Part shown: one piece after another, positions 1 through 64,000 of the stretch
Layout: each line of letters opens with the position of its first letter
How positions within the stretch are numbered: the first letter of the stretch is position 1
Translations under genes and position numbers: made by a program
Origin: an uncultured Bacteroidota bacterium
GTDB lineage: Bacteria > Bacteroidota > Bacteroidia > 2-12-FULL-35-15
Direction of reading: 5' to 3'
Assembly (NCBI GenBank): GCA_903847205.1
Contig: CAINDA010000041.1
Coordinates: 1-64,000 of the forward strand
Length of the DNA stretch: 64,000 nucleotides
The notes under the pieces: generated by a model
Databases searched by the model: none
Seen by the model: the letters and a program-made list of their open reading frames with translations, nothing else
Told to the model about the DNA's origin: nothing

Positions 1-139
1 AAAACTAAAGGAAGATTAATCAATCCTTAAATTAGATTAAGGTTCTTTTAAAGTAAAAATGTTACCTAATAGTTACCCAAGCACTCTCACTCCCCTTGAG
101 AAGCCCCACCAATAGGCTGAAGTGATAAAATTGAAATTT

Positions 140-288
140 AGAGCCTGTTTAAATTTTATTCAAAACTATTATTATACCTGCCTTCATTCTCCAGTGCGCT
201 CAAATTGGCAAACGCGCGACTTCATTTCGAGCGCAGTGAGAAACGTGTGAAAGGTAATAGAATTGATTTTAAAAAATAAACAGGCTCT
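140..288. repeat. Small inverted-repeat element, MITE-like
   Basis: The ends are a 12-bp perfect inverted repeat, AGAGCCTGTTTA at 140-151 and TAAACAGGCTCT at 277-288. Similarity continues inward imperfectly for roughly 40 bases on each side. There is no ORF inside the 149 bp. No clear target-site duplication is visible. It could be a non-autonomous transposable element or a large hairpin downstream of the minus-strand gene that ends at 297. The rest of bases 1-296 shows no gene. Confidence 0.4.
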
Positions 289-296
289 TTGTAAAA

Positions 297-1061
297 TTAT
301 TTTTTAGTTAAGACTTTTTTTGCAAAGGCTGCTGAAGGCTTTAAAAAATAAGAGATTCTTAAACCGATAAAATTACCAGTGCTGGTAAATGAGTGTTCGT
401 ATAGCTGATTGTCAACCGTGTATTTTACGTTCGCTGTTGTCATTTCGCTGAAACCGAGGTTGAAAATTAAAGCTGCATTAAGCAATGAGCCTGATTTAAA
501 AACTTTTTCTCTGGCAACAGACCAGCGGAACAGCATATAGGCACCGCCTTTGGATGCTGCGGTTGAAGTAAGGTAATCAGAATTTGTGCTGCCCTCATTT
601 GTTTTATCAAAACTGCTGTTAATAGTTTTTCCATCCACTATAGTGGGCACTAAACCTGCTCCAATCAGCCATCTTGAGTTTTTACAGTTTGGATTAAATT
701 TGTAAAACACCATTGCAGGCATTTCAATTTTACCAAAATCGCTGTTTATAATTGAGAACTGTTTCGATTTATCCAGGAAAGAATAATTTTCTGCTAAGGC
801 AAACTCATACCCGGTTGATGTAAAACCTAAACTTGACATTCCCATCCAATGATTATTATAATCATAACGAACAATAAAGTCGATGCCGGGAGTTGCAAAA
901 GCATTTTGCTGAAACCTTGCATTTGCCTCGGACATGCCGCCATAAAATTTAGATTGATTTCCATTGACACCAAATGAAGCTCCGAATCTCCAGCTTTTGG
1001 TTTCCTGTGCATTAACTGTGAGTGTTAAAATGCCTGCTGATATTAATATTAATTTTTTCAT
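297..1061 (-). CDS. Secreted outer-membrane beta-barrel-like protein
   Basis: A 254-residue protein with a signal peptide (about residues 1-19, ending VNAQ). The mature part alternates polar and aromatic/hydrophobic residues, as in transmembrane beta strands, with motifs such as FGASFGVNG, WLIGAGLVPT and FIGLRISYFLK near the C-terminus. This pattern fits the small outer-membrane barrel proteins common in Bacteroidota, so an outer-membrane location is inferred. No ligand or transport substrate can be read from it. It starts 71 bp downstream of a truncated ECF sigma-factor reading frame on the same strand, which may once have been its regulator. The ATG follows an A-rich stretch and there is no Shine-Dalgarno site. 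Confidence 0.7.
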   Translation of the reverse strand: MKKLILISAGILTLTVNAQETKSWRFGASFGVNGNQSKFYGGMSEANARFQQNAFATPGIDFIVRYDYNNHWMGMSSLGFTSTGYEFALAENYSFLDKSKQFSIINSDFGKIEMPAMVFYKFNPNCKNSRWLIGAGLVPTIVDGKTINSSFDKTNEGSTNSDYLTSTAASKGGAYMLFRWSVAREKVFKSGSLLNAALIFNLGFSEMTTANVKYTVDNQLYEHSFTSTGNFIGLRISYFLKPSAAFAKKVLTKK

Positions 1062-1132
1062 AGCTGTTGGTTTTATTGGTTTATACGTATATGACGTCTG
1101 ATATAGTTTTTAATTTCGTTAATTTGTTCGGA

Positions 1133-1318
1133 TTAAAATTGAAAGTGTCCTTTTGGACTTGAATTAATTTTTACGTTATCTTTTCTGATCCACAACTTTA
1201 CAAATACATCCTGAACAACATTTTCTGCAATGATTTTATCTTTAACAATAGGCATAACAATCTTGCAAAGATCATTGTAATGCTCATCAAATAAAGATTT
1301 GAATTCAGATTCGTTCAT
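1133..1318 (-). pseudogene. Truncated ECF sigma-70 factor, region 2 only
   Basis: The 61 codons match the N-terminus of ECF sigma factors: FKSLFDEHYNDLCKIV, then AENVVQDVFVKLW, which is the conserved region 2 core-binding helix (the E..V.DVF.KLW pattern). The frame stops right after SPKGHFQF. Family members run about 170-200 residues and need region 4 to bind the -35 element. The 71 bp left before the next gene holds no helix-turn-helix in any frame, so the C-terminal two thirds is gone. It is best read as a remnant. A small core-binding peptide that acts as an anti-regulator cannot be excluded. Confidence 0.7.
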
Positions 1319-1364
1319 TTGACATGATAAATTTCAGGGGTTAATTAAACCTGGGAAACAGTTT

Positions 1365-1856
1365 TTACTTTTTGTTTTCAAGCCTGTTTAAAATTTCAAG
1401 GATATTTTTATTCTGCTCGCTTAAAACAGAATTCTGTCCCTGAAGCACATCGTTTTGTTGCTGCAGGTGCTGCAAAATAACTTCGATTTCGAGCTCAGCT
1501 TTGGTATTCACTTCAAAGTCCGCTTCGGCTCTTGCTTCGGCATGCTGCGATTGAAGATTCTGGCCTATCATTAATAAAGGCATCAGAAAAATTTGAATCA
1601 TGTTAGATAAAAACAGCCAAAATACACATGCCGGAAAAGGATCGAATTTATATTGCTCAGGAGCCATTATATTCCAGCCGAGCCATCCTATTGTCCAGAT
1701 AAAAATGGTAATGAAAAAACCCATTGTACCAACCTTGTCGGTTATTTTAACTGCTAATCGGTTAAGAGGAGACATGCCTTCTTTATGTTCAATATTAACA
1801 TTACGGATTGGGCCGCTCGCAGCTCTTAATTCTGCAATTGATTTTATTTCTGCCAT
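1365..1856 (-). CDS. DUF1003 family inner-membrane protein
   Basis: A 163-residue protein with two predicted transmembrane helices, around residues 43-63 (GFFITIFIWTIGWLGWNIM) and 75-97 (CVFWLFLSNMIQIFLMPLL). After these comes the family signature of DUF1003 proteins, GQNLQSQHAEARAEADFEVNTKAE. The last 40 residues are Gln/Asn/Leu-rich and look like a coiled coil (LQQQNDVLQGQNSVLSEQ). Its molecular function is unknown to me. The topology suggests a short hairpin in the cytoplasmic membrane with a long cytosolic coiled-coil tail. It lies 46 bp upstream of the sigma-factor remnant on the same strand. Confidence 0.85.
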   Translation of the reverse strand: MAEIKSIAELRAASGPIRNVNIEHKEGMSPLNRLAVKITDKVGTMGFFITIFIWTIGWLGWNIMAPEQYKFDPFPACVFWLFLSNMIQIFLMPLLMIGQNLQSQHAEARAEADFEVNTKAELEIEVILQHLQQQNDVLQGQNSVLSEQNKNILEILNRLENKK

Positions 1857-1949
1857 GATTTTAGATTCTTGTTTTAGGTTGTTAGTCAGCTGTAGTTTTT
1901 GTGTTGTTAGATTTTTGATTTAATTGTTTAAACGCTTCGTGCTTCGTGT

Positions 1950-2816
1950 TTAGTTATCAGTGATTATTAATTTTTCTGATATTAAAACTTTATTATCCTG
2001 CATCAGGCGAATGAAATACAGCCCGCTTAATAGATCACCACGGCTGAAAGATACTGACTGGCCCGAAATGTTATTTATTCGTTTTGCTTCCTGTCCGCAT
2101 GCAGTATAAACTATCAGAGATGCATCTTTTAAAATTTCATTTGAATGCAGTGTTGCTTCGGAGATTAATGGATTTGGGTAAACTCCAGTAGTTTCCATAT
2201 TATTTATTTCATCAACTGAGGTCATTACATTACTAGTTATTTTATTAGTATGAGTCCAGGTATGCGTTTCAGAACTTGTATTATCGACGCCGCTCAAAAG
2301 AAAGTTATAGGTGCCGATATGAAGCCCTTCGCCGTACCAGGGATTCATAAAATAAATATTGTTTCCGCTAATACCATGGCCAACAATAAAGTGACCTCCG
2401 CCTGATGTCCAGCCCCAGCGGATCACAAACAATCTGTTGTTCTGAATTTCTGCGGCTATTTCAGTGAGCGTAAGCGGATTTGCAACACCTGTATTTTGAA
2501 TATTGCCGAAGTGAATTAAAATATCCTGAATACTGCCTGCATAGCCGTAATTATAGTTCCAGTAATTACAGCCCTGTGTTGCATTTGTGCAGCAGTTAAC
2601 TGTGCCGTAATTGTTAGCTGTTGCAGTGGTTCTTGTATATTCAGCTATATCACACTGGGAATGAACAAAGCCGTAATAATCAAGAACAGTTTTTGAACAT
2701 CCTGCCCAGCACCATTGATTATTCAGCTGTTCGTTATTAGTTACATTTAATACCTGAGCCTTGATAGAAAAAAGAAGGCAGGCTTGCAGTGCTAAAAGCA
2801 GCATTAATTTTTTCAT
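1950..2816 (-). CDS. Secreted papain-like cysteine protease with T9SS sorting domain
   Basis: The 288-residue product begins with a signal peptide (1-20, ending SIKAQ). The catalytic domain spans about 25-195. NNQWCWAGC at 32-40 gives a candidate oxyanion Gln34 and nucleophile Cys36. GGGHFIVGHGI supplies His142 and MNPW supplies Asn158, completing a papain-type triad like that of C70/C39-like bacterial peptidases. Extra cysteines (CCTNATQGC) may form disulfides outside the cell. Residues about 215-288 are a type A T9SS sorting domain (VYPNP at its start, GLYFIRL near the end), so export through the outer membrane is expected. A 211-residue secreted protein is encoded 23 bp upstream in the same direction and is probably co-transcribed. 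The substrate is unknown. Confidence 0.8.
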   Translation of the reverse strand: MKKLMLLLALQACLLFSIKAQVLNVTNNEQLNNQWCWAGCSKTVLDYYGFVHSQCDIAEYTRTTATANNYGTVNCCTNATQGCNYWNYNYGYAGSIQDILIHFGNIQNTGVANPLTLTEIAAEIQNNRLFVIRWGWTSGGGHFIVGHGISGNNIYFMNPWYGEGLHIGTYNFLLSGVDNTSSETHTWTHTNKITSNVMTSVDEINNMETTGVYPNPLISEATLHSNEILKDASLIVYTACGQEAKRINNISGQSVSFSRGDLLSGLYFIRLMQDNKVLISEKLIITDN

Positions 2817-2839
2817 GGGATTATTTATTTATTCATTTT

Positions 2840-3475
2840 CTATTTACCATCATTTTCCAGCCCGGCTGCCCTCATTGTTTCATCATAAAAAACGGCAATT
2901 TTTGTTTTTACCGGCAGCCCTTCATTCAATGAAAAAACGGGCTGTATCGATTTTGTATTAATCTCGGTAAAATCAGAATCATGGTTCTGCCCGCAGATAG
3001 CGGGGAAATTAATTGTAATGTAATCCTGCTTCAGGTAAGTGTTTCGGATGATAACACGCTGTGTTACTGCGTTTGGATATAATTTTTCGAACTCTTGTAT
3101 TTTTTGTGCGAGTATATTTCCTCCAAAATCAACAAGCTTTGCCTGGTCTTTAATAATTTTTAATGTAAGCAGCGAAATAAAATGCCCATCTACTGAAATA
3201 GGGACGCGCCATTCGTTACCGGAAATAAACATCAATTTATCATTTTTCTCAGAAACATAATAGGTTTGATAAGGCTCTTCAATTTTTATTTTTGAAAAAT
3301 CACTCCTCTTGTTAAAGCCATAGTCCTTTTCCCTGCCTTCCGGTATGAGGTTAAGGAAATAAAGTGCTTTTTGAGAAGCTTCTTCCTTAATCATCGAAAT
3401 AGTATTAATGTTTTGTGCAATTAGTTTTGCCGAAATAAAAAAGACTAGCAATAGATAGGAAGTTTTCTGTTTCAT
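2840..3475 (-). CDS. Secreted protein of unknown function, partner of the adjacent protease
   Basis: I do not recognise this 211-residue protein. It has a clear signal peptide (about 1-20, ending KLIAQ) and no sorting domain or membrane segment in the mature part, so a periplasmic location is likely. Notable stretches are EGREKDYGFNKRSDFSKI and YQTYYVSEKNDKLMFISGNEWRVPISVDG. The end of the gene lies 23 bp before the start of the cysteine-protease gene, on the same strand. The fixed pairing of a small periplasmic protein with a T9SS-exported protease suggests a chaperone, separate propeptide or inhibitor that keeps the enzyme inactive before export. That role is inference from context only. 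Confidence 0.6.
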   Translation of the reverse strand: MKQKTSYLLLVFFISAKLIAQNINTISMIKEEASQKALYFLNLIPEGREKDYGFNKRSDFSKIKIEEPYQTYYVSEKNDKLMFISGNEWRVPISVDGHFISLLTLKIIKDQAKLVDFGGNILAQKIQEFEKLYPNAVTQRVIIRNTYLKQDYITINFPAICGQNHDSDFTEINTKSIQPVFSLNEGLPVKTKIAVFYDETMRAAGLENDGK

Positions 3476-3655
3476 GATAATTGTTTTAATTTTTAATTTA
3501 GTACTCTTTATTATAGTTACTGCCTTTATTATTATGGCAGCACAGTGGAATGCGTAAACTTAATTAATTTTTAGCAGGCTTCAAAAACAAATATAAAGGA
3601 GAGAGGGCGCTTAACAATTTATCTTTGATTACCTCCTTGGGGCCGGCCTAGATTT

Positions 3656-5119
3656 TCATTTTTGACCTTCCAAAATTAATGCTGCTTTATTTACAAACTC
3701 CGACATGTTTTGATATTCGTTATTTGATAAAATTATTATAGTTTTTTCTTTGTCAATAAAATGTAATATAAAAGTATGGTACCCCGGCCAGGCGCCTGAA
3801 TGATAGGCTATGTTCTCAAACTTGCCGTCGCACTGTAATTCCCAGCCGTTTCCATAATTAATTTCTTCGCCCGACTTAAGTTTAGCTTTTGTAAATGCTT
3901 TATCTAATGTGCTTTTCAACACTAATTTATTTTCCCTTAATCCCTTGTCCCAAAGATACAAGTCCGAAATTGTAGAATTAACATCACCATCTCCGGTAAT
4001 AGCATCCATGTAAATAACAAAATCATAGTTGGGGAGAATATCCGGAAGTACATGTTTTTTCAAGCTGTCGGAATAAACATAACCATAGGCGTAATTGTTA
4101 ATTGATTCATGTTTAGTTCTTCTGGTGTTATATACGCGGGTGTTTTTCATGTGCAGCGGCTCAAAGATGTTTTTGGAAAGGTAATCACCATAGGTCATTC
4201 CCGATACTTTTTCGATGATTACAGAAAGCATGGCGTAGCCTGTATTGCTGTATTCATATTTTTTGCCGGGCTTAAAAAGTATTTTTGGTTTATACTTTTG
4301 GAAGCATGTAACAATATCATAATTAGAAGCATACTTTGTTTTGTCCCAATGTTTATCAAGCATTTCAAAGTAATCTGGTATGCCTGAGGTATGAGTCAGC
4401 AGATTTTCAATTGTAATATTTTTGTAAGGTAATCCTAGAATATATTTTTGAATGGTATCGGTATATTTTAATTTACCCTGCTCTGCCAGCATCATAATGG
4501 CCATTGCAGTGAACTGTTTACTGCATGACGCGAGCTCAAACATTGAGCTGTCGTTCAGAGGTGTTTTGTTTTCGTAATTTGAATAGCCGGTGCAGTTTTT
4601 ATAAATTACTTTTCCATTGTTTGCTGCCAACACGCAGCCATTAAAATGCCCTCCTTTGTTTTTGAGCTGTACAAGACTGTCAATGCTGTGCTTTATTGAA
4701 TTGTCGGAAGCTGAATTTGTGTTTGATTTTGGATATAATAACTTAACAGATTGATGGCTGAAGCCAATTATTTTATTTTTTTTTGTAAACTCAAAACCCA
4801 TATTTTCTCTCACTGTAGTATCGCCGCTATACACTAACTCTACAGAAACTTTAGAGGCTGTAATGTTTTTAATGCTTAGGACTGAAGCATTTCCATCCAT
4901 AGCATTCTGGGCTCCAAACATCTCTTTGGTTTTCCATTCAGATAAAACTAATTTCATTATCCAATGAAAGGAGCTTCGCATTTTTTTATAATCATGTTTG
5001 TTGTATCCGTCAAAAAAATTAGTAATAGCTGTTATTTGTCCATTTGGCAAGGGCTGCTGTGCAATGGCAAAACTGCTTAGGCTGAGAATAAAAACAAAAG
5101 TAAAAACACTTATTTTCAT
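3656..5119 (-). CDS. Serine beta-lactamase-like hydrolase (class C/PBP4*/EstB type)
   Basis: The 487-residue protein has a signal peptide (about 1-20). An NTF2/SnoaL-like N-terminal part (about 25-130) comes before the catalytic domain (about 145-485). The three class C motifs are visible: S198-C-S-K201 (SxxK), YSN in KKYEYSNTGYAM, and the HSG triad in IAYHSGAWPGYH. Proteins of this type are D,D-peptidases, esterases or beta-lactamases; the sequence does not say which. The HxG third motif, rather than KTG, leans towards esterase or peptidase. It is a single gene with 180 bp to its downstream neighbour and a hairpin terminator about 90 bp upstream that belongs to the preceding gene. Confidence 0.85.
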   Translation of the reverse strand: MKISVFTFVFILSLSSFAIAQQPLPNGQITAITNFFDGYNKHDYKKMRSSFHWIMKLVLSEWKTKEMFGAQNAMDGNASVLSIKNITASKVSVELVYSGDTTVRENMGFEFTKKNKIIGFSHQSVKLLYPKSNTNSASDNSIKHSIDSLVQLKNKGGHFNGCVLAANNGKVIYKNCTGYSNYENKTPLNDSSMFELASCSKQFTAMAIMMLAEQGKLKYTDTIQKYILGLPYKNITIENLLTHTSGIPDYFEMLDKHWDKTKYASNYDIVTCFQKYKPKILFKPGKKYEYSNTGYAMLSVIIEKVSGMTYGDYLSKNIFEPLHMKNTRVYNTRRTKHESINNYAYGYVYSDSLKKHVLPDILPNYDFVIYMDAITGDGDVNSTISDLYLWDKGLRENKLVLKSTLDKAFTKAKLKSGEEINYGNGWELQCDGKFENIAYHSGAWPGYHTFILHFIDKEKTIIILSNNEYQNMSEFVNKAALILEGQK

Positions 5120-5208
5120 TTTTCTCTATTTTGTTTTATTGAAGACACTTTCATAATACAATAAAATGAGCCTTTGAAGGATATTATTTTATGCTGAAAA
5201 GTAAATAA

Positions 5209-5240
5209 AAAATTCTCTTTCCATTGAGAAAGAGAATTTT
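5209..5240. terminator. Hairpin terminator between two minus-strand genes
   Basis: A 13-bp perfect stem (AAAATTCTCTTTC at 5209-5221 and GAAAGAGAATTTT at 5228-5240) with a 6-base loop is flanked by T runs in both directions. It lies just after the minus-strand gene ending at 5264 and before the gene that starts at 5119. Its stem sequence CTCTTTC..TTGAGAAAGAG recurs at 6391-6410. Confidence 0.75.
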
Positions 5241-5263
5241 TTTTATCTGTTTTATTCACTATT

Positions 5264-6271
5264 TCAGTTGCCGTTTCTTAAATCGTCAAGTTTTTTTCTA
5301 TAAATGAGGGCATTTGCTTCAGAGCCTGTTGTATAATAAATTCCAAAAAGTGCAGTAAGAACATTTTTGTTTTTTGGGGCAAGCTGATATGTTTTCAGCG
5401 CATACGGCAGTGCTTTTCTCATTGGAGGAGATACGTTATATTTTTCATACTCTTGCGGTTTAACACACTCTAGCAGCTTTTCGATGCTTGGTATTTGCGT
5501 GTTTGGGTTCGACCAGTCAACTGTATTTGCAATTTCAACTTGTTTACAATATTCACCTTTTCCTAAATTTTCAACTGCCTGATTGAAATAGTAAATCATG
5601 GTATTGTAATTTGCTGTATAATTATTTGAATCAACCTGAAGTATTTGTTTAAAGTATTGAAAGCCTTTATCAGCGAAAGAATTGTTTGCTTTTTTGTTTT
5701 GTTCATAGAATCTATAACAAGTTGAACCTATAGCACAATTGAATTCAATATCAGTAGAAGAAGGTGACAATGAATCCATAATTAAAAGAGTTTTTTTGAA
5801 ATTGGAATAATAATACTCTGCAGAATCTATTTGAAATTTATCCAGTGCTGCTGAGGCAGAGTTATGGTTTAAAATTAATATAAACTTCAGGACAGTTTTG
5901 CTCTCATCATTAATTGATAATCCAGTAATTTTAGCAGATAATTTTGCTTTGGACATATAAAACAAACAAGAATCATAATCATTATTGCTATGATTTTTTT
6001 TATATTTTTCTTTAAATATAAAACCCTTATAATAATATTTAGAATATGATGGTAAAAAATCGTTGTTCTTCGACAGCGTATCGACTAAATTTAATGCAGC
6101 AGTAAAATTGTTTTTTGAAATTTGGGCCGTAATTTTTTCGTCAAACGCTTTCATGTTTCCAAAATATGAAGCCTGTGAAAAGCCTGCAAAAAAAGTAAAA
6201 CATAAAAACATTGTAAGGAAAAGCTTTTTAGCAATACCGCATAAATAATTTGTGGTAATTGAGTTTTTCAT
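5264..6271 (-). CDS. Secreted TPR-like protein of unknown function
   Basis: A 335-residue protein with a long N-terminal signal segment (about 1-32, LFLTMFLCFTFFAGFSQA). The mature part is all-helical in appearance. It has repeated helix-pair patterns such as FTAALNLVDTLSKNNDFLPSYSK, FQYFKQILQVDSNNYTANYN and LPYALKTYQLAPKNKNVLTAL, which fit degenerate tetratricopeptide repeats. Such proteins usually serve as protein-binding scaffolds in the periplasm or at the outer membrane. No enzyme motif is visible. The gene stands alone, ended by the hairpin at 5209-5240. Confidence 0.65.
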   Translation of the reverse strand: MKNSITTNYLCGIAKKLFLTMFLCFTFFAGFSQASYFGNMKAFDEKITAQISKNNFTAALNLVDTLSKNNDFLPSYSKYYYKGFIFKEKYKKNHSNNDYDSCLFYMSKAKLSAKITGLSINDESKTVLKFILILNHNSASAALDKFQIDSAEYYYSNFKKTLLIMDSLSPSSTDIEFNCAIGSTCYRFYEQNKKANNSFADKGFQYFKQILQVDSNNYTANYNTMIYYFNQAVENLGKGEYCKQVEIANTVDWSNPNTQIPSIEKLLECVKPQEYEKYNVSPPMRKALPYALKTYQLAPKNKNVLTALFGIYYTTGSEANALIYRKKLDDLRNGN

Positions 6272-6576
6272 TTTAATTAGAATTTTAGCGATATATAAAT
6301 TTAAGTGGAAAGTTTAAAGATATATAATTAAATTCAAAATTCTATTTTGAAATAAATACGAGGATATATTAAATGTAAGGTCAAAAAAAACTCTTTCCGT
6401 TGAGAAAGAGATTTTATTTTAACTTGTTTATCAGAAGAAGTAAAAAAATAATGAGTTAATGTTCATTATACATACGAAATAAATTCAGAGTTCAACCGAT
6501 TGGTTTTATTGAATGACTTTGGATATTTGTTTTAACCTGTCTTTAAAAGCTTTGCAGGAGGCAAACCCAGGAAGTA
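6272..6576. other. Intergenic region with a terminator module
   Basis: This 305-bp gap holds no gene. It contains a hairpin with stem CTCTTTC (6391-6397) and GAAAGAG (6404-6410). An A run lies on one side and a T-rich stretch on the other, followed by TTAACTTGTTTAT. It probably ends transcription of the minus-strand gene that stops at 6577. Nothing else stands out. Confidence 0.6.
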
Positions 6577-8367
6577 TTATTTCTTTATTATTTTTCTTGT
6601 CCAGATTTTGTCAGCTTGTTTTATGTTGATTAAATAAATTCCGTTTGTGAAACTTGAAATATCAATAACAATTTTGTCAGTTGTTTTTACCAGCAACTCA
6701 CCGAGCGGTGAATAGATTTCAAGACTGAAATTTTGGCTTGGAAACGGAGGACTTATGTTTATTATATTTTCCGAAGGATTCGGAAAAATAGTTAAACCTC
6801 CAATATCGCTGTTTTCATTAATACCTGTAGTGCTTATATTATAGCAGGCAGAAGTATCAGTGCAGCCGTTCTGCGATATAATAACTTTATAACTTCCGCT
6901 GGCAGATGCAGTAAAAGTTTGTGTGGTCTGGCCTGCAATTATTCCATTTATACTGCTGCAATTTAACCATTGATAGGCAGCTGGTGCTGCAATTGCACTT
7001 AAGGCCGGGCCCGAAACAGTGACTGCGTTATTAATTGTATTTATAGTTAAATTAGTTGTAACTGTGCTGTCGCAGCCAGTCGTTGATGAAGTTAAAACAT
7101 CTGTGAATGTTCCTGCAGTATTATGTACTGCTGCTCCAATGGTTATACTATGCCCTGCACAAAGAGTAAGAGTTTGAGTACTGCTTAATACCGGCAGCAC
7201 TGTGATTGTTTTTACAGCAGCATTAGTGCAGCTGTTTCCGCCTGTACCAGTAACAGAATATGTTGCAGTTGCGGTTGGGATAAATGCAGTACCATTTATA
7301 ATGCCGCCTGACCATGTATAAGAAGCAGCTCCGCTGCCGGTAAGTGTAACAGAAGCTCCGGCACAAACAGTTGCGGATGATGCATTGGCTGCAACCGGTG
7401 TACAGCTGCTATTGGTTTCTGCAAGCCAAATTGTGGCATTCATGATTAGTCGTTCATGATTTCCGGCGGCATCTGATGTCCAGCCGTTATATAGAACATC
7501 ATTAGGATCACCGGTGCCGTCATCAGGAGGCGAACTATCGCCGATGGCTGCAACTTTACCAAGTCCAAAGCGTGCATAAGCAGCCATTGCACCCGTTGCT
7601 CCAAAGGTAGAACCAGTTTTGTACACAACCGCTTTTACTGTGCTGTTGTGTGTTGTATTCAAAGTCATTGATGTACCGTTGCTCCACTTTACTTCCGTAA
7701 CATTTCCCATAGGCCCATGAAGTAATGAGTCATTTGGTAAATTTGGTACGTTGGTTGATGTTTCAGAAAAATTGGCTGAATCAAAAGTAATTCCGAAAGG
7801 ATTATTCTGCACAGAATTATTAGTCATCAGGTCATTCCATATATGCGGAGAATCCCAGCCGTCATTATTCCTATCTGAAACAGTGTGATCAGAAATCATA
7901 AATAAGCCGCCGCCATTTTGTACAAAATGCATTATAGCTGTTTTTTCGGAGGCAGAAAAAACAATATTGGGTTCATCAATTATAAAAACTTTGTAGTTGG
8001 ATAAATCCTGAACATTGGAAGTATTGCCGTAAGTAATTGGAACATTATATGGCAGCGTTTCAACCTGGTATCCTTTTTTTGCACAATCAACACCCCATGC
8101 TGAAAGAGATCCTTCCCAGTATGTTTCAGGTGTGCTGCTTGTAATACCTGACTGTGGAGGAGATGGGAAACGCTGCGGATTTGATTCGTTTCCCGAACCT
8201 ATTGCGGCAGGGCCGTTTCCATAACCAATATTATGCAGATCGGAATCAATTACCCAATCAGCATTGCCGGCAGTTTCTGCTTTTGTGGCATCAAATAAAA
8301 TTTTTATCTGTGCATCAATTATATTATTTGAAAATAATATTATAGCTAAAATGAATATTTTTCTCAT
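6577..8367 (-). CDS. T9SS type A cargo with ThuA/DUF4350-like domain
   Basis: The 596-residue protein has a signal peptide (about 1-19). Residues about 22-315 resemble a secreted glutamine-amidotransferase-like (ThuA/DUF4350) fold: ILFDATKAETAGNADW at the start, LSNYKVFIIDEPN, FVQNGGGLFMISDH and LGKVAAIGDSSP. Two or three Ig/SprB-like beta repeats follow (about 320-510) with paired cysteines such as VCAGASVTLTG and LCAGHSITIG. The end (about 520-596) is a type A sorting domain (IFPNPSENIINIS, GIYLINIKQ, basic end RKIIKK). It is therefore predicted to be exported and anchored or released at the cell surface. Catalytic activity is not established, since no nucleophile Cys of active amidotransferases is evident. 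Confidence 0.75.
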   Translation of the reverse strand: MRKIFILAIILFSNNIIDAQIKILFDATKAETAGNADWVIDSDLHNIGYGNGPAAIGSGNESNPQRFPSPPQSGITSSTPETYWEGSLSAWGVDCAKKGYQVETLPYNVPITYGNTSNVQDLSNYKVFIIDEPNIVFSASEKTAIMHFVQNGGGLFMISDHTVSDRNNDGWDSPHIWNDLMTNNSVQNNPFGITFDSANFSETSTNVPNLPNDSLLHGPMGNVTEVKWSNGTSMTLNTTHNSTVKAVVYKTGSTFGATGAMAAYARFGLGKVAAIGDSSPPDDGTGDPNDVLYNGWTSDAAGNHERLIMNATIWLAETNSSCTPVAANASSATVCAGASVTLTGSGAASYTWSGGIINGTAFIPTATATYSVTGTGGNSCTNAAVKTITVLPVLSSTQTLTLCAGHSITIGAAVHNTAGTFTDVLTSSTTGCDSTVTTNLTINTINNAVTVSGPALSAIAAPAAYQWLNCSSINGIIAGQTTQTFTASASGSYKVIISQNGCTDTSACYNISTTGINENSDIGGLTIFPNPSENIINISPPFPSQNFSLEIYSPLGELLVKTTDKIVIDISSFTNGIYLINIKQADKIWTRKIIKK

Positions 8368-8767
8368 GAAAATATATAAGGTTTATAATAAATTTTCAAT
8401 AAATGTATATTTCGATTCTGTATTAATCCTGCGTTAATTCTGTGTTAATTCTATTTTATCTTAATGATTTGAAGCTCTAATTCATAAAACAAACAGCATG
8501 GGAAAAGCCCCGTGCGACAATGAAAGGAGGCATTTGTTTGTAACTTGTTTATTGAAAACTGATGAAATAATAAGCGGTTAAACGCCTCGCGGGCTGCATA
8601 ACCCCAATTTTAAACGCAGCCTTTTCGGATGACATTTGAACGACAACTGCCAAATAAATTATTTGACAAAGGCTGTCTCATTAGGCTTGTCCGGCTGAGT
8701 AAATAATTTTTCTTTAGCCATCCGTAATCTATAGAAGTTATTAATTTTACGGCAATAACCGCACAAT
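8368..8767. other. Divergent intergenic region with hairpin elements
   Basis: This 400-bp gap separates two divergent genes. It holds a copy of the recurring module AACTTGTTTATTG ... AATAAGCGGTT (8542-8579). A GCTGC/GCAGC hairpin lies near 8595-8623, and CAAATAAATTATTTG, a near-perfect palindrome, at about 8651-8665. I found no convincing TAnnTTTG promoter box for either gene. Confidence 0.5.
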
Positions 8768-11700
8768 ATGGCATTTATAGAAAAACAGAGAAAAAGTTTT
8801 ACTCTTATTTTTTTATTATTTAATTTTTTATTTTCCTCCCTTTGGGGGCAAAATCCCGTTTTCCATCTTAATGCCATTGGATCGAATGGGACAAACAGTT
8901 TTTCGGACACAAGCCCAAACAACCTGCCGATAAGTGTCACCGGGAATCCAGTTAACAGCAGCAACTGTAATAATACTGCCATTTTTTTTGACGGCAATTC
9001 ATTGCAGCCCGGAGGAAATTATCTGTTCTCTCCTTCAAATCCGAATTTTGATCTTGTTAACGGCGACTTTACAATTCATTTCTGGATATACCTCGACAAC
9101 ATTTCAACAATACAACCGGCATTTGACTTAAGGAGCTTTCCGGCAGAACACATTTCTTTCATGTACTATCCGGGAACAGGCTGGATGTTAAGTGACAGAC
9201 AAGGGCTTGGTACAATTGTTTCCCAAAATTCATCAACAATGCTTCCTCAAGTATGGACCCATGTGGCTTTGGTACGTAAAGGAAGCCGCTTTTCAATATA
9301 TATTAACGGCTGTTTGGCTACCGATGCTATTCATTCAACAAGTATTTCAAACAGCAATGGGCTGACACTGGGTTACAGTGCAGATAATTATAATCAGTTA
9401 ATTGGGTATATGGATGAATTTTATATTTATAAAGACACTGCATTATGGACAGGCAATTTTATTTATCCAAATTGTTCCATTTTTGCTTCCTGTATTTCCT
9501 GTGCTGCACCTTTTTTTACCACAGTATCTGTTACAAATGTAAAATGTAAGGGTGATAGTACCGGAAGCATCGCTGTAAATGCTTCCGGCGGAATTCAGCC
9601 ATACACATTTCAATGGAGCGGCGCTGCTTCTGCTCAAACAGGAGCAACAGCATCCGGACTTCCAGCAGGAACATATACGGTTACTATCAGTAATACAGGA
9701 TGCCTCTTGCCGCGTTCGCACTCTGTTACAGTTTTAGAACCTGATAAACTAAATGTAAATGTCAGCGTTTCAGACTCGGTTATTTGTTTGGGAGAAAGTG
9801 TTACATTAAATTCAATTACAACTGGCGGCATCCCTCCTTATTCCTATTTATGGAGCAATGGAATTACAAACCCTTCACAAATTATCAGTCCTTCAAACAA
9901 TTCGATTTATATATTAACTGTTACAGATAGCAATAGCTGCAATGAAAAAGATACTGCTGCAATAAATGTCAGCCAGATTAATGCATTGTTTTCTGCATCA
10001 GATGTCTGCTTTGGCGATTCAACTTATTTCATTAATAACTCTTCCATTAGTTTCGGAAGTATCCTTTTGCAAACATGGGATTTCGGCGATGGAAATTTTT
10101 CATTACAGCAATCCCCTGTTCACTTTTATTCTACATCAGGAATATTTAATGTAAAATTAAAAGTTGTTTCAAGCAACGGCTGCAATGATTCTTCTATTGT
10201 GTCAATTAGAGTTCATGCATTGCCTGCAGCACAATTTTCTTTCCAAGATGTTTGTTACGGCGCAAACGCATTTTTAAATGATGCATCAACTATATCACCA
10301 ACGGATACCATTGCTGCATGGATATGGAATCTTGGGGATGGCAGTACTTTAATTACAAACCAATATATTTTGGGAGGGCATCTATTTAATGCGGCGGGTT
10401 CATACAATGTTAAACTTGTTGCTGCATCAAATTTTGGCTGTTCAGATTCCATATCCCATACAATTATCATACATCCAAATCCAAATGCAAATTTTGGAAA
10501 AACAAATGTCTGCCTTGGCGCGGCAACTGTATTTAACGACAGCTCAACTACTGCATTAGGAAACATCAGCCAATGGCAATGGGGTTTTGGAGATATGAGC
10601 CCTGGTAATAACGCTCAAAACACAACTCATACTTATTCTAACGGCGGAGTTTACAACGTAACTTTAATTGTGAGCAACAGCTTCGGCTGTGCAGATTCGG
10701 CGGTAAAAGCTGTTCCTGTTTTTTACAATCCATCGGCAGGATTTACATACAGCAATGTTTGTTTTGGCGACACAGTTCACTTTATGAATACTGCTGCAGT
10801 TGATAATTCTACATCCATTTTTTCATACTTATGGCTTTTTGGTGATAATGGCACAACAAATAATCTGCAAGCTCCTTCTCATTTCTACGCTTCCTCAGGA
10901 TCCTATACGGTTAACCTGATTGTAACTACTGTTGATGGATGTTCAGCGGCAATAAATAATCTTGTAAAAGTTTTTGACGCACCAAACAGCGGATTTACTT
11001 TCAGCAATGCATGTTTATCAGATTCAGCTGATTTTATTAACACAACTGCAAGTCCTGTAATGGGAAGCACTGCCGGCTGGTCTTGGGATTTTGGTGATGG
11101 GTCGCCTTTAAATTCAACAGTTTGGAGCCCAAAGCACATCTATTCAGCACCGGGTAACTACCACCTTACATTGATTACTCATTCATCTAATCTGGGCTGT
11201 GCCGACACTTTGAAAGATTCTATTACAGTATTTAATATGCCTAATGCTGATTACAGCTCTGTAAATGTTTGTCTGCATGAAATTATGAATTTCAACGATT
11301 CTTCAAAAGTTACTGCAGGTACTATTGCCGGCTGGAATTGGAATTTTGGAGATGCGACATCCGGCACCATTCAAAACCCCGGCCACACTTTTACAAATCC
11401 CGGAACATTTCAAGTTCACTTAGTTGTTACTACAAATAATAGCTGCAAAGACTCTATCACAAAAAGCGTTGTTGTTCATCCTTTGCCTGCGGCCAATTAC
11501 AGCACAACTAATGTTTGTGATGGAAGCATTGTTCAGTTTACTGATTTGTCTGCGATTTTACCAACTGACACTATTCATCAATGGACATGGGCTTTTGGTG
11601 ATGGAAGTATTGGTTCAGCGGCTCCAAACACTTCTCATATATATGCTGCAAACGGTTCCTATAATGTAAGCTTAAATGTTGTTTCCACCTTTGGCTGCGT

Positions 11701-12538
11701 GGATTCTATAAGTAAAACAAGTGTTGTGCACCCAAACCCCATTGTTAATTTTACGAGTAACGATACTGCTGGATGTGAACCTTTATGCCTTAATTTTCAA
11801 AACACATCTTCAATTGCAGCAGGTTCTATTGCCTCATGGTTATGGACTTTTGGAGATAACAGCCCAAATGGAAATTTGCAGACTCCGACTCATTGCTATT
11901 CAAACAATGCTTTAGTTTTACCGAATCATTTTAATGTTACACTTAAAGCTGTTTCAGACAGCGGCTGTGTTAAATCATTAACAATAAATGATTTTATTAC
12001 TGTATATCCCAATCCTATTGCGAGTTTCACTGTTACGCCTGCATCAGCATCAATTTCCGACCCTGTGATTTCAATAATAAATTTATCAAGCGGTGCTGAT
12101 TTCTGGAAATGGAATTTTGGAGATTCAGATACCTCTTCTGCACATTACCCTAATCCGCATACCTACGCTGATACCGGCGTTTATGTAATTACATTAGTTA
12201 CATCAACACTTTACGGATGCAGCAATACAACAAACCAAACAATCACTATTGAACCGGATTTTTTATTTTATATCCCCAATGCATTCACTCCGGATGGTGA
12301 TGGCATTAATGATACTTTCACCGGTAAAGGGACTTTTATTAAGTCATTCGAAATGTCAATTTTTGATCGCTGGGGAAATCAGATTTTCTTTTCTAATGAC
12401 AGCAGCAAACCCTGGGATGGAAGGGTGGATAATAAAAATGTTATTGCAAAAGGAGATGTATATGTTTATTCATTTAAGGTGCTTGATTTTAAAAACATAA
12501 ATCATAGTTACAAAGGCATTGTTACGCTGGTAAGATAA
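8768..12538 (+). CDS. T9SS type B surface protein with LamG and nine PKD repeats
   Basis: A 1256-residue secreted protein. Order: signal peptide (1-27, ending SLWGQ); LamG-like sandwich (about 30-245, with FTIHFWIYLD and WTHVALVRKG); SprB-like repeat (about 250-325, KCKGDSTGSIAVNASGG); a second Ig-like repeat (to about 400). Nine PKD domains of about 80-90 residues follow, each marked by a W-x-FGD core (TWDFGDGN, WNLGDGS, WGFGDMS, WLFGDNG, WDFGDGS, WNFGDAT, WAFGDGS, WTFGDNS, WNFGDSD). A CHU_C/type B sorting domain ends the protein (about 1165-1256, YIPNAFTPDGDGINDTF). Such proteins are exported by T9SS and act in adhesion, polymer binding or gliding. It is the only long plus-strand gene among minus-strand neighbours. 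A hairpin at 12631-12669 follows it. Confidence 0.93.
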   Translation: MAFIEKQRKSFTLIFLLFNFLFSSLWGQNPVFHLNAIGSNGTNSFSDTSPNNLPISVTGNPVNSSNCNNTAIFFDGNSLQPGGNYLFSPSNPNFDLVNGDFTIHFWIYLDNISTIQPAFDLRSFPAEHISFMYYPGTGWMLSDRQGLGTIVSQNSSTMLPQVWTHVALVRKGSRFSIYINGCLATDAIHSTSISNSNGLTLGYSADNYNQLIGYMDEFYIYKDTALWTGNFIYPNCSIFASCISCAAPFFTTVSVTNVKCKGDSTGSIAVNASGGIQPYTFQWSGAASAQTGATASGLPAGTYTVTISNTGCLLPRSHSVTVLEPDKLNVNVSVSDSVICLGESVTLNSITTGGIPPYSYLWSNGITNPSQIISPSNNSIYILTVTDSNSCNEKDTAAINVSQINALFSASDVCFGDSTYFINNSSISFGSILLQTWDFGDGNFSLQQSPVHFYSTSGIFNVKLKVVSSNGCNDSSIVSIRVHALPAAQFSFQDVCYGANAFLNDASTISPTDTIAAWIWNLGDGSTLITNQYILGGHLFNAAGSYNVKLVAASNFGCSDSISHTIIIHPNPNANFGKTNVCLGAATVFNDSSTTALGNISQWQWGFGDMSPGNNAQNTTHTYSNGGVYNVTLIVSNSFGCADSAVKAVPVFYNPSAGFTYSNVCFGDTVHFMNTAAVDNSTSIFSYLWLFGDNGTTNNLQAPSHFYASSGSYTVNLIVTTVDGCSAAINNLVKVFDAPNSGFTFSNACLSDSADFINTTASPVMGSTAGWSWDFGDGSPLNSTVWSPKHIYSAPGNYHLTLITHSSNLGCADTLKDSITVFNMPNADYSSVNVCLHEIMNFNDSSKVTAGTIAGWNWNFGDATSGTIQNPGHTFTNPGTFQVHLVVTTNNSCKDSITKSVVVHPLPAANYSTTNVCDGSIVQFTDLSAILPTDTIHQWTWAFGDGSIGSAAPNTSHIYAANGSYNVSLNVVSTFGCVDSISKTSVVHPNPIVNFTSNDTAGCEPLCLNFQNTSSIAAGSIASWLWTFGDNSPNGNLQTPTHCYSNNALVLPNHFNVTLKAVSDSGCVKSLTINDFITVYPNPIASFTVTPASASISDPVISIINLSSGADFWKWNFGDSDTSSAHYPNPHTYADTGVYVITLVTSTLYGCSNTTNQTITIEPDFLFYIPNAFTPDGDGINDTFTGKGTFIKSFEMSIFDRWGNQIFFSNDSSKPWDGRVDNKNVIAKGDVYVYSFKVLDFKNINHSYKGIVTLVR

Positions 12539-12630
12539 AATGAAGATTCAAAAAAAACGGTTCCTTGTTACTTACTGCTTCACTCATAACATAGCAGTGT
12601 AATCTTCTTTTTATCCTAAATATAAACCGC

Positions 12631-12669
12631 AAAAAAAAAGCCTCCTTCTGCTATGGAAGGAGACTTTTA
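12631..12669. terminator. Bidirectional terminator between convergent genes
   Basis: An A9 run, then GCCTCCTTC, a short loop, GGAAGGAGAC and a T-rich run make a roughly 9-bp stem usable from both strands. It sits between the plus-strand PKD gene (ends 12538) and the minus-strand FnIII gene (ends 12730), so it probably stops transcription from both. Confidence 0.75.
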
Positions 12670-12672
12670 TTT

Positions 12673-12712
12673 AACCTGTTTATTGGAAAGATTAAAGAAA
12701 CAATAAACGGTT
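12673..12712. repeat. Inverted repeat AACCTGTTTATTG / CAATAAACGGTT
   Basis: Arms of 12-13 bases with one mismatch flank a 15-base centre, directly next to the terminator at 12631-12669. A diverged copy lies at 8542-8579, and partial copies follow the hairpins at 5209 and 6391. It lies in the 3' untranslated part of the minus-strand gene ending at 12730. Confidence 0.6.
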
Positions 12713-12729
12713 AGATTTTTTGTTTGTGA

Positions 12730-13344
12730 TTACTTAATCACAATATCAAAGGCTGCACTGGGAGTACCCTGTACCTGACCAACGATTGGTATTACTCTGA
12801 ACCAGTATTTTGTTACACTGGTTAAGCCTGTTGCTTCATACGTAACATGAGTACTTATTCCTTCAAACTGCCAGTCAGCTTCAGTTGGAGGATTAAGCCC
12901 TTGAAACTTCTGAAATAAGTAACATGCACCTTTAACTTTTGGAGTGCGAAGACTTGCACAGCCTACAGTACTGGACTTACCGCCGAATAAACCTCCGTAA
13001 TTACCGCCCGGACCTTTTACTACCATACCCAATAGAGTAATTAAGGCGGGGGTACAGCCGGGAAGGTCTTCTACATAGTGACTAAGTTTTACAACTAATG
13101 CATCCAATATAGCCTCATCATCGTGCATGGATGATGTAGTTGTTGTATTTACGGCTACGCCATTTTGGGCTGGTTCATACGAAGTTTCCAAGGCTGTTGC
13201 TCCTGCTCTCAGTTCTGCAGGTGATGGACTGGCATTTGGAAACGAGCTTGGATTTTCATCTATACGTGTGGCATAGATTCTTGCTTTCTGAATTTTATCG
13301 GGGATGCCGGTTCCGGCTAATCCCAAATTTGCTTTTGGTTTCAT
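12730..13344 (-). CDS. Fibronectin type III-like protein without signal peptide
   Basis: A 204-residue protein. The C-terminal half has the look of a FnIII domain: WQFEGISTHVTYEATGLTSVTKYWFRVIPIVG carries the typical Tyr/Trp-Arg-Val pattern, and it ends in GTPSAAFDIVIK. The N-terminal half (KIQKARIYATRIDENPSSFPNASPSPAELRAGATAL) is unfamiliar but may be a linker plus a helical spacer. Unlike its neighbours it has no signal peptide and no sorting domain, so it may stay in the cytoplasm or use another route. A striking 40-bp interrupted palindrome lies 16 bp upstream of its ATG and may control it. Confidence 0.6.
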   Translation of the reverse strand: MKPKANLGLAGTGIPDKIQKARIYATRIDENPSSFPNASPSPAELRAGATALETSYEPAQNGVAVNTTTTSSMHDDEAILDALVVKLSHYVEDLPGCTPALITLLGMVVKGPGGNYGGLFGGKSSTVGCASLRTPKVKGACYLFQKFQGLNPPTEADWQFEGISTHVTYEATGLTSVTKYWFRVIPIVGQVQGTPSAAFDIVIK

Positions 13345-13692
13345 AATTTTAGGTTTTGTGCATATTTGATTTTGTATTGCAATACATTAGCAAATATGCT
13401 TGTTAAACATTCTATTATTTGAGCTCAAAAGTAAATTAGTTCATGGGCTGGATTTTTTTGTGTTTATTTAAAACGGCTGAATGCCTTTGTTTATAGTGTT
13501 TTTGTTAATTCAGTTTCTTGAAGGAGAAAATACAAGTGCCGTGCCAAAAATTATATTTTAGGAAATTTTGTGATTTGGGAAACTAAGGAAATCAATAGAG
13601 AATATTGAAAATATATTTAATTTCTGTTTGAAAAAAATGGCCGAAACTTTGGATGGTAAAGCATTTGATAAATTGATGCGCTGCTTGTGTTA
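13345..13692. other. Intergenic region upstream of the FnIII gene
   Basis: 348 bp without a gene. Apart from the palindrome at 13360-13399, listed separately, I see only AT-rich sequence. Confidence 0.5.
13360..13399. promoter_or_regulatory. Interrupted palindrome, operator candidate
   Basis: GCATATTTG (13360-13368) and CAAATATGC (13391-13399) are exact reverse complements. Midway between them is a second exact palindrome, TGTATTG-CAATACA (13373-13386), centred on the same point. The nested symmetry lies 16-55 bp upstream of the minus-strand ATG at 13344, where a promoter or operator is expected. It fits a dimer- or tetramer-binding site, but the binding protein is unknown. Confidence 0.5.
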
Positions 13693-14343
13693 TTATTTTT
13701 CAAACATTTTTTTTTCCTTTTCAAATAATTTATTTATTTCAAAGTAATATGATTTTACTTCTCCTTCTTCTGTTTTTACTTCCATTCTATCGCAGGTGTT
13801 TTTGTCTGAATTAATTAGACTCTGCACTTGCAGGTCAGCACCAATCATATTTAGTATAAAATATTCTTCTTCAATTTGTGTTACATGCCAGCCTGTTTCA
13901 CAAGTTTTGCCATCACCGCTTCTGGTGATTGAATATAAAAGGCCGAACTCAATATCATGGTATTTGTTTTTATTTATTGTGTCTCCTAAATTTTTATAGG
14001 TCTGCTGTAAATACTTATGTGCAAACATACTTGTATAGTCTATGCTTAACATTGCTTTTGTAAGCTTGATTACTTCAGTATAGTTTTTAATTTTTACGGC
14101 GGGATAAACTAATTTTTTTAAGCTGTCATAATTTGAACCTTTTTTATCAAACTGTCTGCTGTCTAAAAAACTGTTTCTGAAATCAGTATAATCAATGCCT
14201 GTACTGCCGTTTTCAAGCTTCTTTACATATTCAGAATACTTGTCATTGAAACTTGGAATTTCAATTTTAGCATCCTGTGCAAAGATGCATGCAGTTTGAA
14301 AAAATAAAAACAAAATCAAATAATAAAATCTATTTTTTGTCAT
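13693..14343 (-). CDS. Secreted DUF4919-like protein
   Basis: A 216-residue protein with a signal peptide (about 1-22, ending ACIFAQ). The mature domain begins IPSFNDKYSEYVKKLENG and contains IDYTDFRNSFLDSRQFDKKGSNYDSLKK, which resembles the DUF4919 signature as I remember it (a DYxxFRxxYxxS-type pattern). YHDIEFGLLYSITRSGDGKTCETGWHVTQIEEEYFIL follows in three pieces and is a conserved-looking core with two cysteines in total. Function is unknown. A helical TPR-like start suggests binding. It is not obviously in an operon, with about 226 bp to the next gene downstream of 14569. Confidence 0.6.
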   Translation of the reverse strand: MTKNRFYYLILFLFFQTACIFAQDAKIEIPSFNDKYSEYVKKLENGSTGIDYTDFRNSFLDSRQFDKKGSNYDSLKKLVYPAVKIKNYTEVIKLTKAMLSIDYTSMFAHKYLQQTYKNLGDTINKNKYHDIEFGLLYSITRSGDGKTCETGWHVTQIEEEYFILNMIGADLQVQSLINSDKNTCDRMEVKTEEGEVKSYYFEINKLFEKEKKMFEK

Positions 14344-14569
14344 GAGTTACAATTAATCAATAGTTCGGCAGGATGCCGGTTAAAAAAGCGAAGCGAGACG
14401 CAGCGCTAAACGATAATTTTTGTTTTTACATGCTACTCTTACTGAGTCTCCGATTTTTTAAGTAAATAATACCTGCAATGGCTCATTGACAATAGATATT
14501 AGCGGAATTCGTGCTATATACTGAGCTGAAATACACTTCAAAAATTGGTTCATTTATGAACTTTTATTT

Positions 14570-15997
14570 CTATTTATTAATGATTAATTTTTTAAATAAA
14601 ACACCTTGATCTGTTTTCACATTTATGAAATAAATACCGTTTGGTCGATTTGATAAATCAATTTCTGATTTGAAATTATCTATTTTGGATTCATAGATAT
14701 CTTCTCCAAGAATATTATTAATTTTAAGATTTGATATGTTAAATTTATCACTTGATATTTGAAATATACCATAAGAAGGATTAGGACAAATTGAAATAGC
14801 ATTTGATTGATTATTTTCAGTTAGGCCTGTTGTTAATCCAATTTTAAAAATTGTTCCCATATCGTTTAACCCTCCGCCATTTGTTACTCCATAAAGAAAA
14901 TTCCCATCTGAAATAAGTGTGCCATTAGGATTTCTTCCGGTAGCAAAATTTGTGAAATCTAGGAGTTTAGAATAGCCCGTTCCGTCTGTCGCTATTTTAA
15001 AAATAATTCCACAGCCATTTGAACAAGAAGTACTCGTTCCTCCATAAAATGTCATACCATATAGTAAAGATCCAACCAAAATTAGAGAACCATTAGGAAA
15101 ATATCCGTCTGGGGCACCTGTAAAATCTAAAAGTTTTAAGAATCCTGTACCATCTGGCTTTATTTTAAAGATATTTCCAGTATTATTTGTTCCACCCAAA
15201 CCGGTCATTCCATAGAGATAAGTTCCGTCAAAAACAAGATCCCCGTTGGGTGTATTCCCATTTGAAGCACCTGCAAAGTCAAGTAGTTTTGAATAACCTG
15301 TTCCATCGGTCTTTATTTTAAAGATTACACCGTCTCCTTCATTTACGGAGCTGTTTATGCCGCCAAAACCAGCCATTCCATACAGATAGTTACCGTCAAG
15401 AAATAGAGAACCTTCTGGACGACTACCATTTGCTATTCCCGCAAAGTCAAGCAGTTTAGTATATCCGGTTCCATCAGGTTTTATTTTAAAGATAACTCCA
15501 TCTCCTCCACTCGCTGTATCGTTTATTCCTCCCTTTCCAGTCATTCCATAAAGAAATGTTCCATCTGAAACAAGGGAACCAAGAGGCCATTTTCCGTATA
15601 AGGCACTTGAAAAATCAAGCAGTTTAGAATATCCCGTTCCATCAAACTTAATTTTATAGAGCACACCATCATCGTTTATTCCGCCGGATGGCGTCATTCC
15701 ATAGAGAAATAGTCCGTCAGAAAAAAGAGAACCCTGGGGATAATAGCCACGGACAGTATCGTTTGCAAAATCTAATAATTTGGAATAGCCAGTTCCATCG
15801 GTCTTTATTTTAAATAGAACTCCCTTATCATTTACTCCGCCATACGATGTTGTACCAAAAAGAAAAATGCCATCAGAAACAAGGGCATTGAAGGGATTTT
15901 TTCCGTCTATTGTTCCTGAAAAATCGTATAGTTTGTTGTATTGAGCAGAACAATAATTGGTAATTATTATCGCAAGGAAAAGCAGCTTTTTTTTCAT
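14570..15997 (-). CDS. GloVer-repeat T9SS type A cargo protein
   Basis: A 475-residue secreted protein with a signal peptide (1-18, ending NYCSA). Seven repeats of about 50-55 residues follow the pattern LLDF-x-G-x-NG-x-P-x-GSL, DG-x-LYGMT-x-GG-x-N and IFKIK-x-DGTGYSK. This matches the 'choice-of-anchor tandem repeat GloVer' family (TIGR03803 type), which probably folds as a beta propeller. The C-terminal 75 residues are a type A sorting domain (ICPNPSYGIFQIS, GIYFINVKTDQG, LFKKLIINK). It should be on the cell surface or released. The ligand is unknown. The near-identical repeats could recombine. Confidence 0.85.
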   Translation of the reverse strand: MKKKLLFLAIIITNYCSAQYNKLYDFSGTIDGKNPFNALVSDGIFLFGTTSYGGVNDKGVLFKIKTDGTGYSKLLDFANDTVRGYYPQGSLFSDGLFLYGMTPSGGINDDGVLYKIKFDGTGYSKLLDFSSALYGKWPLGSLVSDGTFLYGMTGKGGINDTASGGDGVIFKIKPDGTGYTKLLDFAGIANGSRPEGSLFLDGNYLYGMAGFGGINSSVNEGDGVIFKIKTDGTGYSKLLDFAGASNGNTPNGDLVFDGTYLYGMTGLGGTNNTGNIFKIKPDGTGFLKLLDFTGAPDGYFPNGSLILVGSLLYGMTFYGGTSTSCSNGCGIIFKIATDGTGYSKLLDFTNFATGRNPNGTLISDGNFLYGVTNGGGLNDMGTIFKIGLTTGLTENNQSNAISICPNPSYGIFQISSDKFNISNLKINNILGEDIYESKIDNFKSEIDLSNRPNGIYFINVKTDQGVLFKKLIINK

Positions 15998-16763
15998 TTA
16001 ATTTTTGTTTAAAATTCAATTCAGAATTGACTGATTTGCTTTTGTAAACGTACTACAACTTTATTAAATAATTATACTCTATTTATTTAAAGGGAGATAT
16101 TATCTATTTTACGGTATCATTTGATAAATGAATGAAGAAACAGTTAGCTGTGCAGAGGCAAATTAAAGAATCAGCATCTTAATCAAACGAAGCCACTTCC
16201 TAATCATAGGAATTATCACCAATCTCAATTGAACCATCGCCAATCTCAATAAAAAAATTTTAATAGCAATTGAACCCTCTTCAATCTCAATTGAACCCTC
16301 ACCAATCTTAATTAAACCCTCTTCAATCTCAATTGAATCATCATCAATCTCAATTGAATCATCATTAATCTCAATTGAACCCTCAGCAATCTCAAATGAA
16401 TCATCGCCAAGGGCAATAAAAAAAATTTAATATGGGCTGCAGTCTATTTAATCTTTATTGAAATTTCAGCATTCACAAAAAGATCCTTCACAAGAGTTCG
16501 GGATGACAGATTTTTTGTGCTGATTTAAGATTTTTTTTAATCCCAAATTTCATAAGACATTACATATTTATATCTTTATACTTCTGAATTTTAAATGTAA
16601 AAAGGCTTTGAAAGAGCGGCCTCATCATTGTCAAACAAAGGCTTCAGGCTCGGATTCTCGATATCAAGGCAATTTATTCTGAATAAAAAAGGGGGAATGA
16701 AAATGTGAAGAAAATCTCCAGGGGCTTGATTTATGTTTGTTCAATTAATTAAAAATAATGAAC
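15998..16763. other. 766-bp intergenic region rich in repeats
   Basis: No convincing gene lies here. It holds the 21-bp minisatellite (16208-16425). It also has a fragment AAAGATCCTTCACAAGAG followed by TTCGGGATGACAG (about 16479-16510) that matches the dispersed repeat at 20180-20390. Confidence 0.6.
16208..16425. repeat. 21-bp minisatellite (CAATCTCAATTGAACCNTCNN)
   Basis: About nine copies of a degenerate 21-bp unit (CAATCTCAATTGAAYCMTCNN) run head to tail, interrupted once near 16250-16270 by AAAAAAATTTTAATAG. A similar AAAAAAAATTTAATA stretch closes the array. On the minus strand most of it reads as a seven-residue repeat, SIEI followed by acidic/Gly residues. The frame has no start codon and is broken at the A/T tract. 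Confidence 0.75.
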
Positions 16764-17324
16764 TCACACATTTTTGATCAGGCAGAAATGTAAGCCTGCA
16801 ATATATGTTTTGGCATCTTTGACAGCTCCTTTAAACAATAATTCTTTAAATTCATTAACATCTATTTCAATTACTTCGGTATGTTCATTCTCGCTTTTTA
16901 ATCCCCCTCCTTTTGAAATTTTATCCGAATTTTTAACCACTGCATAAAATATAAAAAAACGTTCAGAACTATATCCTGGTGAAGCAAAGCAATCAAATAG
17001 AAATTGTATGTTTTCAGCTTGTATCTTATATCCGGTTTCTTCTTCTGTTTCCCTGATTGCAGCTTGCAGAGGAGTTTCACCTTTGTCTATTTTGCCTGCA
17101 GCAATTTCGAGAATGTCGTCTGGAGTTTGGGAATATATTGGATAACGAAATTGCTTAACTAAAACTATTTTGTTTGAATCGCTGTTAAAAATTAATACTG
17201 CCGAACAGTTTTCTCTTTTTAATCGAAGACGTTTAAATTTATTTCCATCCTCATCACTTATTGTGCCTTCCTCAATAACCAGCGGGCCTTTAAAAATTGT
17301 TTTTTCCTTAAGTACTTTAAGCAT
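16764..17324 (-). CDS. Nudix hydrolase, ADP-ribose pyrophosphatase-like
   Basis: A 186-residue cytosolic protein. The Nudix box lies at residues 77-98: G77, E83 seven residues before R91-E92, then E95-E96 and G98 (GKIDKGE ... RETEEETG). It binds Mg2+ and cleaves nucleoside diphosphate derivatives. VKQFRYPI upstream of the box and [14 protein letters not shown] downstream match the ADP-sugar pyrophosphatase branch (NudF/ADPRase, with the downstream proline), so ADP-ribose is the most likely substrate. It is a single gene, flanked on both sides by repeat-rich gaps. Confidence 0.88.
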
Positions 17325-17798
17325 TTGGATTTGAGTAAGAAGTATTAATTTTTTTAAATTTATGTGAGCCTTTTAAAATTTCATCAGGCAATTATTTTAT
17401 GAATCAATTTATGATATTTTAAAAATATCATTTCTTTTTAGAATATTAAATTTTAATATCATTTCTTTTTTTGTTTTAACTCAGCCAATTGAAAATATCA
17501 TTGCGATTCACACTCTCACCTTTTTCAAGGACAGGGCAGGGGGGAGGTTTCTTATAATTCAGCCAATTAAAAATACCATTGCGATTCACTCTTTCACCTT
17601 TTTCAAGGAGAGGGTTTGGGTGAGGTTTCTTTTATCTCGGCCTGTTGAAAATGTTTTCCCATTCTCCCTCTCCTTTTTTTCAAGGAAAGAGCAGTGGTAA
17701 GGTTAAACAATCCAATCAAAAAAACATGGTACGTTAATTGGTCTGCTATATATAGATAAACTGGAAACACCAGAACTTTAAATTTAATACATGCCAAA
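17325..17798. other. 474-bp intergenic region with 78-bp tandem repeat
   Basis: No gene is visible. An AT-rich stretch with two ATATCATTTCTTTTT words (about 17423-17471) comes before the tandem repeat at 17481-17705. The promoter of the plus-strand gene at 17799 must lie in the last 90 bp, but no TAnnTTTG box is evident. Confidence 0.5.
17481..17705. repeat. Three tandem copies of a ~78-bp palindromic repeat
   Basis: Copies begin at about 17481 and 17559 (TCAGCCAATT...) and 17637 (more diverged). Each has CATTGCGATTCA, then CTCTCACC TTTTTCAAGG and AGAGGG..GGTGAGGTT, which can pair as a hairpin. The third copy is the least conserved. The form resembles dispersed REP-like intergenic elements of Bacteroidota. 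Confidence 0.65.
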
Positions 17799-18317
17799 AT
17801 GAAAAAATCTATCTTATTTTTAGCAATGTTTGGTTTATTTACATTCGGTTCATCCGCTCAAACCAAAAAGGGCGGTACTGCCGGCTCAGCAAGTAAGGCA
17901 TCAGGTACACAGAGTCATGCCGCAGCACATACTCCAACGCATACTGCATCGCATTCATATAGTGAATCTAAACCGGCACATAGTTCAGCCGATGAAAAAA
18001 GAAACAGCGGACCTGTCAATGAAGCCCGTCCAGTGCATGCTAATACAACAGAAAGCAGAAACAGCGGCCCTTTGCAGGAAGACCATAGTTTTGCAACAAA
18101 GAATATAGGAGGAGCAGGACCTTCCCCTGTAAATCCAAGTGAACCAAGACCAAAAGCATCCAATGAACAAAATGATGTAAAAGTTAAAACTCCTGCTAAA
18201 GAAAAAAAAGAATGGCAGTGTACATACATTTACAAGGATGGGCATAGATGCAAAAATATGACTAAAGACATTGATGGCAGATGCTGGAAGCATCACAACA
18301 AAATCTCTTATAAATAG
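17799..18317 (+). CDS. Secreted low-complexity protein with C-terminal Cys/His motif
   Basis: A 172-residue protein with a signal peptide (1-20, ending GSSAQ). The middle (about 22-140) is Ser/Ala/His/Pro/Asn-rich and probably disordered, with SRNSGP-like words repeated (KRNSGPVNEARP, SRNSGPLQEDHS). The last 30 residues carry WQCTYIYKDGHRCKNMTK and DGRCWKHH: three Cys and paired His spaced C-x9-C-x10-C-x2-HH. This is a likely small zinc-binding knot of the kind called DUF5763 in other bacteria. The combination of export signal and zinc-knot tail is unusual. The function is unknown. It ends in the hairpin at 18344-18387. Confidence 0.7.
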   Translation: MKKSILFLAMFGLFTFGSSAQTKKGGTAGSASKASGTQSHAAAHTPTHTASHSYSESKPAHSSADEKRNSGPVNEARPVHANTTESRNSGPLQEDHSFATKNIGGAGPSPVNPSEPRPKASNEQNDVKVKTPAKEKKEWQCTYIYKDGHRCKNMTKDIDGRCWKHHNKISYK

Positions 18318-18343
18318 TTCCGGGCAGGTAATTTCGGCGAAGC

Positions 18344-18387
18344 AATAAAAGAACTGCAGCATTTAATGCTGCAGTTCTTTTATTTTT
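18344..18387 (+). terminator. Strong hairpin terminator
   Basis: A perfect 19-bp stem: AATAAAAGAACTGCAGCAT at 18344-18362 pairs with its reverse complement at 18366-18384 across a 3-base TTA loop. A T run follows. It lies 27 bp after the stop of the plus-strand gene ending at 18317. Confidence 0.92.
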
Positions 18388-18470
18388 AACCTGAGTTCGA
18401 TTAATTCGTAAATAGACAGTTGAGTTACAAACATAGCCCGTAAACCTTATCTTAGAATCGAACTCAGGTT
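18388..18470. repeat. 83-bp element with 15-bp terminal inverted repeats
   Basis: AACCTGAGTTCGATT (18388-18402) and AATCGAACTCAGGTT (18456-18470) are exact reverse complements bounding a 53-bp unstructured centre. The element is directly joined to the terminator before it. It looks like a small MITE or the two ends of a decayed insertion sequence. No coding potential. Confidence 0.55.
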
Positions 18471-18527
18471 TTTAGAGGGCTTAGTGATTTCTGTAATATT
18501 TATAAATCTATATTTAGGAATAAGTAT

Positions 18528-18693
18528 TTGAAATCAGGGCAGGAGAGAACCCTCTCAGAAATTATAAGAAGATTATTTTATCCTCCCGTTTTTTGAACCA
18601 ATATTTTAATTTGAAATCAGGGCAGGGGAGAACCCTCTCAGAAATTACAACAAGTGTATTCTATCCTCCCGTTTTAATAAACCATTATTTTAG
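18528..18693. repeat. 83-bp direct repeat, two copies, overlapping a gene end
   Basis: Copy 1 runs 18528-18610 and copy 2 18611-18693. Both begin TTGAAATCAGGGCAGG and contain GAGAACCCTCTCAGAAATTA, then TATCCTCCCGTTTT. The second copy reaches about 20 bp into the 3' end of the esterase gene, which stops at 18674, so the last codons of that gene belong to the repeat. Confidence 0.75.
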
Positions 18694-20143
18694 ATACAAA
18701 AGGCTTTTTGGAAATAAAGCCATAAATAAAATAAATTCCTGTTTTTAATTCCGAGGAAAAAACTATTTTATCGTCTCCTATTGTATAAGCCTGATTTATT
18801 TTCTGTCCAATTGCATTGTATATTGCAAGGGAATTCAATTCAGTTAAATCTTTGTTATATATACTGATGGTGTTATCCCCCCTGTTATAAAAACAGGTAA
18901 TATGTTCAATTGTTAAAATATCAATATTAGTTGAGCCCGTTACAGTAACATTCAATTCAGCAGCATCCTTTTTGCAGTTTCCTGAAGTAGTTTCAGTTAC
19001 CTCTACAATGCCGCCCATTGTTCCGAAATTAACAGTAATGCTGTTTGTTCCCTGCCCGCTCACAATGGAAGCTCCTGCCGGAACAATCCAGGCAAAAGTA
19101 GAACCGCTTGCTGCCGGAACACTATATACTATATTATTAGCCGATGGAACAACCTGCACAGCTCCCGCAATAACATAAGGACTTGTAAGAAGATTAAAGA
19201 AATCAGCCGCCCAATAGGTAGAATGAAAATGATTCTCTAAAGCATAGGTTGCAGCCACGCCTCCCTGCCTTGGACATGATCCGGTATCTAATGAAATCCC
19301 GTGACCCATACCCGTGATTTTGTAACAATAAACTACAGGGTTATTTAAATTATCATTGTAAATAGTCTGCTGAATAATTGAGTTGCCATCGAAAGAGTTA
19401 ATGGTAAAGTCTGCAGTCTGGTCGGCATTGTTCAGGTCAGTCCATTGCTTGATAAGTTCCGTTGCATTTGCACTATTAACCGTAAAGTCCGATGTTCCCT
19501 GAAAAATAGCCGTATGCGGAAACGGACCGGTATATCCCGGGTTCTGATTTTTTACTAATGAACTCCATTGAGCAGGAGTTTTAACTACAGTTCCATTCAT
19601 TGCGCTGTAAGCTCCTAAAGCAGATGTTGCAGCTTTATAAGGCAGACCGGCCATAATTGCTCCTTTATTAAATACCTGGGGATAATCAGCAAGCATCACC
19701 ACAGTCATTCCGGCACCGGCAGATAATCCTGTAACATATATTGCTGAAGGATTGATTGAATAATTAGCAATCGTATAATCTACCATCTGTTTTATTGACA
19801 TCGCTTCTCCTTGATTTTTATTCACATTTGTTGTATCAAACCAGTTAAAGCAGCTGCTGCTGTTGTTGGCTGTAATCTGCTCAGGATAAATAACATAAAA
19901 TTTATGAAGGTTTGCCAATTTATTCCATCCTGATTGTAAAGCATATTGGCTTGCATTCTGAGTACAGCCATGCAGTGCAACTACTAAAGGCGCAGCACCG
20001 GTTATCCCGGCAGGCACATATTTATACATATTCAAAGCTCCCGGGTTGCTACCAAAACCGGTAACCTGGGTTATCGGCTGGGCTGTGGAGATAAGATATA
20101 TTGATAATGTAAGTAGTGAAGTAAGAAGGAGTTTTGAGTTCAT
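18674..20143 (-). CDS. PHB depolymerase-like secreted esterase, T9SS sorted
   Basis: A 489-residue protein with a signal peptide (1-21, ending ISTAQ). The alpha/beta hydrolase domain (about 35-320) has the oxyanion motif HGCTQ (58-62), lipase box G139-L-S141-A-G143, an Asp in GTSDFTVN and the His of GMGHGISLD, which together form a complete triad. This is the pattern of polyhydroxybutyrate depolymerase and feruloyl-esterase-like enzymes (LpqC/Esterase_PHB). An Ig-like region (about 325-400) and a type A sorting domain (about 415-489, ending FVSKIMVY) follow. It should act outside the cell on a polyester or plant-derived ester; the substrate is not certain. Confidence 0.85.
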   Translation of the reverse strand: MNSKLLLTSLLTLSIYLISTAQPITQVTGFGSNPGALNMYKYVPAGITGAAPLVVALHGCTQNASQYALQSGWNKLANLHKFYVIYPEQITANNSSSCFNWFDTTNVNKNQGEAMSIKQMVDYTIANYSINPSAIYVTGLSAGAGMTVVMLADYPQVFNKGAIMAGLPYKAATSALGAYSAMNGTVVKTPAQWSSLVKNQNPGYTGPFPHTAIFQGTSDFTVNSANATELIKQWTDLNNADQTADFTINSFDGNSIIQQTIYNDNLNNPVVYCYKITGMGHGISLDTGSCPRQGGVAATYALENHFHSTYWAADFFNLLTSPYVIAGAVQVVPSANNIVYSVPAASGSTFAWIVPAGASIVSGQGTNSITVNFGTMGGIVEVTETTSGNCKKDAAELNVTVTGSTNIDILTIEHITCFYNRGDNTISIYNKDLTELNSLAIYNAIGQKINQAYTIGDDKIVFSSELKTGIYFIYGFISKKPFVSKIMVY

Positions 20144-20179
20144 TGAGGTTTGTTTTTTATGTGGTAAGTAATAAATATA

Positions 20180-20390
20180 ATCATGCTGTCATTCAGAATC
20201 CTTTCATTTTTCATGGAAGGATGAAGAATCTTTTAACTCGTATAAAAAGATCCTTCATCGCCAAAAGGCTCTTCGGGATGATATTGTAAGAAAAAAAGAA
20301 ATAATATAATCATCATGTCATTCAGAATCCTTTCATTTTTCATGGAAGGATGAAGAATCTTCTAAATCATATATAAAGATCCTTCATTAT
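20180..20390. repeat. Two copies of a ~80-bp dispersed repeat, spaced 130 bp
   Basis: Copies begin at 20180 (TCATGCTGTCATTCAG) and 20310 (TCATCATGTCATTCAG). Both continue AATCCTTTCATTTTTCATGG and AAGGATGAAGAATCTT, then AAAGATCCTTCAT. The first copy also keeps the distal part GGCTCTTCGGGATGA. A piece of the same family lies at about 16479-16510. Confidence 0.7.
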
Positions 20391-20414
20391 ATACTAAAAC
20401 CTTTTCCACAAAAA

Positions 20415-20446
20415 AAAAGGATAAAGTAAAATTACTTTATCCTTTT
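20415..20446 (-). terminator. Terminator of the ribosomal supercluster
   Basis: A 15-bp perfect stem (AAAAGGATAAAGTAA at 20415-20429 with its reverse complement at 20432-20446) lies 26 bp past the rplQ stop. Read on the minus strand, it is followed by nine T bases: an intrinsic terminator for the alpha end of the operon. Confidence 0.9.
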
Positions 20447-20472
20447 CCAATTCCAATTATTTATTGAATTAA

Positions 20473-20991
20473 TTATTCAGCTTTTGGAGTTTCATCTGCC
20501 GGAGCATCAGAAGCTTTCTTAGTTTCCGCTGCCGGAGTTTCAGTTGCTTTAGCAGCAGTGTCAGTAGTTTTCTTTTTAGTGCTGCGGCGTGCTGTTTTAG
20601 CTTTAACAGGTGCTTTTGCTGCTAACATATTTTCATTGAAATCAACTAATTCAATAAAACACATATCAGCTCTGTCGCCCAAACGGGTACCAGTTTTTAA
20701 AATTCTGGTGTATCCTCCCGGACGGTCAGCAATTTTACCAGCGATATCCTTGAACAGCATATCAACAGCTTCTTTACTTTTTAAATAAGCAAATACAGTA
20801 CGTCTAGAGTGAGTAGAATCTGTTTTTGATTTAGTTAAAAGCGGCTCAACATATAACCTCAAAGCTTTAGCTTTAGCAGTAGTAGTAGTTATACGTTTGT
20901 GAAGAATCAATGAGCTGGCCATATTTGCCAGCATAGCTTTGCGATGAGCTGTTTTTCTTCCTAAATTATTTAATTTATCTCCGTGTCTCAT
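20473..20991 (-). CDS. rplQ: 50S ribosomal protein L17
   Basis: 172 residues. The core (1-115) starts [20 protein letters not shown] and contains [19 protein letters not shown], the L17 signature. It binds domain III of 23S rRNA near the exit tunnel. Residues about 120-172 are a Lys/Ala/Thr-rich, then acidic tail ([23 protein letters not shown]) absent from the 127-residue E. coli protein and usual in Bacteroidota. It is the last gene of the supercluster, 93 bp after rpoA, ended by the hairpin at 20415-20446. Confidence 0.97.
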
Positions 20992-21000
20992 GTTTATTTT

Positions 21001-21078
21001 GTGATTTAGTGATTTAGAGAATAAGTGATTTGAATTTTTTATAATTCTCCAACTCTCTATTTCCCAATTTCTCTAATT
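21001..21078. repeat. Spacer inverted word array (rpoA-rplQ)
   Basis: Left arm (21001-21036): GTGATTTAGTGATTTAGAGA, AAGTGATTTGAATT. Right arm (21043-21078): AATTCTCCAACTCTC, CCCAATTTCTCTAATT. The arms share words and are roughly complementary. Confidence 0.6.
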
Positions 21079-21084
21079 ATTTAA

Positions 21085-22077
21085 TTACTCTTTATCTAAT
21101 TTATATTTTGCTAAGTTCATTCCAAAAGTCAAGCCTTTGTTTGCAACTAAATCTTCTAATTCAGTTAATGATTTTTTGCCGAAGTTGCGGAATTTCAATA
21201 AATCATGTTTAGCAAATGATACTAAATCAGCAAGTGTATCAACATCAGCAGCTTTTAAGCAATTTAAAGCGCGTACCGATAAATCCATATCCACTAATTT
21301 AGTTTTCAATAACTGACGCATGTGTAATGAAGTTTCATCAAACTCTTCAGTAGCCATTTTTTCTTCAGTATCCAATGTGATACGCTCGTCAGAGAATAAC
21401 ATAAAGTGATGAATCAAAATTTTAGCTGCTTCTTTCAATGCTTCTTTCGGATGAATTGAGCCGTCAGTAACAATATTCATGATCAGCTTCTCATAATCTG
21501 TTTTTTGTTCAACACGGAAGTTTTCGATGCTGTACTGAACATTTTTGATAGGAGTATAAATAGAGTCGATTGGAATTAAACCTAAACTTGCATTAACCGG
21601 CTTGTTCTCTTCAGCAGGAACATAACCGCGTCCTTTGTCAATTGTTATTTCTAATTTAAGCTTTACGCTCGGCTCCATATTGCAGATAACCAAATTTGAA
21701 TTTAATACCTGGAATCCGGAAGTAAATTTACCGATATCGCCTGCAGTCAATTGAGTTTTGCCGGTGATAGTAACTGTTACTTTTTCAAAATCTGTAGTCT
21801 CAATCTGTTTCTTAAAACGAACCTGTTTAAGGTTAAGGATAATTTCAGTTACATCTTCAGTAACACCTTTAAGTGTAGAAAACTCATGTTCAGCTCCTTC
21901 AATTTTAATTGTAGTGATTGCATGGCCTTCAAGTGATGACAGCAAAATTCTTCTTAAAGCATTACCTACTGTAATACCATAGCCAGGCTCTAATGGACGG
22001 AATTCAAATTGTCCTTCAGTTTCACTGGAGTTAATCATAATAACCTTATCAGGTTTTTGAAAAGCTAAAATTGCCAT
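21085..22077 (-). CDS. rpoA: RNA polymerase alpha subunit
   Basis: 330 residues. The N-terminal domain (about 1-235) starts [19 protein letters not shown] and holds the dimerisation motif [17 protein letters not shown]. The C-terminal domain (about 250-330) has the helix-hairpin-helix DNA/activator-binding part: [35 protein letters not shown]. It assembles the core polymerase as a dimer and contacts UP elements and activators. Normal length and complete. 102 bp after rpsD, 93 bp before rplQ. Confidence 0.98.
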
Positions 22078-22086
22078 TGTATATAT

Positions 22087-22160
22087 AGTTATTAGTTAAT
22101 AGTTCTTAGTTAATAGTTTTTTGTAAAGTGAATAGTTTTATTTTCGATTGCCTATTCGCT
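22087..22160. repeat. Spacer direct and inverted repeats (rpsD-rpoA)
   Basis: AGTTATTAGTTAATAG and CTTAGTTAATAG are direct repeats (22087-22116). GTGAATAG near 22128 and CTATTCGC near 22152 are inverted. Same style as the other spacer arrays. Confidence 0.45.
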
Positions 22161-22179
22161 CCTGCCTCTTTTCTGTTTT

Positions 22180-22785
22180 TTATTTAGAGTACAATTCGAC
22201 AATGAGCTGTTCCTTAATGTTTTCCGGTATCTGAACTCTTTCAGGGATTGAAATGTATTTACCAGTCATGCTGGTTTTATCAAAATCCATCCAAGGGAAT
22301 TTATTAGATGCAGAAGCAACAGCATTATTTATAACTTCTAATGTTTTAGAACGCTCGCGTACTCCAACAGTATCACCTGCTTTTAAAATATAAGAAGGAA
22401 TATTTACAACAGCTCCATTAACGGTAATATGACGGTGTCCAACTAATTGACGTGCGCCGCTGCGTGTAGGAGAAATCCCCATACGGTAAACAACATTATC
22501 AATACGTGATTCTATCAGTTGAAGTAATACTTCACCGGTAACACCTTTGGCACTTTGTGCCATAGTATAAATTTTAGCAAACTGGCGTTCTAAAATACCA
22601 TAAGTATATTTTGCTTTTTGTTTTTCACGAAGCTGAACAGCGTATTCTGATTGTTTAGAACGTTTTTTAGATAACCCGTGCATTCCCGGAGGATAATTCT
22701 TTTTTTCTAATGCCTTATCCGGGCCAAAAATAGGTTCTTTAAATTTTCTTGCAATTCTTGATTTGGGGCCGATGTATCTTGCCAT
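22180..22785 (-). CDS. rpsD: 30S ribosomal protein S4
   Basis: 201 residues. It begins [18 protein letters not shown] and contains the S4 RNA-binding domain (about 93-155: [32 protein letters not shown]). It is a primary 16S rRNA binder that nucleates 30S assembly and, in E. coli, represses the alpha operon. The N-terminal zinc-binding cysteines of some S4 proteins are absent. It sits between rpsK and rpoA, as is usual. ATG in the context ACAAAATAAAATGGC. Confidence 0.97.
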
Positions 22786-22796
22786 TTTATTTTGTT

Positions 22797-22880
22797 ATTG
22801 ATTGTTAGTTGTTGGTTGTTTGCTGTCAAATAAATTTTTGACTTCGAACTTTCAAACTTTGAACTTTCAAACTTTGAACT
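22797..22880. repeat. Spacer word array with 15-bp period (rpsK-rpsD)
   Basis: GAACTTTCAAACTTT is repeated twice and a third partial copy follows (22846-22880). On the left a GTTAGTTGTTGGTTGTTTG word run lies at 22804-22822. Confidence 0.65.
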
Positions 22881-22889
22881 ATAATAATA

Positions 22890-23300
22890 TTAAACTCTTC
22901 TGCGTTTTGGAGGGCGGCATCCGTTGTGAGGAATAGGCGTAATATCCATTATTTCAGTCACTTCAATGCCAGCACCTGAAATAGTACGTATAGCTGATTC
23001 GCGGCCTGCACCTGGTCCTTTTACAAACACTTTTACTTTTCTTAAGCCTGCAAGATGAGCAACTTTTGCACAATCCTGAGCAGCTAATTGAGCAGCATAA
23101 GGTGTGTTCTTTTTAGAACCGCGGAAACCCATTTTACCAGCACTTGACCAGGAGATAACCTGACCGGCCATATTGGTTAATGAAATAATAATGTTGTTAA
23201 ATGTAGCACTGATATGTGCCTCGCCGATTGCGTCAACCTTTACAACTCTTTTTTTTGCAACTGCCTTTACTGCAGTTGTTGCTTGATTTTGTTTAGCCAT
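22890..23300 (-). CDS. rpsK: 30S ribosomal protein S11
   Basis: 136 residues. After a short basic N-terminal extension ([19 protein letters not shown]) the S11 core begins. Signatures are [20 protein letters not shown] and the near-invariant end [18 protein letters not shown]. It forms the platform of the 30S subunit with S6/S18 near the Shine-Dalgarno exit channel, which is notable because Bacteroidota rarely use Shine-Dalgarno pairing. Located between rpsM and rpsD. Confidence 0.97.
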
Positions 23301-23305
23301 TTTTA

Positions 23306-23372
23306 TAGTTTAAAAAGTTCAAAGTTTAAAGTTTTAAAGTTTGAACAACTTTAAAACTTCTAACTTTAAACT
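23306..23372. repeat. Spacer hairpin array (rpsM-rpsK)
   Basis: AGTTTAAAGTTTTAAAGTT (23323-23341) can pair with AACTTTAAAACTT .. AACTTTAAACT (23347-23372) across a 5-base loop. Additional AGTTTAAA/AGTTCAAAG words lie to the left. It is among the clearest hairpins of the family. Confidence 0.7.
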
Positions 23373-23376
23373 AATT

Positions 23377-23754
23377 TTATTTAGTTACTTTTTTCTTGTT
23401 TGCAACAGTCTTACGCTTGCCTTTTCTGGTACGCGCATTATTTTTAGTTGTCTGACCGCGTACAGGTAAGCCCAAACGGTGGCGAATCCCTCTGTATGCA
23501 CCAATATCCATTAAACGTTTTATGTTTAACTGAACCTCAGAACGTAAAGAACCTTCTAATTTATATTTTTCGTTAAGGATAGTACGAATAGCAGTTAACT
23601 GATCATCATTCCAGTCTTGAACTTTTACATTCACGTCAATTCCTGCTTCTTCCAGAACTTTTTTTGCTGTGCTGCGTCCTATACCGAAAATATAAGTCAA
23701 GCCAATTTCACCTCTTTTGTTATTTGGTAAATCAATACCTGCAATTCTTGCCAT
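23377..23754 (-). CDS. rpsM: 30S ribosomal protein S13
   Basis: 125 residues. It begins [19 protein letters not shown]. The helix-turn-helix core is followed by the conserved [24 protein letters not shown] in two parts, then a very basic tail ([15 protein letters not shown]). It sits in the head of the 30S subunit, contacts the P-site tRNA through its tail and forms bridges with L5. Normal length. 94 bp after rpmJ. Confidence 0.97.
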
Positions 23755-23765
23755 TGTTTTCTAAT

Positions 23766-23835
23766 TGTTGATTTGTTGATTTATTGATTTAGCGACTTAT
23801 TGATTTGTTTGAATTCTCCAAATCTCTAAATCTCC
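23766..23835. repeat. Spacer inverted word array (rpmJ-rpsM)
   Basis: Left arm has GTTGATTTGTTGATTTATTG and GACTTATTGATTTG. The right arm (23812-23835) is AATTCTCC AAATCTCT AAATCTCC. The right words are 8-base repeats. Confidence 0.6.
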
Positions 23836-23848
23836 ATTTTTTTAATTG

Positions 23849-23965
23849 TTACCCTTGTCTTTGTTTAAACTTAGGATTTTTTTTGTTGATAACATATAAA
23901 ACTCCGTTTCTGCGGACAATTTTACAATCAACACTTCTCTTTTTAATTGACGTTCTAACTTTCAT
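23849..23965 (-). CDS. rpmJ: 50S ribosomal protein L36, zinc-free type
   Basis: A 38-codon gene found by translating the gap between infA and rpsM. It starts [17 protein letters not shown] and ends [13 protein letters not shown]. The length and the KFKQRQG end are exact for L36. Only one Cys remains (Cys14), so the CxxC..C..H zinc ribbon of the classical form is lost; this is the zinc-independent variant. ATG at 23965, stop TAA at 23849-23851. Located where the spc/alpha junction normally carries it. Confidence 0.95.
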
Positions 23966-24027
23966 TTTACTGCGTGTTACGAATTTATAGTTTACAAATT
24001 TATGCTTTTTATTGGATTCTCAGGCAC

Positions 24028-24246
24028 TTATTTATACCTGTATGTTATTCTGCCCTTTGTTAAATCATAAGGCGACATTTCAATTTTTACTTTATCACCT
24101 GTCAAAATTTTAATATAGTGCATGCGCATCTTCCCGGAAATATGCGCTGTTATTACGTGTCCGTTCTCAAGCTCAACACGAAACATTGCATTTGACAATG
24201 CTTCTAAAATAGTTCCATCCTGTTCAATTGACGCTTGTTTCGACAT
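24028..24246 (-). CDS. infA: Translation initiation factor IF-1
   Basis: 72 residues, exactly the family length: [20 protein letters not shown], then [20 protein letters not shown], ending KGRITYRYK. It is a single OB-fold (S1-like) domain that blocks the ribosomal A site during initiation. Its position between map and rpmJ matches other Bacteroidota. 64 bp separate it from map and 62 bp from rpmJ. Confidence 0.97.
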
Positions 24247-24310
24247 ATATTTTATTTGGTAATTTAAATTTAAAAATCTAATAATCTGAAAACAACATTA
24301 ACATTTCAAA

Positions 24311-25108
24311 TCAGCATATTTTTAAATTTTTTCTTAATGCTTCTTCTATAAATTCAAAACTGGATAATATATCTGCTTTGTTCTTGCCGATAGCTATAGT
24401 ATGCTCAAAATGTGCCGAAGGTAAGTTATCAGCGGTACGTATTGTCCAGCCGTCTTTCTCTTGAATGATTGCTTTTTTACCTAAATTAATCATAGGCTCA
24501 ATTGCAATTACCAATCCTTCCTGCAGTTTTAAACCAGATCCCTTTTTACCGTAATTAGGTACTTCGGGTGATTCGTGAAGGTCTTTGCCTATACCATGGC
24601 CCACTAATTCACGTACTACAGAATATCCATTTGATTCAGCATGTGTCTGAACAGCTTCTCCGATATCTCCTAAACGATTGCCGACTATTGCAATTTCAAT
24701 TGCTTTATAAAGGCTCTCTTCAGTAATTCTGAGAAGATTCAACACTTCAGGTTTTACTTCGCCTATGGCAAAAGTGTATGCTGAATCGCCGAAATATTCA
24801 TTTTTAACCGCACCACAGTCAACAGAAACAATGTCGCCATCTTTCAACTCATACTTATTCGGTATTCCGTGAACTACATGTGAATTTATAGAAATGCACA
24901 AGGTATTCGGGAAACCGCTGTATCCTTTAAAAGCAGGGATGGCATGGTTATCATTTATAAACTCTTCTGCAATTTTATCCAGCGATAAAGTTGTAATTCC
25001 GGGTCTAATATATTTAGCGACTTCTGCTAAAGTTTTTCCAACAAGTAAAGAACTTTCTCGTATTAATTCAATTTCCTCTTTCGTCTTATAAAATAATCCT
25101 TTTGACAC
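24311..25108 (-). CDS. map: Methionine aminopeptidase, type I
   Basis: 265 residues. It removes the initiator Met from nascent proteins. The metal ligands can be followed: Asp in DIVSVDCG, Asp in YFGDSAYTF, His in ELVGHGIGKDLHE, Glu in AIEPMI and Glu in the C-terminal EHTIAIG region. His in SHVVHGIPN is the usual substrate contact. No N-terminal zinc finger, so type Ia. The start is GTG at 25106-25108, since no ATG lies nearby in frame before the conserved YKTKEEIELIRESS. Between secY and infA. Confidence 0.95.
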   Translation of the reverse strand: MSKGLFYKTKEEIELIRESSLLVGKTLAEVAKYIRPGITTLSLDKIAEEFINDNHAIPAFKGYSGFPNTLCISINSHVVHGIPNKYELKDGDIVSVDCGAVKNEYFGDSAYTFAIGEVKPEVLNLLRITEESLYKAIEIAIVGNRLGDIGEAVQTHAESNGYSVVRELVGHGIGKDLHESPEVPNYGKKGSGLKLQEGLVIAIEPMINLGKKAIIQEKDGWTIRTADNLPSAHFEHTIAIGKNKADILSSFEFIEEALRKNLKIC

Positions 25109-25120
25109 TCTTTTGTATTT

Positions 25121-25169
25121 GATGATTTTTGATTCAGAGATTTGTTTTAATTCTCCAATTCTCCAATTC
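25121..25169. repeat. Spacer array (secY-map)
   Basis: GATGATTTTTGATTCAGAG comes before three consecutive AATTCTCC words (25149-25169). The family resemblance is clear but the inverted pairing is weak. Confidence 0.5.
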
Positions 25170-25190
25170 TTTATTTCACTAATTAATTTT

Positions 25191-26531
25191 TTATGCAGTT
25201 GTCATGCTCATAGAAGAACGTCCTTTAATTCTTCCAGTTTTCATTAAGCCATCATAATGCCGCATTAATAAGTGGCTTTCAATCTGCTGCAAAGTATCTA
25301 ACACAACACCAACTAAAATCAATAAAGATGTTCCTCCGTAGAACTGAGCAAACTGCTGGCTGATGTTTAATTTAACTGCAAATGCTGGAATAATGGCTAT
25401 AAGAGCAAGAAAAATAGACCCTGGAAGTGTTATGCGCGACATAACAGCATCAATAAATTCAGCAGTTTTTTTACCAGGTTTGATACCCGGAACAAAACCT
25501 CCGTTGCGCTTCATATCTTCTGCCATTTGGTTAGGATTAACTGTAATGGCTGTATAGAAATAAGTAAATAAAATAATCATAAGGGCAAACACAACATTGT
25601 ACCAAAAACCATAATGGTTGGAGAAGGTGCCCACAAACCCTGACAAAGCCTCAGAATTAGAGAAGCCTACAATTGTTAAAGGAATAAACATAATTGCCTG
25701 AGCAAAGATGATAGGCATTACACCAGCCGCATTTACTTTTAACGGAATGTACTGGCGAACACCGCCATATTGTTTATTACCTACAATTTTTTTAGCAAAC
25801 TGTACTGGAATTTTTCTGGTTCCCTGCACTAATAAAATGGTTCCCATTATTATTAACAGTAAGAGAACAATTTCGATCAACAGCATTATCAAACCGCCGC
25901 CTTCACCGCCTAAACGATTACCGAACTCTGATACAAATGCAAATGGCAGCCGTGCAATAATACCAATCATAATGATTAATGAGATTCCGTTACCAATACC
26001 TTTGTCTGTTATTTTTTCGCCCAGCCACATTACAAACAATGTTCCTGTAATCAAAATAAGTACAGATTGAATGTACCAGAATGTGCTTGGATCGCCTACT
26101 ACACCAACCTTGTTTGTAATCTGGGTTGCAATATAACCCGGAGCCTGAAGCATTGTAATGATAACAGTTAAGAAACGGGTAATTTGATTAATTTTTGTCC
26201 GGCCGCTTTCGCCTGCCATCTGAAGCTTACGGAAATAAGGCAGCGCCATACCAAGCAACTGTATTACAATAGAAGCAGAGATGTATGGCATAATCCCAAG
26301 CCCGAAAACAGAAGCACGCGAAAACGCACCTCCCGCAAAAATATTAATTAAACCAACAATTCCTTCGTTAGCACCTTTATGAGATTCAGCAAGTGCTTCA
26401 GAGTTTACACCGGGAAGAACTATATAGGACCCCAAACGATAAATTAAAATAAACCCAAGAGTGTTCAAAATACGCACTCTTAAGTCTTCAATTCTCCAAA
26501 TGTTTCTTAATGTATTTATTAAGTTTTTCAT
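25191..26531 (-). CDS. secY: Protein translocase channel subunit SecY
   Basis: 446 residues with about ten transmembrane helices. It begins MKNLINTLRNIWRIEDLRVR. Motifs include the plug/TM2 region GIMPYISASIVIQLL, the cytoplasmic loop GKKTAEFIDAVMSRITLPGS and TM7-8 with VNAAGVMPIIFAQA. It forms the Sec channel in the cytoplasmic membrane through which unfolded signal-peptide-bearing proteins pass, so all secreted proteins of this window depend on it. Complete and of normal length. It follows rplO by 67 bp. Confidence 0.97.
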   Translation of the reverse strand: MKNLINTLRNIWRIEDLRVRILNTLGFILIYRLGSYIVLPGVNSEALAESHKGANEGIVGLINIFAGGAFSRASVFGLGIMPYISASIVIQLLGMALPYFRKLQMAGESGRTKINQITRFLTVIITMLQAPGYIATQITNKVGVVGDPSTFWYIQSVLILITGTLFVMWLGEKITDKGIGNGISLIIMIGIIARLPFAFVSEFGNRLGGEGGGLIMLLIEIVLLLLIIMGTILLVQGTRKIPVQFAKKIVGNKQYGGVRQYIPLKVNAAGVMPIIFAQAIMFIPLTIVGFSNSEALSGFVGTFSNHYGFWYNVVFALMIILFTYFYTAITVNPNQMAEDMKRNGGFVPGIKPGKKTAEFIDAVMSRITLPGSIFLALIAIIPAFAVKLNISQQFAQFYGGTSLLILVGVVLDTLQQIESHLLMRHYDGLMKTGRIKGRSSMSMTTA

Positions 26532-26598
26532 AAAACAGTGTTCATGGTTTGAGGTTCTTTATATCTGTTAATTTAAAATACAAACAACAAATAATAAA

Positions 26599-27060
26599 CT
26601 AATTAACTTTTTCAATAGAAACTGCAGTGCCTCCCTGAGCTTCAATTGCAGTTTTTGCAGCTGCTGAAAAAGAATGTACTTTTATTTCAACTTTTGATTT
26701 TAACTCACCGCGGCCAAGTATTTTTACTTTGTCGTTCTTGTGGGCTAATCCTTTTGAAACTAAGAAGTCTATATCAATAGTGCTTATCTTATTATCATTT
26801 ACCAAAGCCTGGATAACATCTAAATTTACACCGCGGTATTCAATACGGTTGATATTTTTGAATCCGAATTTAGGAACACGTCTTTGCAAAGGCATCTGCC
26901 CTCCTTCAAAACCTCTTTTTGCAGAATATCCTGAACGGGACTGTGCACCTTTATGGCCTTTTGTGGATGTTCCGCCTTTACCGGAACCTTGTCCTCTGCC
27001 TATACGTTTTTTAGCATTTTTAACCGAACCTTCTGCCGGTGTTAAGTTACTTAAGTTCAT
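26599..27060 (-). CDS. rplO: 50S ribosomal protein L15
   Basis: 153 residues. The Gly-rich N-terminus (NAKKRIGRGQGSGKGGTS, then KGHKGAQSRSGYS) and GFEGGQMPLQRRVPKFGF are the L15 signatures. It is a late-assembly protein that binds domains II and V of 23S rRNA. It comes before secY in the spc block. Normal length. Confidence 0.97.
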   Translation of the reverse strand: MNLSNLTPAEGSVKNAKKRIGRGQGSGKGGTSTKGHKGAQSRSGYSAKRGFEGGQMPLQRRVPKFGFKNINRIEYRGVNLDVIQALVNDNKISTIDIDFLVSKGLAHKNDKVKILGRGELKSKVEIKVHSFSAAAKTAIEAQGGTAVSIEKVN

Positions 27061-27095
27061 CTTTTTTATTTATTTATTTGGAGGTTTGCTTTATC

Positions 27096-27121
27096 CGGAG
27101 ATTTAACTTTTAAATTCTCCG
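27096..27121. repeat. Hairpin in rpmD-rplO spacer
   Basis: CGGAGATTTA and TAAATTCTCCG pair with one bulge around an ACTTT loop. It uses the same AATTCTCC word as other spacers. Confidence 0.55.
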
Positions 27122-27133
27122 TTATGCAGTTCT

Positions 27134-27310
27134 CTAATTTATTACCGTTACTAAATGTGCGACTTTTTTTATCATGCCTGTAATCTGAGGCGTTTCTTCT
27201 TTTTCAATAGTCTGGTTCATTTTTGTAAACCCAAGAGCACGCAGTGTGCGTTTTTGACGCTCAGGACGATTGATACCGCTTTTTGTCTGTTTTATTTTAA
27301 TTGTAGCCAT
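27134..27310 (-). CDS. rpmD: 50S ribosomal protein L30
   Basis: 58 residues from MATIKIKQTKSGINRPERQK. It has the usual RTLRALGFTKMNQTIE core and ends KKVAHLVTVIN. It stabilises 23S rRNA domain II. I chose the ATG at 27310 because L30 proteins start at this point and are about 60 residues. An in-frame upstream start at 27337 would add nine residues inside the preceding word array. Between rpsE and rplO. Confidence 0.95.
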   Translation of the reverse strand: MATIKIKQTKSGINRPERQKRTLRALGFTKMNQTIEKEETPQITGMIKKVAHLVTVIN

Positions 27311-27319
27311 TTTTTTATT

Positions 27320-27392
27320 AATTTGATAATTCGGCAATTTGACAACTTGAAAATTGCATTAGCACATTTTCAAAGTTTCAAAGTTTCAAATT
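27320..27392. repeat. Spacer hairpin array (rpsE-rpmD)
   Basis: Left arm 27320-27356: AATTTGATAATTCGGCAATT, GACAACTTGAAAATTG. Right arm 27365-27392: CATTTTC AAAGTTTC AAAGTTTC AAATT. The reverse complement of the right arm, AATTTGAAACTTTGAAAC.., aligns with the left. Confidence 0.7.
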
Positions 27393-27396
27393 AGAT

Positions 27397-27915
27397 TTAT
27401 CCTTTAAATACTTTTTCCATTGAAATACCGCGGTGCTGCGCTACAGTAGCTGCATCACGCATCTGCGTAAGTGCATCCATAGTTGCTTTAACAACGTTGT
27501 GAGGGTTAGACGATCCTTTAGATTTAGCCAACACGTCAGTAACACCAACGCTTTCAAGAACGGCACGCATCGCACCGCCTGCAATAACACCAGTACCATG
27601 AGCAGCTGGTTTCAGAAATACTAATGCACCTCCGAATTTACCATATTGTTCGTGAGCAACAGTCCCTTTTACGATAGCTACTTTTATCAAATTCTTTTTA
27701 GCATCATCAATTCCTTTGGTGATAGCATCAGTAACTTCTTTAGCTTTTCCTAAACCGTAACCTACAATACCTTTTTCGTTTCCTACCACTACTATGGCAG
27801 AAAATGTAAAGTTTCTTCCGCCTTTAGTAACTTTAGTTACACGTTGAATGCTGACAAGCTTATCCTTTAATTCGATATCGCTTGATTTTACTCTTTTAAT
27901 GTTAGTGTTTGACAT
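27397..27915 (-). CDS. rpsE: 30S ribosomal protein S5
   Basis: 172 residues. The double-stranded RNA-binding fold has [20 protein letters not shown] and [19 protein letters not shown] near the N-terminus. [19 protein letters not shown] follows in the C-terminal half. It lies at the mRNA entry channel; with S4 it governs decoding fidelity and mRNA unwinding. Normal length. 78 bp after rplR. Confidence 0.97.
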
Positions 27916-27922
27916 TATTTTC

Positions 27923-27993
27923 GATTTATTGATTTGGTGATTTGTGTTTCGGCGGATTAGAATTTTCTAATTCCCTATGCGGCAAATCTCTAA
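27923..27993. repeat. Spacer inverted word array (rplR-rpsE)
   Basis: Nested hairpin GGATTAGAA/TTCTAATTCC at 27954-27973 inside an outer pairing of GATTTATTGATTTGGTGATT with GCGGCAAATCTCTAATTA. It runs up to the rplR stop codon. Confidence 0.6.
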
Positions 27994-28350
27994 TTAAAAT
28001 TTAAGTCCTGCTTCACGTGCAGCTTCTGCCAATGATTTAACACGGCCATGATATAAATAACCATTTCTGTCAAAGCGTACTGATAAAATACCAGCTTTAG
28101 CCGCTTTTTCAGCGATAGTTTTTCCAACTAATTTAGCCTGGTCAATTTTGTTTCCTTTAACATCAGCAATACCTTTATCTGAAGAAGAAGCAGCTAATAA
28201 TGTACTTCCGGAAACATCATCAATTAATTGAGCATAAATTCCTTTATTGCTTCTGAAAACAGAAAGTCTTGGACTTGCAGCATCGCCGGTTACAACTTTG
28301 CGGATACGCATCTTGATTTTTGTTCTTCTAATATTCTTTTCTAAGGCCAT
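27994..28350 (-). CDS. rplR: 50S ribosomal protein L18
   Basis: 118 residues: [38 protein letters not shown] and the end [19 protein letters not shown] match L18. It binds 5S rRNA with L5 and carries it into the central protuberance. Normal length. Between rplF and rpsE, flanked on both sides by spacer arrays. Confidence 0.97.
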
Positions 28351-28358
28351 TTTTATTT

Positions 28359-28436
28359 AATTTGATATTTTACTGATTCGATGATTTGAAACTGTTTAAC
28401 GATTTTCAAACTATCCAATTTTCAAATTGATTGATT
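28359..28436. repeat. Spacer inverted word array (rplF-rplR)
   Basis: Left 28359-28394 has AATTTGATATTTTACTG and GATGATTTGAAACTG. Right 28400-28436 has GATTTTCAAACTATCCAATT and TTCAAATTGATTGATT. Confidence 0.55.
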
Positions 28437-28440
28437 CATT

Positions 28441-28995
28441 TTATTTACCTGCTGATTTACCAGCTTTTCTTCTTAATATTTCACCTGCGAACTTAATACC
28501 TTTTCCTTTATAAGGTTCAGGTTTACGCAATGAACGTATTTTAGCAGCAACTGCACCGATTAACTGTTTATCAGCACACTCTAAAAATACAGTTGGGTTT
28601 TTACCTTTTTCAGTTGTTGTAGTTACTTTAATTTCAACCGGCAGTTCAAAGGAAACGTTGTGAGAATAACCTAATGTTAACTCTAACATCTGACCTTTAT
28701 GTGCTGCACGAAAACCAACACCCACAAGTTCTTGTTCAGTCTTATAACCTTCGTTAACGCCTTTAATCATTGAAGCAATTAATGCGCGGTATAAACCATG
28801 CATTGCTTTGTGCCTTTTTTGTTCAGTGGCGCGTTCTAATATAATTTTACCTTCAACATTTTTGAGGGTAATAGAAGAGTCCATTTTTTGAGTCAAAGTA
28901 CCTTTAGCACCTTTTACGGTAACTAAATTTTTATCTGAAACATTTACCTCCACACCTTTGGGAAGCACAATTGGTAATTTACCTATTCTTGACAT
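28441..28995 (-). CDS. rplF: 50S ribosomal protein L6
   Basis: 184 residues with two L6 repeats: MSRIGKLPIVLPKGVEVNV at the start, and LELTLGYSHNVSFELP, then RKPEPYKGKGIKFAGEILRR at the end of the second. It sits at the base of the L7/L12 stalk near the sarcin-ricin loop, where elongation factors bind. Normal length. 80 bp after rpsH. Confidence 0.97.
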   Translation of the reverse strand: MSRIGKLPIVLPKGVEVNVSDKNLVTVKGAKGTLTQKMDSSITLKNVEGKIILERATEQKRHKAMHGLYRALIASMIKGVNEGYKTEQELVGVGFRAAHKGQMLELTLGYSHNVSFELPVEIKVTTTTEKGKNPTVFLECADKQLIGAVAAKIRSLRKPEPYKGKGIKFAGEILRRKAGKSAGK

Positions 28996-29075
28996 TTTAT
29001 TTTAAGTTTAAGAGTTAAAAGTTTAAAGTCCAAAGCTGCACCTGCAGCAAGAAAATCAAAACCTAAAACAAATTT

Positions 29076-29471
29076 TTAATATACATAACACAATACTTCT
29101 CCGCCTACTTTCTGTGTTTTAGCTTCTTTATCAGTCATTACACCTTTAGAAGTAGAAATGATGGCAATACCTAAACCATTTAAAACTCTCGGAAGTTTCT
29201 GTGATCCGGCATATTGTCTTAAACCTGGAGTACTTACTCTTGAAATATTTTTGATAGCTGATTGTTTACTTACCGGGTGGTATTTCAGAGCAATTTTAAT
29301 TGCGCCCTGAGCGGTAGAGTCTTCGAATTTGTAGTTTAAAATATAGCCTTTTTCGAAAAGAATTTTTGTTATTTCCTTTTTTAGGTTGGAAGCAGGAATT
29401 TCGACTATTCTGTGGTTTGCTTTAATAGCATTTCTTACTCTTGTAAGGTAATCTGCAATGGTATCTGTCAT
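29076..29471 (-). CDS. rpsH: 30S ribosomal protein S8
   Basis: 131 residues: MTDTIADYLTRVRNAIKANH at the start and GLGIAIISTSKGVMTDKEA near the end, finishing GGEVLCYVY as S8 proteins do. It binds helix 21 of 16S rRNA and, in E. coli, represses the spc operon by binding the rplE region. Whether that control holds here cannot be read off. 156 bp after rpsN, the longest spacer in the cluster. Confidence 0.97.
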   Translation of the reverse strand: MTDTIADYLTRVRNAIKANHRIVEIPASNLKKEITKILFEKGYILNYKFEDSTAQGAIKIALKYHPVSKQSAIKNISRVSTPGLRQYAGSQKLPRVLNGLGIAIISTSKGVMTDKEAKTQKVGGEVLCYVY

Positions 29472-29538
29472 TTTATTTGGTTTTATATCTTATCCCGCAC
29501 GCAGGATAATTATATATTAATACTCTATTTTAATATTT

Positions 29539-29623
29539 AGTGATTTGTCGATTTAGAGATTTGTTGATTTATTACATTATTTATTTAAATCTCCAATTTT
29601 CTAATTCTCCAACTCACAAATTC
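29539..29623. repeat. Spacer inverted word array (rpsN-rpsH)
   Basis: Left 29539-29573: AGTGATTTGTCGATTTAG, AGATTTGTTGATTTATT. Right 29586-29623: TAAATCTCCAATTTTC, TAATTCTCCAACTC, ACAAATTC. It ends 5 bp from the rpsN stop. A further 60 bp between 29475 and 29535 is plain AT-rich sequence. Confidence 0.6.
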
Positions 29624-29627
29624 TTTT

Positions 29628-29897
29628 TTACCAGCTTGATTTTGTGATGCCCGGGATTAAACCATCCAAAGCCATTTCACGGAATGAATTTCTGGAAAGA
29701 CCGAATTGGCGCATATAACCTCTTGGACGGCCGGTTAATTTGCAGCGGTTGCGCTGGCGCACCGGAGACGAAGCTCTTGGAAGTTTTTGTAAACCTACAG
29801 AATCCCCTGCTGCTTTTAAAGCGGCTCTTCTATCAGCGTATAGATCAGCAAGTCTTTTGCGTTTAACTTCTCTTGCTTTCATTGATTCTTTTGCCAT
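29628..29897 (-). CDS. rpsN: 30S ribosomal protein S14, zinc-free type
   Basis: 89 residues: [40 protein letters not shown] and [20 protein letters not shown]. Only one Cys, so this is the long C-minus form rather than the 61-residue zinc form. It belongs to the 30S head. 9 bp after rplE; this short spacer has no word array. Confidence 0.97.
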
Positions 29898-29906
29898 CGA
29901 CTTATA

Positions 29907-30464
29907 TTATTTTTTTTGATTTTTAAATGGTAATCCAAATTCGCTTAACAAAGCCAAAGCTTCATCATCATTATCTGCTGTGGTAACAATGGTAATATCC
30001 ATTCCCATTATTTTACTCACTTTGTCAATATCTATTTCCGGAAAAATAATCTGCTCGGTAACTCCTAAAGTATAATTGCCGTTACCGTCAAATCCTTTTT
30101 CGTTAATTCCTCTGAAATCACGAATTCGCGGCAAAGCTACGGAAATTAATCGATCTAAAAACTCAAACATTGTATCTCCGCGTAAAGTTACTCTAACCCC
30201 GATAGGAACCCCTTTACGAAGTTTGAAGTTAGAAATATCTTTCTTAGAAATAGTTGCAACAGCTTTTTGACCGCTGATAGTGGTCATTTCTTTTATTGCA
30301 CCTTCTATTAATTTTTTATCAGAAACAGCATCGCCGATTCCCTGATTAAGGCAGATCTTTGTTATTTTCGGCACCTGCATTGAACTGCTGTATCCGTATT
30401 TTTTTTGTAAAGCGGGAACAACGTCTGCTTTATACTTGTCTTTTAATCTCGGTGAATATGCCAT
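29907..30464 (-). CDS. rplE: 50S ribosomal protein L5
   Basis: 185 residues: [40 protein letters not shown] and [19 protein letters not shown] are L5 signatures. It binds 5S rRNA in the central protuberance and contacts P-site tRNA. Its ATG shares one base with the rplX stop (TAATG), so the two are translationally coupled. Confidence 0.97.
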
Positions 30465-30790
30465 TATTTAATTACCTCCCCTGTTTTTTTTGAGTAACGT
30501 ACTAATTTGTCGCTTTTTTCGTCTAGTTTTCTGCCTATACGGGTTGGTTTACCTGTACCCGGCTCAATTACCATAAGATTAGAAACATGAACTGAAGCTT
30601 CCTGCTTCACAATTCCGCCTTGAGCGTGTTTTGCACTTGGTTTAGTATGTTTTGATACTAAATTAATGCCTTCCACAATGGCACGGTTTTTTACTCTGTC
30701 TATTGACAGAATTTTACCTTCTTGATTTTTTGAATCACCGGCGATAACTTTAACTGAATCGCCTTTTTTGATATGTAACTTTGCTTGCAT
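30464..30790 (-). CDS. rplX: 50S ribosomal protein L24
   Basis: 108 residues. KOW motif near the start ([23 protein letters not shown], in two parts) and [20 protein letters not shown]. It initiates 50S assembly at 23S rRNA domain I and lines the exit tunnel. 20 bp after rplN and overlapping rplE by one base. Confidence 0.97.
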
Positions 30791-30810
30791 TGCTGTATTT
30801 AATTATTCAC

Positions 30811-31179
30811 CTACAGAACTTCTGGAGCCAGTGAAATTATTTTCATAAATTGTTTATCTCTCAGTTCACGGGCAACCGGCCCGAAAATACGTGTGCCTCT
30901 TAACTCATCTGCTGCATTTAATAATACAACAGCATTATCGTCAAAGCGGATATATGATCCATCTGCTCGTCTTACTTCTTTTCTGGTTCTGACAACAACA
31001 GCTTTTGAAACAGCGCCTTTTTTAATGTTGCCTGATGGCAATGCATGTTTCACAGTTACTACCACTTTGTCGCCGATTGAAGCATATCTCTTTTTTGTTC
31101 CGCCAAGTACACGGATAACTAAAACCTCTTTTGCTCCGCTGTTATCCGCAACTAATAATCTTGATTCTTGTTGTACCAT
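30811..31179 (-). CDS. rplN: 50S ribosomal protein L14
   Basis: 122 residues, the exact family length: [40 protein letters not shown] and [23 protein letters not shown] in two parts. It binds 23S rRNA near L19 and forms an intersubunit bridge; it is also the target of RsfS silencing. 113 bp after rpsQ with a word array between. Confidence 0.97.
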
Positions 31180-31187
31180 TTTTTTAT

Positions 31188-31284
31188 ATTTCGGATTTCG
31201 GATTTGTGATTTCGGATGTTACCGGATCATTTCCTTAACCTATTGTTTAATTTTTAAAATCCGCAATTGCAAATTCGCAATCGG
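31188..31284. repeat. Spacer inverted word array (rpsQ-rplN)
   Basis: Left 31188-31218: ATTTCGGATTTCGGATTTG, TGATTTCGGATG. Right 31256-31284: AAAATCCGCAATTGC, AAATTCGCAATCGG. Here the shared word contains CGG instead of GAG, so each array has its own word. Confidence 0.65.
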
Positions 31285-31292
31285 CATTTATA

Positions 31293-31550
31293 TTATTTCA
31301 CTTTTTCAAGAACTTCAACCAGTCTCCAGCATTTGTTTTTGCTGATAGGGCGGGTTTCCATAATTTTTACGCTGTCGCCGATGCTGCAGATATTTGCTTC
31401 ATCGTGTGCCGTAAACTTGGTTGTTTTCTTAAGAAACTTACCGTATTTAGGATGTTTTACTTTACGTTCAACAGACACAACTATTGACTTATCCATCTTG
31501 TTGCTGGTTACTAAGCCGATTTTTTCTTTTCTTAAATTTCTATCTTCCAT
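31293..31550 (-). CDS. rpsQ: 30S ribosomal protein S17
   Basis: 85 residues: [40 protein letters not shown] and [20 protein letters not shown]. An OB-fold protein that binds 16S rRNA helices 7 and 11 early in assembly. 8 bp after rpmC, with no array in between. Confidence 0.97.
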
Positions 31551-31558
31551 TTTTGAAA

Positions 31559-31762
31559 TTATTTTTTTGCTAATGCTAATTCTCTGCTGCGAAGTTCTGT
31601 TTGTAATCTCGCTACTGTTTTTCTGCTGAAAGTAATTTTCAACGGGTTTTCAATTGGAGATACTGAGTGATTCAGCTTTAATTTAGCCAAAGTACTTTTT
31701 TCTTCTTTTATTCTTCCGTTAAGATCGCTTGTAGAAAGTTGTTTAATATCTGCCTGTGTCAT
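31559..31762 (-). CDS. rpmC: 50S ribosomal protein L29
   Basis: 67 residues of two antiparallel helices: [20 protein letters not shown] and [20 protein letters not shown]. It sits at the tunnel exit beside L23, near the SRP and trigger-factor docking sites. It follows rplP by 36 bp in the S10 block. Confidence 0.96.
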
Positions 31763-31798
31763 TTTATTTATGTATTAATTCTCTCAATTAATTTTTGC

Positions 31799-32233
31799 TT
31801 ATGGATTAACAGTTTCAGATGCGTAATCTCTTCTAACAACAAACTGAGTTGTCAAAGGTAATTTTTGTGCTGCTAAACGTAATGCTTCTTTAGCAACCTC
31901 CAAAGGAACACCTTCGGCTTCAAAAATAACACGTCCTGGTTTTACAACTGTTACCCAATATTCAGGAGCACCTTTACCTTTACCCATACGAACCTCTGCA
32001 GGTTTTGAAGTAATTGGTTTATCAGGGAAAACACGAATCCATAATTGTCCCTCACGTTTCATGAAACGAGTTACTGCAACCCGGGCAGCTTCTAATTGGC
32101 GTGCTGTAACCCAGCATCCTTCAGTTGCCTTGAGGCCGAATGAACCGAATGAAAGTTGATCCCCGCGTTTTGCGTCGCCTTTCATTTTCATTTTGTGCAT
32201 TTTTCTGTACTTGGTTCTTTTAGGCTGTAACAT
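31799..32233 (-). CDS. rplP: 50S ribosomal protein L16
   Basis: 144 residues: [19 protein letters not shown], then [20 protein letters not shown] and [20 protein letters not shown]. It binds near the A site and helps place aminoacyl-tRNA. Normal length. 72 bp after rpsC, 36 bp before rpmC. Confidence 0.97.
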
Positions 32234-32305
32234 TTTGTATTGTAATTAAAAGTTATATTTAAGCTTTTGTATTTTGATAATTAAATATCAGTTAAAATAG
32301 TTTAA

Positions 32306-33094
32306 TTATTTAGGTCTTCTTTTGTCATTTCTGTCATTTCCGCCTTTTCTTGGTCCGCCTGGACCGTTTCCGCGTTTTTCAAATTTCGGATTTCCTCCTG
32401 TCGGCGGTCCGCCTTTTTTATCTTTAGATCCAGGTGCCGAAGCTCCTACATTTGGAGATAAATCACGTTTGCCGTAAATTTCGCCTTTACATATCCATAC
32501 TTTTACGCCAATCCGGCCGTAAGTTGTATGAGCTTCACCTAAAGCATAATCAATATCAGCTCTTAATGTATGCAACGGTGTACGTCCTTCTTTGTAACCT
32601 TCAACACGTGCCATTTCAGCACCTGCCAAACGTCCTGAACATTTTACTTTAATCCCTTCAGCTCCCATTCGCATAGTAGAAGCTACAGCCATTTTAACTG
32701 CTCTTCTGAAAGAGATACGGCCTTCTATCTGGCGGGCAATACTGTCTGCAACTAAACGGGCATCTAATTCCGGACGTTTAATTTCAAAAATATTTATTTG
32801 AATATCTTTTTTTGTGATTTTTTTTAACTCTTCTTTAATCTTATCAACCTCCTGGCCACCTTTACCAATAATAATCCCGGGACGTGATGTGTTAATAGTA
32901 ACAGTAATTATTTTTACTGTTCTTTCAATCACAATTTTTGAAATGCTTGCTTTTGCTAAACGTGCTTTCAAATACGTTCTGATTTTGAAATCCTCGACTA
33001 ATTTGTCGGAAAAATTTTTACCGCCGTACCAGTTAGAATCCCATCCTTTAATGATGCCTAAACGTAAGCCTATTGGATTTGCTTTTTGTCCCAT
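32306..33094 (-). CDS. rpsC: 30S ribosomal protein S3
   Basis: 262 residues. It begins [20 protein letters not shown]. The KH domain has [20 protein letters not shown] and the C-terminal domain has [20 protein letters not shown]. Residues about 218-262 form a Gly/Lys/Arg/Asn-rich tail ([35 protein letters not shown]) longer than in E. coli. It lines the mRNA entry and has helicase activity with S4 and S5. 10 bp after rplV. Confidence 0.97.
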
Positions 33095-33104
33095 TGAAAT
33101 TATA

Positions 33105-33527
33105 TTATTTAGTTTCTTCTTGCTTTTTAGTTTCTACTTTTTTGCTGTCAACAACAATTGTTACGTGATTAGAACGTTTTCTGATTCTATTTGCACGTCC
33201 CTGAGGAGCTGTTCTTAAGCGTTTCATTTGAAGTGCGCTGTCAACAAAAACTTCTTTCACAACCAGGTTGCTTTCTTCTGATCTATTACCAGTCTTTGCT
33301 TCGTAATTTGAAATTGCTGATGTAAGCAGTTTCTCTAATCTCACTGAAGCTTCTTTCGGATTAAATTTTAAAATATTCAGCGCTGAATATACTTCTTTTC
33401 CTCTTATAAGGTCAGCAAGTAATCTCATTTTACGGGGAGACGTAGGGCAATTTTTCAATACAGCAAAATATCTGCTTTTGTTTGCTTCTTTGCGCGCGTC
33501 CGCTGCGTTTTGTTTTCTAACACCCAT
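33105..33527 (-). CDS. rplV: 50S ribosomal protein L22
   Basis: 140 residues: [40 protein letters not shown] and [17 protein letters not shown]. Its long beta hairpin lines the exit tunnel and forms the macrolide-gating constriction. A short charged tail ([14 protein letters not shown]) follows the core. 89 bp after rpsS, with an array in the spacer. Confidence 0.97.
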
Positions 33528-33535
33528 TGTTATTT

Positions 33536-33612
33536 AATTTGTGAATTTGAGAATTTAGAAATTTGAAAATGTTATTAATTATCAAATTATCAAATTGTCA
33601 AATTGATTAATT
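33536..33612. repeat. Spacer hairpin array (rpsS-rplV), clearest example
   Basis: Left arm 33536-33571 is a run of 8-9-base words: AATTTGTG AATTTGAG AATTTAGA AATTTGAAAATG. Right arm 33581-33612 is ATCAAATT ATCAAATT GTCAAATT GATTAATT. The arms are complementary in register shifts of the word, across a 9-base loop. Confidence 0.75.
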
Positions 33613-33616
33613 CATT

Positions 33617-33895
33617 TTATTTAGTTGCTTTGTCTCTGTTGCCTGAGTGACCTCTGAAAGTCCTGGTTGGTGCAAATTCACCGAATTTGTGTCCTACCAT
33701 ATTTTCAGTTAAATACACTGGAATAAATTTATTGCCATTGTGCACCGCTACTGTCAAACCAACAAACTCTGGAGAAATCATTGATCTGCGTGACCAGGTT
33801 TTAACAACTGTTTTTTTACCTGATGCCTGAAGATCAAGCAGTTTTTTTTCTAATTTCCAATCTATAAAAGGACCTTTTTTTAATGAACGTGCCAT
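33617..33895 (-). CDS. rpsS: 30S ribosomal protein S19
   Basis: 92 residues: [40 protein letters not shown] and [20 protein letters not shown]. It sits in the 30S head with S13 and forms an A-site finger contact. Family length. 60 bp after rplB. Confidence 0.97.
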
Positions 33896-33955
33896 TTTTA
33901 TTTGTTTTTAGTTGTGAACCCTTTCGTTAAAAAGAAGCCATTAAACTAGGTTAAA

Positions 33956-34780
33956 TTATTTTTTTCTTCCTTCAATTATGTATTTGTTAGATGCTTTCTT
34001 AGGGTAACGTGTTTTGTAACCTTTAGACGGCAATCCTTTTCTTGATCTTGGGTGGCCTCCTGAAGCTCTTCCTTCACCGCCGCCCATTGGATGGTCAACA
34101 GGATTCATTGCTACCGGACGTGTTCTCGGTCTGCGGCCTTGCCAGCGTGTACGGCCTGCCTTACCGCTGATTTCCAAATTGTGATCTGCATTTGAAACTG
34201 AACCAATGGTAGCCATGCAGGTAATCAAGATCATGCGTGTTTCGCCTGAAGGCATTTTAACAACAGCATATTTTCCGTCCCTTGCACTTAATTGTGCAGA
34301 AGAACCGGCGCTTCTTGCCATAATAGCTCCCTGACCGGGGCGTAATTCAATATTGTGGATTGTTGTACCTAGAGGAATATCAGATAGATATAATGCGTTA
34401 CCTATTTCAGGACTTGCATCTTTACCGGAAACAACTTTTTTGCCTACTTGTAATCCAGTCGGCGCAATAATATAACGTTTTTCACCATCTGCATAAACTA
34501 ATAAAGCAATACGTGCAGTACGATTTGGATCGTACTCAATAGTTTTTACTGTTGCAGGGACACCGTCTTTATCTCTTTTAAAATCGATAATACGGTACTG
34601 CTGTTTGTGACCGCCGCCGATATAGCGCATTGTCATTTTACCAGTATTGTCGCGTCCTCCGGATTTTTTTACAGGTAATAACAAACTTTTTTCGGGTTTG
34701 CCAAAAGTAATATCAGCGTTATCACTAACTAATTTAAAACGCTGTCCAGGTGTTAATGGGCGTAATTTTTTTAAAGCCAT
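33956..34780 (-). CDS. rplB: 50S ribosomal protein L2
   Basis: 274 residues: [40 protein letters not shown] and [20 protein letters not shown]. The last contains the His that corresponds to E. coli H229, needed for peptidyl transfer. It is one of the oldest ribosomal proteins and bridges the subunits. Normal length. 53 bp after rplW. Confidence 0.98.
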
Positions 34781-34833
34781 CTCAGTTTATTTTATTATCA
34801 CCCCGACTGCTCGGGGTATAGTTACTATAAAAA

Positions 34834-35124
34834 TTAAATACTTGCGTAGAAATCAATCGCTTCTCCCTTTTTCAGGGTAACAACAGCTCTCTTATGTTTA
34901 TTAACTCTGCCGATTGCAACTCCTTGAGTAGTGTTGCGTGTTTTCACTTTACCGACATAATTTTGTGTATTAACAGAATCAACTGTAACACTATAAAGTT
35001 TTTCTATAGCTGTTTTTATCTGCACTTTGTTTGCACTTTTATCTACAACAAAACCATAGCGGTTAAATTTGTCGCCTTGTGCAGTCATTTTTTCGGTAAT
35101 AACCGGTTTTATTATAATGCTCAT
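34834..35124 (-). CDS. rplW: 50S ribosomal protein L23
   Basis: 96 residues: MSIIIKPVITEKMTAQGDKF, then RYGFVVDKSANKVQIKTAIE and the extended loop with GKVKTRNTTQGVAIGRVN. It is at the exit of the peptide tunnel and docks trigger factor and SRP. 48 bp after rplD. Confidence 0.96.
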   Translation of the reverse strand: MSIIIKPVITEKMTAQGDKFNRYGFVVDKSANKVQIKTAIEKLYSVTVDSVNTQNYVGKVKTRNTTQGVAIGRVNKHKRAVVTLKKGEAIDFYASI

Positions 35125-35172
35125 TTTTTTAAAATTTGATAATATATCTTACAAAATCTTTAAATTAACTTA

Positions 35173-35802
35173 TTAATTACTTAATAAATTCTCAATTTCT
35201 TTCACTGAGCTTTCTAGAAGTAAAAGGTTGTTAGCATTTAAAATATCGTAAGTGTTTAAATCCGAAGCCGTTACTACTTTTGCATTGCTTAAATTTCGGG
35301 AGGACAAATATATGTTTTTATTTGATTCCCCCAACACTAATAAGGTTTTTTTATCTGAAAGCTTTAAATTATTAATTAAGTCAGCATATTTTTGTGTTTT
35401 AGGAGAGTCAAAAATAAAATCTTCTAAAATAGTAATACTGCTTTCTTTTGCTTTGTAAGTTAAGGCCGACATACGCGCTAAACGTTTTAATTTTTTATTC
35501 AATTTGAACGAGTAGTCTCTCGGACGAGGACCAAAAGCCCTGCCGCCTCCGACTCTGGTTGGAGATTTATCATTACCAGCACGAGCACCGCCGGTACCTT
35601 TTTGTTTTTTTAATTTTTTAGATGAACCAGCTATCTCAGCTCTTTCTTTTGATTTATGTGTACCCTGGCGTTTATTTGCTAAATGCTGTTTAACATCTAA
35701 ATAAATAGCATGGTCATTTGGGTCGATGCCAAAGACTGCATCGTTTAGGCTTACTTTCTTTGAAGTAGCTTTACCGCTTATATTTATTACTGTTACTTCC
35801 AT
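35173..35802 (-). CDS. rplD: 50S ribosomal protein L4
   Basis: 209 residues from [20 protein letters not shown]. The tunnel-lining loop is [21 protein letters not shown] in two parts, then [20 protein letters not shown]. In E. coli L4 also represses the S10 operon. The ATG at 35802 was chosen because it follows the rplC stop by one base and matches the usual L4 start. The longer frame (35814) would overlap rplC by 11 bp. Confidence 0.95.
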
Positions 35803-35803
35803 A

Positions 35804-36421
35804 TTATTTTTCAATTGTAACGTATGAACCTTTTGCTCCTGCGATAGAACCCTTTACTATTAAAAGATTTTTTTCAGCAATAACTTTAATAACCTCTAAA
35901 TTTTGAATCTTAACGCGGTCTCCGCCCATTCTTCCGCCCATTCTCATTCCTTTGAATACGCGTGAAGGCCATGATGAAGCGCCTAATGATCCCGGAGCGC
36001 GCAAACGATCGTGCTGTCCGTGAGTTGTTCCGCCGACACCGCCGAAACCGTGACGTTTAACAACACCTTGAAAACCCTTACCTTTTGAAGTTCCTGCGAT
36101 ATCAACAAAATCGCCTTCAGAAAACAATTCAACAGATACAGTTTCACCAAGATTTTTCTCGGTATCAAAGTATTTAAATTCAACAATTTTACGTTTAGGA
36201 GTAGTACCAGCTTTTGCAAAATGACCTTTCATGGCAGAAGAAGTATTCTTTTCTTTCTTTTCGTCGTAAGCCAATTGTACAGAAGCATAACCGTCTTTCT
36301 CCAAGGTTTTTACTTGCGTAACCACGCAAGGACCGGCTTCAATAACTGTGCATGGCATATATTTGCCATTGGCACTGAAAACACTGGTCATTCCAATTTT
36401 TTTACCTATTATTCCAGACAT
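35804..36421 (-). CDS. rplC: 50S ribosomal protein L3
   Basis: 205 residues: [40 protein letters not shown] and [20 protein letters not shown]. The Gln in the THGQH motif is the site methylated by PrmB in other bacteria. It starts 50S assembly and reaches the peptidyl-transferase centre. One base separates its stop from rplD. Confidence 0.98.
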
Positions 36422-36468
36422 TATATATTAATTTAAAAGTTTTAAATTTGAAAAGTTAAAAGCTGTTA

Positions 36469-36777
36469 TTACGAAGCTTTAATTTCTACTTCAACACCAC
36501 TTGGCAATTCTAATTTCATTAGTGCATCAACAGTTTTTGATGTAGAGTTGTAGATATCTAACAATCTTTTATAAGAACACAATTGAAACTGCTCGCGTGC
36601 TTTTTTGTTAACATGCGGAGAACGTAATACGGTGTATATTTTTTTGTGAGTCGGCAATGGTATTGGTCCGCTGACAACAGCACCTGTCATTTTCACAGTT
36701 TTTACAATTTTCTCTGCAGACTTGTCAACTAAGTTGAAGTCGTAAGATTTTAGTTTGATTCGGATTTTTTGGCTCAT
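36469..36777 (-). CDS. rpsJ: 30S ribosomal protein S10 (NusE)
   Basis: 102 residues: [40 protein letters not shown] and [17 protein letters not shown]. It works both in the 30S head and, as NusE, in antitermination with NusB and NusG. 26 bp after fusA: the tuf gene found here in many proteobacteria is absent, as in other Bacteroidota. Confidence 0.98.
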
Positions 36778-36803
36778 AGTTTTATATAAAGAACGATTTA
36801 ATA

Positions 36804-38927
36804 TTACACTTTTTCTGCTTTACCTTTTGCTTTTGCAATCACATCATCAGAAGTACTGCGCGGTGCTTCTGCATAATGAGAAAATTCCATTGTTGAAGTT
36901 GCACGTCCGGATGTGATAGTACGCAATGTTGTTACGTAACCAAACATTTCCGACAAAGGCACTTTTGCTTTAATTACCTGTGATCCGGCTCTTGTATCCA
37001 TACCTTCAATAAGGCCTCTGCGTTTATTCAAATCACCCACAACATCACCCATATTATGCTCTGGGGTTAGTACTTCCACTTTCATTATCGGTTCTAACAA
37101 TACAGGTTTAGCTTTTGGCAATGCTTCACGAAAAGCAGTGCGGGCACAAATTTCAAATGACAAAGCATCTGAATCGACATTGTGATAAGAGCCGTCTAAT
37201 AATCTTACTTTTAAGGTATCTACAGGGTAACCTGCAAGTACACCGTTTACCATTGCAGCTCTAAAACCTTTTTCTACAGCTGGAATAAATTCGCGGGGAA
37301 TATTACCGCCGGAAATTTCATTAACAAATTGCAATCCGCCGGCTTTTGTTGTTACATCAAAATCAGCATCAACAGGAGATATAACAACTGAAATATCAGC
37401 AAATTTACCACGGCCGCCGGTCTGTTTTTTATAAACTTCGCGGTGTGAAACAGTAGCATTGATAGTCTCTTTATAAGAAACCTGTGGAGGTCCCTGGTTA
37501 CATTCAACTTTAAATTCGCGCTTTAAACGGTCAAGAATAATTTCTAAGTGTAACTCACCCATACCGCTGATAATAGTCTGTCCGCTGTCAACATCCGTTT
37601 TTACCCGGAAAGTAGGATCTTCTTCAGCAAGTTTCGCTAAAGAAATTCCTAAACGGTCTAAGTCTGCTTGTGTTTTTGGTTCAATAGCAACACCAATAAC
37701 AGGCTCTGGGAAATTCATTGCTTCAAGAATAATAGGATGTTTTTCATCGCAGAGTGTGTCGCCTGTTTTAATATCTTTAAAACCAACAGCCGCTCCGATA
37801 TCACCCGCTTCTATATAGTCAATTGCATTCTGCTTGTTTGCATGCATTTGGAAGATACGTGAAATACGTTCTTTATTGCCGCTACGTGTATTTAATACAT
37901 AAGAACCAGCATCTAAGTGCCCGGCATAAGCACGGAAAAAACACAAACGGCCTACAAAAGGGTCAGTTGCTATTTTAAATGCCAATGCAGTAAAAGGTTC
38001 TTTTGCATCTGGCTTACGAGAAATTTCTTCGCCAGTATCAGGATGAGTTCCAATGATACTTTCTTTATCCATTGGGCTTGGCATTAATTCCATAACCAAG
38101 TCTAACATTGTTTGCACGCCTTTGTTTTTGAAAGCTGATCCACAAACCATCGGTACGATTTTATTTGCAATACATGCTTTACGAAGAGCAGCTAATATTT
38201 CAAGTTCAGAAATTGAAGCAGGATCTTCGAAAAATTTTTCCATTAAAGAATCATCGAATTCAGCAATTGCTTCTAATAATTTGCCTCTCCACTCTTTAGC
38301 TTCTTCAAGCATTTCAGCAGGAATAGGAACTTCTTTAAAAGTCATTCCTTGATCATGCTCATTCCATTCGATACCTCGGAAGTTAATTAAATCAACTACT
38401 CCGGTAAAAGTTTCTTCAGCGCCAATCGGGAGCTGTAAAGGAATTGGATTGCCGCCTAATACTTCTTTAACCTGTTTTACAACAGATAAAAAGTCAGCAC
38501 CGGCACGATCCATTTTATTTACAAACCCTATACGGGTTACATTATAGTTATTTGCTAAACGCCAGTTTGTTTCTGATTGGGGTTCAACACCGTCAACGGC
38601 AGAAAATAAAAATACGAGACCGTCAAGGATACGCAGAGAACGATTAACCTCAACAGTAAAGTCAACGTGACCCGGGGTATCAATGATGTTTACTTTATAT
38701 TGTTCATTTTTGTATTTCCAAAAGCAGGTAGTAGCAGCAGAAGTAATTGTTATACCGCGCTCTTGCTCCTGAACCATCCAATCCATTGTAGCTGCACCGT
38801 CATGCACTTCACCAATTTTATGGTTTACACCGGTGTAGTAAAGAATCCGCTCTGTACAGGTAGTTTTACCTGCATCAATATGAGCCGCAATTCCAATGTT
38901 TCTAGTATATCTTAAATCGTATGACAT
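36804..38927 (-). CDS. fusA: Elongation factor G
   Basis: 707 residues. GTPase motifs are visible: AHIDAGKTT (G1), [12 protein letters not shown] (G2), DTPGHVDF (G3) and NKMDRAGAD (G4). Domain II starts after [15 protein letters not shown] and domain IV has [15 protein letters not shown]. The C-terminal domain contains [20 protein letters not shown]. It drives tRNA-mRNA translocation. Length and motifs are those of the canonical EF-G. It is encoded between rpsG and rpsJ, with 114 bp to rpsG containing an array. Confidence 0.98.
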
Positions 38928-38939
38928 TTTTTTTGTTAT

Positions 38940-39056
38940 AAATTCTAATTTCTAAATCTTAAACACTTAAATCCAACTTTCATCCTAAATTCTATTACTA
39001 AATTTTTAGAATTTAGATATTAGATTTTAGAATTTTCTTTTCTAAAATCTAAAATG
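38940..39056. repeat. Spacer inverted word array (rpsG-fusA), reaches into rpsG
   Basis: Left AAATTCTAATTTCTAAATCT at 38940-38959 and CCTAAATTCTATTACTAAAT. Right AGAATTTAGATATTAG, ATTTTAGAATTTTC, TAAAATCTAAAAT. The last word contains the rpsG stop codon at 39042-39044 and overlaps its last codons. Confidence 0.65.
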
Positions 39057-39509
39057 AGAGAATGCTTTATTGGCCTCAGCCATTTTATGCACATCTTCTT
39101 TCTTTTTAAAAGCAGCGCCTTCTTCTTTAGCCGCAGCAATTATTTCACCGGCTAATTTAGCACTCATAGATTTTTCATTTCTCTTGCGGGCATATAATAT
39201 CATCCATTTGATACCCATTGATGTTTTTCTCTCAGGGCGGATTTCACTTGGGATTTGAAATGTAGCTCCTCCAACTCTGCGGCTGCGAACCTCAACAGCC
39301 GGTGTAATATTACTCAAAGCTTTTTTGAACATTTCTATTCCGTCTTGTTCTGTTTTTTTATGAATAATGTCGATTGCATCATAAAAAACATCGTAAGATG
39401 TGCTTTTTTTACCATCATACATTAGGTTGTTTACAAAACGCGTAACGAGCAGGTCGTTAAATTTTGGATCGGGTAAAAGAATTCTTTTTTTTGCTTTGGT
39501 CTTTCTCAT
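39042..39509 (-). CDS. rpsG: 30S ribosomal protein S7
   Basis: 155 residues: [40 protein letters not shown] and [20 protein letters not shown]. It is the main organiser of the 30S head and binds mRNA and E-site tRNA. Normal length. The last codons (HFRF and stop) read ATTTTAGATTTTAG in DNA, the same word as the spacer array that follows. 105 bp after rpsL. Confidence 0.98.
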
Positions 39510-39515
39510 TGTTAA

Positions 39516-39549
39516 ACGAATTACGAATTTTAGACGAATTACGAATTTT
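39516..39549. repeat. 18-bp direct repeat in rpsL-rpsG spacer
   Basis: ACGAATTACGAATTTT occurs at 39516-39531 and again at 39534-39549. The word itself is a doubled ACGAATT. Confidence 0.7.
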
Positions 39550-39614
39550 TGTTTATTTATTTCCGCTGATGGCCTTACCTTTCTAATAAAATGGAAGGCA
39601 GTGCCGTGTTATTT

Positions 39615-40031
39615 TTATTTCTTTTTAGCCGGGGCTGCAGGTGCCGCACCCTTTGCTCCTGCTTTTGGTTTTTTAGTTCCGTACTTTGAACGTCTTTGAT
39701 TACGGCCGGCAACCCCTGAAGTATCAAGTGCTCCGCGTACAATATGGTAACGTACGCCTGGCAGATCTTTTACTCTTCCGCCGCGGATTAATACAATAGA
39801 GTGTTCTTGCAAGTTATGGCCTTCACCCGGAATGTAAGCATTCACTTCTTTTTTGTTTGTTAAACGCACCCTCGCAACTTTTCTCATTGCAGAATTTGGT
39901 TTTTTAGGGGTTGTTGTGTAAACACGAATACATACTCCTCGTTTTTGAGGGCATGAATCTAGTGCTGCGGACTTGCTTTTGTTATCGGCTTTTACTCTTC
40001 CTTTACGAACTAACTGCGATATTGTAGGCAT
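39615..40031 (-). CDS. rpsL: 30S ribosomal protein S12
   Basis: 138 residues: [40 protein letters not shown] and [20 protein letters not shown]. The two Lys of KKPNSA and GRVKDLPG are the positions where streptomycin-resistance changes occur in other bacteria; both are wild type. A short Ala/Lys/Pro tail ([16 protein letters not shown]) extends the core. It is the first gene of the supercluster, behind the promoter at 40101. Confidence 0.98.
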
Positions 40032-40079
40032 CTTTTTTGTATTAAATTTTTATCAATTTCCTGTATGAATAAAACAAAC

Positions 40080-40096
40080 CCCGCTCTTTTTGCGGG
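40080..40096 (-). promoter_or_regulatory. 5' leader hairpin of the ribosomal operon
   Basis: CCCGC (40080-40084) and GCGGG (40092-40096) pair around a 7-base loop. On the minus-strand transcript it would lie at or within a few bases of the predicted 5' end, about 50 nt upstream of the rpsL start. Confidence 0.5.
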
Positions 40097-40100
40097 AGGG

Positions 40101-40131
40101 CAAAGGTATGAAATATTTATTATAAACAACA
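40101..40131 (-). promoter_or_regulatory. Promoter of the rpsL-rplQ supercluster
   Basis: On the minus strand TACCTTTG (40108-40101) matches the Bacteroidota -7 box TAnnTTTG. TTG words lie 18 and 21 bases upstream (TTGTTG), at the -33 position. The start site would fall near 40096. Confidence 0.7.
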
Positions 40132-40621
40132 AGCGGTTGAAAAAAAATATTTTATTTATTAATTACTAAAGATTGTAAATGGGTATAAGGTTGTAAGTTC
40201 CTTTAATGATGGGCTGTTTGAGGTTGAAAAATAAAACGAAATAGAATAAAATTTTTGCAATTATTTCTTAAAAGTTGATATATTTTAAGAAATTCATCTC
40301 ACATCATCAAAATATATCTTCTCTTAATTCATACTATATAATGAAAATGTGAGATGATTAAAAGAATTGTTTTTTTGTTTTTATTGAGAAGGATGAGCAG
40401 AGCAAATAAAGGATGAATTATTCTTGAAAATATTTTTTTCAGAATTCTGAAACTCTTTATAAATTAAATGTATTTATGGCACTAACCGGCGTCTTTAATT
40501 TAAAAGGTAAGGTGCATAATAGGCATAACAGCAGCATTTTTTAATGTTTGCAGTAAAGTATTTTATTTTAAAAAAATATTTAGAGAATTTGCGGAATTAA
40601 AATGGAACAAAAAAGCTTATT

Positions 40622-41308
40622 TTACAATACATTCAGCCTGTTTATCAAAGCTTTTCTGCTGCCTCTGCTAATAGGGATAGTTTTTTTGTTTACAACAAGT
40701 TTTTTTTCTTCAACTTTGGTTATTTTATCAACTCTTACGATATAAGAATTATGGACCCGAATAAAATCATTGGTTGAGAGCCTGCCCATCATGTTTTTCA
40801 TGGAAGAATGTACAACATACCTTTCCTTGAAAGTATGAATAGCAACATAATCAATCAAAGCTTCAATCAAAAAAATATCCTGAGGATTAATATTTATTAG
40901 TACTGAATTTGTTTTTAAATAGAGGGAATCATTAGCACTTCCATTATTATTTGAATAGTGTATTTTTTTTGCTTTAGAAACAGCTTTTAAAAATCTAGAA
41001 CTGCTTACTGGTTTAATAATGAAATCGCATATATCACGATCGAATGCTTCAGAAGCAGATTCTTTGTCAGACGTAATCATAATAACCTGCGGTTTATTTC
41101 CGATAAGGGTTTCCAGAAACTCCATGCCAGTCATTCCCGGCATTTTGTTATCCAAAAAAATCAAGTCGATTTTTTTTTTATTTAGAATATTAGAAGCCTC
41201 AATTGCAGAGTTGCATTTTTTTACTAGATTCAAAAAATTAGTTTGTTTAACTAATTTTCCCATCAGATTTAAAGTAATTTCGTCATCGTCAACAATAATA
41301 CAGTTCAT
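40622..41308 (-). CDS. LytTR-family response regulator, copy 1
   Basis: 228 residues from MNCIIVDDDEITLNLMGKL. Receiver domain (about 1-120) with acidic DDD at 7-9, phosphoacceptor Asp53 in IFLDNKMPGMTG, and Lys in DFIIKPVSSSRF. LytTR DNA-binding domain (about 130-228): DIFLIEALIDYVAIHTFKER and FIRVHNSYIVRVDKI. It is a close tandem paralogue of the product of 41507-42199. I chose the start at 41308 by alignment with that copy; a longer frame to 41386 lies in a word array. Likely output regulator of the upstream hybrid kinase/Hpt pair. Confidence 0.9.
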   Translation of the reverse strand: MNCIIVDDDEITLNLMGKLVKQTNFLNLVKKCNSAIEASNILNKKKIDLIFLDNKMPGMTGMEFLETLIGNKPQVIMITSDKESASEAFDRDICDFIIKPVSSSRFLKAVSKAKKIHYSNNNGSANDSLYLKTNSVLININPQDIFLIEALIDYVAIHTFKERYVVHSSMKNMMGRLSTNDFIRVHNSYIVRVDKITKVEEKKLVVNKKTIPISRGSRKALINRLNVL

Positions 41309-41312
41309 TTTT

Positions 41313-41377
41313 GAGAATTTGAGAATTTGAAAATTTTGTAACGCTTTATTAAATAAGGAGATTTTCAAATATAATTT
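41313..41377. repeat. Word array upstream of LytTR copy 1
   Basis: GAGAATTTGAGAATTTGAAA at 41313-41332 and an inverted partner AGATTTTCAAATATAATTT at 41359-41377: the same family as in the ribosomal spacers, but outside that cluster. Confidence 0.55.
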
Positions 41378-41506
41378 ATTTATCAAAAATAATCCAGAAA
41401 ACGGAGCGCTTGGAGGAATTTCGATAGTCTTCCGTAAAGAAGCGGCAGTTGGTTAATAAGGTGCCGTAATCAGTTTGTGGGTAAGGGCAAAAAAATAGAT
41501 AATTTA

Positions 41507-42199
41507 TTAAAGCAATTTAAGCCTGTTCATCAAATCTTTATGGTTGCTCCTGCTGATTGGAATACTTCTTTTGTTTACAACGACTGTGTTGTCTTCAATA
41601 GCAGTGATTTTATCAATTCTGACAATGTAAGAATTGTGAATCCGAAAAAAATCATGAGCCGAAAGTTTGGCTTTAATCTCTTTCATTGTAGAATGTACAA
41701 TATATTTATGAGTGAACGTATGAACAGCAACATAATCTACCAATGCTTCAATCAAAAAAATATCGTGTGCATTTATTTTCTGTAAAACTGAATCAACTTT
41801 TGCGAAAATTGCATCGTCATCGGCAATATAACGATCGGCTTCGAATATTTTTTTTGCTTTTGAAACTGCTTTTAAAAATCGTGCTTGTGTTATTGGTTTT
41901 ACAATAAAATCGCAGACATCGAAATCATAAGCATCAACAGCAAATTCTTTATTTGATGTAATCATTATTACAATTGGTTTTTTCTCAGAAAAAGAATTAA
42001 GCAACTCAATCCCGGTCATTCCGGGCATCATTACATCCAAAAAAACTAAATCTATTTTTTCCTTCAGCAATGTATTTGACGCTTCAACAGCTGTGCTGCA
42101 GGTTTTTACAATATTCAAAAAATCCGACTGCTTAGCCAATGTTTCTACCAGATGTAAAACCAGTTCATCATCATCAACAATAATACAATTCATTTTCAT
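41507..42199 (-). CDS. LytTR-family response regulator, copy 2
   Basis: 230 residues: MKMNCIIVDDDELVLHLVET at the start, phosphoacceptor Asp55 in VFLDVMMPGMTG and DFIVKPITQARFLKAVSKAK. LytTR domain: IFLIEALVDYVAVHTFTHKY, FFRIHNSYIVRIDKI, VVVNKRSIPISRSNHK. More than half of its residues match copy 1, indicating gene duplication. It is 198 bp upstream of copy 1 and 221 bp downstream of the Hpt gene. Expected to bind DNA when phosphorylated. The target promoters are unknown. Confidence 0.9.
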   Translation of the reverse strand: MKMNCIIVDDDELVLHLVETLAKQSDFLNIVKTCSTAVEASNTLLKEKIDLVFLDVMMPGMTGIELLNSFSEKKPIVIMITSNKEFAVDAYDFDVCDFIVKPITQARFLKAVSKAKKIFEADRYIADDDAIFAKVDSVLQKINAHDIFLIEALVDYVAVHTFTHKYIVHSTMKEIKAKLSAHDFFRIHNSYIVRIDKITAIEDNTVVVNKRSIPISRSNHKDLMNRLKLL

Positions 42200-42420
42200 A
42201 AGGAATTTCGGTGTTTTATATGTTTTTATTCTTCTTTTAAATACAATTACCTATTTGTAATAAAGTAGAAAAGTAATTTGGTTTTGCGAAGGTATAAAAA
42301 TTAATAGTTCAAAAGTATGATTTTTTTTAATTTGATAAGAATCGTCTAAAGAATTTTTTTTGCCTTAGATAAACATAAACAAAAAAATTGATTGCAAAAA
42401 ATTGGTTTAGGGTGAGCTGG

Positions 42421-42813
42421 TTAGCTTTTCATTATTTCAGAAAACCTGCTTAATTCTTTTTCCAGCTCCTTATAAACCTCATTAAATTCTGTTTCAATTT
42501 CAAGTAATAAAGAAGGCATTAAATCAAGATGTTTTTGATATTTACAATTATCTTCAATTTGTTTAGCGGCATCTAAAATTTCTTTTTTAATACCCATAGT
42601 TTGAATATTTGATTTTATTTTATGGGCATGTTCCCCCAGATTATGCCAATCGGCTGCAATTAAAAATTTATTCATTTCTTCAATCGACTGGGGTACTTTT
42701 TTCAAAAATAATTGAATCATCTCTTTCATAAACTTAGGGTTATCAGGAGAAATACTTTTCAAATAATCTAAATTGCAGAATTTCATTTCAATTGAATTTT
42801 TTGTGTTTATCAT
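42421..42813 (-). CDS. Hpt-domain phosphotransfer protein
   Basis: 130 residues as called here. A single Hpt four-helix domain: LDYLKSISPDNPKFMKEMIQ, then ADWHNLGEHAHKIKSNIQTM with the phosphoacceptor His in HAHKIKS. It relays phosphate from the receiver domain of the hybrid kinase to response regulators. The longest frame reaches 42867 but starts with TTG; ATG codons at 42813 and 42786 are better candidates, and the latter fits family starts. It follows the kinase gene by 64 bp. Confidence 0.85.
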   Translation of the reverse strand: MINTKNSIEMKFCNLDYLKSISPDNPKFMKEMIQLFLKKVPQSIEEMNKFLIAADWHNLGEHAHKIKSNIQTMGIKKEILDAAKQIEDNCKYQKHLDLMPSLLLEIETEFNEVYKELEKELSRFSEIMKS

Positions 42814-42877
42814 CTTGTCAATCTTACTAAAGTGATTTTTTGATTTTTTTATAAACAGATAAATCAAAATCTGTCAG

Positions 42878-45800
42878 CTAAGATAGTGCTTTAATATTTT
42901 TGTTTTTTTTAACCGAACTAATAATTTTATTCAGCAGGTCAGCCTGATTAAAAGGCTTATAAACAAAATCATTCATTCCTGCCTTCGTATATTTTTCCAA
43001 ATCTGCGTTCGATGTATCAGCGGTGATAACAATAATAGGGATAGAAGCTTTGGGCTCAGCCATTTTACTTCTGATATGCTGGGTGGCCTCAATACCGTCC
43101 ATTATGGGCATTCTTAAATCCATCAAAATTAAATCGTAATTATTTTTTTCTAAAAAATCAATTGCTATTTTGCCGTTATCTGCGGTATCAACTTCAAAAC
43201 CGAATTGTTTTAAAATGGTTTGTGCAAGCAGTTGATTGATGTCATTATCTTCTGCCAATAATATTTTTAATGGTCCCAGCTGTTTGAGTTCTTCGGTATT
43301 GAGGCCAATTTCATCAGGTGCAGTAATTTCATCTGCCGAAGATAGTTTTAAAGGTAAAATAACAGTAAAAGTACTTCCTTCATTCAATTTACTTTGTACA
43401 TGGATAGTGCCGTTCATCAAGCCGACTAATTTTTTTACAATGCTCAATCCTAATCCTGTACCGCCGTATTTACGTGTAGTATCTTTATTAGCTTGTATAA
43501 ATGGTTCAAATATTGTTTCCAGCTTTTCTTCAGGGATTCCAATGCCAGTATCTGAGATATTGAATTTAATATTTATTTTTTCATCATTATTTTTAAAATC
43601 AAGAGGGGCTTCATTTAGTTCACTTATATTGATGTTAATTTCGCCTCCATAATTGGAGAATTTTTTTGCATTGCTTATCAGATTCATTAGAATCTGATAA
43701 ATTCGGACAGGATCTCCAATCAATATCTTTGGAATATTTTTGTCAAATTGTAAAAATATTCGCAGCCCTTTCTCTTTAAACTGAAGCTTAAAAGTATCGT
43801 GAAGGCCGTTTATCAATTCTGTTAAATTAAATTCGGTTTGTTCGACTGTCATCTGCCCGGCTTCCATTTTTGATAAATCAAGAATATCATTGATCAGAAC
43901 CATTAAAATATTACTTGAGATTTTAATAGCTTCCAGCTGCTCTTTTTGTTTTTCAGGATAATCATTTTCCAGCAGTAATTTAGTGAAGCCGATTATTCCA
44001 TTTAGAGGGGTTCGTATTTCATGGCTCATGTTTGATAAAAACTCTTCTTTTGAGTTTGCTAATCTCTCAGCTTGTTCTTTTGCAAAAATAAGTTCTTGTT
44101 CGGCTTGTTTTTTTTCAGTGATGTCTTGCGAAATTCCTAAAAGATATTTTGGTTTTCCGTTGGTATCTAAAATCGAAATTTTTTGTGTGTGTAATATTCT
44201 CTGTCCATGAAATTTTGTTTGAATTGTTTCTTCCGGAATATCAATTACACTGTCGCTTTTAAGTACCTCCCTGTCCTTTTTTGTGAAAAAATCAGCTTCT
44301 GATTTCGGAAAAAAGTCGTAATCATTTTTATTTATTATTTCTTCTCTGCTTATACCGGTTAATTTTTCGCCTGCCTTATTAATTCTAATAAAGCGAAGCT
44401 CCTCTGCGTCTTTTACAAAAATCATACTTGGAATATTTTCGAGAATGTTTGCAATAAATGCCTCGTTTTCTTTCAAAACATTTTCCGAATTTATTCTTTC
44501 TGTGATATCGCGTGCAACCCCCATTACAGATGTAATATTGCCATCTAAATCCCTCAGAGGAACTAAATTTGTTCCAAGCCATTTTAAATGCGAACCAAGT
44601 TTAGTTTGATTTTCGATATAATCAGACTGGCCGTTTTGGAAAATTTGTTTCAGGCTTTCCCATTGACGCTGAGAATCAGTTGATGGAAACAATTCAGTCA
44701 TTTGTTTCCCAGCCAAAAATTCAGACGAATGCCCCAATTCCCTTGCTGCAAAATCATTCAGATAATCAATTGTTCCTTTTGGGCTGATGATAAAAACCAT
44801 ATCTTCGGAGGCTTCAGCCAAAGTGCGGTATCGTAATTCGCTTTGGAGGAGAATATCTTCATCTTTTTTTCTCTGGGTTATATCCTGCACTGTTCCCTTT
44901 ATCCCTATTGTCTTACCATACGTGTCCTTTATTGTCTGTCCAATACCTAATACATATTTAATATCTTTATTATTGCAAATTACTCTGTGCTCATAATTAA
45001 ATCCATGGCCAGTTTCAAGTGCATTTTTCATCACTGCATCAAGTCTTGGAATATCATCAGGATGAATTTTAATCCTGTAAGCATTATAGAGTTTATCCGG
45101 AGGAGTTTTCTCTAATTCAAAAATACGGTAATGTTCTTTCGACCATGTTAATTCCATATCAGGCAGCGTTAATTCCCAGCTGCCTATTTTAGCAAGCTCC
45201 TGAGCATCATTCAGCTGTTTTTCATTTTTTATAAGCAGCTCTTCTGATTTTTTACGTTCTGAAATATCGCGTGTGTTTACCACCAACCCTGTAATATTCC
45301 CTCCTTCATCAAAAGTAAAATTAGCAGATGATTCTACCCAGCAATAACTTCCGTCCTTTCTTTTATGTCTAAATAAAGTATATTCAATTGAATTGCGGTT
45401 ATGCATCGCCGTGTATCTGTTTTTTACATAAAGATAATCTTCAGGATGAATAAAATCTGAGGCCGGTTTGCCGATTAAATCTGAAGGTTCATAACCAAGA
45501 GTACGCTTTACGGAATCGGAAACATATATGTAGTTCAAATTTAAATCGTGAAGCGAAATAATATCAGTAGCATTTTTCGCCAAAAGACTGAATTTTGCTT
45601 CACTCTCTTTAAGGGCATCTTCAATAAGTTTGCGTCCGTTTATATATTTTTCGGCACACATCAGAATAAAAGAAAAGGTTAAAAATACTGACATTAGATA
45701 AAACGTTATGTAAGAAAAACCCTGCACTGGATGAGGGCCAAAAGGCGCCTGATTTGGATCTGTATCCCAAAAAAGCGAATTGATACATCTAATAGTAATA

Positions 45801-46294
45801 ATTACAGCACAGCCCGCAAACAGCCAGCCCGCAAATGAATCACTGGAAACCTGTTTGTCACGCTTTGAAAATAAAATATAACTGCTGGCAAACATAATCA
45901 GCGCTCCGAAAACCGAAATAATAACAATTCTTTTAGACACATCAGGAGTTATAAGCACAAAATAGCTGAGTGCAGCCATTTCTAAACCAACCAATGAATA
46001 GGACCAAAAAGAAGAAATTGTGTAATTTTTGAATGCGGCTAAAATATTAAAATACATGGCCAGAGAAAGCAATATTAGGGCATTTCCCAGCACGATAGAA
46101 ATTATATCTGGAATCAAGCCGCGCAGTGCTGCCAGAGTAATCCAGCCTAAGCACTGTAATAATGTTGCGAAAGCCCATTTGGTTATACCTTGGATCTGAC
46201 CTAGATATCCGCGTGAAACTACTAATAGGGATATACCCATCAGCAATGAGCTTATAATTGTGATACTAATTATGGTAACGGGATCAAGACTCAT
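42878..46294 (-). CDS. Membrane hybrid histidine kinase with four PAS domains
   Basis: 1138 residues. About seven transmembrane helices (4-215) form a membrane sensor. Four PAS/PAC modules follow: about 230-348, 355-475, 483-600 and 608-728, each closing with a DITERK-like PAC end. HisKA has H758 in SNMSHEIRTPLNG. The HATPase has N, D and G boxes (LISNAKKFS, DTGIGIPEEK, KYGGTGLGLS). A receiver domain has D1059 in LILMDLRMP. It autophosphorylates, passes phosphate to its own receiver and then presumably to the Hpt protein encoded just downstream. The signal is unknown; neither haem- nor FAD-binding residues can be assigned to the PAS domains. Confidence 0.93.
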   Translation of the reverse strand: MSLDPVTIISITIISSLLMGISLLVVSRGYLGQIQGITKWAFATLLQCLGWITLAALRGLIPDIISIVLGNALILLSLAMYFNILAAFKNYTISSFWSYSLVGLEMAALSYFVLITPDVSKRIVIISVFGALIMFASSYILFSKRDKQVSSDSFAGWLFAGCAVIITIRCINSLFWDTDPNQAPFGPHPVQGFSYITFYLMSVFLTFSFILMCAEKYINGRKLIEDALKESEAKFSLLAKNATDIISLHDLNLNYIYVSDSVKRTLGYEPSDLIGKPASDFIHPEDYLYVKNRYTAMHNRNSIEYTLFRHKRKDGSYCWVESSANFTFDEGGNITGLVVNTRDISERKKSEELLIKNEKQLNDAQELAKIGSWELTLPDMELTWSKEHYRIFELEKTPPDKLYNAYRIKIHPDDIPRLDAVMKNALETGHGFNYEHRVICNNKDIKYVLGIGQTIKDTYGKTIGIKGTVQDITQRKKDEDILLQSELRYRTLAEASEDMVFIISPKGTIDYLNDFAARELGHSSEFLAGKQMTELFPSTDSQRQWESLKQIFQNGQSDYIENQTKLGSHLKWLGTNLVPLRDLDGNITSVMGVARDITERINSENVLKENEAFIANILENIPSMIFVKDAEELRFIRINKAGEKLTGISREEIINKNDYDFFPKSEADFFTKKDREVLKSDSVIDIPEETIQTKFHGQRILHTQKISILDTNGKPKYLLGISQDITEKKQAEQELIFAKEQAERLANSKEEFLSNMSHEIRTPLNGIIGFTKLLLENDYPEKQKEQLEAIKISSNILMVLINDILDLSKMEAGQMTVEQTEFNLTELINGLHDTFKLQFKEKGLRIFLQFDKNIPKILIGDPVRIYQILMNLISNAKKFSNYGGEININISELNEAPLDFKNNDEKINIKFNISDTGIGIPEEKLETIFEPFIQANKDTTRKYGGTGLGLSIVKKLVGLMNGTIHVQSKLNEGSTFTVILPLKLSSADEITAPDEIGLNTEELKQLGPLKILLAEDNDINQLLAQTILKQFGFEVDTADNGKIAIDFLEKNNYDLILMDLRMPIMDGIEATQHIRSKMAEPKASIPIIVITADTSNADLEKYTKAGMNDFVYKPFNQADLLNKIISSVKKNKNIKALS

Positions 46295-46800
46295 CTACTG
46301 TTCCTAATTTTCACATTATATTTTTTATTCTTGTTTTAATACAATCAGCAGAAAGTAAACAAACCATTTTCAAAACGGAAGTTTCAAAAACAAACAATGT
46401 TCAGGAGAACATCCATTTACAAAGGGGGCAATTAAATTTTGTTTTTCTTGCCATTGTTTCCTGAAATAAAACAGGAATATTCAAAAACTGCTTAAAGAAA
46501 TGTAAATTACTTTATAATTTGATTGAAAAAATTTGATTACAAACATAACGAAAGTTTTAGTACTCTAATTTAAAAATAAAAAATGCATAAAACACAATTC
46601 GAAAAAAAATCGAATGAAGGGGTGGGATTTTTTGCCGGATACTCTCGAAAAATACGTTTAATTCACTCAGTTTTTTTTTACTATATTTGTTCAATTACTA
46701 ATAAGCAGGGATTTTCAAGGGTTGCAAATTAAGCAAATACCTTTATCTGGTTTTGTAATTTGGGGAGAAATAAGTGTAATAAAATTTTACCAAACAATCG
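46295..46800. other. 506-bp divergent intergenic region
   Basis: No gene. AT-rich, with the promoter box TATATTTG at 46682-46689 for the plus-strand gene at 46801. No clear box was found for the kinase gene on the minus strand. Confidence 0.5.
46682..46689 (+). promoter_or_regulatory. -7 box TATATTTG for the E1 gene
   Basis: It matches TAnnTTTG. The -33 region holds only a TTTA (46657-46660). The predicted leader is about 110 nt. Confidence 0.45.
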
Positions 46801-49236
46801 ATGGCTGAAACTCAGGAAACAATTCAAACTGAAAAAAAAGAAAGTTTTTCAAGAGAAGAATTTATTAAAGTAATTTTAAATGACTATCGCATTGCCAATG
46901 AAAGCAGGGAAGCCAGCCTTATGGGCAGACGTGAAGTGCTGACAGGAAAAGCAAAATTTGGTATTTTCGGTGATGGGAAAGAATTGGCTCAATTGGCCAT
47001 GGCTAGGGTTTTTAAAGAAGGTGATTTTCGTTCGGGATATTACCGCGATCAGACTTTTATGTTTGCCTCTAATAACTTAACGCTTCAGGAATGGTTTGCC
47101 GGATTGTACGGTCATACCGATATAGATGCAGAACCGATGAGTGCGGGCCGGCAGATGGGCGGACATTTTGCAACACGAAGCTTAAATGCTGACGGCACCT
47201 GGAAAGATTTAACGAAAATAAAAAATTCATCTTCTGATATTTCGCCCACAGGAGGTCAGATGCCGCGTTTGTTAGGTTTGGCAATGGCTTCGAAATATTA
47301 CAAAAAAAGTCAGCTTTTACAAACCGATGCTTTCTCTAAATTTTCAAACAAAGGGAATGAAATTGCTTTTGGAACCATTGGCGATGCGAGCACTTCAGAA
47401 GGTTTGTTTTGGGAAACAATTAATGCAGCCGGCGTTATGCAAGTGCCAATGCTTGTATCTGTTTGGGACGACGGGCATGGAATTTCTGTACCGAAAAAGT
47501 TTCAAACAACAAAAGAAAGTATTTCCGAAGTATTAAAAGGGTTTCAGCGTGAAAACGGCGGAACAGGATATGAAATGTTTAAAACGAAAGGCTGGGATTA
47601 CGTACACTTATGTGAAACCTATGAGAAGGCTGCTAAATTATGCAGGGAAGAGCATGTACCTGTGCTGATTCATGTGGAGGAAATCACACAGCCTCAGGGC
47701 CACAGTACGTCGGGGTCGCATGAGCGTTATAAGTCCAAAGAGCGCCTGCAGTGGGAAACCGATTTTGACGGGATAAAAAAAATGCGTGCATGGATTTTGG
47801 AAAACAAACTTACGACAGAAAGTGAATTAAGTGAGATTGAAGAAAATGCGAAAAAGGCAGTAAGGGAAGCAAAGACGTCAGCCTGGAATGCGTATCTCAA
47901 TCCGATAAAAAATGAAATAAAAGAAGTGAGTGTATTAATGGATGCTGTGGCAGAGACATCTTTAAATAATTCATTCATTACAAAAATAAGGAGCGACTTA
48001 AATGCAATATTGGAGCCTGTCCGTAAGGATACTGCAATGGCTGCAAAACAAGTGCTGCGCTTAATAAGAAACGAAAATAGTACTGCAAAAGCACAATTAA
48101 TTGATTGGCTCAATGAACTGAGGCTGGCAAATCATGACCGTTACAGTTCTTACTTACAAAGCGAATCAGAACAAAGTGCTATAAAAATAAAATCAGTAAA
48201 ACCAGAATACTCAGGAGAAAATAAAATGGTTGACGGGCGCGAAATACTTCGTGAAAACTTTGACGCTCTTCTTGCTAAGTACCCGGAAGTATTGATATTC
48301 GGAGAAGATTCTGGAAAAATAGGCGGTGTAAATCAAACCTTGGAAGGCATGCAGACAAAGTACGGCGATCTGCGAGTGTTTGATACGGGAATTCGTGAGG
48401 CTACAATTGCGGGTCAGGCTATAGGCCTTGCACTGCGAGGTTTGAGACCGATTGCTGAAATTCAGTACTTAGATTATTTAATGTATGCCCTGCAGATATT
48501 AAGTGATGATTTAGCAACCCTTCATTACCGCACTAAGGCCGGGCAAAAGGCTCCGGTAATTATTTCTACACGCGGTCACAGGCTTGAAGGCATCTGGCAC
48601 AGCGGTTCTCCGATGGGTATGATAATAAATTCGATACGGGGGATTCACGTATGTGTTCCGCGTAATATGACACAGGCTGCAGGTTTTTATAACACACTTT
48701 TGTGTGGTGATGAACCCGCTTTAGTTATAGAACCTTTGAATGGGTACCGTTTAAAAGAACAGCAGCCTTCCAATATAGGCGAATATAAAATTGCTTTAGG
48801 CGCAGTTGAAATTATTAACGAAGGAACTGATGTTACATTGGTTACTTACGGCTCTTGCTGCCGTGTTGCGTTGGAAGCTGTTAAACAATTGACTGATGCC
48901 GGTATTTCAGTTGAAGTGATTGATGTGCAGACTTTACTTCCTTTCGATTTAAATCAATCAATTACTGAATCAATAAAAAAGACAAACCGTTTATTGGTTT
49001 TGGATGAAGATGTTCCGGGCGGAGCAAGTGCTTATATTTTACAAAAAATTTTAGTGGAACAAAGCGCCTTTCAGCACCTTGATTCTGAACCCAAAACATT
49101 AACAGCAAAAGATCATCGTTCTGCATACGGCACGGACGGAGATTATTGCTCAAAACCAAGCGCTGACGATGTGTTTGATGCTGTTTATGAAATGATGAAT
49201 GAGGGAAATCCAGTTAAATTTCCTAAGATTTATTGA
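46801..49236 (+). CDS. Fused alpha/beta 2-oxoacid dehydrogenase E1
   Basis: 811 residues. The N-terminal half (about 20-420) is the E1-alpha part: YRIANESREASLMGRREVLT, GYYRDQTFMFA and the thiamine-diphosphate site GTIGDASTSEGLFWETINAA. The C-terminal half (about 465-811) is E1-beta: GREILRENFDALLAKYPEVL, FGEDSGKIGGVNQTLEGM, IREATIAGQAIGLALRGLRP and DEDVPGGASAYI. The two are separate genes in many bacteria but fused in this Bacteroidota family. It decarboxylates a 2-oxoacid (branched-chain, or possibly acetoin or pyruvate) and hands the acyl group to E2. No E2 or E3 genes are adjacent, so it must pair with subunits encoded elsewhere. Confidence 0.9.
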   Translation: MAETQETIQTEKKESFSREEFIKVILNDYRIANESREASLMGRREVLTGKAKFGIFGDGKELAQLAMARVFKEGDFRSGYYRDQTFMFASNNLTLQEWFAGLYGHTDIDAEPMSAGRQMGGHFATRSLNADGTWKDLTKIKNSSSDISPTGGQMPRLLGLAMASKYYKKSQLLQTDAFSKFSNKGNEIAFGTIGDASTSEGLFWETINAAGVMQVPMLVSVWDDGHGISVPKKFQTTKESISEVLKGFQRENGGTGYEMFKTKGWDYVHLCETYEKAAKLCREEHVPVLIHVEEITQPQGHSTSGSHERYKSKERLQWETDFDGIKKMRAWILENKLTTESELSEIEENAKKAVREAKTSAWNAYLNPIKNEIKEVSVLMDAVAETSLNNSFITKIRSDLNAILEPVRKDTAMAAKQVLRLIRNENSTAKAQLIDWLNELRLANHDRYSSYLQSESEQSAIKIKSVKPEYSGENKMVDGREILRENFDALLAKYPEVLIFGEDSGKIGGVNQTLEGMQTKYGDLRVFDTGIREATIAGQAIGLALRGLRPIAEIQYLDYLMYALQILSDDLATLHYRTKAGQKAPVIISTRGHRLEGIWHSGSPMGMIINSIRGIHVCVPRNMTQAAGFYNTLLCGDEPALVIEPLNGYRLKEQQPSNIGEYKIALGAVEIINEGTDVTLVTYGSCCRVALEAVKQLTDAGISVEVIDVQTLLPFDLNQSITESIKKTNRLLVLDEDVPGGASAYILQKILVEQSAFQHLDSEPKTLTAKDHRSAYGTDGDYCSKPSADDVFDAVYEMMNEGNPVKFPKIY

Positions 49237-49302
49237 TTTGGTAATTTGAAAATTGATTTAGTCTTTGAAAATTCATTTCAAAAATTTGCACATTTCAAAA
49301 TA
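49235..49302. repeat. Word array between convergent genes
   Basis: GATTTGGTAATTTGAAAATTG at 49235-49255 and ATTCATTTCAAAAATTTG, CACATTTCAAAATATTAATT on the right. It links the ends of the E1 gene and galE and may serve as a bidirectional terminator. Confidence 0.5.
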
Positions 49303-50352
49303 TTAATTAGTCAATTTGTTTTCTTTAACCTGCTCCAGCTCCCATTTCCAGGCAGACTCCATCATTTCATCTAAATTAAATTTTGGTACCCAGCCAAGTT
49401 CACTTTCGGATTTCAGGGTGTCAGAATAAATTGCTTCAACATCTCCCGGACGTTTATCGCCGATAATGTAGTTTAGTTTTTGGCCGCTTATTTTTTCAAA
49501 TGTATTAATGGCTTCGAGCACACTTACGCCTGTGCCGCTACCTAAATTAAAAATAGAAAAGCTTGACTGATTTTTATTTTCAAGTAAATACTGCATCGCT
49601 TTTATATGGGCAGTTCCTATGTCGGTAACATGAATATAATCACGTATGCAGGTGCCGTCGCGCGTAGTATAGTCACTTCCGAAAACGGTTACCTCTTTAT
49701 TTTTTCCGATAGCAGTCTGTGTAATAACTGGTATTAAATTAGAAGGTTTGTTTATCGGTGCTTCGCCTATTAACCCTGATGTGTGCGCTCCTACCGGATT
49801 AAAATATCTTAAAGCGATGGATTGTAATTTCGGAAATGCAATTGAATAATCTTTCATTATTTCTTCCCCGGCCTGCTTGGTAAAAGCATAGGGAGATTCA
49901 GCCTTTCCGAAAGGAGTATCTTCTTTGACAGGAAGCCGGCTGATGTTGCCGTACACTGAGCAGGAAGACGAAAAGATAAAATTATTGATGTTGTATTTTA
50001 AGCAGCAGTCTAAAATATTAAGCAGAGAGTTGATATTGTTATAATAATATTTCTGCGGGTTTGAGACTGATTCAGGAACTGATTTATATGCAGCAAAATG
50101 AATAATGCCTGCTATGTTTTTCTCGGTTTCGAAAATTTTTTCAGCATCCGTTTTATTGCATAAATCAACCTGGTAATTGATAACTTTTCTACCGGTTATT
50201 TTTTCAATCCTCTCAAAAGTTTTAGCAGATGAATTTGAAAAATTATCTACGGAAACTACATTAAAATCAGTGGTTTTAAGAAGTTCAATAATTGTGTGGG
50301 AGCCAATGTATCCCGCTCCGCCTGTTACTAAAATTGTATTTTTTGTATTCAT
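49303..50352 (-). CDS. galE: UDP-glucose 4-epimerase
   Basis: 349 residues of the extended short-chain dehydrogenase type. NAD-binding G-x-x-G-x-x-G: VTGGAGYIGSHTI. Catalytic Tyr and Lys in SPYAFTKQAGEEI, with Ser in FSSSCSVYG. GRTCIRDYIHV-like segment is GTCIRDYIHVTDIGTAH. It interconverts UDP-glucose and UDP-galactose, feeding surface polysaccharides made by the nearby glycosyltransferases. A candidate -7 box TATTTTTG lies at 50391-50398 on the minus strand. Confidence 0.93.
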   Translation of the reverse strand: MNTKNTILVTGGAGYIGSHTIIELLKTTDFNVVSVDNFSNSSAKTFERIEKITGRKVINYQVDLCNKTDAEKIFETEKNIAGIIHFAAYKSVPESVSNPQKYYYNNINSLLNILDCCLKYNINNFIFSSSCSVYGNISRLPVKEDTPFGKAESPYAFTKQAGEEIMKDYSIAFPKLQSIALRYFNPVGAHTSGLIGEAPINKPSNLIPVITQTAIGKNKEVTVFGSDYTTRDGTCIRDYIHVTDIGTAHIKAMQYLLENKNQSSFSIFNLGSGTGVSVLEAINTFEKISGQKLNYIIGDKRPGDVEAIYSDTLKSESELGWVPKFNLDEMMESAWKWELEQVKENKLTN

Positions 50353-50390
50353 GAAATTTTATTAGAATTGGAGACTGAACTGCAAAGGAA

Positions 50391-50398
50391 CAAAAATA
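50391..50398 (-). promoter_or_regulatory. Candidate -7 box upstream of galE
   Basis: Minus-strand TATTTTTG fits TAnnTTTG, with the start site expected near 50386, about 35 nt before the ATG. No -33 TTG at the right distance. Confidence 0.35.
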
Positions 50399-50437
50399 TA
50401 ATCAATCTTGTGAGGGAAGATTTTCATCGGATGCAAG

Positions 50438-50455
50438 AACCTGTCAGGTCTTTTA
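50438..50455. repeat. Fragment of a palindromic dispersed repeat
   Basis: AACCTGTCAGGTCTTTTA contains CCTGTCAGG and matches half of the palindrome at 59860-59892. Confidence 0.5.
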
Positions 50456-50488
50456 AGTTTAAGATACAGCAAAGAATAAGGGACACAT

Positions 50489-50983
50489 TCATAGAAACAT
50501 TTTTTTTACCATCACAAAATCATTCATAAAATAACCGTTGCCGATTTCAAAATCAGCAGTTTCTTTAATTACAAAACCATTTTTGAAATAAAAATTTATG
50601 GCCTTGTAGTTCTTCCTGTTAACCGTTAATTCAATAGTTTCAGGCTTATTTAGTTGTTTTAATAAATGAGTAAATAAAGCCGAACCGACTCCCTTTCCGT
50701 GATCTTTTAATTCAACATAAAATTTCTGCAAAAAATAATTTCTACCGTCTTTGGTACTGACAGAGCTGTATCCAATGGGCTTGTCATTAATGTACACAAT
50801 GGTGAACTGATGGCCTTCATCCATCTGCCTTAAAATACTTTCAGAAGCATACATTTTGTTTAACATATATTCAATCTGCTCCATTGAAATAATGCTGCTA
50901 TAATGCCTCCTCCAAATGTTTTCGGCCAGCTGTGCTATCACAGCAATGTTTTCTTTTTCAGCTTTTTTAAATTTAAGATTCAT
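50489..50983 (-). CDS. GNAT-family N-acetyltransferase
   Basis: 164 residues. The acetyl-CoA-binding segment is FYVELKDHGKGVGSALFTHL (motif A, with the Q/R-x-x-G-x-G/A-like HGKGVG). The last strand-helix motif is NYKAINFYFKNGFVIKE. The N-terminal helix begins NLKFKKAEKENIAVIAQLAE. The substrate cannot be predicted. I chose the ATG at 50983; the frame extends one codon to a TTG. This ATG overlaps the TGA stop of the upstream amidotransferase gene by one base (TGATG), so translational coupling is likely. Confidence 0.88.
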   Translation of the reverse strand: MNLKFKKAEKENIAVIAQLAENIWRRHYSSIISMEQIEYMLNKMYASESILRQMDEGHQFTIVYINDKPIGYSSVSTKDGRNYFLQKFYVELKDHGKGVGSALFTHLLKQLNKPETIELTVNRKNYKAINFYFKNGFVIKETADFEIGNGYFMNDFVMVKKMFL

Positions 50984-51549
50984 CAATTGCTGACCCAGTT
51001 TTTAATTATTTCTAATCCATATTCTGTGAGAATGCTTTCAGGGTGAAACTGCACACTTCGCAAATCATATTTCCTGTGCCGCAGCCCCATAATATAGCCT
51101 GATTCATCTACGCAGGTTATTTCCAATTCCTGAGGCAGACTGCTTTTGTCAACTGTCCATGAATGGTAGCGGCCAGCATTTAATTTCCTGGGAATATTTT
51201 TAAAAATAATATCCTCCGCAATAATTTCAACGGGTGTTGAAACGCCGTGGAATACTTCTTTTAAATTATTTAATGACCCTCCGAATGCTTCTGCAATAGC
51301 CTGGTGGCCGAGACAGATGCCGAATATACTTTTTTCGGGTGAATAGTTTTTAATTATATCCATTAATATGCCTGCTTCAGAGGGGATTCCAGGGCCGGGA
51401 GAAAGTAAAATTTTATCAAAAGCTCCAGCTTCCTGTAAAGTGATTTTGTCATTTCGATGCACTTCTATAACAGCATCGGAAGCCTGTTCAAGATAATGAA
51501 CTAAATTATAGGTGAAGCTGTCGTAATTATCGAGTACAAGAATTTTCAT
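50983..51549 (-). CDS. pabA: Anthranilate/aminodeoxychorismate synthase glutamine amidotransferase
   Basis: 188 residues, class I glutamine amidotransferase. Nucleophile Cys in FGICLGHQAIAEAFGG, catalytic His and Glu in RSVQFHPESILTE, oxyanion region LSPGPGIPSEAG. It makes ammonia from glutamine for a chorismate-using partner (TrpE or PabB). Neither partner is encoded in the window, so whether it serves tryptophan or folate synthesis (or both, as amphibolic enzymes do) is open. pabA/trpG is the likely identity. The gene is coupled to the GNAT gene by a one-base overlap. Confidence 0.88.
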   Translation of the reverse strand: MKILVLDNYDSFTYNLVHYLEQASDAVIEVHRNDKITLQEAGAFDKILLSPGPGIPSEAGILMDIIKNYSPEKSIFGICLGHQAIAEAFGGSLNNLKEVFHGVSTPVEIIAEDIIFKNIPRKLNAGRYHSWTVDKSSLPQELEITCVDESGYIMGLRHRKYDLRSVQFHPESILTEYGLEIIKNWVSN

Positions 51550-51697
51550 AATTTTTTAATCATACAAACTGAGGCCTTTATTGGTTCCAAAATAAGATTT
51601 TCAGCTTGTCTAGTGCACGACTTTTTAGTTATTCAGATAAATAATTTAAAGCACAAACCTTTTTTCAAAGTTTATACAATCGTTAAAATTTTAAATA

Positions 51698-52864
51698 TTA
51701 TTTTTTGAGAAACAATTTTTCTAATGAGGATGAGGCACTCTGCCAATTGAAATTTTTAATCACAAATTGATAGCCGTTCATTGCAATTTTTTTTGCCTTG
51801 CCTTCATCCTGCAGCAGTTCGATAATGCACTGAACGTATTGTTCGGGAGTATCAGCAACCATAATCTGTTCATTCGGTTTGGCTCCTAAAGCATTATTTG
51901 CAAGAGTTGAAGTAACACATGGGAGCTGCATGGCCATTGCTTCCAATAATTTATTCTGCAGCCCGATGCTTATCTGCATAGGCGCGACAAGTATTTTAGA
52001 TTTTGCAAAGTTTTCACGGATATCATCTACCCAGCCGCTGATATCTACTCTTTCTGATTTTAATGCCATCACTTTTTTATTCGGCGAAGCACCTGAAATA
52101 AGGAGGCGCACATTTGGAAGTTTTTCCCAAACTAAGGGCATTATTTTATTTACCAGATATTCTACGCTCTCCACATTTGGCGGATAATCCATGTTTCCGT
52201 TGAACAATAATTCGTATTCCTTTTTATACGGCACGGCCTTAAAATAATCAGTATCTACGCCATTTGGAATCACTTTAATTTCGTCCTTTTGAGGGTGCTG
52301 GATTAAATTTTTATCCTGCTCTGAAATTATTGTTTTGCTGTTAAAATAAGAAAACACTTCCTGCTCATATTTCAATAAACGTTTGTATTCTAATGTAAAT
52401 AGGGGTTTCAGGTAAAAAGGTTCGGTGAGTTTCCTGCGCTCTATCCCTTTTGAAAACACATCCATATAATCGAGGGTTTTAGGAATGTGAGGATGCGTTT
52501 TTGCATAGGCCGCTGTACGGATTAACTGGCAGTATATATGATCTGGATTGTGTTTCTTAACAAGTGCATCAAATTTTTGCTGTGCTTTATTAAAATAAAA
52601 ATACCCGACCTGCATTGGTTTTCCATTGAAAAATGCACGGATAAGATTAAAAAATATTGTGATTTTAGAAAATTTCATGACAGAAATTGCAACGCAGTAT
52701 TTTTTTAATTCATCCAGTGCGTTGTCGTCCATTTTTTTATCATTCAAAGCAAACAAAACAATCTGATGCTTTTTTGAAAGCTGCCTGATTTGATTGAACG
52801 CACGAAGCTTATCGCCCTTGTCGAGCGGATACGGAACACGTGAAAGTATAACCAGCAGCTTCAT
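51698..52864 (-). CDS. Glycosyltransferase, GT4-like family
   Basis: 388 residues. It begins MKLLVILSRVPYPLDKGDKL, the usual GT-B start with a Gly-rich first loop. The C-terminal domain has LLFNGNMDYPPNVESVEYLV, LLISGASPN and the sugar-nucleotide region with SIGLQNKLLEAMAMQLPCVT (E-x7-E-like GT4 motif). It resembles glycosyltransferases of the exopolysaccharide/XrtA-type families. Acceptor and donor are unknown. It follows the gene at 52911 by 46 bp in the same direction. Confidence 0.85.
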   Translation of the reverse strand: MKLLVILSRVPYPLDKGDKLRAFNQIRQLSKKHQIVLFALNDKKMDDNALDELKKYCVAISVMKFSKITIFFNLIRAFFNGKPMQVGYFYFNKAQQKFDALVKKHNPDHIYCQLIRTAAYAKTHPHIPKTLDYMDVFSKGIERRKLTEPFYLKPLFTLEYKRLLKYEQEVFSYFNSKTIISEQDKNLIQHPQKDEIKVIPNGVDTDYFKAVPYKKEYELLFNGNMDYPPNVESVEYLVNKIMPLVWEKLPNVRLLISGASPNKKVMALKSERVDISGWVDDIRENFAKSKILVAPMQISIGLQNKLLEAMAMQLPCVTSTLANNALGAKPNEQIMVADTPEQYVQCIIELLQDEGKAKKIAMNGYQFVIKNFNWQSASSSLEKLFLKK

Positions 52865-52910
52865 TTCAATAATAAAATTAAAAAATAAAATAAAATTAAC
52901 AGCATTGGGT

Positions 52911-54113
52911 TCAGACAGTCAGCGATTGATAAAACTGGGTAAGCCTTCTGCAAATATCAGCATTATTGTATTGTTTTACAGCAAGCATCTTTGCATTTTT
53001 TCCAATTTCACTGCAAAATATTTTATCAGATAAACATCGGTTTACAGCTGCAATAAATTCAGCTTCATCATCTGCAATGATACAATTTTTATTGTTTTCG
53101 CAGTCAATACCTTCTGCACCAATGCTTGTGCTGATAATGGTTTTGCCTAATGACATGCCTTCAATAATTTTAACCCGCATCCCTCCACCCGCAAGCAAAG
53201 GCACAATCATTATTCCTTTGGACTGCATAAATTCCATTGCACTTTTAACTTCACCTGCAATAACAACATTAGGTTTATTTAAGTGCTTCAATTCGGAACT
53301 CATATTCTTTCCCGCAAGGTATAATTTCAGCGAGGGATGAGCGGCATGTAGTTTTTCCCAGACATTGTTTAAAAACCAATTAATGCCTTCAACATTCGGC
53401 TGCCAGTCCATTGCGCCGATATGAAATAAAGAAAGAGGCTCTTCCTGAGGAGAATTATTTTCAATGTAGTTTTTAAAATCAATTCCAAACGGAAATGTTT
53501 CAATGGCTTTAACATTTGATGATTTTTTGAAATAGATTTCGTCCCCCTTTGTTATTGCAGCTATTGCATCAAAAGTATTTAAATTTTTCAATTCATACTT
53601 TTTCAGGCGTTTTGCAAGAAGCTTCAAATAAGCTTTCTTTAAAGGGTTTTTGGCGGCTTCTGCGCTTCGTTCCCAAATTTTGTGCTCCACATTATGCGCT
53701 CTTAATACTATTTTGGCTTTGGAATATCTGCGTATAACTGCTGCATACATACTTACATATAAACTTTCTAACTGAATAACATCAAACTGTTCGGATTTTA
53801 AAACGTGTATCAGTTTTTGTTCAAATGTTTTCGAATAAAAACGTTCAATGTTATAAGATTTGGTGGTAAATAAATTTAAAAATGCTTCACTTATTTTTAT
53901 TTCCGTATCAATAAAAACGGCTTCAATATTTGTTTTTAAACGATACTCAGCCGGCAGTTTTTCAATATCAATAAAATTTTTCGGAGTGATAACGGCAAGT
54001 ATTTTCAGGCTGTGCCCTTCGGCAGTTAAGCCTTGGGTAAGGTTATTCATTGCAATGCTTCCGCCATCTTTAGGCGGAAATGGAACCTTATTACACAGCT
54101 GTAAAATTTTCAT
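52911..54113 (-). CDS. Glycosyltransferase, GT4-like family
   Basis: 400 residues: MKILQLCNKVPFPPKDGGSI, then HIGAMDWQPNVEGINWFLNN, YLAGKNMSSELK and PLLAGGGMRVKIIEGMSLGK TII (in two parts), the GT4 C-terminal nucleotide-sugar site. Similar in build to the next gene, about 390-400 residues each, suggesting that they act in sequence on one glycan. It starts 15 bp after the lptF/G stop, so it is in that operon. Confidence 0.85.
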   Translation of the reverse strand: MKILQLCNKVPFPPKDGGSIAMNNLTQGLTAEGHSLKILAVITPKNFIDIEKLPAEYRLKTNIEAVFIDTEIKISEAFLNLFTTKSYNIERFYSKTFEQKLIHVLKSEQFDVIQLESLYVSMYAAVIRRYSKAKIVLRAHNVEHKIWERSAEAAKNPLKKAYLKLLAKRLKKYELKNLNTFDAIAAITKGDEIYFKKSSNVKAIETFPFGIDFKNYIENNSPQEEPLSLFHIGAMDWQPNVEGINWFLNNVWEKLHAAHPSLKLYLAGKNMSSELKHLNKPNVVIAGEVKSAMEFMQSKGIMIVPLLAGGGMRVKIIEGMSLGKTIISTSIGAEGIDCENNKNCIIADDEAEFIAAVNRCLSDKIFCSEIGKNAKMLAVKQYNNADICRRLTQFYQSLTV

Positions 54114-54128
54114 CGAAAAAAATGAGTG

Positions 54129-55559
54129 CTACTGCTGTTCTTTTTTACGAATAAAAAAGTTTTTTACAGATTGGATGTATGAGTTTGCATCAAACAGACT
54201 GCTGTCGGACGTGGCTTTGTAAGTGAGCAGAATGCCCACCGGCAGCAAAATAGCTGTTGCCATCCACATTCCTTCGTAAGGCGGCATTTCGCCTTCCTTT
54301 ACAAGCTTTTCGCCGGTAATGGAAAGTATATGAAAAATTATAAAGAAGACTACAGATATCACAACCGGCATTCCTAAACCGCCTTTGCGGATAATTGCTC
54401 CTAATGGAGCGCCAATAAAAAATAATACAATGCAGGCAATAGAAAGTGTGAATTTACGGTGTCTTTCTACCTGGCATCTGATAGTTGAGTTGTCGTCAGT
54501 ATCTGTTTCAGTTATAATTGATTCAGCATAGGCTTTAGCGCTTCTGGCAATATTTGAAGCTGCTTCAATAATATTTAACTGCTGCGCCTTGGGAAGTTTT
54601 GAAAGATAATCAGCATCAGCAGTTATTTTTTTAGCAGAATCCGGTTTTGTTAAAAATACAGTAGTTTTTGGATAATAGCTTTGTTTCAGCTGTATTCCGA
54701 AATTTGTACTGCGTTTTTCAGATTTTCTTTTTAATGAATCAACTTCAGCATTCAGCTGAGAAATATTCAGCATTTGATAATTGCTTTTAAATAAATCTTC
54801 GTTTGTGCGGGACATTTTAAATTCCGACAAATCGAAACGTATGATCCGTTTTTCAAATTTATCACGAACCATTGGATGTGTGGGAGTATCTTTATTTTTA
54901 TCTGCCATTTCTTTATAACTTACTCCATCAATTAAAGTAAGAACCAAAAAAAGTCTATCCGGTGTTTCTTCCATAGTACCGCTCTTTGCACACAATACAA
55001 TATTATTGCCCTGGAGCGCTCTATGATCATAAATCATTATCTCACGAAGGGTTTTGCTGTCTTTATCTTTCTTGCCTACCCGGATGCTGAAGCCTTCCAT
55101 GCTGTTATTAAAAATTCCTTCTTTAAATAATAATGCAGGTTTTGATTCACGGACATCGTATAATAATGAACCTGCTTTTAAATTAGTATAGGGCAAAATA
55201 GTATTCGAAAAATAAAATGCGCCGAGGGAAATTGCTGCAGTTGAAAAAATAAGAGGAGCCATTATTTTTTGTAATGAAAGTCCTGAACTTTTCATGGCAG
55301 TGAGTTCAAAATGCTCTCCCAGGTTGCCAAAAGTCATTAATGAAGAAAGCAGGATTGCAAGGGGAAGCGCCATTGGAATAGTGGTAAGAGAGAAATAAAA
55401 GAACAATTCTGATAAAACACTAAATTTTAATCCCTTTCCTACAAAGTCATCAATATATTTAAAGATGAACATCATAAAAAACACAAACATTGCAATGAAA
55501 AAGGTCATCACAAAAGGTCCCACGTATGATTTTAAAATAAATTTATAAAGTGTTTTCAT
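54129..55559 (-). CDS. LptF/LptG-family lipopolysaccharide export permease
   Basis: 476 residues. N-terminal membrane part: MKTLYKFILKSYVGPFVMTF, FFYFSLTTIPMALPLAILLS. A large periplasmic beta-jellyroll domain follows (about 120-340) and then three C-terminal helices with FTLSIACIVLFFIGAPLGAI IRKGG (in two parts). It is one of the two permeases of the Lpt machine that extracts LPS from the inner membrane. The ATG at 55559 is chosen because the conserved N-terminus starts there; the longer frame (55667) adds unrelated residues. The periplasmic region is long and Lys/Ser-rich, as in Bacteroidota homologues. Glycosyltransferase genes follow directly. Confidence 0.9.
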   Translation of the reverse strand: MKTLYKFILKSYVGPFVMTFFIAMFVFFMMFIFKYIDDFVGKGLKFSVLSELFFYFSLTTIPMALPLAILLSSLMTFGNLGEHFELTAMKSSGLSLQKIMAPLIFSTAAISLGAFYFSNTILPYTNLKAGSLLYDVRESKPALLFKEGIFNNSMEGFSIRVGKKDKDSKTLREIMIYDHRALQGNNIVLCAKSGTMEETPDRLFLVLTLIDGVSYKEMADKNKDTPTHPMVRDKFEKRIIRFDLSEFKMSRTNEDLFKSNYQMLNISQLNAEVDSLKRKSEKRSTNFGIQLKQSYYPKTTVFLTKPDSAKKITADADYLSKLPKAQQLNIIEAASNIARSAKAYAESIITETDTDDNSTIRCQVERHRKFTLSIACIVLFFIGAPLGAIIRKGGLGMPVVISVVFFIIFHILSITGEKLVKEGEMPPYEGMWMATAILLPVGILLTYKATSDSSLFDANSYIQSVKNFFIRKKEQQ

Positions 55560-55566
55560 AAGTCCG

Positions 55567-55574
55567 CAAATATA
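55567..55574 (-). promoter_or_regulatory. -7 box TATATTTG directly upstream of lptF/G
   Basis: The minus-strand box lies 8 bases before the ATG at 55559, which predicts a transcript with almost no leader. No -33 TTG at proper distance was found. Confidence 0.45.
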
Positions 55575-55712
55575 AGAATAAAGTGCAAAAAAGCATGTTT
55601 TTATATGAAGGAGGCTGCACCCTTGAATTAAAATTTTGAGATGGTATTGTTTTAATTGTAATATCAATATATTTTGTACTTTTAGCGGTACTATAATGAA
55701 AACTTTTTTGGT

Positions 55713-56090
55713 ATGATGAACTTAAAAGAAAAAATACTTCAGGTGTTGGAAATGAAAAATTACACGTATGCTGATCTGGCATCGCATCTTTCTATTTCTG
55801 AATCAGAGCTTGATTTTGCAATTGAAAACAATACTCTTGAAATACGAACCCTTGAGCTGATTTCAAAAGAACTGCGTATCCCTTTATACAGTTTTTTCCG
55901 CGAAAATTTTGAAGGTTTTGATTTTGAAAAAGAACCGTATTACAACGTAAATATCTGGAGTAAAGAAGAAGAACCAAAAATAACGCCCGATGTAAAAGCA
56001 CTACGTCAGGAAATTGATGCTCTGCGTGCAGATGTTTTACAAAAGAAATTACTGATTGATAAACTCGAATCAAAAATTCCTAAGCCCTGA
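55713..56090 (+). CDS. Small HTH-like protein with coiled-coil tail
   Basis: 125 residues. The N-terminal 60 residues look like an XRE-type helix-turn-helix: LKEKILQVLEMKNYTYADLA, SHLSISESELDFAIENNTLE and TLELISKELRIPLYSFF. The C-terminal third (DVKALRQEIDALRADVLQKK LLIDKLESK) is a predicted coiled coil, likely for dimerisation. It is divergent from lptF/G and could regulate it or itself, but this is only inference. Two ATG codons are adjacent (55713 and 55716). A strong bidirectional hairpin lies downstream. Confidence 0.7.
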   Translation: MMNLKEKILQVLEMKNYTYADLASHLSISESELDFAIENNTLEIRTLELISKELRIPLYSFFRENFEGFDFEKEPYYNVNIWSKEEEPKITPDVKALRQEIDALRADVLQKKLLIDKLESKIPKP

Positions 56091-56145
56091 TTTTAATTCT
56101 TGATTTTTTTTAATAAATCAGCTAACTCTGGTTTAGAATTGTAAC

Positions 56146-56179
56146 AAAAAAGCCTTCCGATTTTTCGGAAGGCTTTTTT
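56146..56179. terminator. Bidirectional terminator
   Basis: A 15-bp perfect stem (AAAAAAGCCTTCCGA at 56146-56160 and its complement at 56165-56179) with a TTTT loop, between the plus-strand HTH gene and the minus-strand tRNA-His gene. It serves both. Confidence 0.9.
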
Positions 56180-56185
56180 GTTTTG

Positions 56186-56260
56186 GGTGGCCAATGGGGC
56201 TCGAACCCACGACCCTCGGTACCACAAACCGATATTCTAACCAACTGAACTATGGCCACC
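56186..56260 (-). tRNA. tRNA-His (anticodon GTG)
   Basis: On the minus strand GTGGCCA pairs with TGGCCAC as a 7-bp acceptor stem. The extra 5' G (56260) faces the C discriminator (56186), the mark of tRNA-His. The D loop has AGTTCAGTTGGTTAGAAT, the anticodon arm CGGTTTGTGGTACCG reads GUG, and the T arm is GTGGGTTCGAGCCCC. CCA is not encoded. 75 nt. Confidence 0.96.
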
Positions 56261-56277
56261 ATAAGAACTTGAGGATG

Positions 56278-56285
56278 CAAAGATA
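56278..56285 (-). promoter_or_regulatory. -7 box TATCTTTG for tRNA-His
   Basis: Minus-strand TATCTTTG fits TAnnTTTG and lies 17 bases upstream of the tRNA 5' end, as expected for a short leader removed by RNase P. Confidence 0.55.
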
Positions 56286-56416
56286 TAGTTTTTTACTATT
56301 TTAAAAATTAAATAAACATAAATATTCCAATGACTTCAAATCTTCTGAAAATTATGTGCAATTTTCATTCGTTCCGAATTGTAAATAATCGAATCCGGCT
56401 GTATATTTTTATTCCG

Positions 56417-56424
56417 TAACTTTG
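56417..56424 (+). promoter_or_regulatory. -7 box TAACTTTG for the copper ATPase
   Basis: TAACTTTG lies 10 bases before the ATG at 56435, so the transcript would start within about 5 bases of the start codon. No -33 TTG at the right distance. Confidence 0.5.
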
Positions 56425-56434
56425 GCTCCTTAAT

Positions 56435-58591
56435 ATGGCTGAAGACTCAATAAATATAACACTTCAAGTGGAAGGCATGACCTGCACCTCCTGTGCATTG
56501 GGCATCGCAAAAAATCTTCAAAAAAAAGGAGCCGAGGATGTTTTCGTTGATTTTGCAGCCGGTGAAGCAATTTTTTCACTGCATGATAAAACCAAACTGC
56601 AGCCGATTATTGAAAGCATCAACGATTTAGGCTATAAAGTTGTTGACAGCAAATACCGTGAAGAAAACGAGAGGAAGCTCTCTACAGTTGAAAAACGTTT
56701 TTATTTCACCCTTCCTTTTACTATCATTTTGTTTTTTGCTCACATGGTTCTTTCGCATGATTTTATTCTAAATCAGCCATGGATTCAGCTGATTATCTGC
56801 CTGCCGGTTTTTATAACAGGGATTGTTCAATTTGGAAAAAGTGCCTGGGGCTCACTAAAATTAGGTGTTCCAAATATGGATGTATTGATCTTTATCGGTT
56901 CTTCAGCAGCATTTATTTATAGTATCATTGGCATGCAGCTACATGCGGGATCGCATGATGTCTATAATTATTTATTTTTTGAAACTACTGCTGTAATTAT
57001 CACTCTTGTACTTCTTGGAAATGTTTTTGAGCACCTTTCTGTTAAACAGACTACAACCGCAATAAGCGAGCTCAGCGCCATACAGGCTGTAAAGGCAAAA
57101 ATGGTAAGTCTGCAGCTGGGGAAAGAAGTGATTACAGAGATTGATTACAAAAATATTCATGTCGGTGCCATTTTACAGGCAAATACAGGCGATAAAATTC
57201 CGGTTGACGGTGAAGTTATTTCAGGCGACGCCAGTGTGGATGAATCAATGTTGACGGGAGAAAGTATTCCTGTTGAAAAGGGAATTACCCACAAAGTAAT
57301 AGGCGGAACCATTGTTGTAAACGGGAGTATAAGAATGCGCGCGGAGAGTATAGGAGGCGAAACTGTACTTGCAAAAATTATAGAGCTGGTAAAAAAAGCA
57401 CAGCAGGCTAAACCGGAAATTCAAAAATTAGGCGATAAAATCAGCGCTATATTTGTTCCTGTTGTACTCGGCCTTTCTGTAATTACATTTTGTATAAATT
57501 ACTTTTTTGTAAGTTTTGCTCCGGGTATTGATATATTTCAGGAATCCGTAATGAGGAGTATTGCAGTACTTGTTATTTCCTGTCCGTGTGCAATGGGGCT
57601 TGCAACGCCAACAGCAGTGATGGTTGGAATAGGAAGGGCTGCAAAAATGGGGATTTTAATTAAAGGAGGAAGTACCCTGGAAGAATTCGCAAAAATAAAA
57701 AATATTGTTTTTGATAAAACCGGAACCCTTACTACCGGTGATTTTAGGATAAAAAAGATTGACTGTTTTGATGGAACTGCTGAAATGGAAGTAAAAGAAA
57801 TTTTAGCGGCATTGGAGAAACATTCCTCACATCCAATTGCAAAATCAATTGTTTCTGAACTTAAAGACATTTCTGTAAATAAAAAATTCAATAAAATAAT
57901 TGAAGAAAAGGGTTTGGGAATTACTGCTGAGGATGATCAGAATAATCTTTACCAGATTGGTTCATTTAAGATTGCTTCGCACCTTACTCCAGACAGTACT
58001 CATTCTATTTACGTGTTGAAAAATAAAATATTGATTGGATCTCTGGATTTGGAAGATTCTATTAAAAAAAATACTAAAGAAACTGTAAGTGAGCTTCACA
58101 ACCATGGGATAAAAACTATTATGCTCAGCGGAGACAGCCGCAAAAAATGTGAAGATTTAGGCCGGAAAATTAATATTGACGAAGTGTACAGCGAACAGTT
58201 TCCTTCGCAAAAATTAGATTTGATTGATAAACTTTCTAAAGAGGCGCCGACAGCTATGGTAGGCGATGGGATTAACGATGCGCCGGCATTAGCCAAAGCG
58301 GCTGTTGGTATTTCATTGAGTAATGCCACCCAGGCAGCAATACAATCCGCTCAGATTATTTTATTGAAGAGCAACGACCTTTCAGTGCTTACCCAATCCT
58401 ATCTTATTAGTAAACATACCCTGATTACGATTAAACAAAATTTATTTTGGGCGTTTTTTTATAATGTGGTTGCTATTCCTGTTGCTGCCATGGGTTTGCT
58501 GAGCCCTGCAGTAGCAGCTTTAACAATGGCATTTTCTGATATAATAGTAATCGGCAATTCTATCCGCTTAAAGAAAAAGAAATTGATTTAA
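56435..58591 (+). CDS. copA: Copper-type P1B ATPase
   Basis: 718 residues. HMA domain at 8-75 with the metal-binding GMTCTSC (Cys17, Cys20). Eight transmembrane helices in the P1B plan. The ion site CPC at 383-385 (ISCPCAMGLATP). Phosphorylation site Asp427 in FDKTGTLTTGD, SSHPIA in the nucleotide domain, TGES at the actuator, and AMVGDGINDAPALAKAAVG at the hinge. It exports Cu+ from the cytoplasm using ATP. No CopY- or CueR-like regulator or CopZ chaperone is adjacent. A glycosyltransferase gene follows after 24 bp. Confidence 0.95.
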   Translation: MAEDSINITLQVEGMTCTSCALGIAKNLQKKGAEDVFVDFAAGEAIFSLHDKTKLQPIIESINDLGYKVVDSKYREENERKLSTVEKRFYFTLPFTIILFFAHMVLSHDFILNQPWIQLIICLPVFITGIVQFGKSAWGSLKLGVPNMDVLIFIGSSAAFIYSIIGMQLHAGSHDVYNYLFFETTAVIITLVLLGNVFEHLSVKQTTTAISELSAIQAVKAKMVSLQLGKEVITEIDYKNIHVGAILQANTGDKIPVDGEVISGDASVDESMLTGESIPVEKGITHKVIGGTIVVNGSIRMRAESIGGETVLAKIIELVKKAQQAKPEIQKLGDKISAIFVPVVLGLSVITFCINYFFVSFAPGIDIFQESVMRSIAVLVISCPCAMGLATPTAVMVGIGRAAKMGILIKGGSTLEEFAKIKNIVFDKTGTLTTGDFRIKKIDCFDGTAEMEVKEILAALEKHSSHPIAKSIVSELKDISVNKKFNKIIEEKGLGITAEDDQNNLYQIGSFKIASHLTPDSTHSIYVLKNKILIGSLDLEDSIKKNTKETVSELHNHGIKTIMLSGDSRKKCEDLGRKINIDEVYSEQFPSQKLDLIDKLSKEAPTAMVGDGINDAPALAKAAVGISLSNATQAAIQSAQIILLKSNDLSVLTQSYLISKHTLITIKQNLFWAFFYNVVAIPVAAMGLLSPAVAALTMAFSDIIVIGNSIRLKKKKLI

Positions 58592-58615
58592 ATTTTTTAC
58601 AGGAATAAAAAATTA

Positions 58616-59803
58616 ATGACTAAAAAACGATTAAATATTTTATTCCTTTCCTCCTGGTATCCAAGCAGAGCAGAGTCTTCACTTGGTAATTTTGTTCAAA
58701 GACATGCCGAAGCAGTTGCTTTAAATTCAAATACTGCTGCCCTTTTCGTGTGCTCAGACAGCAGCTGCAAACAAAAATTTGAAATTACTGAAAGCACTAT
58801 TAACAATGTGGTTACAGTAAATGTATATTATAAAAAAGTGGAACATGCTATTCCCTTTATTTCTCAATTTCAAAAAGCCTTACGTTATATCCTCGGACAT
58901 TTCAAAGGTTTGGAAATCGTTAATCAAAAATTTGGAAAAATTGATTTAGTCCATCACAACATTTTGTATCCTTCCGGAATGATTGCCTGGTATCTGAAAA
59001 AATTCAAAAATATTCCATATATATCAACAGAAAACTGGACGGGGTACCTACCGTCTGACGGAAGTTACAAAGGTTTTTTTAGGAAATTCATCACCAAAAC
59101 AATTGCGAATAATGCGGCTTTTTTAACTCCAGTTTCTCTTGATTTGCAAAAGGCAATGACAGCCCACGGGTTTAAATCCAATTACGCAATTGTTCCAAAT
59201 GTGGTTGACACAAATTTGTTTTATCCTAAAAAAAACAAATCGCCAAATCCCAAACCGCTTATCATTCACATATCTACGCTGGATGATCCTCAAAAAAATA
59301 TTTCCGGAATTTTAAGATCAGTAAAAAAATTAAAGGAGAAAAAATTTGATTTTGAACTTTTTATTGTGGGTGAGAATCCAGAAAGAAACAAGCTGGAGCA
59401 ATTGGCTGAAAGTTTTGGTATGCTTAATACATCTGTGTTTTTCCTTGGACAGAAACTAAAGGAAGAACTTGCTGAAATTTTACGGCAGTCTGATTTTTTT
59501 ATTCTTTTCAGCAATTATGAAAATTTGCCATGTGTGGTGATTGAGTCTATTGCAAGCGGAATTCCTGTAATTGCATCCAGCGCCGGCGGAACTCCCGAAC
59601 ATATTTCCGATAAACTTGGAATTATTGTGGAACCTAAAGATGAAGCAGGTTTTGAAAAAGCAATGGAATGGATGATACAAAATTATTCAAAGTTTGATAC
59701 CGTTTATCTAAGAAAATATGCTGTTGATCATTTCAGCTGCGAAAGGGTAGGAGAGCAGTTTCAAAATATTTATACTGAAGTATTAAATAGGTTAAAGAAT
59801 TAA
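58616..59803 (+). CDS. Glycosyltransferase, GT4 family
   Basis: 395 residues: RLNILFLSSWYPSRAESSLG (N-terminal GT-B domain with the loop SSWYPS), then IIHISTLDDPQKNISGILRS, FELFIVGENPERN and ENLPCVVIESIASGIPVIAS SAGGTPE in two parts, the EX7E site of GT4 enzymes. It transfers a sugar from a nucleotide donor to a glycan or lipid. It starts 24 bp after copA although unrelated in function, so shared transcription may be incidental. Substrates unknown. Confidence 0.88.
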   Translation: MTKKRLNILFLSSWYPSRAESSLGNFVQRHAEAVALNSNTAALFVCSDSSCKQKFEITESTINNVVTVNVYYKKVEHAIPFISQFQKALRYILGHFKGLEIVNQKFGKIDLVHHNILYPSGMIAWYLKKFKNIPYISTENWTGYLPSDGSYKGFFRKFITKTIANNAAFLTPVSLDLQKAMTAHGFKSNYAIVPNVVDTNLFYPKKNKSPNPKPLIIHISTLDDPQKNISGILRSVKKLKEKKFDFELFIVGENPERNKLEQLAESFGMLNTSVFFLGQKLKEELAEILRQSDFFILFSNYENLPCVVIESIASGIPVIASSAGGTPEHISDKLGIIVEPKDEAGFEKAMEWMIQNYSKFDTVYLRKYAVDHFSCERVGEQFQNIYTEVLNRLKN

Positions 59804-59859
59804 ATAATTATCTCGAATAAGTTTGTAATACAAATACACAGTTTGTTTTTTCTTTCGCC

Positions 59860-59892
59860 AGACCTATTAGGTTTTTAAAACCTGACAGGTCT
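59860..59892. repeat. Palindromic repeat AGACCT...AGGTCT
   Basis: AGACCTATTAGGTTTTTAAA and ACCTGACAGGTCT form an imperfect 33-bp palindrome. It is a member of the family whose half copy is at 50438-50455. Confidence 0.6.
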
Positions 59893-59952
59893 AAAAAAAA
59901 GGATGTATATATTAAGTAATATAATAAACTTAAAATAGTATTTAGCTGAAAT

Positions 59953-61956
59953 ATGTGCGGAATAGCTGGAATCATAAAGCTTAACAACTCATCCATAAAT
60001 CTGCCGGAAAATATCCGTTTGATGACTCAGACTATCCGTCACCGCGGACCGGATGATGAAGGCTTTATGCTTTGTTCAGAAGATGAATTAACTGCTGCTG
60101 GAAGTACAGACACTCCAAAAGATGTGTGGGAAGCGGATTATCAGCACTGCCCTAAAAAAAATATTAATGAATTAAACGAAAATTTTTCATTGGCTTTCGG
60201 CCACCGCAGATTATCCATTATTGACCTTTCTCCTGCCGGCCATCAACCCTTGTGTTCGGGCGACGGCTCTTTATGGATTACCTTTAACGGTGAGTTGTAT
60301 AATTATCTTGAACTGAAAGAAGAGCTCAAAATTAAAGGGCATTATTTTAAAACTAACACGGATACCGAAGTTGTTTTAAACGCTTACCGCGAATGGGGAA
60401 ACGGCTGTTTATCCCGGTTTAACGGCATGTGGGCTTTTGTAATTTATGACCGCAGTAAAAATGAATTGTTCGGTTCCCGGGATCGGTTCGGAGTAAAACC
60501 TTTTTATTATTACCATGATGCAGATGTGCTTGTATTTGCCTCTGAACAAAAGGCTTTGGTGAAATTACCTTTTGTAAAAACAGGAATCAATCCTAAGGCT
60601 GTTTTTGATTTTTTTGTAAAAGATGAAATTGAAATGCAGGAAGAAGGGATGTTTCAAAACATCCTGGAACTCTTTCCATCTCATGCTTTCAGCTTTAATT
60701 TAAATACAAAAGAATGGCATTTATGGAAATATTATTCTCTTAAACCCAATGAATCCAGCGAAGCATTTAATGAGTCGAAGTTCAATGAAATAACACAGCA
60801 CACAAGAGAATTGCTTGTCAATTCAGTTGCGCTGCGTCTGCGTTCGGATGTGCCTGTCGGTTCCTGCCTTAGCGGAGGCATTGACAGTTCTGCTATTGCA
60901 GGAATCGTGAAAAGCCTCCTTTCTCAGGACTCGTCAATCAATATCGGCAGTCGTTTGCAGCTGTTTACTGCCTCTTTTAAAAATCCTGAAATAGATGAAA
61001 GTCCCTGGGCGAAGTTGATGGTTGATCAAACTGGAGCTCAATGGAATCAAACATTTCCGAATTCATCTGAATTATTAAATGATCTTGAAAATTTAATTTA
61101 TTCACAGGATGTGCCTATCTGGTCAACCAGTACTTACGCGCAGTATCGAGTGATGCAGGCTGCAAAGGAAAATGGAATTAAAGTGGTGCTCGACGGACAG
61201 GGCGGAGATGAGCTGTTTGCAGGTTATTCACACCATTACCTATACCACTGGAAAGATTTAATGAAAAGTTTAAAACTCTCAGAGGCCCTGAAGGAGATGA
61301 AAAGCAGGGATTCATTGTTTGGAATTTCTGGTTCATACATCAAAAAATATCTGAAGGAAGACGGAATAAAAAATCTTCCTGCATCACTGCAGATGAAGCT
61401 GCAGCTTTTTTACTTTAAAGATTTGAATTACCTGAATAGCGAGTTCCTGCGGGCAAATCAAGGACAGCTTGAAAATATGCCTGAAAATAAAATTAAATCC
61501 CTTAACGGGATGCTTGCTGATGAGTTTTACAATACCCGTTTAAAAACATACTTAAAGTGCGAAGACCGTTGTTCTATGTGGCATTCTGTTGAATCACGCA
61601 CTCCTTTTGCCGATGATATAAATTTAATTGAATATGGATTTCAGATTCCCGGCGCTTATAAAATTCACATTGGTATTTCAAAATATATTTTGAGAGAAGC
61701 TGCGCAGACTTATATTCCTGCTGAAATAAAAAACAGGAAAGATAAAATGGGATATAACATCCCGCACAATCAGTGGATCACGGAAATGAAAGAGCAGTTG
61801 CGGCCTATATTTAATACTGATTTAAAAGATTATATCAATGTAAAATCATTGCAGAAAGATTATCAGCAGCTATTTGATATTGCCGGTAAACCTTATGACA
61901 GCCGGATTTTCAAGTTCATAAGTTTTGCAATCTGGAAAAAGAAATATGAGCTTTAA
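59953..61956 (+). CDS. asnB: Asparagine synthetase, glutamine-hydrolysing
   Basis: 667 residues. N-terminal amidotransferase with Cys2 as nucleophile (MCGIAGII), RHRGPDDEG and NGELYNYLELKEEL. The C-terminal synthetase has the PP-loop SGGIDSSAIAGIVKS at about 310 and VLDGQGGDELFAGY further on. It makes asparagine from aspartate, glutamine and ATP, or a similar amide. In surface-polysaccharide clusters such AsnB-like proteins often modify sugars or peptides, and this one sits between a glycosyltransferase and a methyltransferase gene. Long by about 40-100 residues compared with E. coli AsnB (554). Confidence 0.92.
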   Translation: MCGIAGIIKLNNSSINLPENIRLMTQTIRHRGPDDEGFMLCSEDELTAAGSTDTPKDVWEADYQHCPKKNINELNENFSLAFGHRRLSIIDLSPAGHQPLCSGDGSLWITFNGELYNYLELKEELKIKGHYFKTNTDTEVVLNAYREWGNGCLSRFNGMWAFVIYDRSKNELFGSRDRFGVKPFYYYHDADVLVFASEQKALVKLPFVKTGINPKAVFDFFVKDEIEMQEEGMFQNILELFPSHAFSFNLNTKEWHLWKYYSLKPNESSEAFNESKFNEITQHTRELLVNSVALRLRSDVPVGSCLSGGIDSSAIAGIVKSLLSQDSSINIGSRLQLFTASFKNPEIDESPWAKLMVDQTGAQWNQTFPNSSELLNDLENLIYSQDVPIWSTSTYAQYRVMQAAKENGIKVVLDGQGGDELFAGYSHHYLYHWKDLMKSLKLSEALKEMKSRDSLFGISGSYIKKYLKEDGIKNLPASLQMKLQLFYFKDLNYLNSEFLRANQGQLENMPENKIKSLNGMLADEFYNTRLKTYLKCEDRCSMWHSVESRTPFADDINLIEYGFQIPGAYKIHIGISKYILREAAQTYIPAEIKNRKDKMGYNIPHNQWITEMKEQLRPIFNTDLKDYINVKSLQKDYQQLFDIAGKPYDSRIFKFISFAIWKKKYEL

Positions 61957-62017
61957 AGAAGTAAATTTTATCAACGAATTAAATACAAATTTTAAAACAG
62001 AGATTTTATCTGAGTAA

Positions 62018-62830
62018 ATGAATAAACTAAAAAAATTATTTAAAGCAGTTTTATTAATCATTAAAAATCCGGCTTTGCTGAATAAGGTGTTGGATGATGA
62101 AAATGTTAATCATGAGCAGGTAATTAAAAAATACAATTTACCGCATGGATTAAAAACCATTGATATTAATGATCTTTTGCCTGATTTTAACGAAACGATT
62201 GAACCCTACTGTTCCCTTGACGGCGGTTCTACTCCAATAGACTTGGCTTTATTGAAGGGTATTGCAAAAAGGAAACCGGAGTGCATGTATTTCGAAATAG
62301 GAACATGGCGCGGAGAGAGTGCCGCAAATGCTGCAAGTGCCGCAAAAACCTGTGTAACACTTAATTTACCTGATGAAAAAATGCTTCAAATGGGTTTGGA
62401 TAAAAATTACGTGGGACTTCACCGCTTTTTTTCTAAAGATTTAAAAAATGTAAAGCATATCCAGGCCGATTCGCAAACATTTGATTACAGCAGTTTAAAT
62501 CAAAAATTTGATTTGATATTTATTGACGGCGATCATCATTCCGAAAGTGTAAAAAATGATACAGCCAACGCATTTAAAATTTTGAAAGATACTGATTCTA
62601 TTATCGTTTGGCACGATTACGGAAATACCCCCAATGATATCAGGTGGGATGTACTGCAGGGAATTTTAGACGGAACTCCTTCTGAAAAACGCAGTAATTT
62701 ATATCATGTGTCAAACACTTTATGTGCAATATATACCAGCAGAAAAATTAATGCTGTATATATTCGGCCCTTTTCTCAGCCCGAGAAATATTTTTCTATT
62801 TCTGTAAAAAGCCTGTTAATAAAGCCTTAA
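62018..62830 (+). CDS. Class I SAM-dependent methyltransferase (Methyltransf_24-like)
   Basis: 270 residues. Motif I is MYFEIGTWRGESAANAASAA, motif II/III region FDLIFIDGDHHSESVKND, then SIIVWHDYGNTP. This is the methyltransferase_24/CmcI-like group, which often methylates sugars or other small acceptors. No membrane segment. It follows asnB by 61 bp in the same direction and, with the glycosyltransferase, probably tailors a surface glycan. The acceptor is unknown. Confidence 0.8.
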   Translation: MNKLKKLFKAVLLIIKNPALLNKVLDDENVNHEQVIKKYNLPHGLKTIDINDLLPDFNETIEPYCSLDGGSTPIDLALLKGIAKRKPECMYFEIGTWRGESAANAASAAKTCVTLNLPDEKMLQMGLDKNYVGLHRFFSKDLKNVKHIQADSQTFDYSSLNQKFDLIFIDGDHHSESVKNDTANAFKILKDTDSIIVWHDYGNTPNDIRWDVLQGILDGTPSEKRSNLYHVSNTLCAIYTSRKINAVYIRPFSQPEKYFSISVKSLLIKP

Positions 62831-62891
62831 GAAACATAGTGTGCTTTTAATCATAAATTGTAAAACCTGCCTGCCTTTTGAAAACTAATTT

Positions 62892-62922
62892 TTGAACCCG
62901 CAAAATATTTTTCTTATATTTG
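62892..62922 (+). promoter_or_regulatory. Promoter of the gene at 62966
   Basis: TTTG at 62891-62894 and TATATTTG at 62915-62922, 20 bases apart: an almost exact match to the Bacteroidota TTTG / TAnnTTTG pair. The leader would be about 40 nt. Confidence 0.75.
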
Positions 62923-62965
62923 TTATTCTGTAAAAAAAAATCAAATTAATTTAAAAAAAAGTATA

Positions 62966-64000
62966 ATGAAAAAACAGTTACTCATTGGGATTGCCATAAG
63001 TATGGGCGGTTTTGCTTTCGGGCAGAATTCTTCGAATCATATTAGTGCACCCAAATTAAAGGCAGCTATTGCAAATAAAGCCGTTCCATGTAAAAAAGGT
63101 CAGAACAAAGATTTGGATACACCTTCTTTTGTATCAGTTGTAAACGGTGCAAATGCTCATCAGACTCCCGCTATCGGCGAAACACGCGTATCAGGCGGAA
63201 CAGTTATAGGTACAAGTATTTATGATTTGCAGACAAACGCTTCTGTGTGCAACCGTATTGTTTTAAATAGAGATGGTTCTATCTCCGCCACCTGGACTAT
63301 GGCACATGGCGGCGATCCATTAAGCACACCTAACAGAGGTACTGGTTACAATTATTTTAACGGCACAACATGGGGTACTCCGCCCACAGCCAGTTTAGAA
63401 AGTATCCGCTGCGGATGGCCGAACATAGGAGTTACTGCAGGTCAGGGCGAGGTAATTGTTTCCCACGAAGCGGCATCAGGTGCAGGTAACTTACACGTAT
63501 TAACCCGCCCGGCAAAAGGAACAGGAGCCTGGAAAGATACAACGCTCGGTTTCCCTGATACATGGCCTCGTATGGCTATTGGCGGTGCTAACGGCAAAAC
63601 AGTTCATATCATTTCGCAGACTACAGGAGCTTCTACTCCGCCCAATCCGAAATATCATGGACAGAATGGTGCAATAGCATATTCGCGCTCTCTCGACGGC
63701 GGTGTTCACTGGGATAAAATCCGTACTGTAATTCCTCAAATTGATTCATCGCATTATTTAGGATTCGGAGGTGATAATTATGCAATAGATGCCAGAGGCG
63801 ATACAATTGCTATTGTTGCAGGCGGCCAAGATGTTGATGTTATATTATTAAAATCTATTGATAACGGTACTTCCTGGACAAAAACAATTGTTTACCGTTT
63901 TCCTATTCCAATGTATAATTCAGCAGATTCAATCACCGATGTTAATCACGATGGAGTTGCTGATACTATAGTAACTAATGACGGCTCATTAGCTATACTA
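62966..64000 (+). CDS. Secreted BNR-repeat (sialidase-fold) protein, 5' part
   Basis: 345 codons are open to the window end and the gene continues beyond it. A signal peptide (MKKQLLIGIAISMGGFAFGQ) leads a mature protein with Asp-box repeats: SLDGGVHW and SIDNGTSW (the SxDxGxTW pattern of sialidase/BNR propellers). A Ca-binding-like SITDVNHDGVADT lies near the window end. It is a secreted protein; a T9SS C-terminal sorting domain can be expected but lies outside. No catalytic sialidase residues can be assigned from this part. Start ATG at 62966 behind a good promoter. Confidence 0.8.
   Translation, partial: MKKQLLIGIAISMGGFAFGQNSSNHISAPKLKAAIANKAVPCKKGQNKDLDTPSFVSVVNGANAHQTPAIGETRVSGGTVIGTSIYDLQTNASVCNRIVLNRDGSISATWTMAHGGDPLSTPNRGTGYNYFNGTTWGTPPTASLESIRCGWPNIGVTAGQGEVIVSHEAASGAGNLHVLTRPAKGTGAWKDTTLGFPDTWPRMAIGGANGKTVHIISQTTGASTPPNPKYHGQNGAIAYSRSLDGGVHWDKIRTVIPQIDSSHYLGFGGDNYAIDARGDTIAIVAGGQDVDVILLKSIDNGTSWTKTIVYRFPIPMYNSADSITDVNHDGVADTIVTNDGSLAIL

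What the first reader, a model, noticed from the sequence alone, without database searches (positions are those of the whole stretch)
1950..3475. Protease/partner gene pair: T9SS papain-like enzyme with a small secreted companion
A 211-residue exported protein of no family known to me is encoded 23 bp upstream of a cysteine protease with an intact Cys36/His142/Asn158 triad and a T9SS sorting domain. The protease has almost no propeptide (the triad Cys is only about 15 residues after the signal peptide), so a separate inhibitor or folding partner would be needed. The pair may form a small toxin/predation or defence module with a bound inhibitor.
Basis: inference. Interest (0 to 1): 0.5.

Follow-up and report, generated by a model that had tools for sequence, protein, structure and literature searches.

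The report
Protease with separately encoded prodomain-like partner
A secreted papain-like protease that lacks the usual built-in safety domain is encoded next to a separate small exported protein whose predicted shape resembles such a safety domain, and similar gene pairs occur in distantly related bacteria.

Summary
In detail: a 211-aa exported protein (2840-3475, -) lies 23 bp upstream of a 288-aa papain-fold protease (1950-2816, -) with Cys36/His142/Asn158, an oxyanion Gln30, a type A T9SS sorting domain and no room for a propeptide. The pairing is real. In partner-first searches, 13 of 13 new relatives with E below 1e-4 lie beside the protease or are fused to it (loci read in 15, 21, 22, 28, 41). 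A natural single-chain protease-partner fusion exists (L033). Candidate pairs occur in Actinomycetota, Pseudomonadota and a phage-like contig, though homology of those partners is only suggested. The partner has no significant Pfam, NCBIfam or PDB sequence match. Its confident AlphaFold2 model (pLDDT 90) has prostaphopain B as best PDB match by two programs, over residues 53-191, before the catalytic part (223-397). Best reading: a split zymogen, with the prodomain encoded in trans to bind the enzyme and fold or restrain it before T9SS export. Binding and inhibition are not shown; the pair model was uninterpretable (pTM 0.43). The toxin, predation and defence idea has no support at this locus. 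Not every protease of the wider family has a partner: 7 of 14 in one census show none.

The parts
2840..3475 (-). Partner gene, 211 aa, exported, no known sequence family; predicted prodomain-like (cystatin-like helix plus curved sheet) fold
3413..3475 (-). Likely signal peptide of the partner (about residues 1-21, read by eye)
   Evidence: hydropathy
2817..2839 (-). 23-bp gap between the two genes; no promoter-like sequence noticed in it
1950..2816 (-). Protease gene, 288 aa, papain-fold cysteine protease with T9SS sorting domain
2757..2816 (-). Likely signal peptide of the protease (about residues 1-20, read by eye)
   Evidence: hydropathy
2223..2756 (-). Catalytic domain, residues 21-198 (Peptidase_C39_2; the model of its relative in L026 is nearest to staphopains and ComA/PCAT1 peptidase domains)
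2727..2729 (-). Gln30, oxyanion-hole residue
   Evidence: invariant column
2709..2711 (-). Cys36, nucleophile
   Evidence: invariant column
2391..2393 (-). His142
   Evidence: invariant column
2343..2345 (-). Asn158 (Asn or Asp in relatives), before invariant Pro159
1962..2183 (-). T9SS type A C-terminal sorting domain, residues 212-285
3588..3595 (-). TATATTTG, matches the Bacteroidota -7 box TAnnTTTG (consensus recalled), with ATTG 19 bp upstream (3615-3618); candidate promoter of the two-gene operon
   Evidence: not tested

Best explanation
A split zymogen. The protease is a papain-fold enzyme made without a propeptide; its prodomain is a separate protein from the gene just upstream. Both go through Sec to the periplasm (inferred from signal peptides). 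There the partner binds the nascent enzyme, helps it fold and/or covers its active-site face so that it does not attack periplasmic proteins (inferred). The enzyme's sorting domain then takes it through the type IX system to the cell surface or medium, while the partner, which has no sorting domain, stays behind or is degraded; export or loss of the partner is the activation step (inferred). Shown here: gene pairing, correlated divergence, a natural fusion, the missing propeptide, hydrophobic N-termini, the sorting domain, and fold resemblance of the partner model to the prostaphopain B proregion. Not shown: binding, inhibition, folding help, substrate.
For: Pairing: 13 of 13 new partners with E below 1e-4 found partner-first are beside or fused to the protease. 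Natural fusion L033, 427 aa, protease then partner in one chain; the window group of partners matches the group that holds the fusion (hhalign 98.1%, P 9e-14, signal peptides included). In L026 the two genes are in one frame, 9 nt apart. Fold: partner model pLDDT 90.4, pTM 0.85 from 8 sequences; first hit of Foldseek among 350,542 PDB chains is 1x9y prostaphopain B (probability 0.91, E 0.059); VIA-align Z 6.8, rmsd 4.3, 121 residues, chain residues 53-191, next best Z 4.7, a designed cystatin fold. The protease half of the L026 pair model aligns to staphopains (Z 10.8, rmsd 3.9, 154 residues, 1cv8; ComA within 0.5 Z) and to residues 223-397 of 1x9y, so 53-191 lies before the catalytic part; C243 is the staphopain B active-site Cys (passage in PMC7863939). 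The pair model has 1x9y as its only Foldseek hit with E below 0.001 (4.1e-5, 430 columns), though that is not independent of the partner-only match. Partner and protease distances correlate: Mantel r 0.69 (61 of 5000 permutations as high), 0.82 (0 of 5000), 0.94 (0 of 5000) in three sets.
Against: The fold match alone is not significant: Foldseek E 0.059, and Z 6.8 is within the range the tool calls common. No sequence match of the partner profile to a protease chain in the PDB (only 2pnq at E 0.81) or to a Pfam family. In the pair model the relative placement does not match 1x9y (rmsd 19.7) and pTM is 0.43, so no interface is shown. Wider relatives of the protease do without a recognisable partner (7 of 14, read; 3 of 4, read), among them exported ones (L101, L145, L148). 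Correlated divergence also follows from simple co-inheritance. In the fusion and in 21 of 30 pairs listed the partner comes after the enzyme, unlike a classical N-terminal propeptide.
Confidence: 0.62

Rival explanations
1. The partner is a steric foldase only (as Lif is for lipases, recalled): it is needed to fold the enzyme and does not inhibit it.
For: No propeptide in the chain; in Actinomycetota the candidate partners have a C-terminal hydrophobic stretch and basic tail, as a membrane-held folding factor would.
Against: The nearest fold, the staphopain B proregion, belongs to a zymogen; propeptides usually do both (recalled), so this is hard to tell apart.
Confidence: 0.17
2. Toxin and immunity pair: the protease attacks other cells and the partner protects the producer, like Cpe1/Cpi1.
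For: Papain-fold toxin domains are neighbours by profile or fold (CdiA chains E 7e-4; 9l5u Z 9.3 and 8ssm Z 8.7); the Burkholderia pair L059 lies near polymorphic-toxin genes; the partner diverges faster than the enzyme (mean identity 0.38 against 0.50 in 9 pairs).
Against: T9SS export and no recognised delivery domain; the partner is exported with the enzyme, while Cpi1 protects against a toxin whose targets GyrB and ParE are inside the cell (passages); no PADLOC hit; partner identity tracks enzyme identity; no further partner copy in the genome (1 match in G000 at E up to 10).
Confidence: 0.12
3. The partner is a dedicated substrate, anchor or surface cofactor of the protease, with no inhibitory role.
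For: Obligate pairing alone would fit; Actinomycetota partners look membrane-anchored.
Against: Prodomain-like fold; fusion in one chain.
Confidence: 0.06

Closest known systems
Staphopain B zymogen (prostaphopain B, PDB 1x9y; MEROPS C47)
   Same: Catalytic fold of the L026 relative (Z 10.8 to 1cv8; ComA peptidase domain within 0.5 Z) and partner fold resembling the part before it, residues 53-191; in the T9SS type the partner gene comes first, as the proregion does
   Different: Prodomain is a separate exported protein; no sequence match to the C47 family or the proregion; T9SS domain; Bacteroidota
Staphopain/staphostatin, SpeB/Spi, and Bacteroides C10 protease/staphostatin-like pairs (Bfp/Bfi, Btp/Bti; passages of PMC3462683)
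   Same: Papain-fold protease coupled to a small neighbouring inhibitor gene; Bacteroides members have leader peptides on enzyme and inhibitor
   Different: The Btp proteases also carry a propeptide in the chain (so do staphopains and SpeB, recalled); those inhibitors are of other families; here no propeptide and a new partner family
I29 propeptide-like inhibitors (CTLA-2alpha, crammer, BCPI; starts of abstracts in the listing: PMC4089206, PMC3551606)
   Same: Free-standing propeptide-like inhibitors of papain-like proteases
   Different: Animal, helical I29 fold (recalled); partner here is alpha plus beta and encoded next to its enzyme
Cpe1/Cpi1 (passages of PMC12136450)
   Same: Papain-fold protease with a neighbouring binding protein
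   Different: T6SS or CDI delivered toxin; Cpi1 is an immunity protein that competes with substrate binding without occluding the active site

Membership tests
Pfam PF13529 Peptidase_C39_2 | Score above the curated cut-off | tested here: met
   28.0 bits against 24; 30.7 for the catalytic domain alone
Pfam PF12385 Peptidase_C70 (AvrRpt2) | Score above the curated cut-off | tested here: not met
   window 17.6 against 19; the fusion L033 passes with 44.4, so the window enzyme is at the edge
MEROPS C47 staphopain | Sequence family PF05543 | tested here: not met
   1 of 11 family members at E 0.11, window none
MEROPS C47 staphopain | Catalytic fold | tested here: met
   Z 10.8, rmsd 3.9, 154 residues to 1cv8 for the catalytic part of L026, 67% identical to the window's; ComA peptidase domain tied within 0.5. 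A shared fold, not membership; the window enzyme itself was not modelled
MEROPS C47 staphopain | N-terminal propeptide in the same chain | tested here: not met
   about 15 residues between signal peptide and Cys36
Staphopain propeptide-like fold (partner) | Fold match to proregion of 1x9y | tested here: inconclusive
   rank 1 by two programs but E 0.059 and Z 6.8
Staphostatin, Spi or I29 inhibitor families (partner) | Sequence match to any Pfam family | tested here: not met
   no Pfam family for the window partner even at E 5; only chance-level hits for other members, none of an inhibitor family
T9SS type A cargo | TIGR04183 sorting domain above cut-off | tested here: met
   34 bits against 23
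Cpe1/Cpi1-type effector-immunity pair | Delivery domain on the protease, cytosolic immunity protein | tested here: not met
   only catalytic and T9SS domains recognised; partner has a signal-peptide-like N-terminus
Protease inhibitor | Inhibits the enzyme | not testable with these tools
   needs purified proteins

The most novel reading that the evidence does not exclude
A widespread, so far undescribed class of split zymogens: papain-fold proteases whose prodomain is a separate co-encoded protein, in Bacteroidota, Actinomycetota, Pseudomonadota and a phage-borne lineage, with the prodomain moved between in-trans and in-chain forms, before or after the enzyme, and in the same compartment as the enzyme (periplasmic, lipoprotein, membrane-anchored or cytosolic).
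Probability: 0.45. Interest if true: 0.72.

Novelty: new variant of a known kind. Interest (0 to 1): 0.52.

Why it matters
It would give a function to a protein family that has none in Pfam or NCBIfam and to genes annotated only as hypothetical beside a 'papain-like cysteine protease family protein'. It would show that a prodomain can be carried by a separate gene, suggest how T9SS-exported proteases are kept quiet in the periplasm, and offer a simple, testable inhibitor-enzyme pair. The fusion and the in-frame neighbours show plausible steps between one-chain and two-chain zymogens.

Tried and rejected
Complex prediction: the two genes of L026 read through their stops as one chain gave pLDDT 66, pTM 0.43; no interface is claimed. 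Sequence link of the partner to solved structures: none. The first protease search used the wrong part (sorting domain included) and returned mostly T9SS tails; not used. Eleven marginal partner hits at E 0.003-0.0385 (L002, L020, L021, L034, L035, L040-L045) have no WCWA protease in the loci, which reach about 1.5 kb or less each side; I judged them chance (short or N-terminal matches in unrelated ORFs), but one, L035, lies at the N-terminus of another papain-like peptidase (by eye), which I did not follow. Plasmid tblastn with the window partner: no match. Viral scans with single proteases: none confirmed. Joint profile iteration did not recruit the Actinomycetota partners. Foreign DNA: GC of the pair 0.368 against 0.356 (sd 0.025) for pieces of the window and rpoA, secY, ribosomal and EF-G genes about 18-36 kb away, so no sign of recent import by composition, although only 1 of 36 genomes of the genus has the partner. 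Families absent from the fold lists (SpeB or interpain proregions for the partner) are not excluded by that.

Paper searches for prior description; the listings shown did not include a description of this pair. Only PMC papers under open licences are held and listings were capped, so this is not proof that it is unpublished.

Full report
Observation. The protease has PF13529 (28.0 bits, cut-off 24), the T9SS type A domain TIGR04183 (34 bits, cut-off 23) and conserved Gln30, Cys36, His142 and Asn158-Pro159. About 15 residues separate the likely signal cleavage site from Cys36, so no propeptide is present. The partner has a hydrophobic N-terminus and no significant Pfam, NCBIfam, PADLOC, PHROG or PDB sequence match. 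Signal peptides were judged by eye and by hydropathy only.

Is the pair conserved, starting from the partner? Search of 395 genomes of the class with the window partner: 5 hits, the window and G047, G071, G213, G398; all 4 others lie next to the protease. The profile A1 in the same number of class genomes added G223, next to the protease, and G036, which was already a seed of the profile (it had come in through the protease); two more hits (G081, G127; E 0.007 and 0.010) were judged chance. The profile A4 in 395 genomes of the phylum added G557, G069 (paired) and G581 (fused); G595 and G743 (E 0.003, 0.009) were judged chance. A6 in 149 genomes of the family of G223 added G819 (paired) and 6 hits at E 0.003-0.007 judged chance. 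In the class of G581, 1 of 98 genomes, G581 itself, has a match. So 13 of 13 new, non-seed partners with E below 1e-4 are beside or fused to the protease: G047, G071/L027, G213/L026, G398/L025, L022, L023, L024, L028, G223, G557, G069, G581, G819. The eleven marginal hits are listed under Tried and rejected. The partner is rare: 1 of 36 genomes in the window's own genus at E up to 0.01.

Starting from the protease the link is looser. In 149 class genomes, 5 hits: the window, G047, G071, G036 paired, G135 not. In 296 phylum genomes, 14 hits at E up to 1e-5: the window, G069, G223, G557 paired, G581 fused, G270 with a co-directional neighbour 3 bp away of the Azospirillum/Nocardia type, G580 with a weakly similar 146-aa exported neighbour (HMM E 0.22); 7 without a recognisable partner (G538, G565, G544, G433, G574, G584, G524; for G538 the downstream side lies outside the locus). 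tblastn of the fusion protein against plasmids gave 14 records; I opened 13. In 12 a co-directional gene for a 179-301-aa protein starts 4-46 bp after the protease: Streptomyces, Embleya, Streptantibioticus (9 records), Bifidobacterium, Azospirillum, Nocardia; the 13th, labelled Klebsiella (L057), has only an 86-aa exported ORF, perhaps a remnant. Two more loci from a second search (Burkholderia L059, Embleya L060) are also paired. Of 73 viral contigs with the NWCWAA DNA pattern, 4 encode a protease of this profile, one paired (L103, the same contig as L061) and three not (L101, L108, L129). On a 43-row protease tree the paired label, candidates included, needs 4 changes against 10.7 in shuffles (0 of 500 as low); 8 of the 12 unpaired rows form one clade. 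That tree leaves out G580 (L146) and counts L057 as unpaired.

Are the distant partners one family? Within Bacteroidota yes: the window group and the group with the fusion match at hhalign 98.1% (P 9e-14, signal peptides included). Beyond it, evidence is suggestive only: hhalign probabilities are low, 0.2-7% (P 0.005 for the fusion group against the Azospirillum/Nocardia/Burkholderia type, 0.0098 for Actinomycetota against A6, and 0.027, 0.16 and 0.25 for the other pairings). In HMM searches of 533 or 562 ORFs the best non-seed hits were mostly protease neighbours: L011 4.2e-4, L033 0.0092 and L061 0.04 with the G223-type profile; L143 5.9e-17 with the Azospirillum-type profile; L049 0.022 with the joint Bacteroidota profile (its only hit) and again with the Actinomycetota profile, after L053; two ORFs that are not neighbours also appeared (L053 4747-5226, E 0.13; L061 1631-2122, E 0.47). 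I therefore call the non-Bacteroidota cases candidate pairs.

Anatomy across pairs (30 pairs, start codons of unannotated genes chosen by me). Nine T9SS-type Bacteroidota pairs have the partner first, with gaps of 5-131 bp (the sorting domain was tested by HMM in the window only; similar tails in the others by eye); the other 21 have the protease first, with gaps of 3-46 bp. Exported enzymes go with exported partners; in four pairs (L050, L058, L059, L143) and in the fusion neither has an evident signal peptide. In the Actinomycetota and Bifidobacterium partners a hydrophobic C-terminal stretch and basic tail suggest membrane anchoring. Some Bacteroidota members look like lipoproteins (L011 and L032 partners; L019, L031, L032, L039 proteases; by eye). 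No sorting domain was recognised in any of 11 partners scanned. Start sites were ambiguous for L053, L055, L056 and L060.

Structure. The mature window partner, in an alignment of 8 sequences, folds with pLDDT 90.4 and pTM 0.85: a long helix, a sheet of four long strands, a helix, then short strands and a last helix. Foldseek against 350,542 PDB chains puts 1x9y, prostaphopain B, first (probability 0.91, E 0.059). VIA-align puts 1x9y first with Z 6.8, rmsd 4.3, 121 residues, chain residues 53-191; the next is a designed cystatin fold at 4.7. The tool warns that Z under 8 may be only a common arrangement. What gives it weight is which chain it is: the same papain-fold class as the neighbouring gene, and the part before the catalytic domain, since the protease half of the pair model matches residues 223-397 of 1x9y (Z 9.2) and staphopains (Z 10.8 to 1cv8, rmsd 3.9, 154 residues; ComA and other papain-fold peptidases within 1 Z), and the active-site Cys of staphopain B is C243 (passages of PMC7863939). 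The pair model from L026 has 1x9y as its only hit with E under 0.001 (4.1e-5 over 430 columns) but with rmsd 19.7, pLDDT 66 and pTM 0.43: domains recognised, mutual placement not.

Co-inheritance. Distances of partner and protease correlate (Mantel r 0.69, 61 of 5000 permutations as high, 9 pairs; 0.82, 0 of 5000, 14 pairs; 0.94, 0 of 5000, 10 Actinomycetota pairs). The partner diverges faster (mean identity 0.38 against 0.50 in the first set). This shows travel together, not contact. A Bacteroidota-type promoter-like box (TATATTTG, 3588-3595) lies 120 bp upstream of the partner; none was noticed in the 23-bp gap (consensus recalled).

Mechanism. The best reading is a split zymogen, as stated above, confidence 0.62. 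Rivals are a pure foldase, a toxin-immunity pair, and a cofactor or anchor. Known relatives of the idea are staphopain/staphostatin, SpeB/Spi and the Bacteroides C10/staphostatin-like pairs (passages of PMC3462683), I29 propeptide-like inhibitors of animals (starts of abstracts), and Cpe1/Cpi1 (passages of PMC12136450). In the Bacteroides C10 case the enzymes also have a propeptide in the chain; here the separate gene seems to replace it.

Verdict. The inhibitor or folding-partner idea is supported in outline and sharpened to a prodomain in trans; the predation or defence idea is not. New variant of a known kind; interest 0.52.

Noticed in passing
L033:790-2073 (G581): Natural single-chain fusion of the protease with the partner at its C-terminus, without an evident signal peptide; the only partner match in 98 genomes of that class searched.
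   Followed up: partly
L061:2911-4149 (IMG/VR contig IMGVR_UViG_2851199456): An exported protease and partner-like gene inside a run of phage tail/baseplate-like genes (by eye).
   Followed up: partly
L059:2381-3518 (Burkholderia contaminans plasmid): Protease and candidate partner without evident signal peptides, near genes annotated as polymorphic toxin type 15 and GAD-like.
   Followed up: no
L141, L142, L144, L147 and kin: A separate clade of short WCWAA proteases without a recognisable partner, mostly outside the window's class.
   Followed up: partly
L148:1792-2379 (-) and L145:715-1206 (-): Partnerless exported proteases have other small exported or repeat proteins as neighbours, which may be partners of another kind.
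   Followed up: no
L035:496-1704 (-): A marginal partner-profile hit (E 0.009, profile positions 1-67) lies at the N-terminus of another papain-like peptidase (GTCWDFS motif, by eye); chance or a distant in-chain form.
   Followed up: no
window 3656-5119 (-): Exported protein with a serine beta-lactamase-like domain, upstream of the pair and on the same strand; probably a separate transcription unit.
   Followed up: no
window about 21000-39000: RpoA, SecY, ribosomal protein S3 and EF-G genes, so the pair lies in core chromosome though it is rare in the genus.
   Followed up: no
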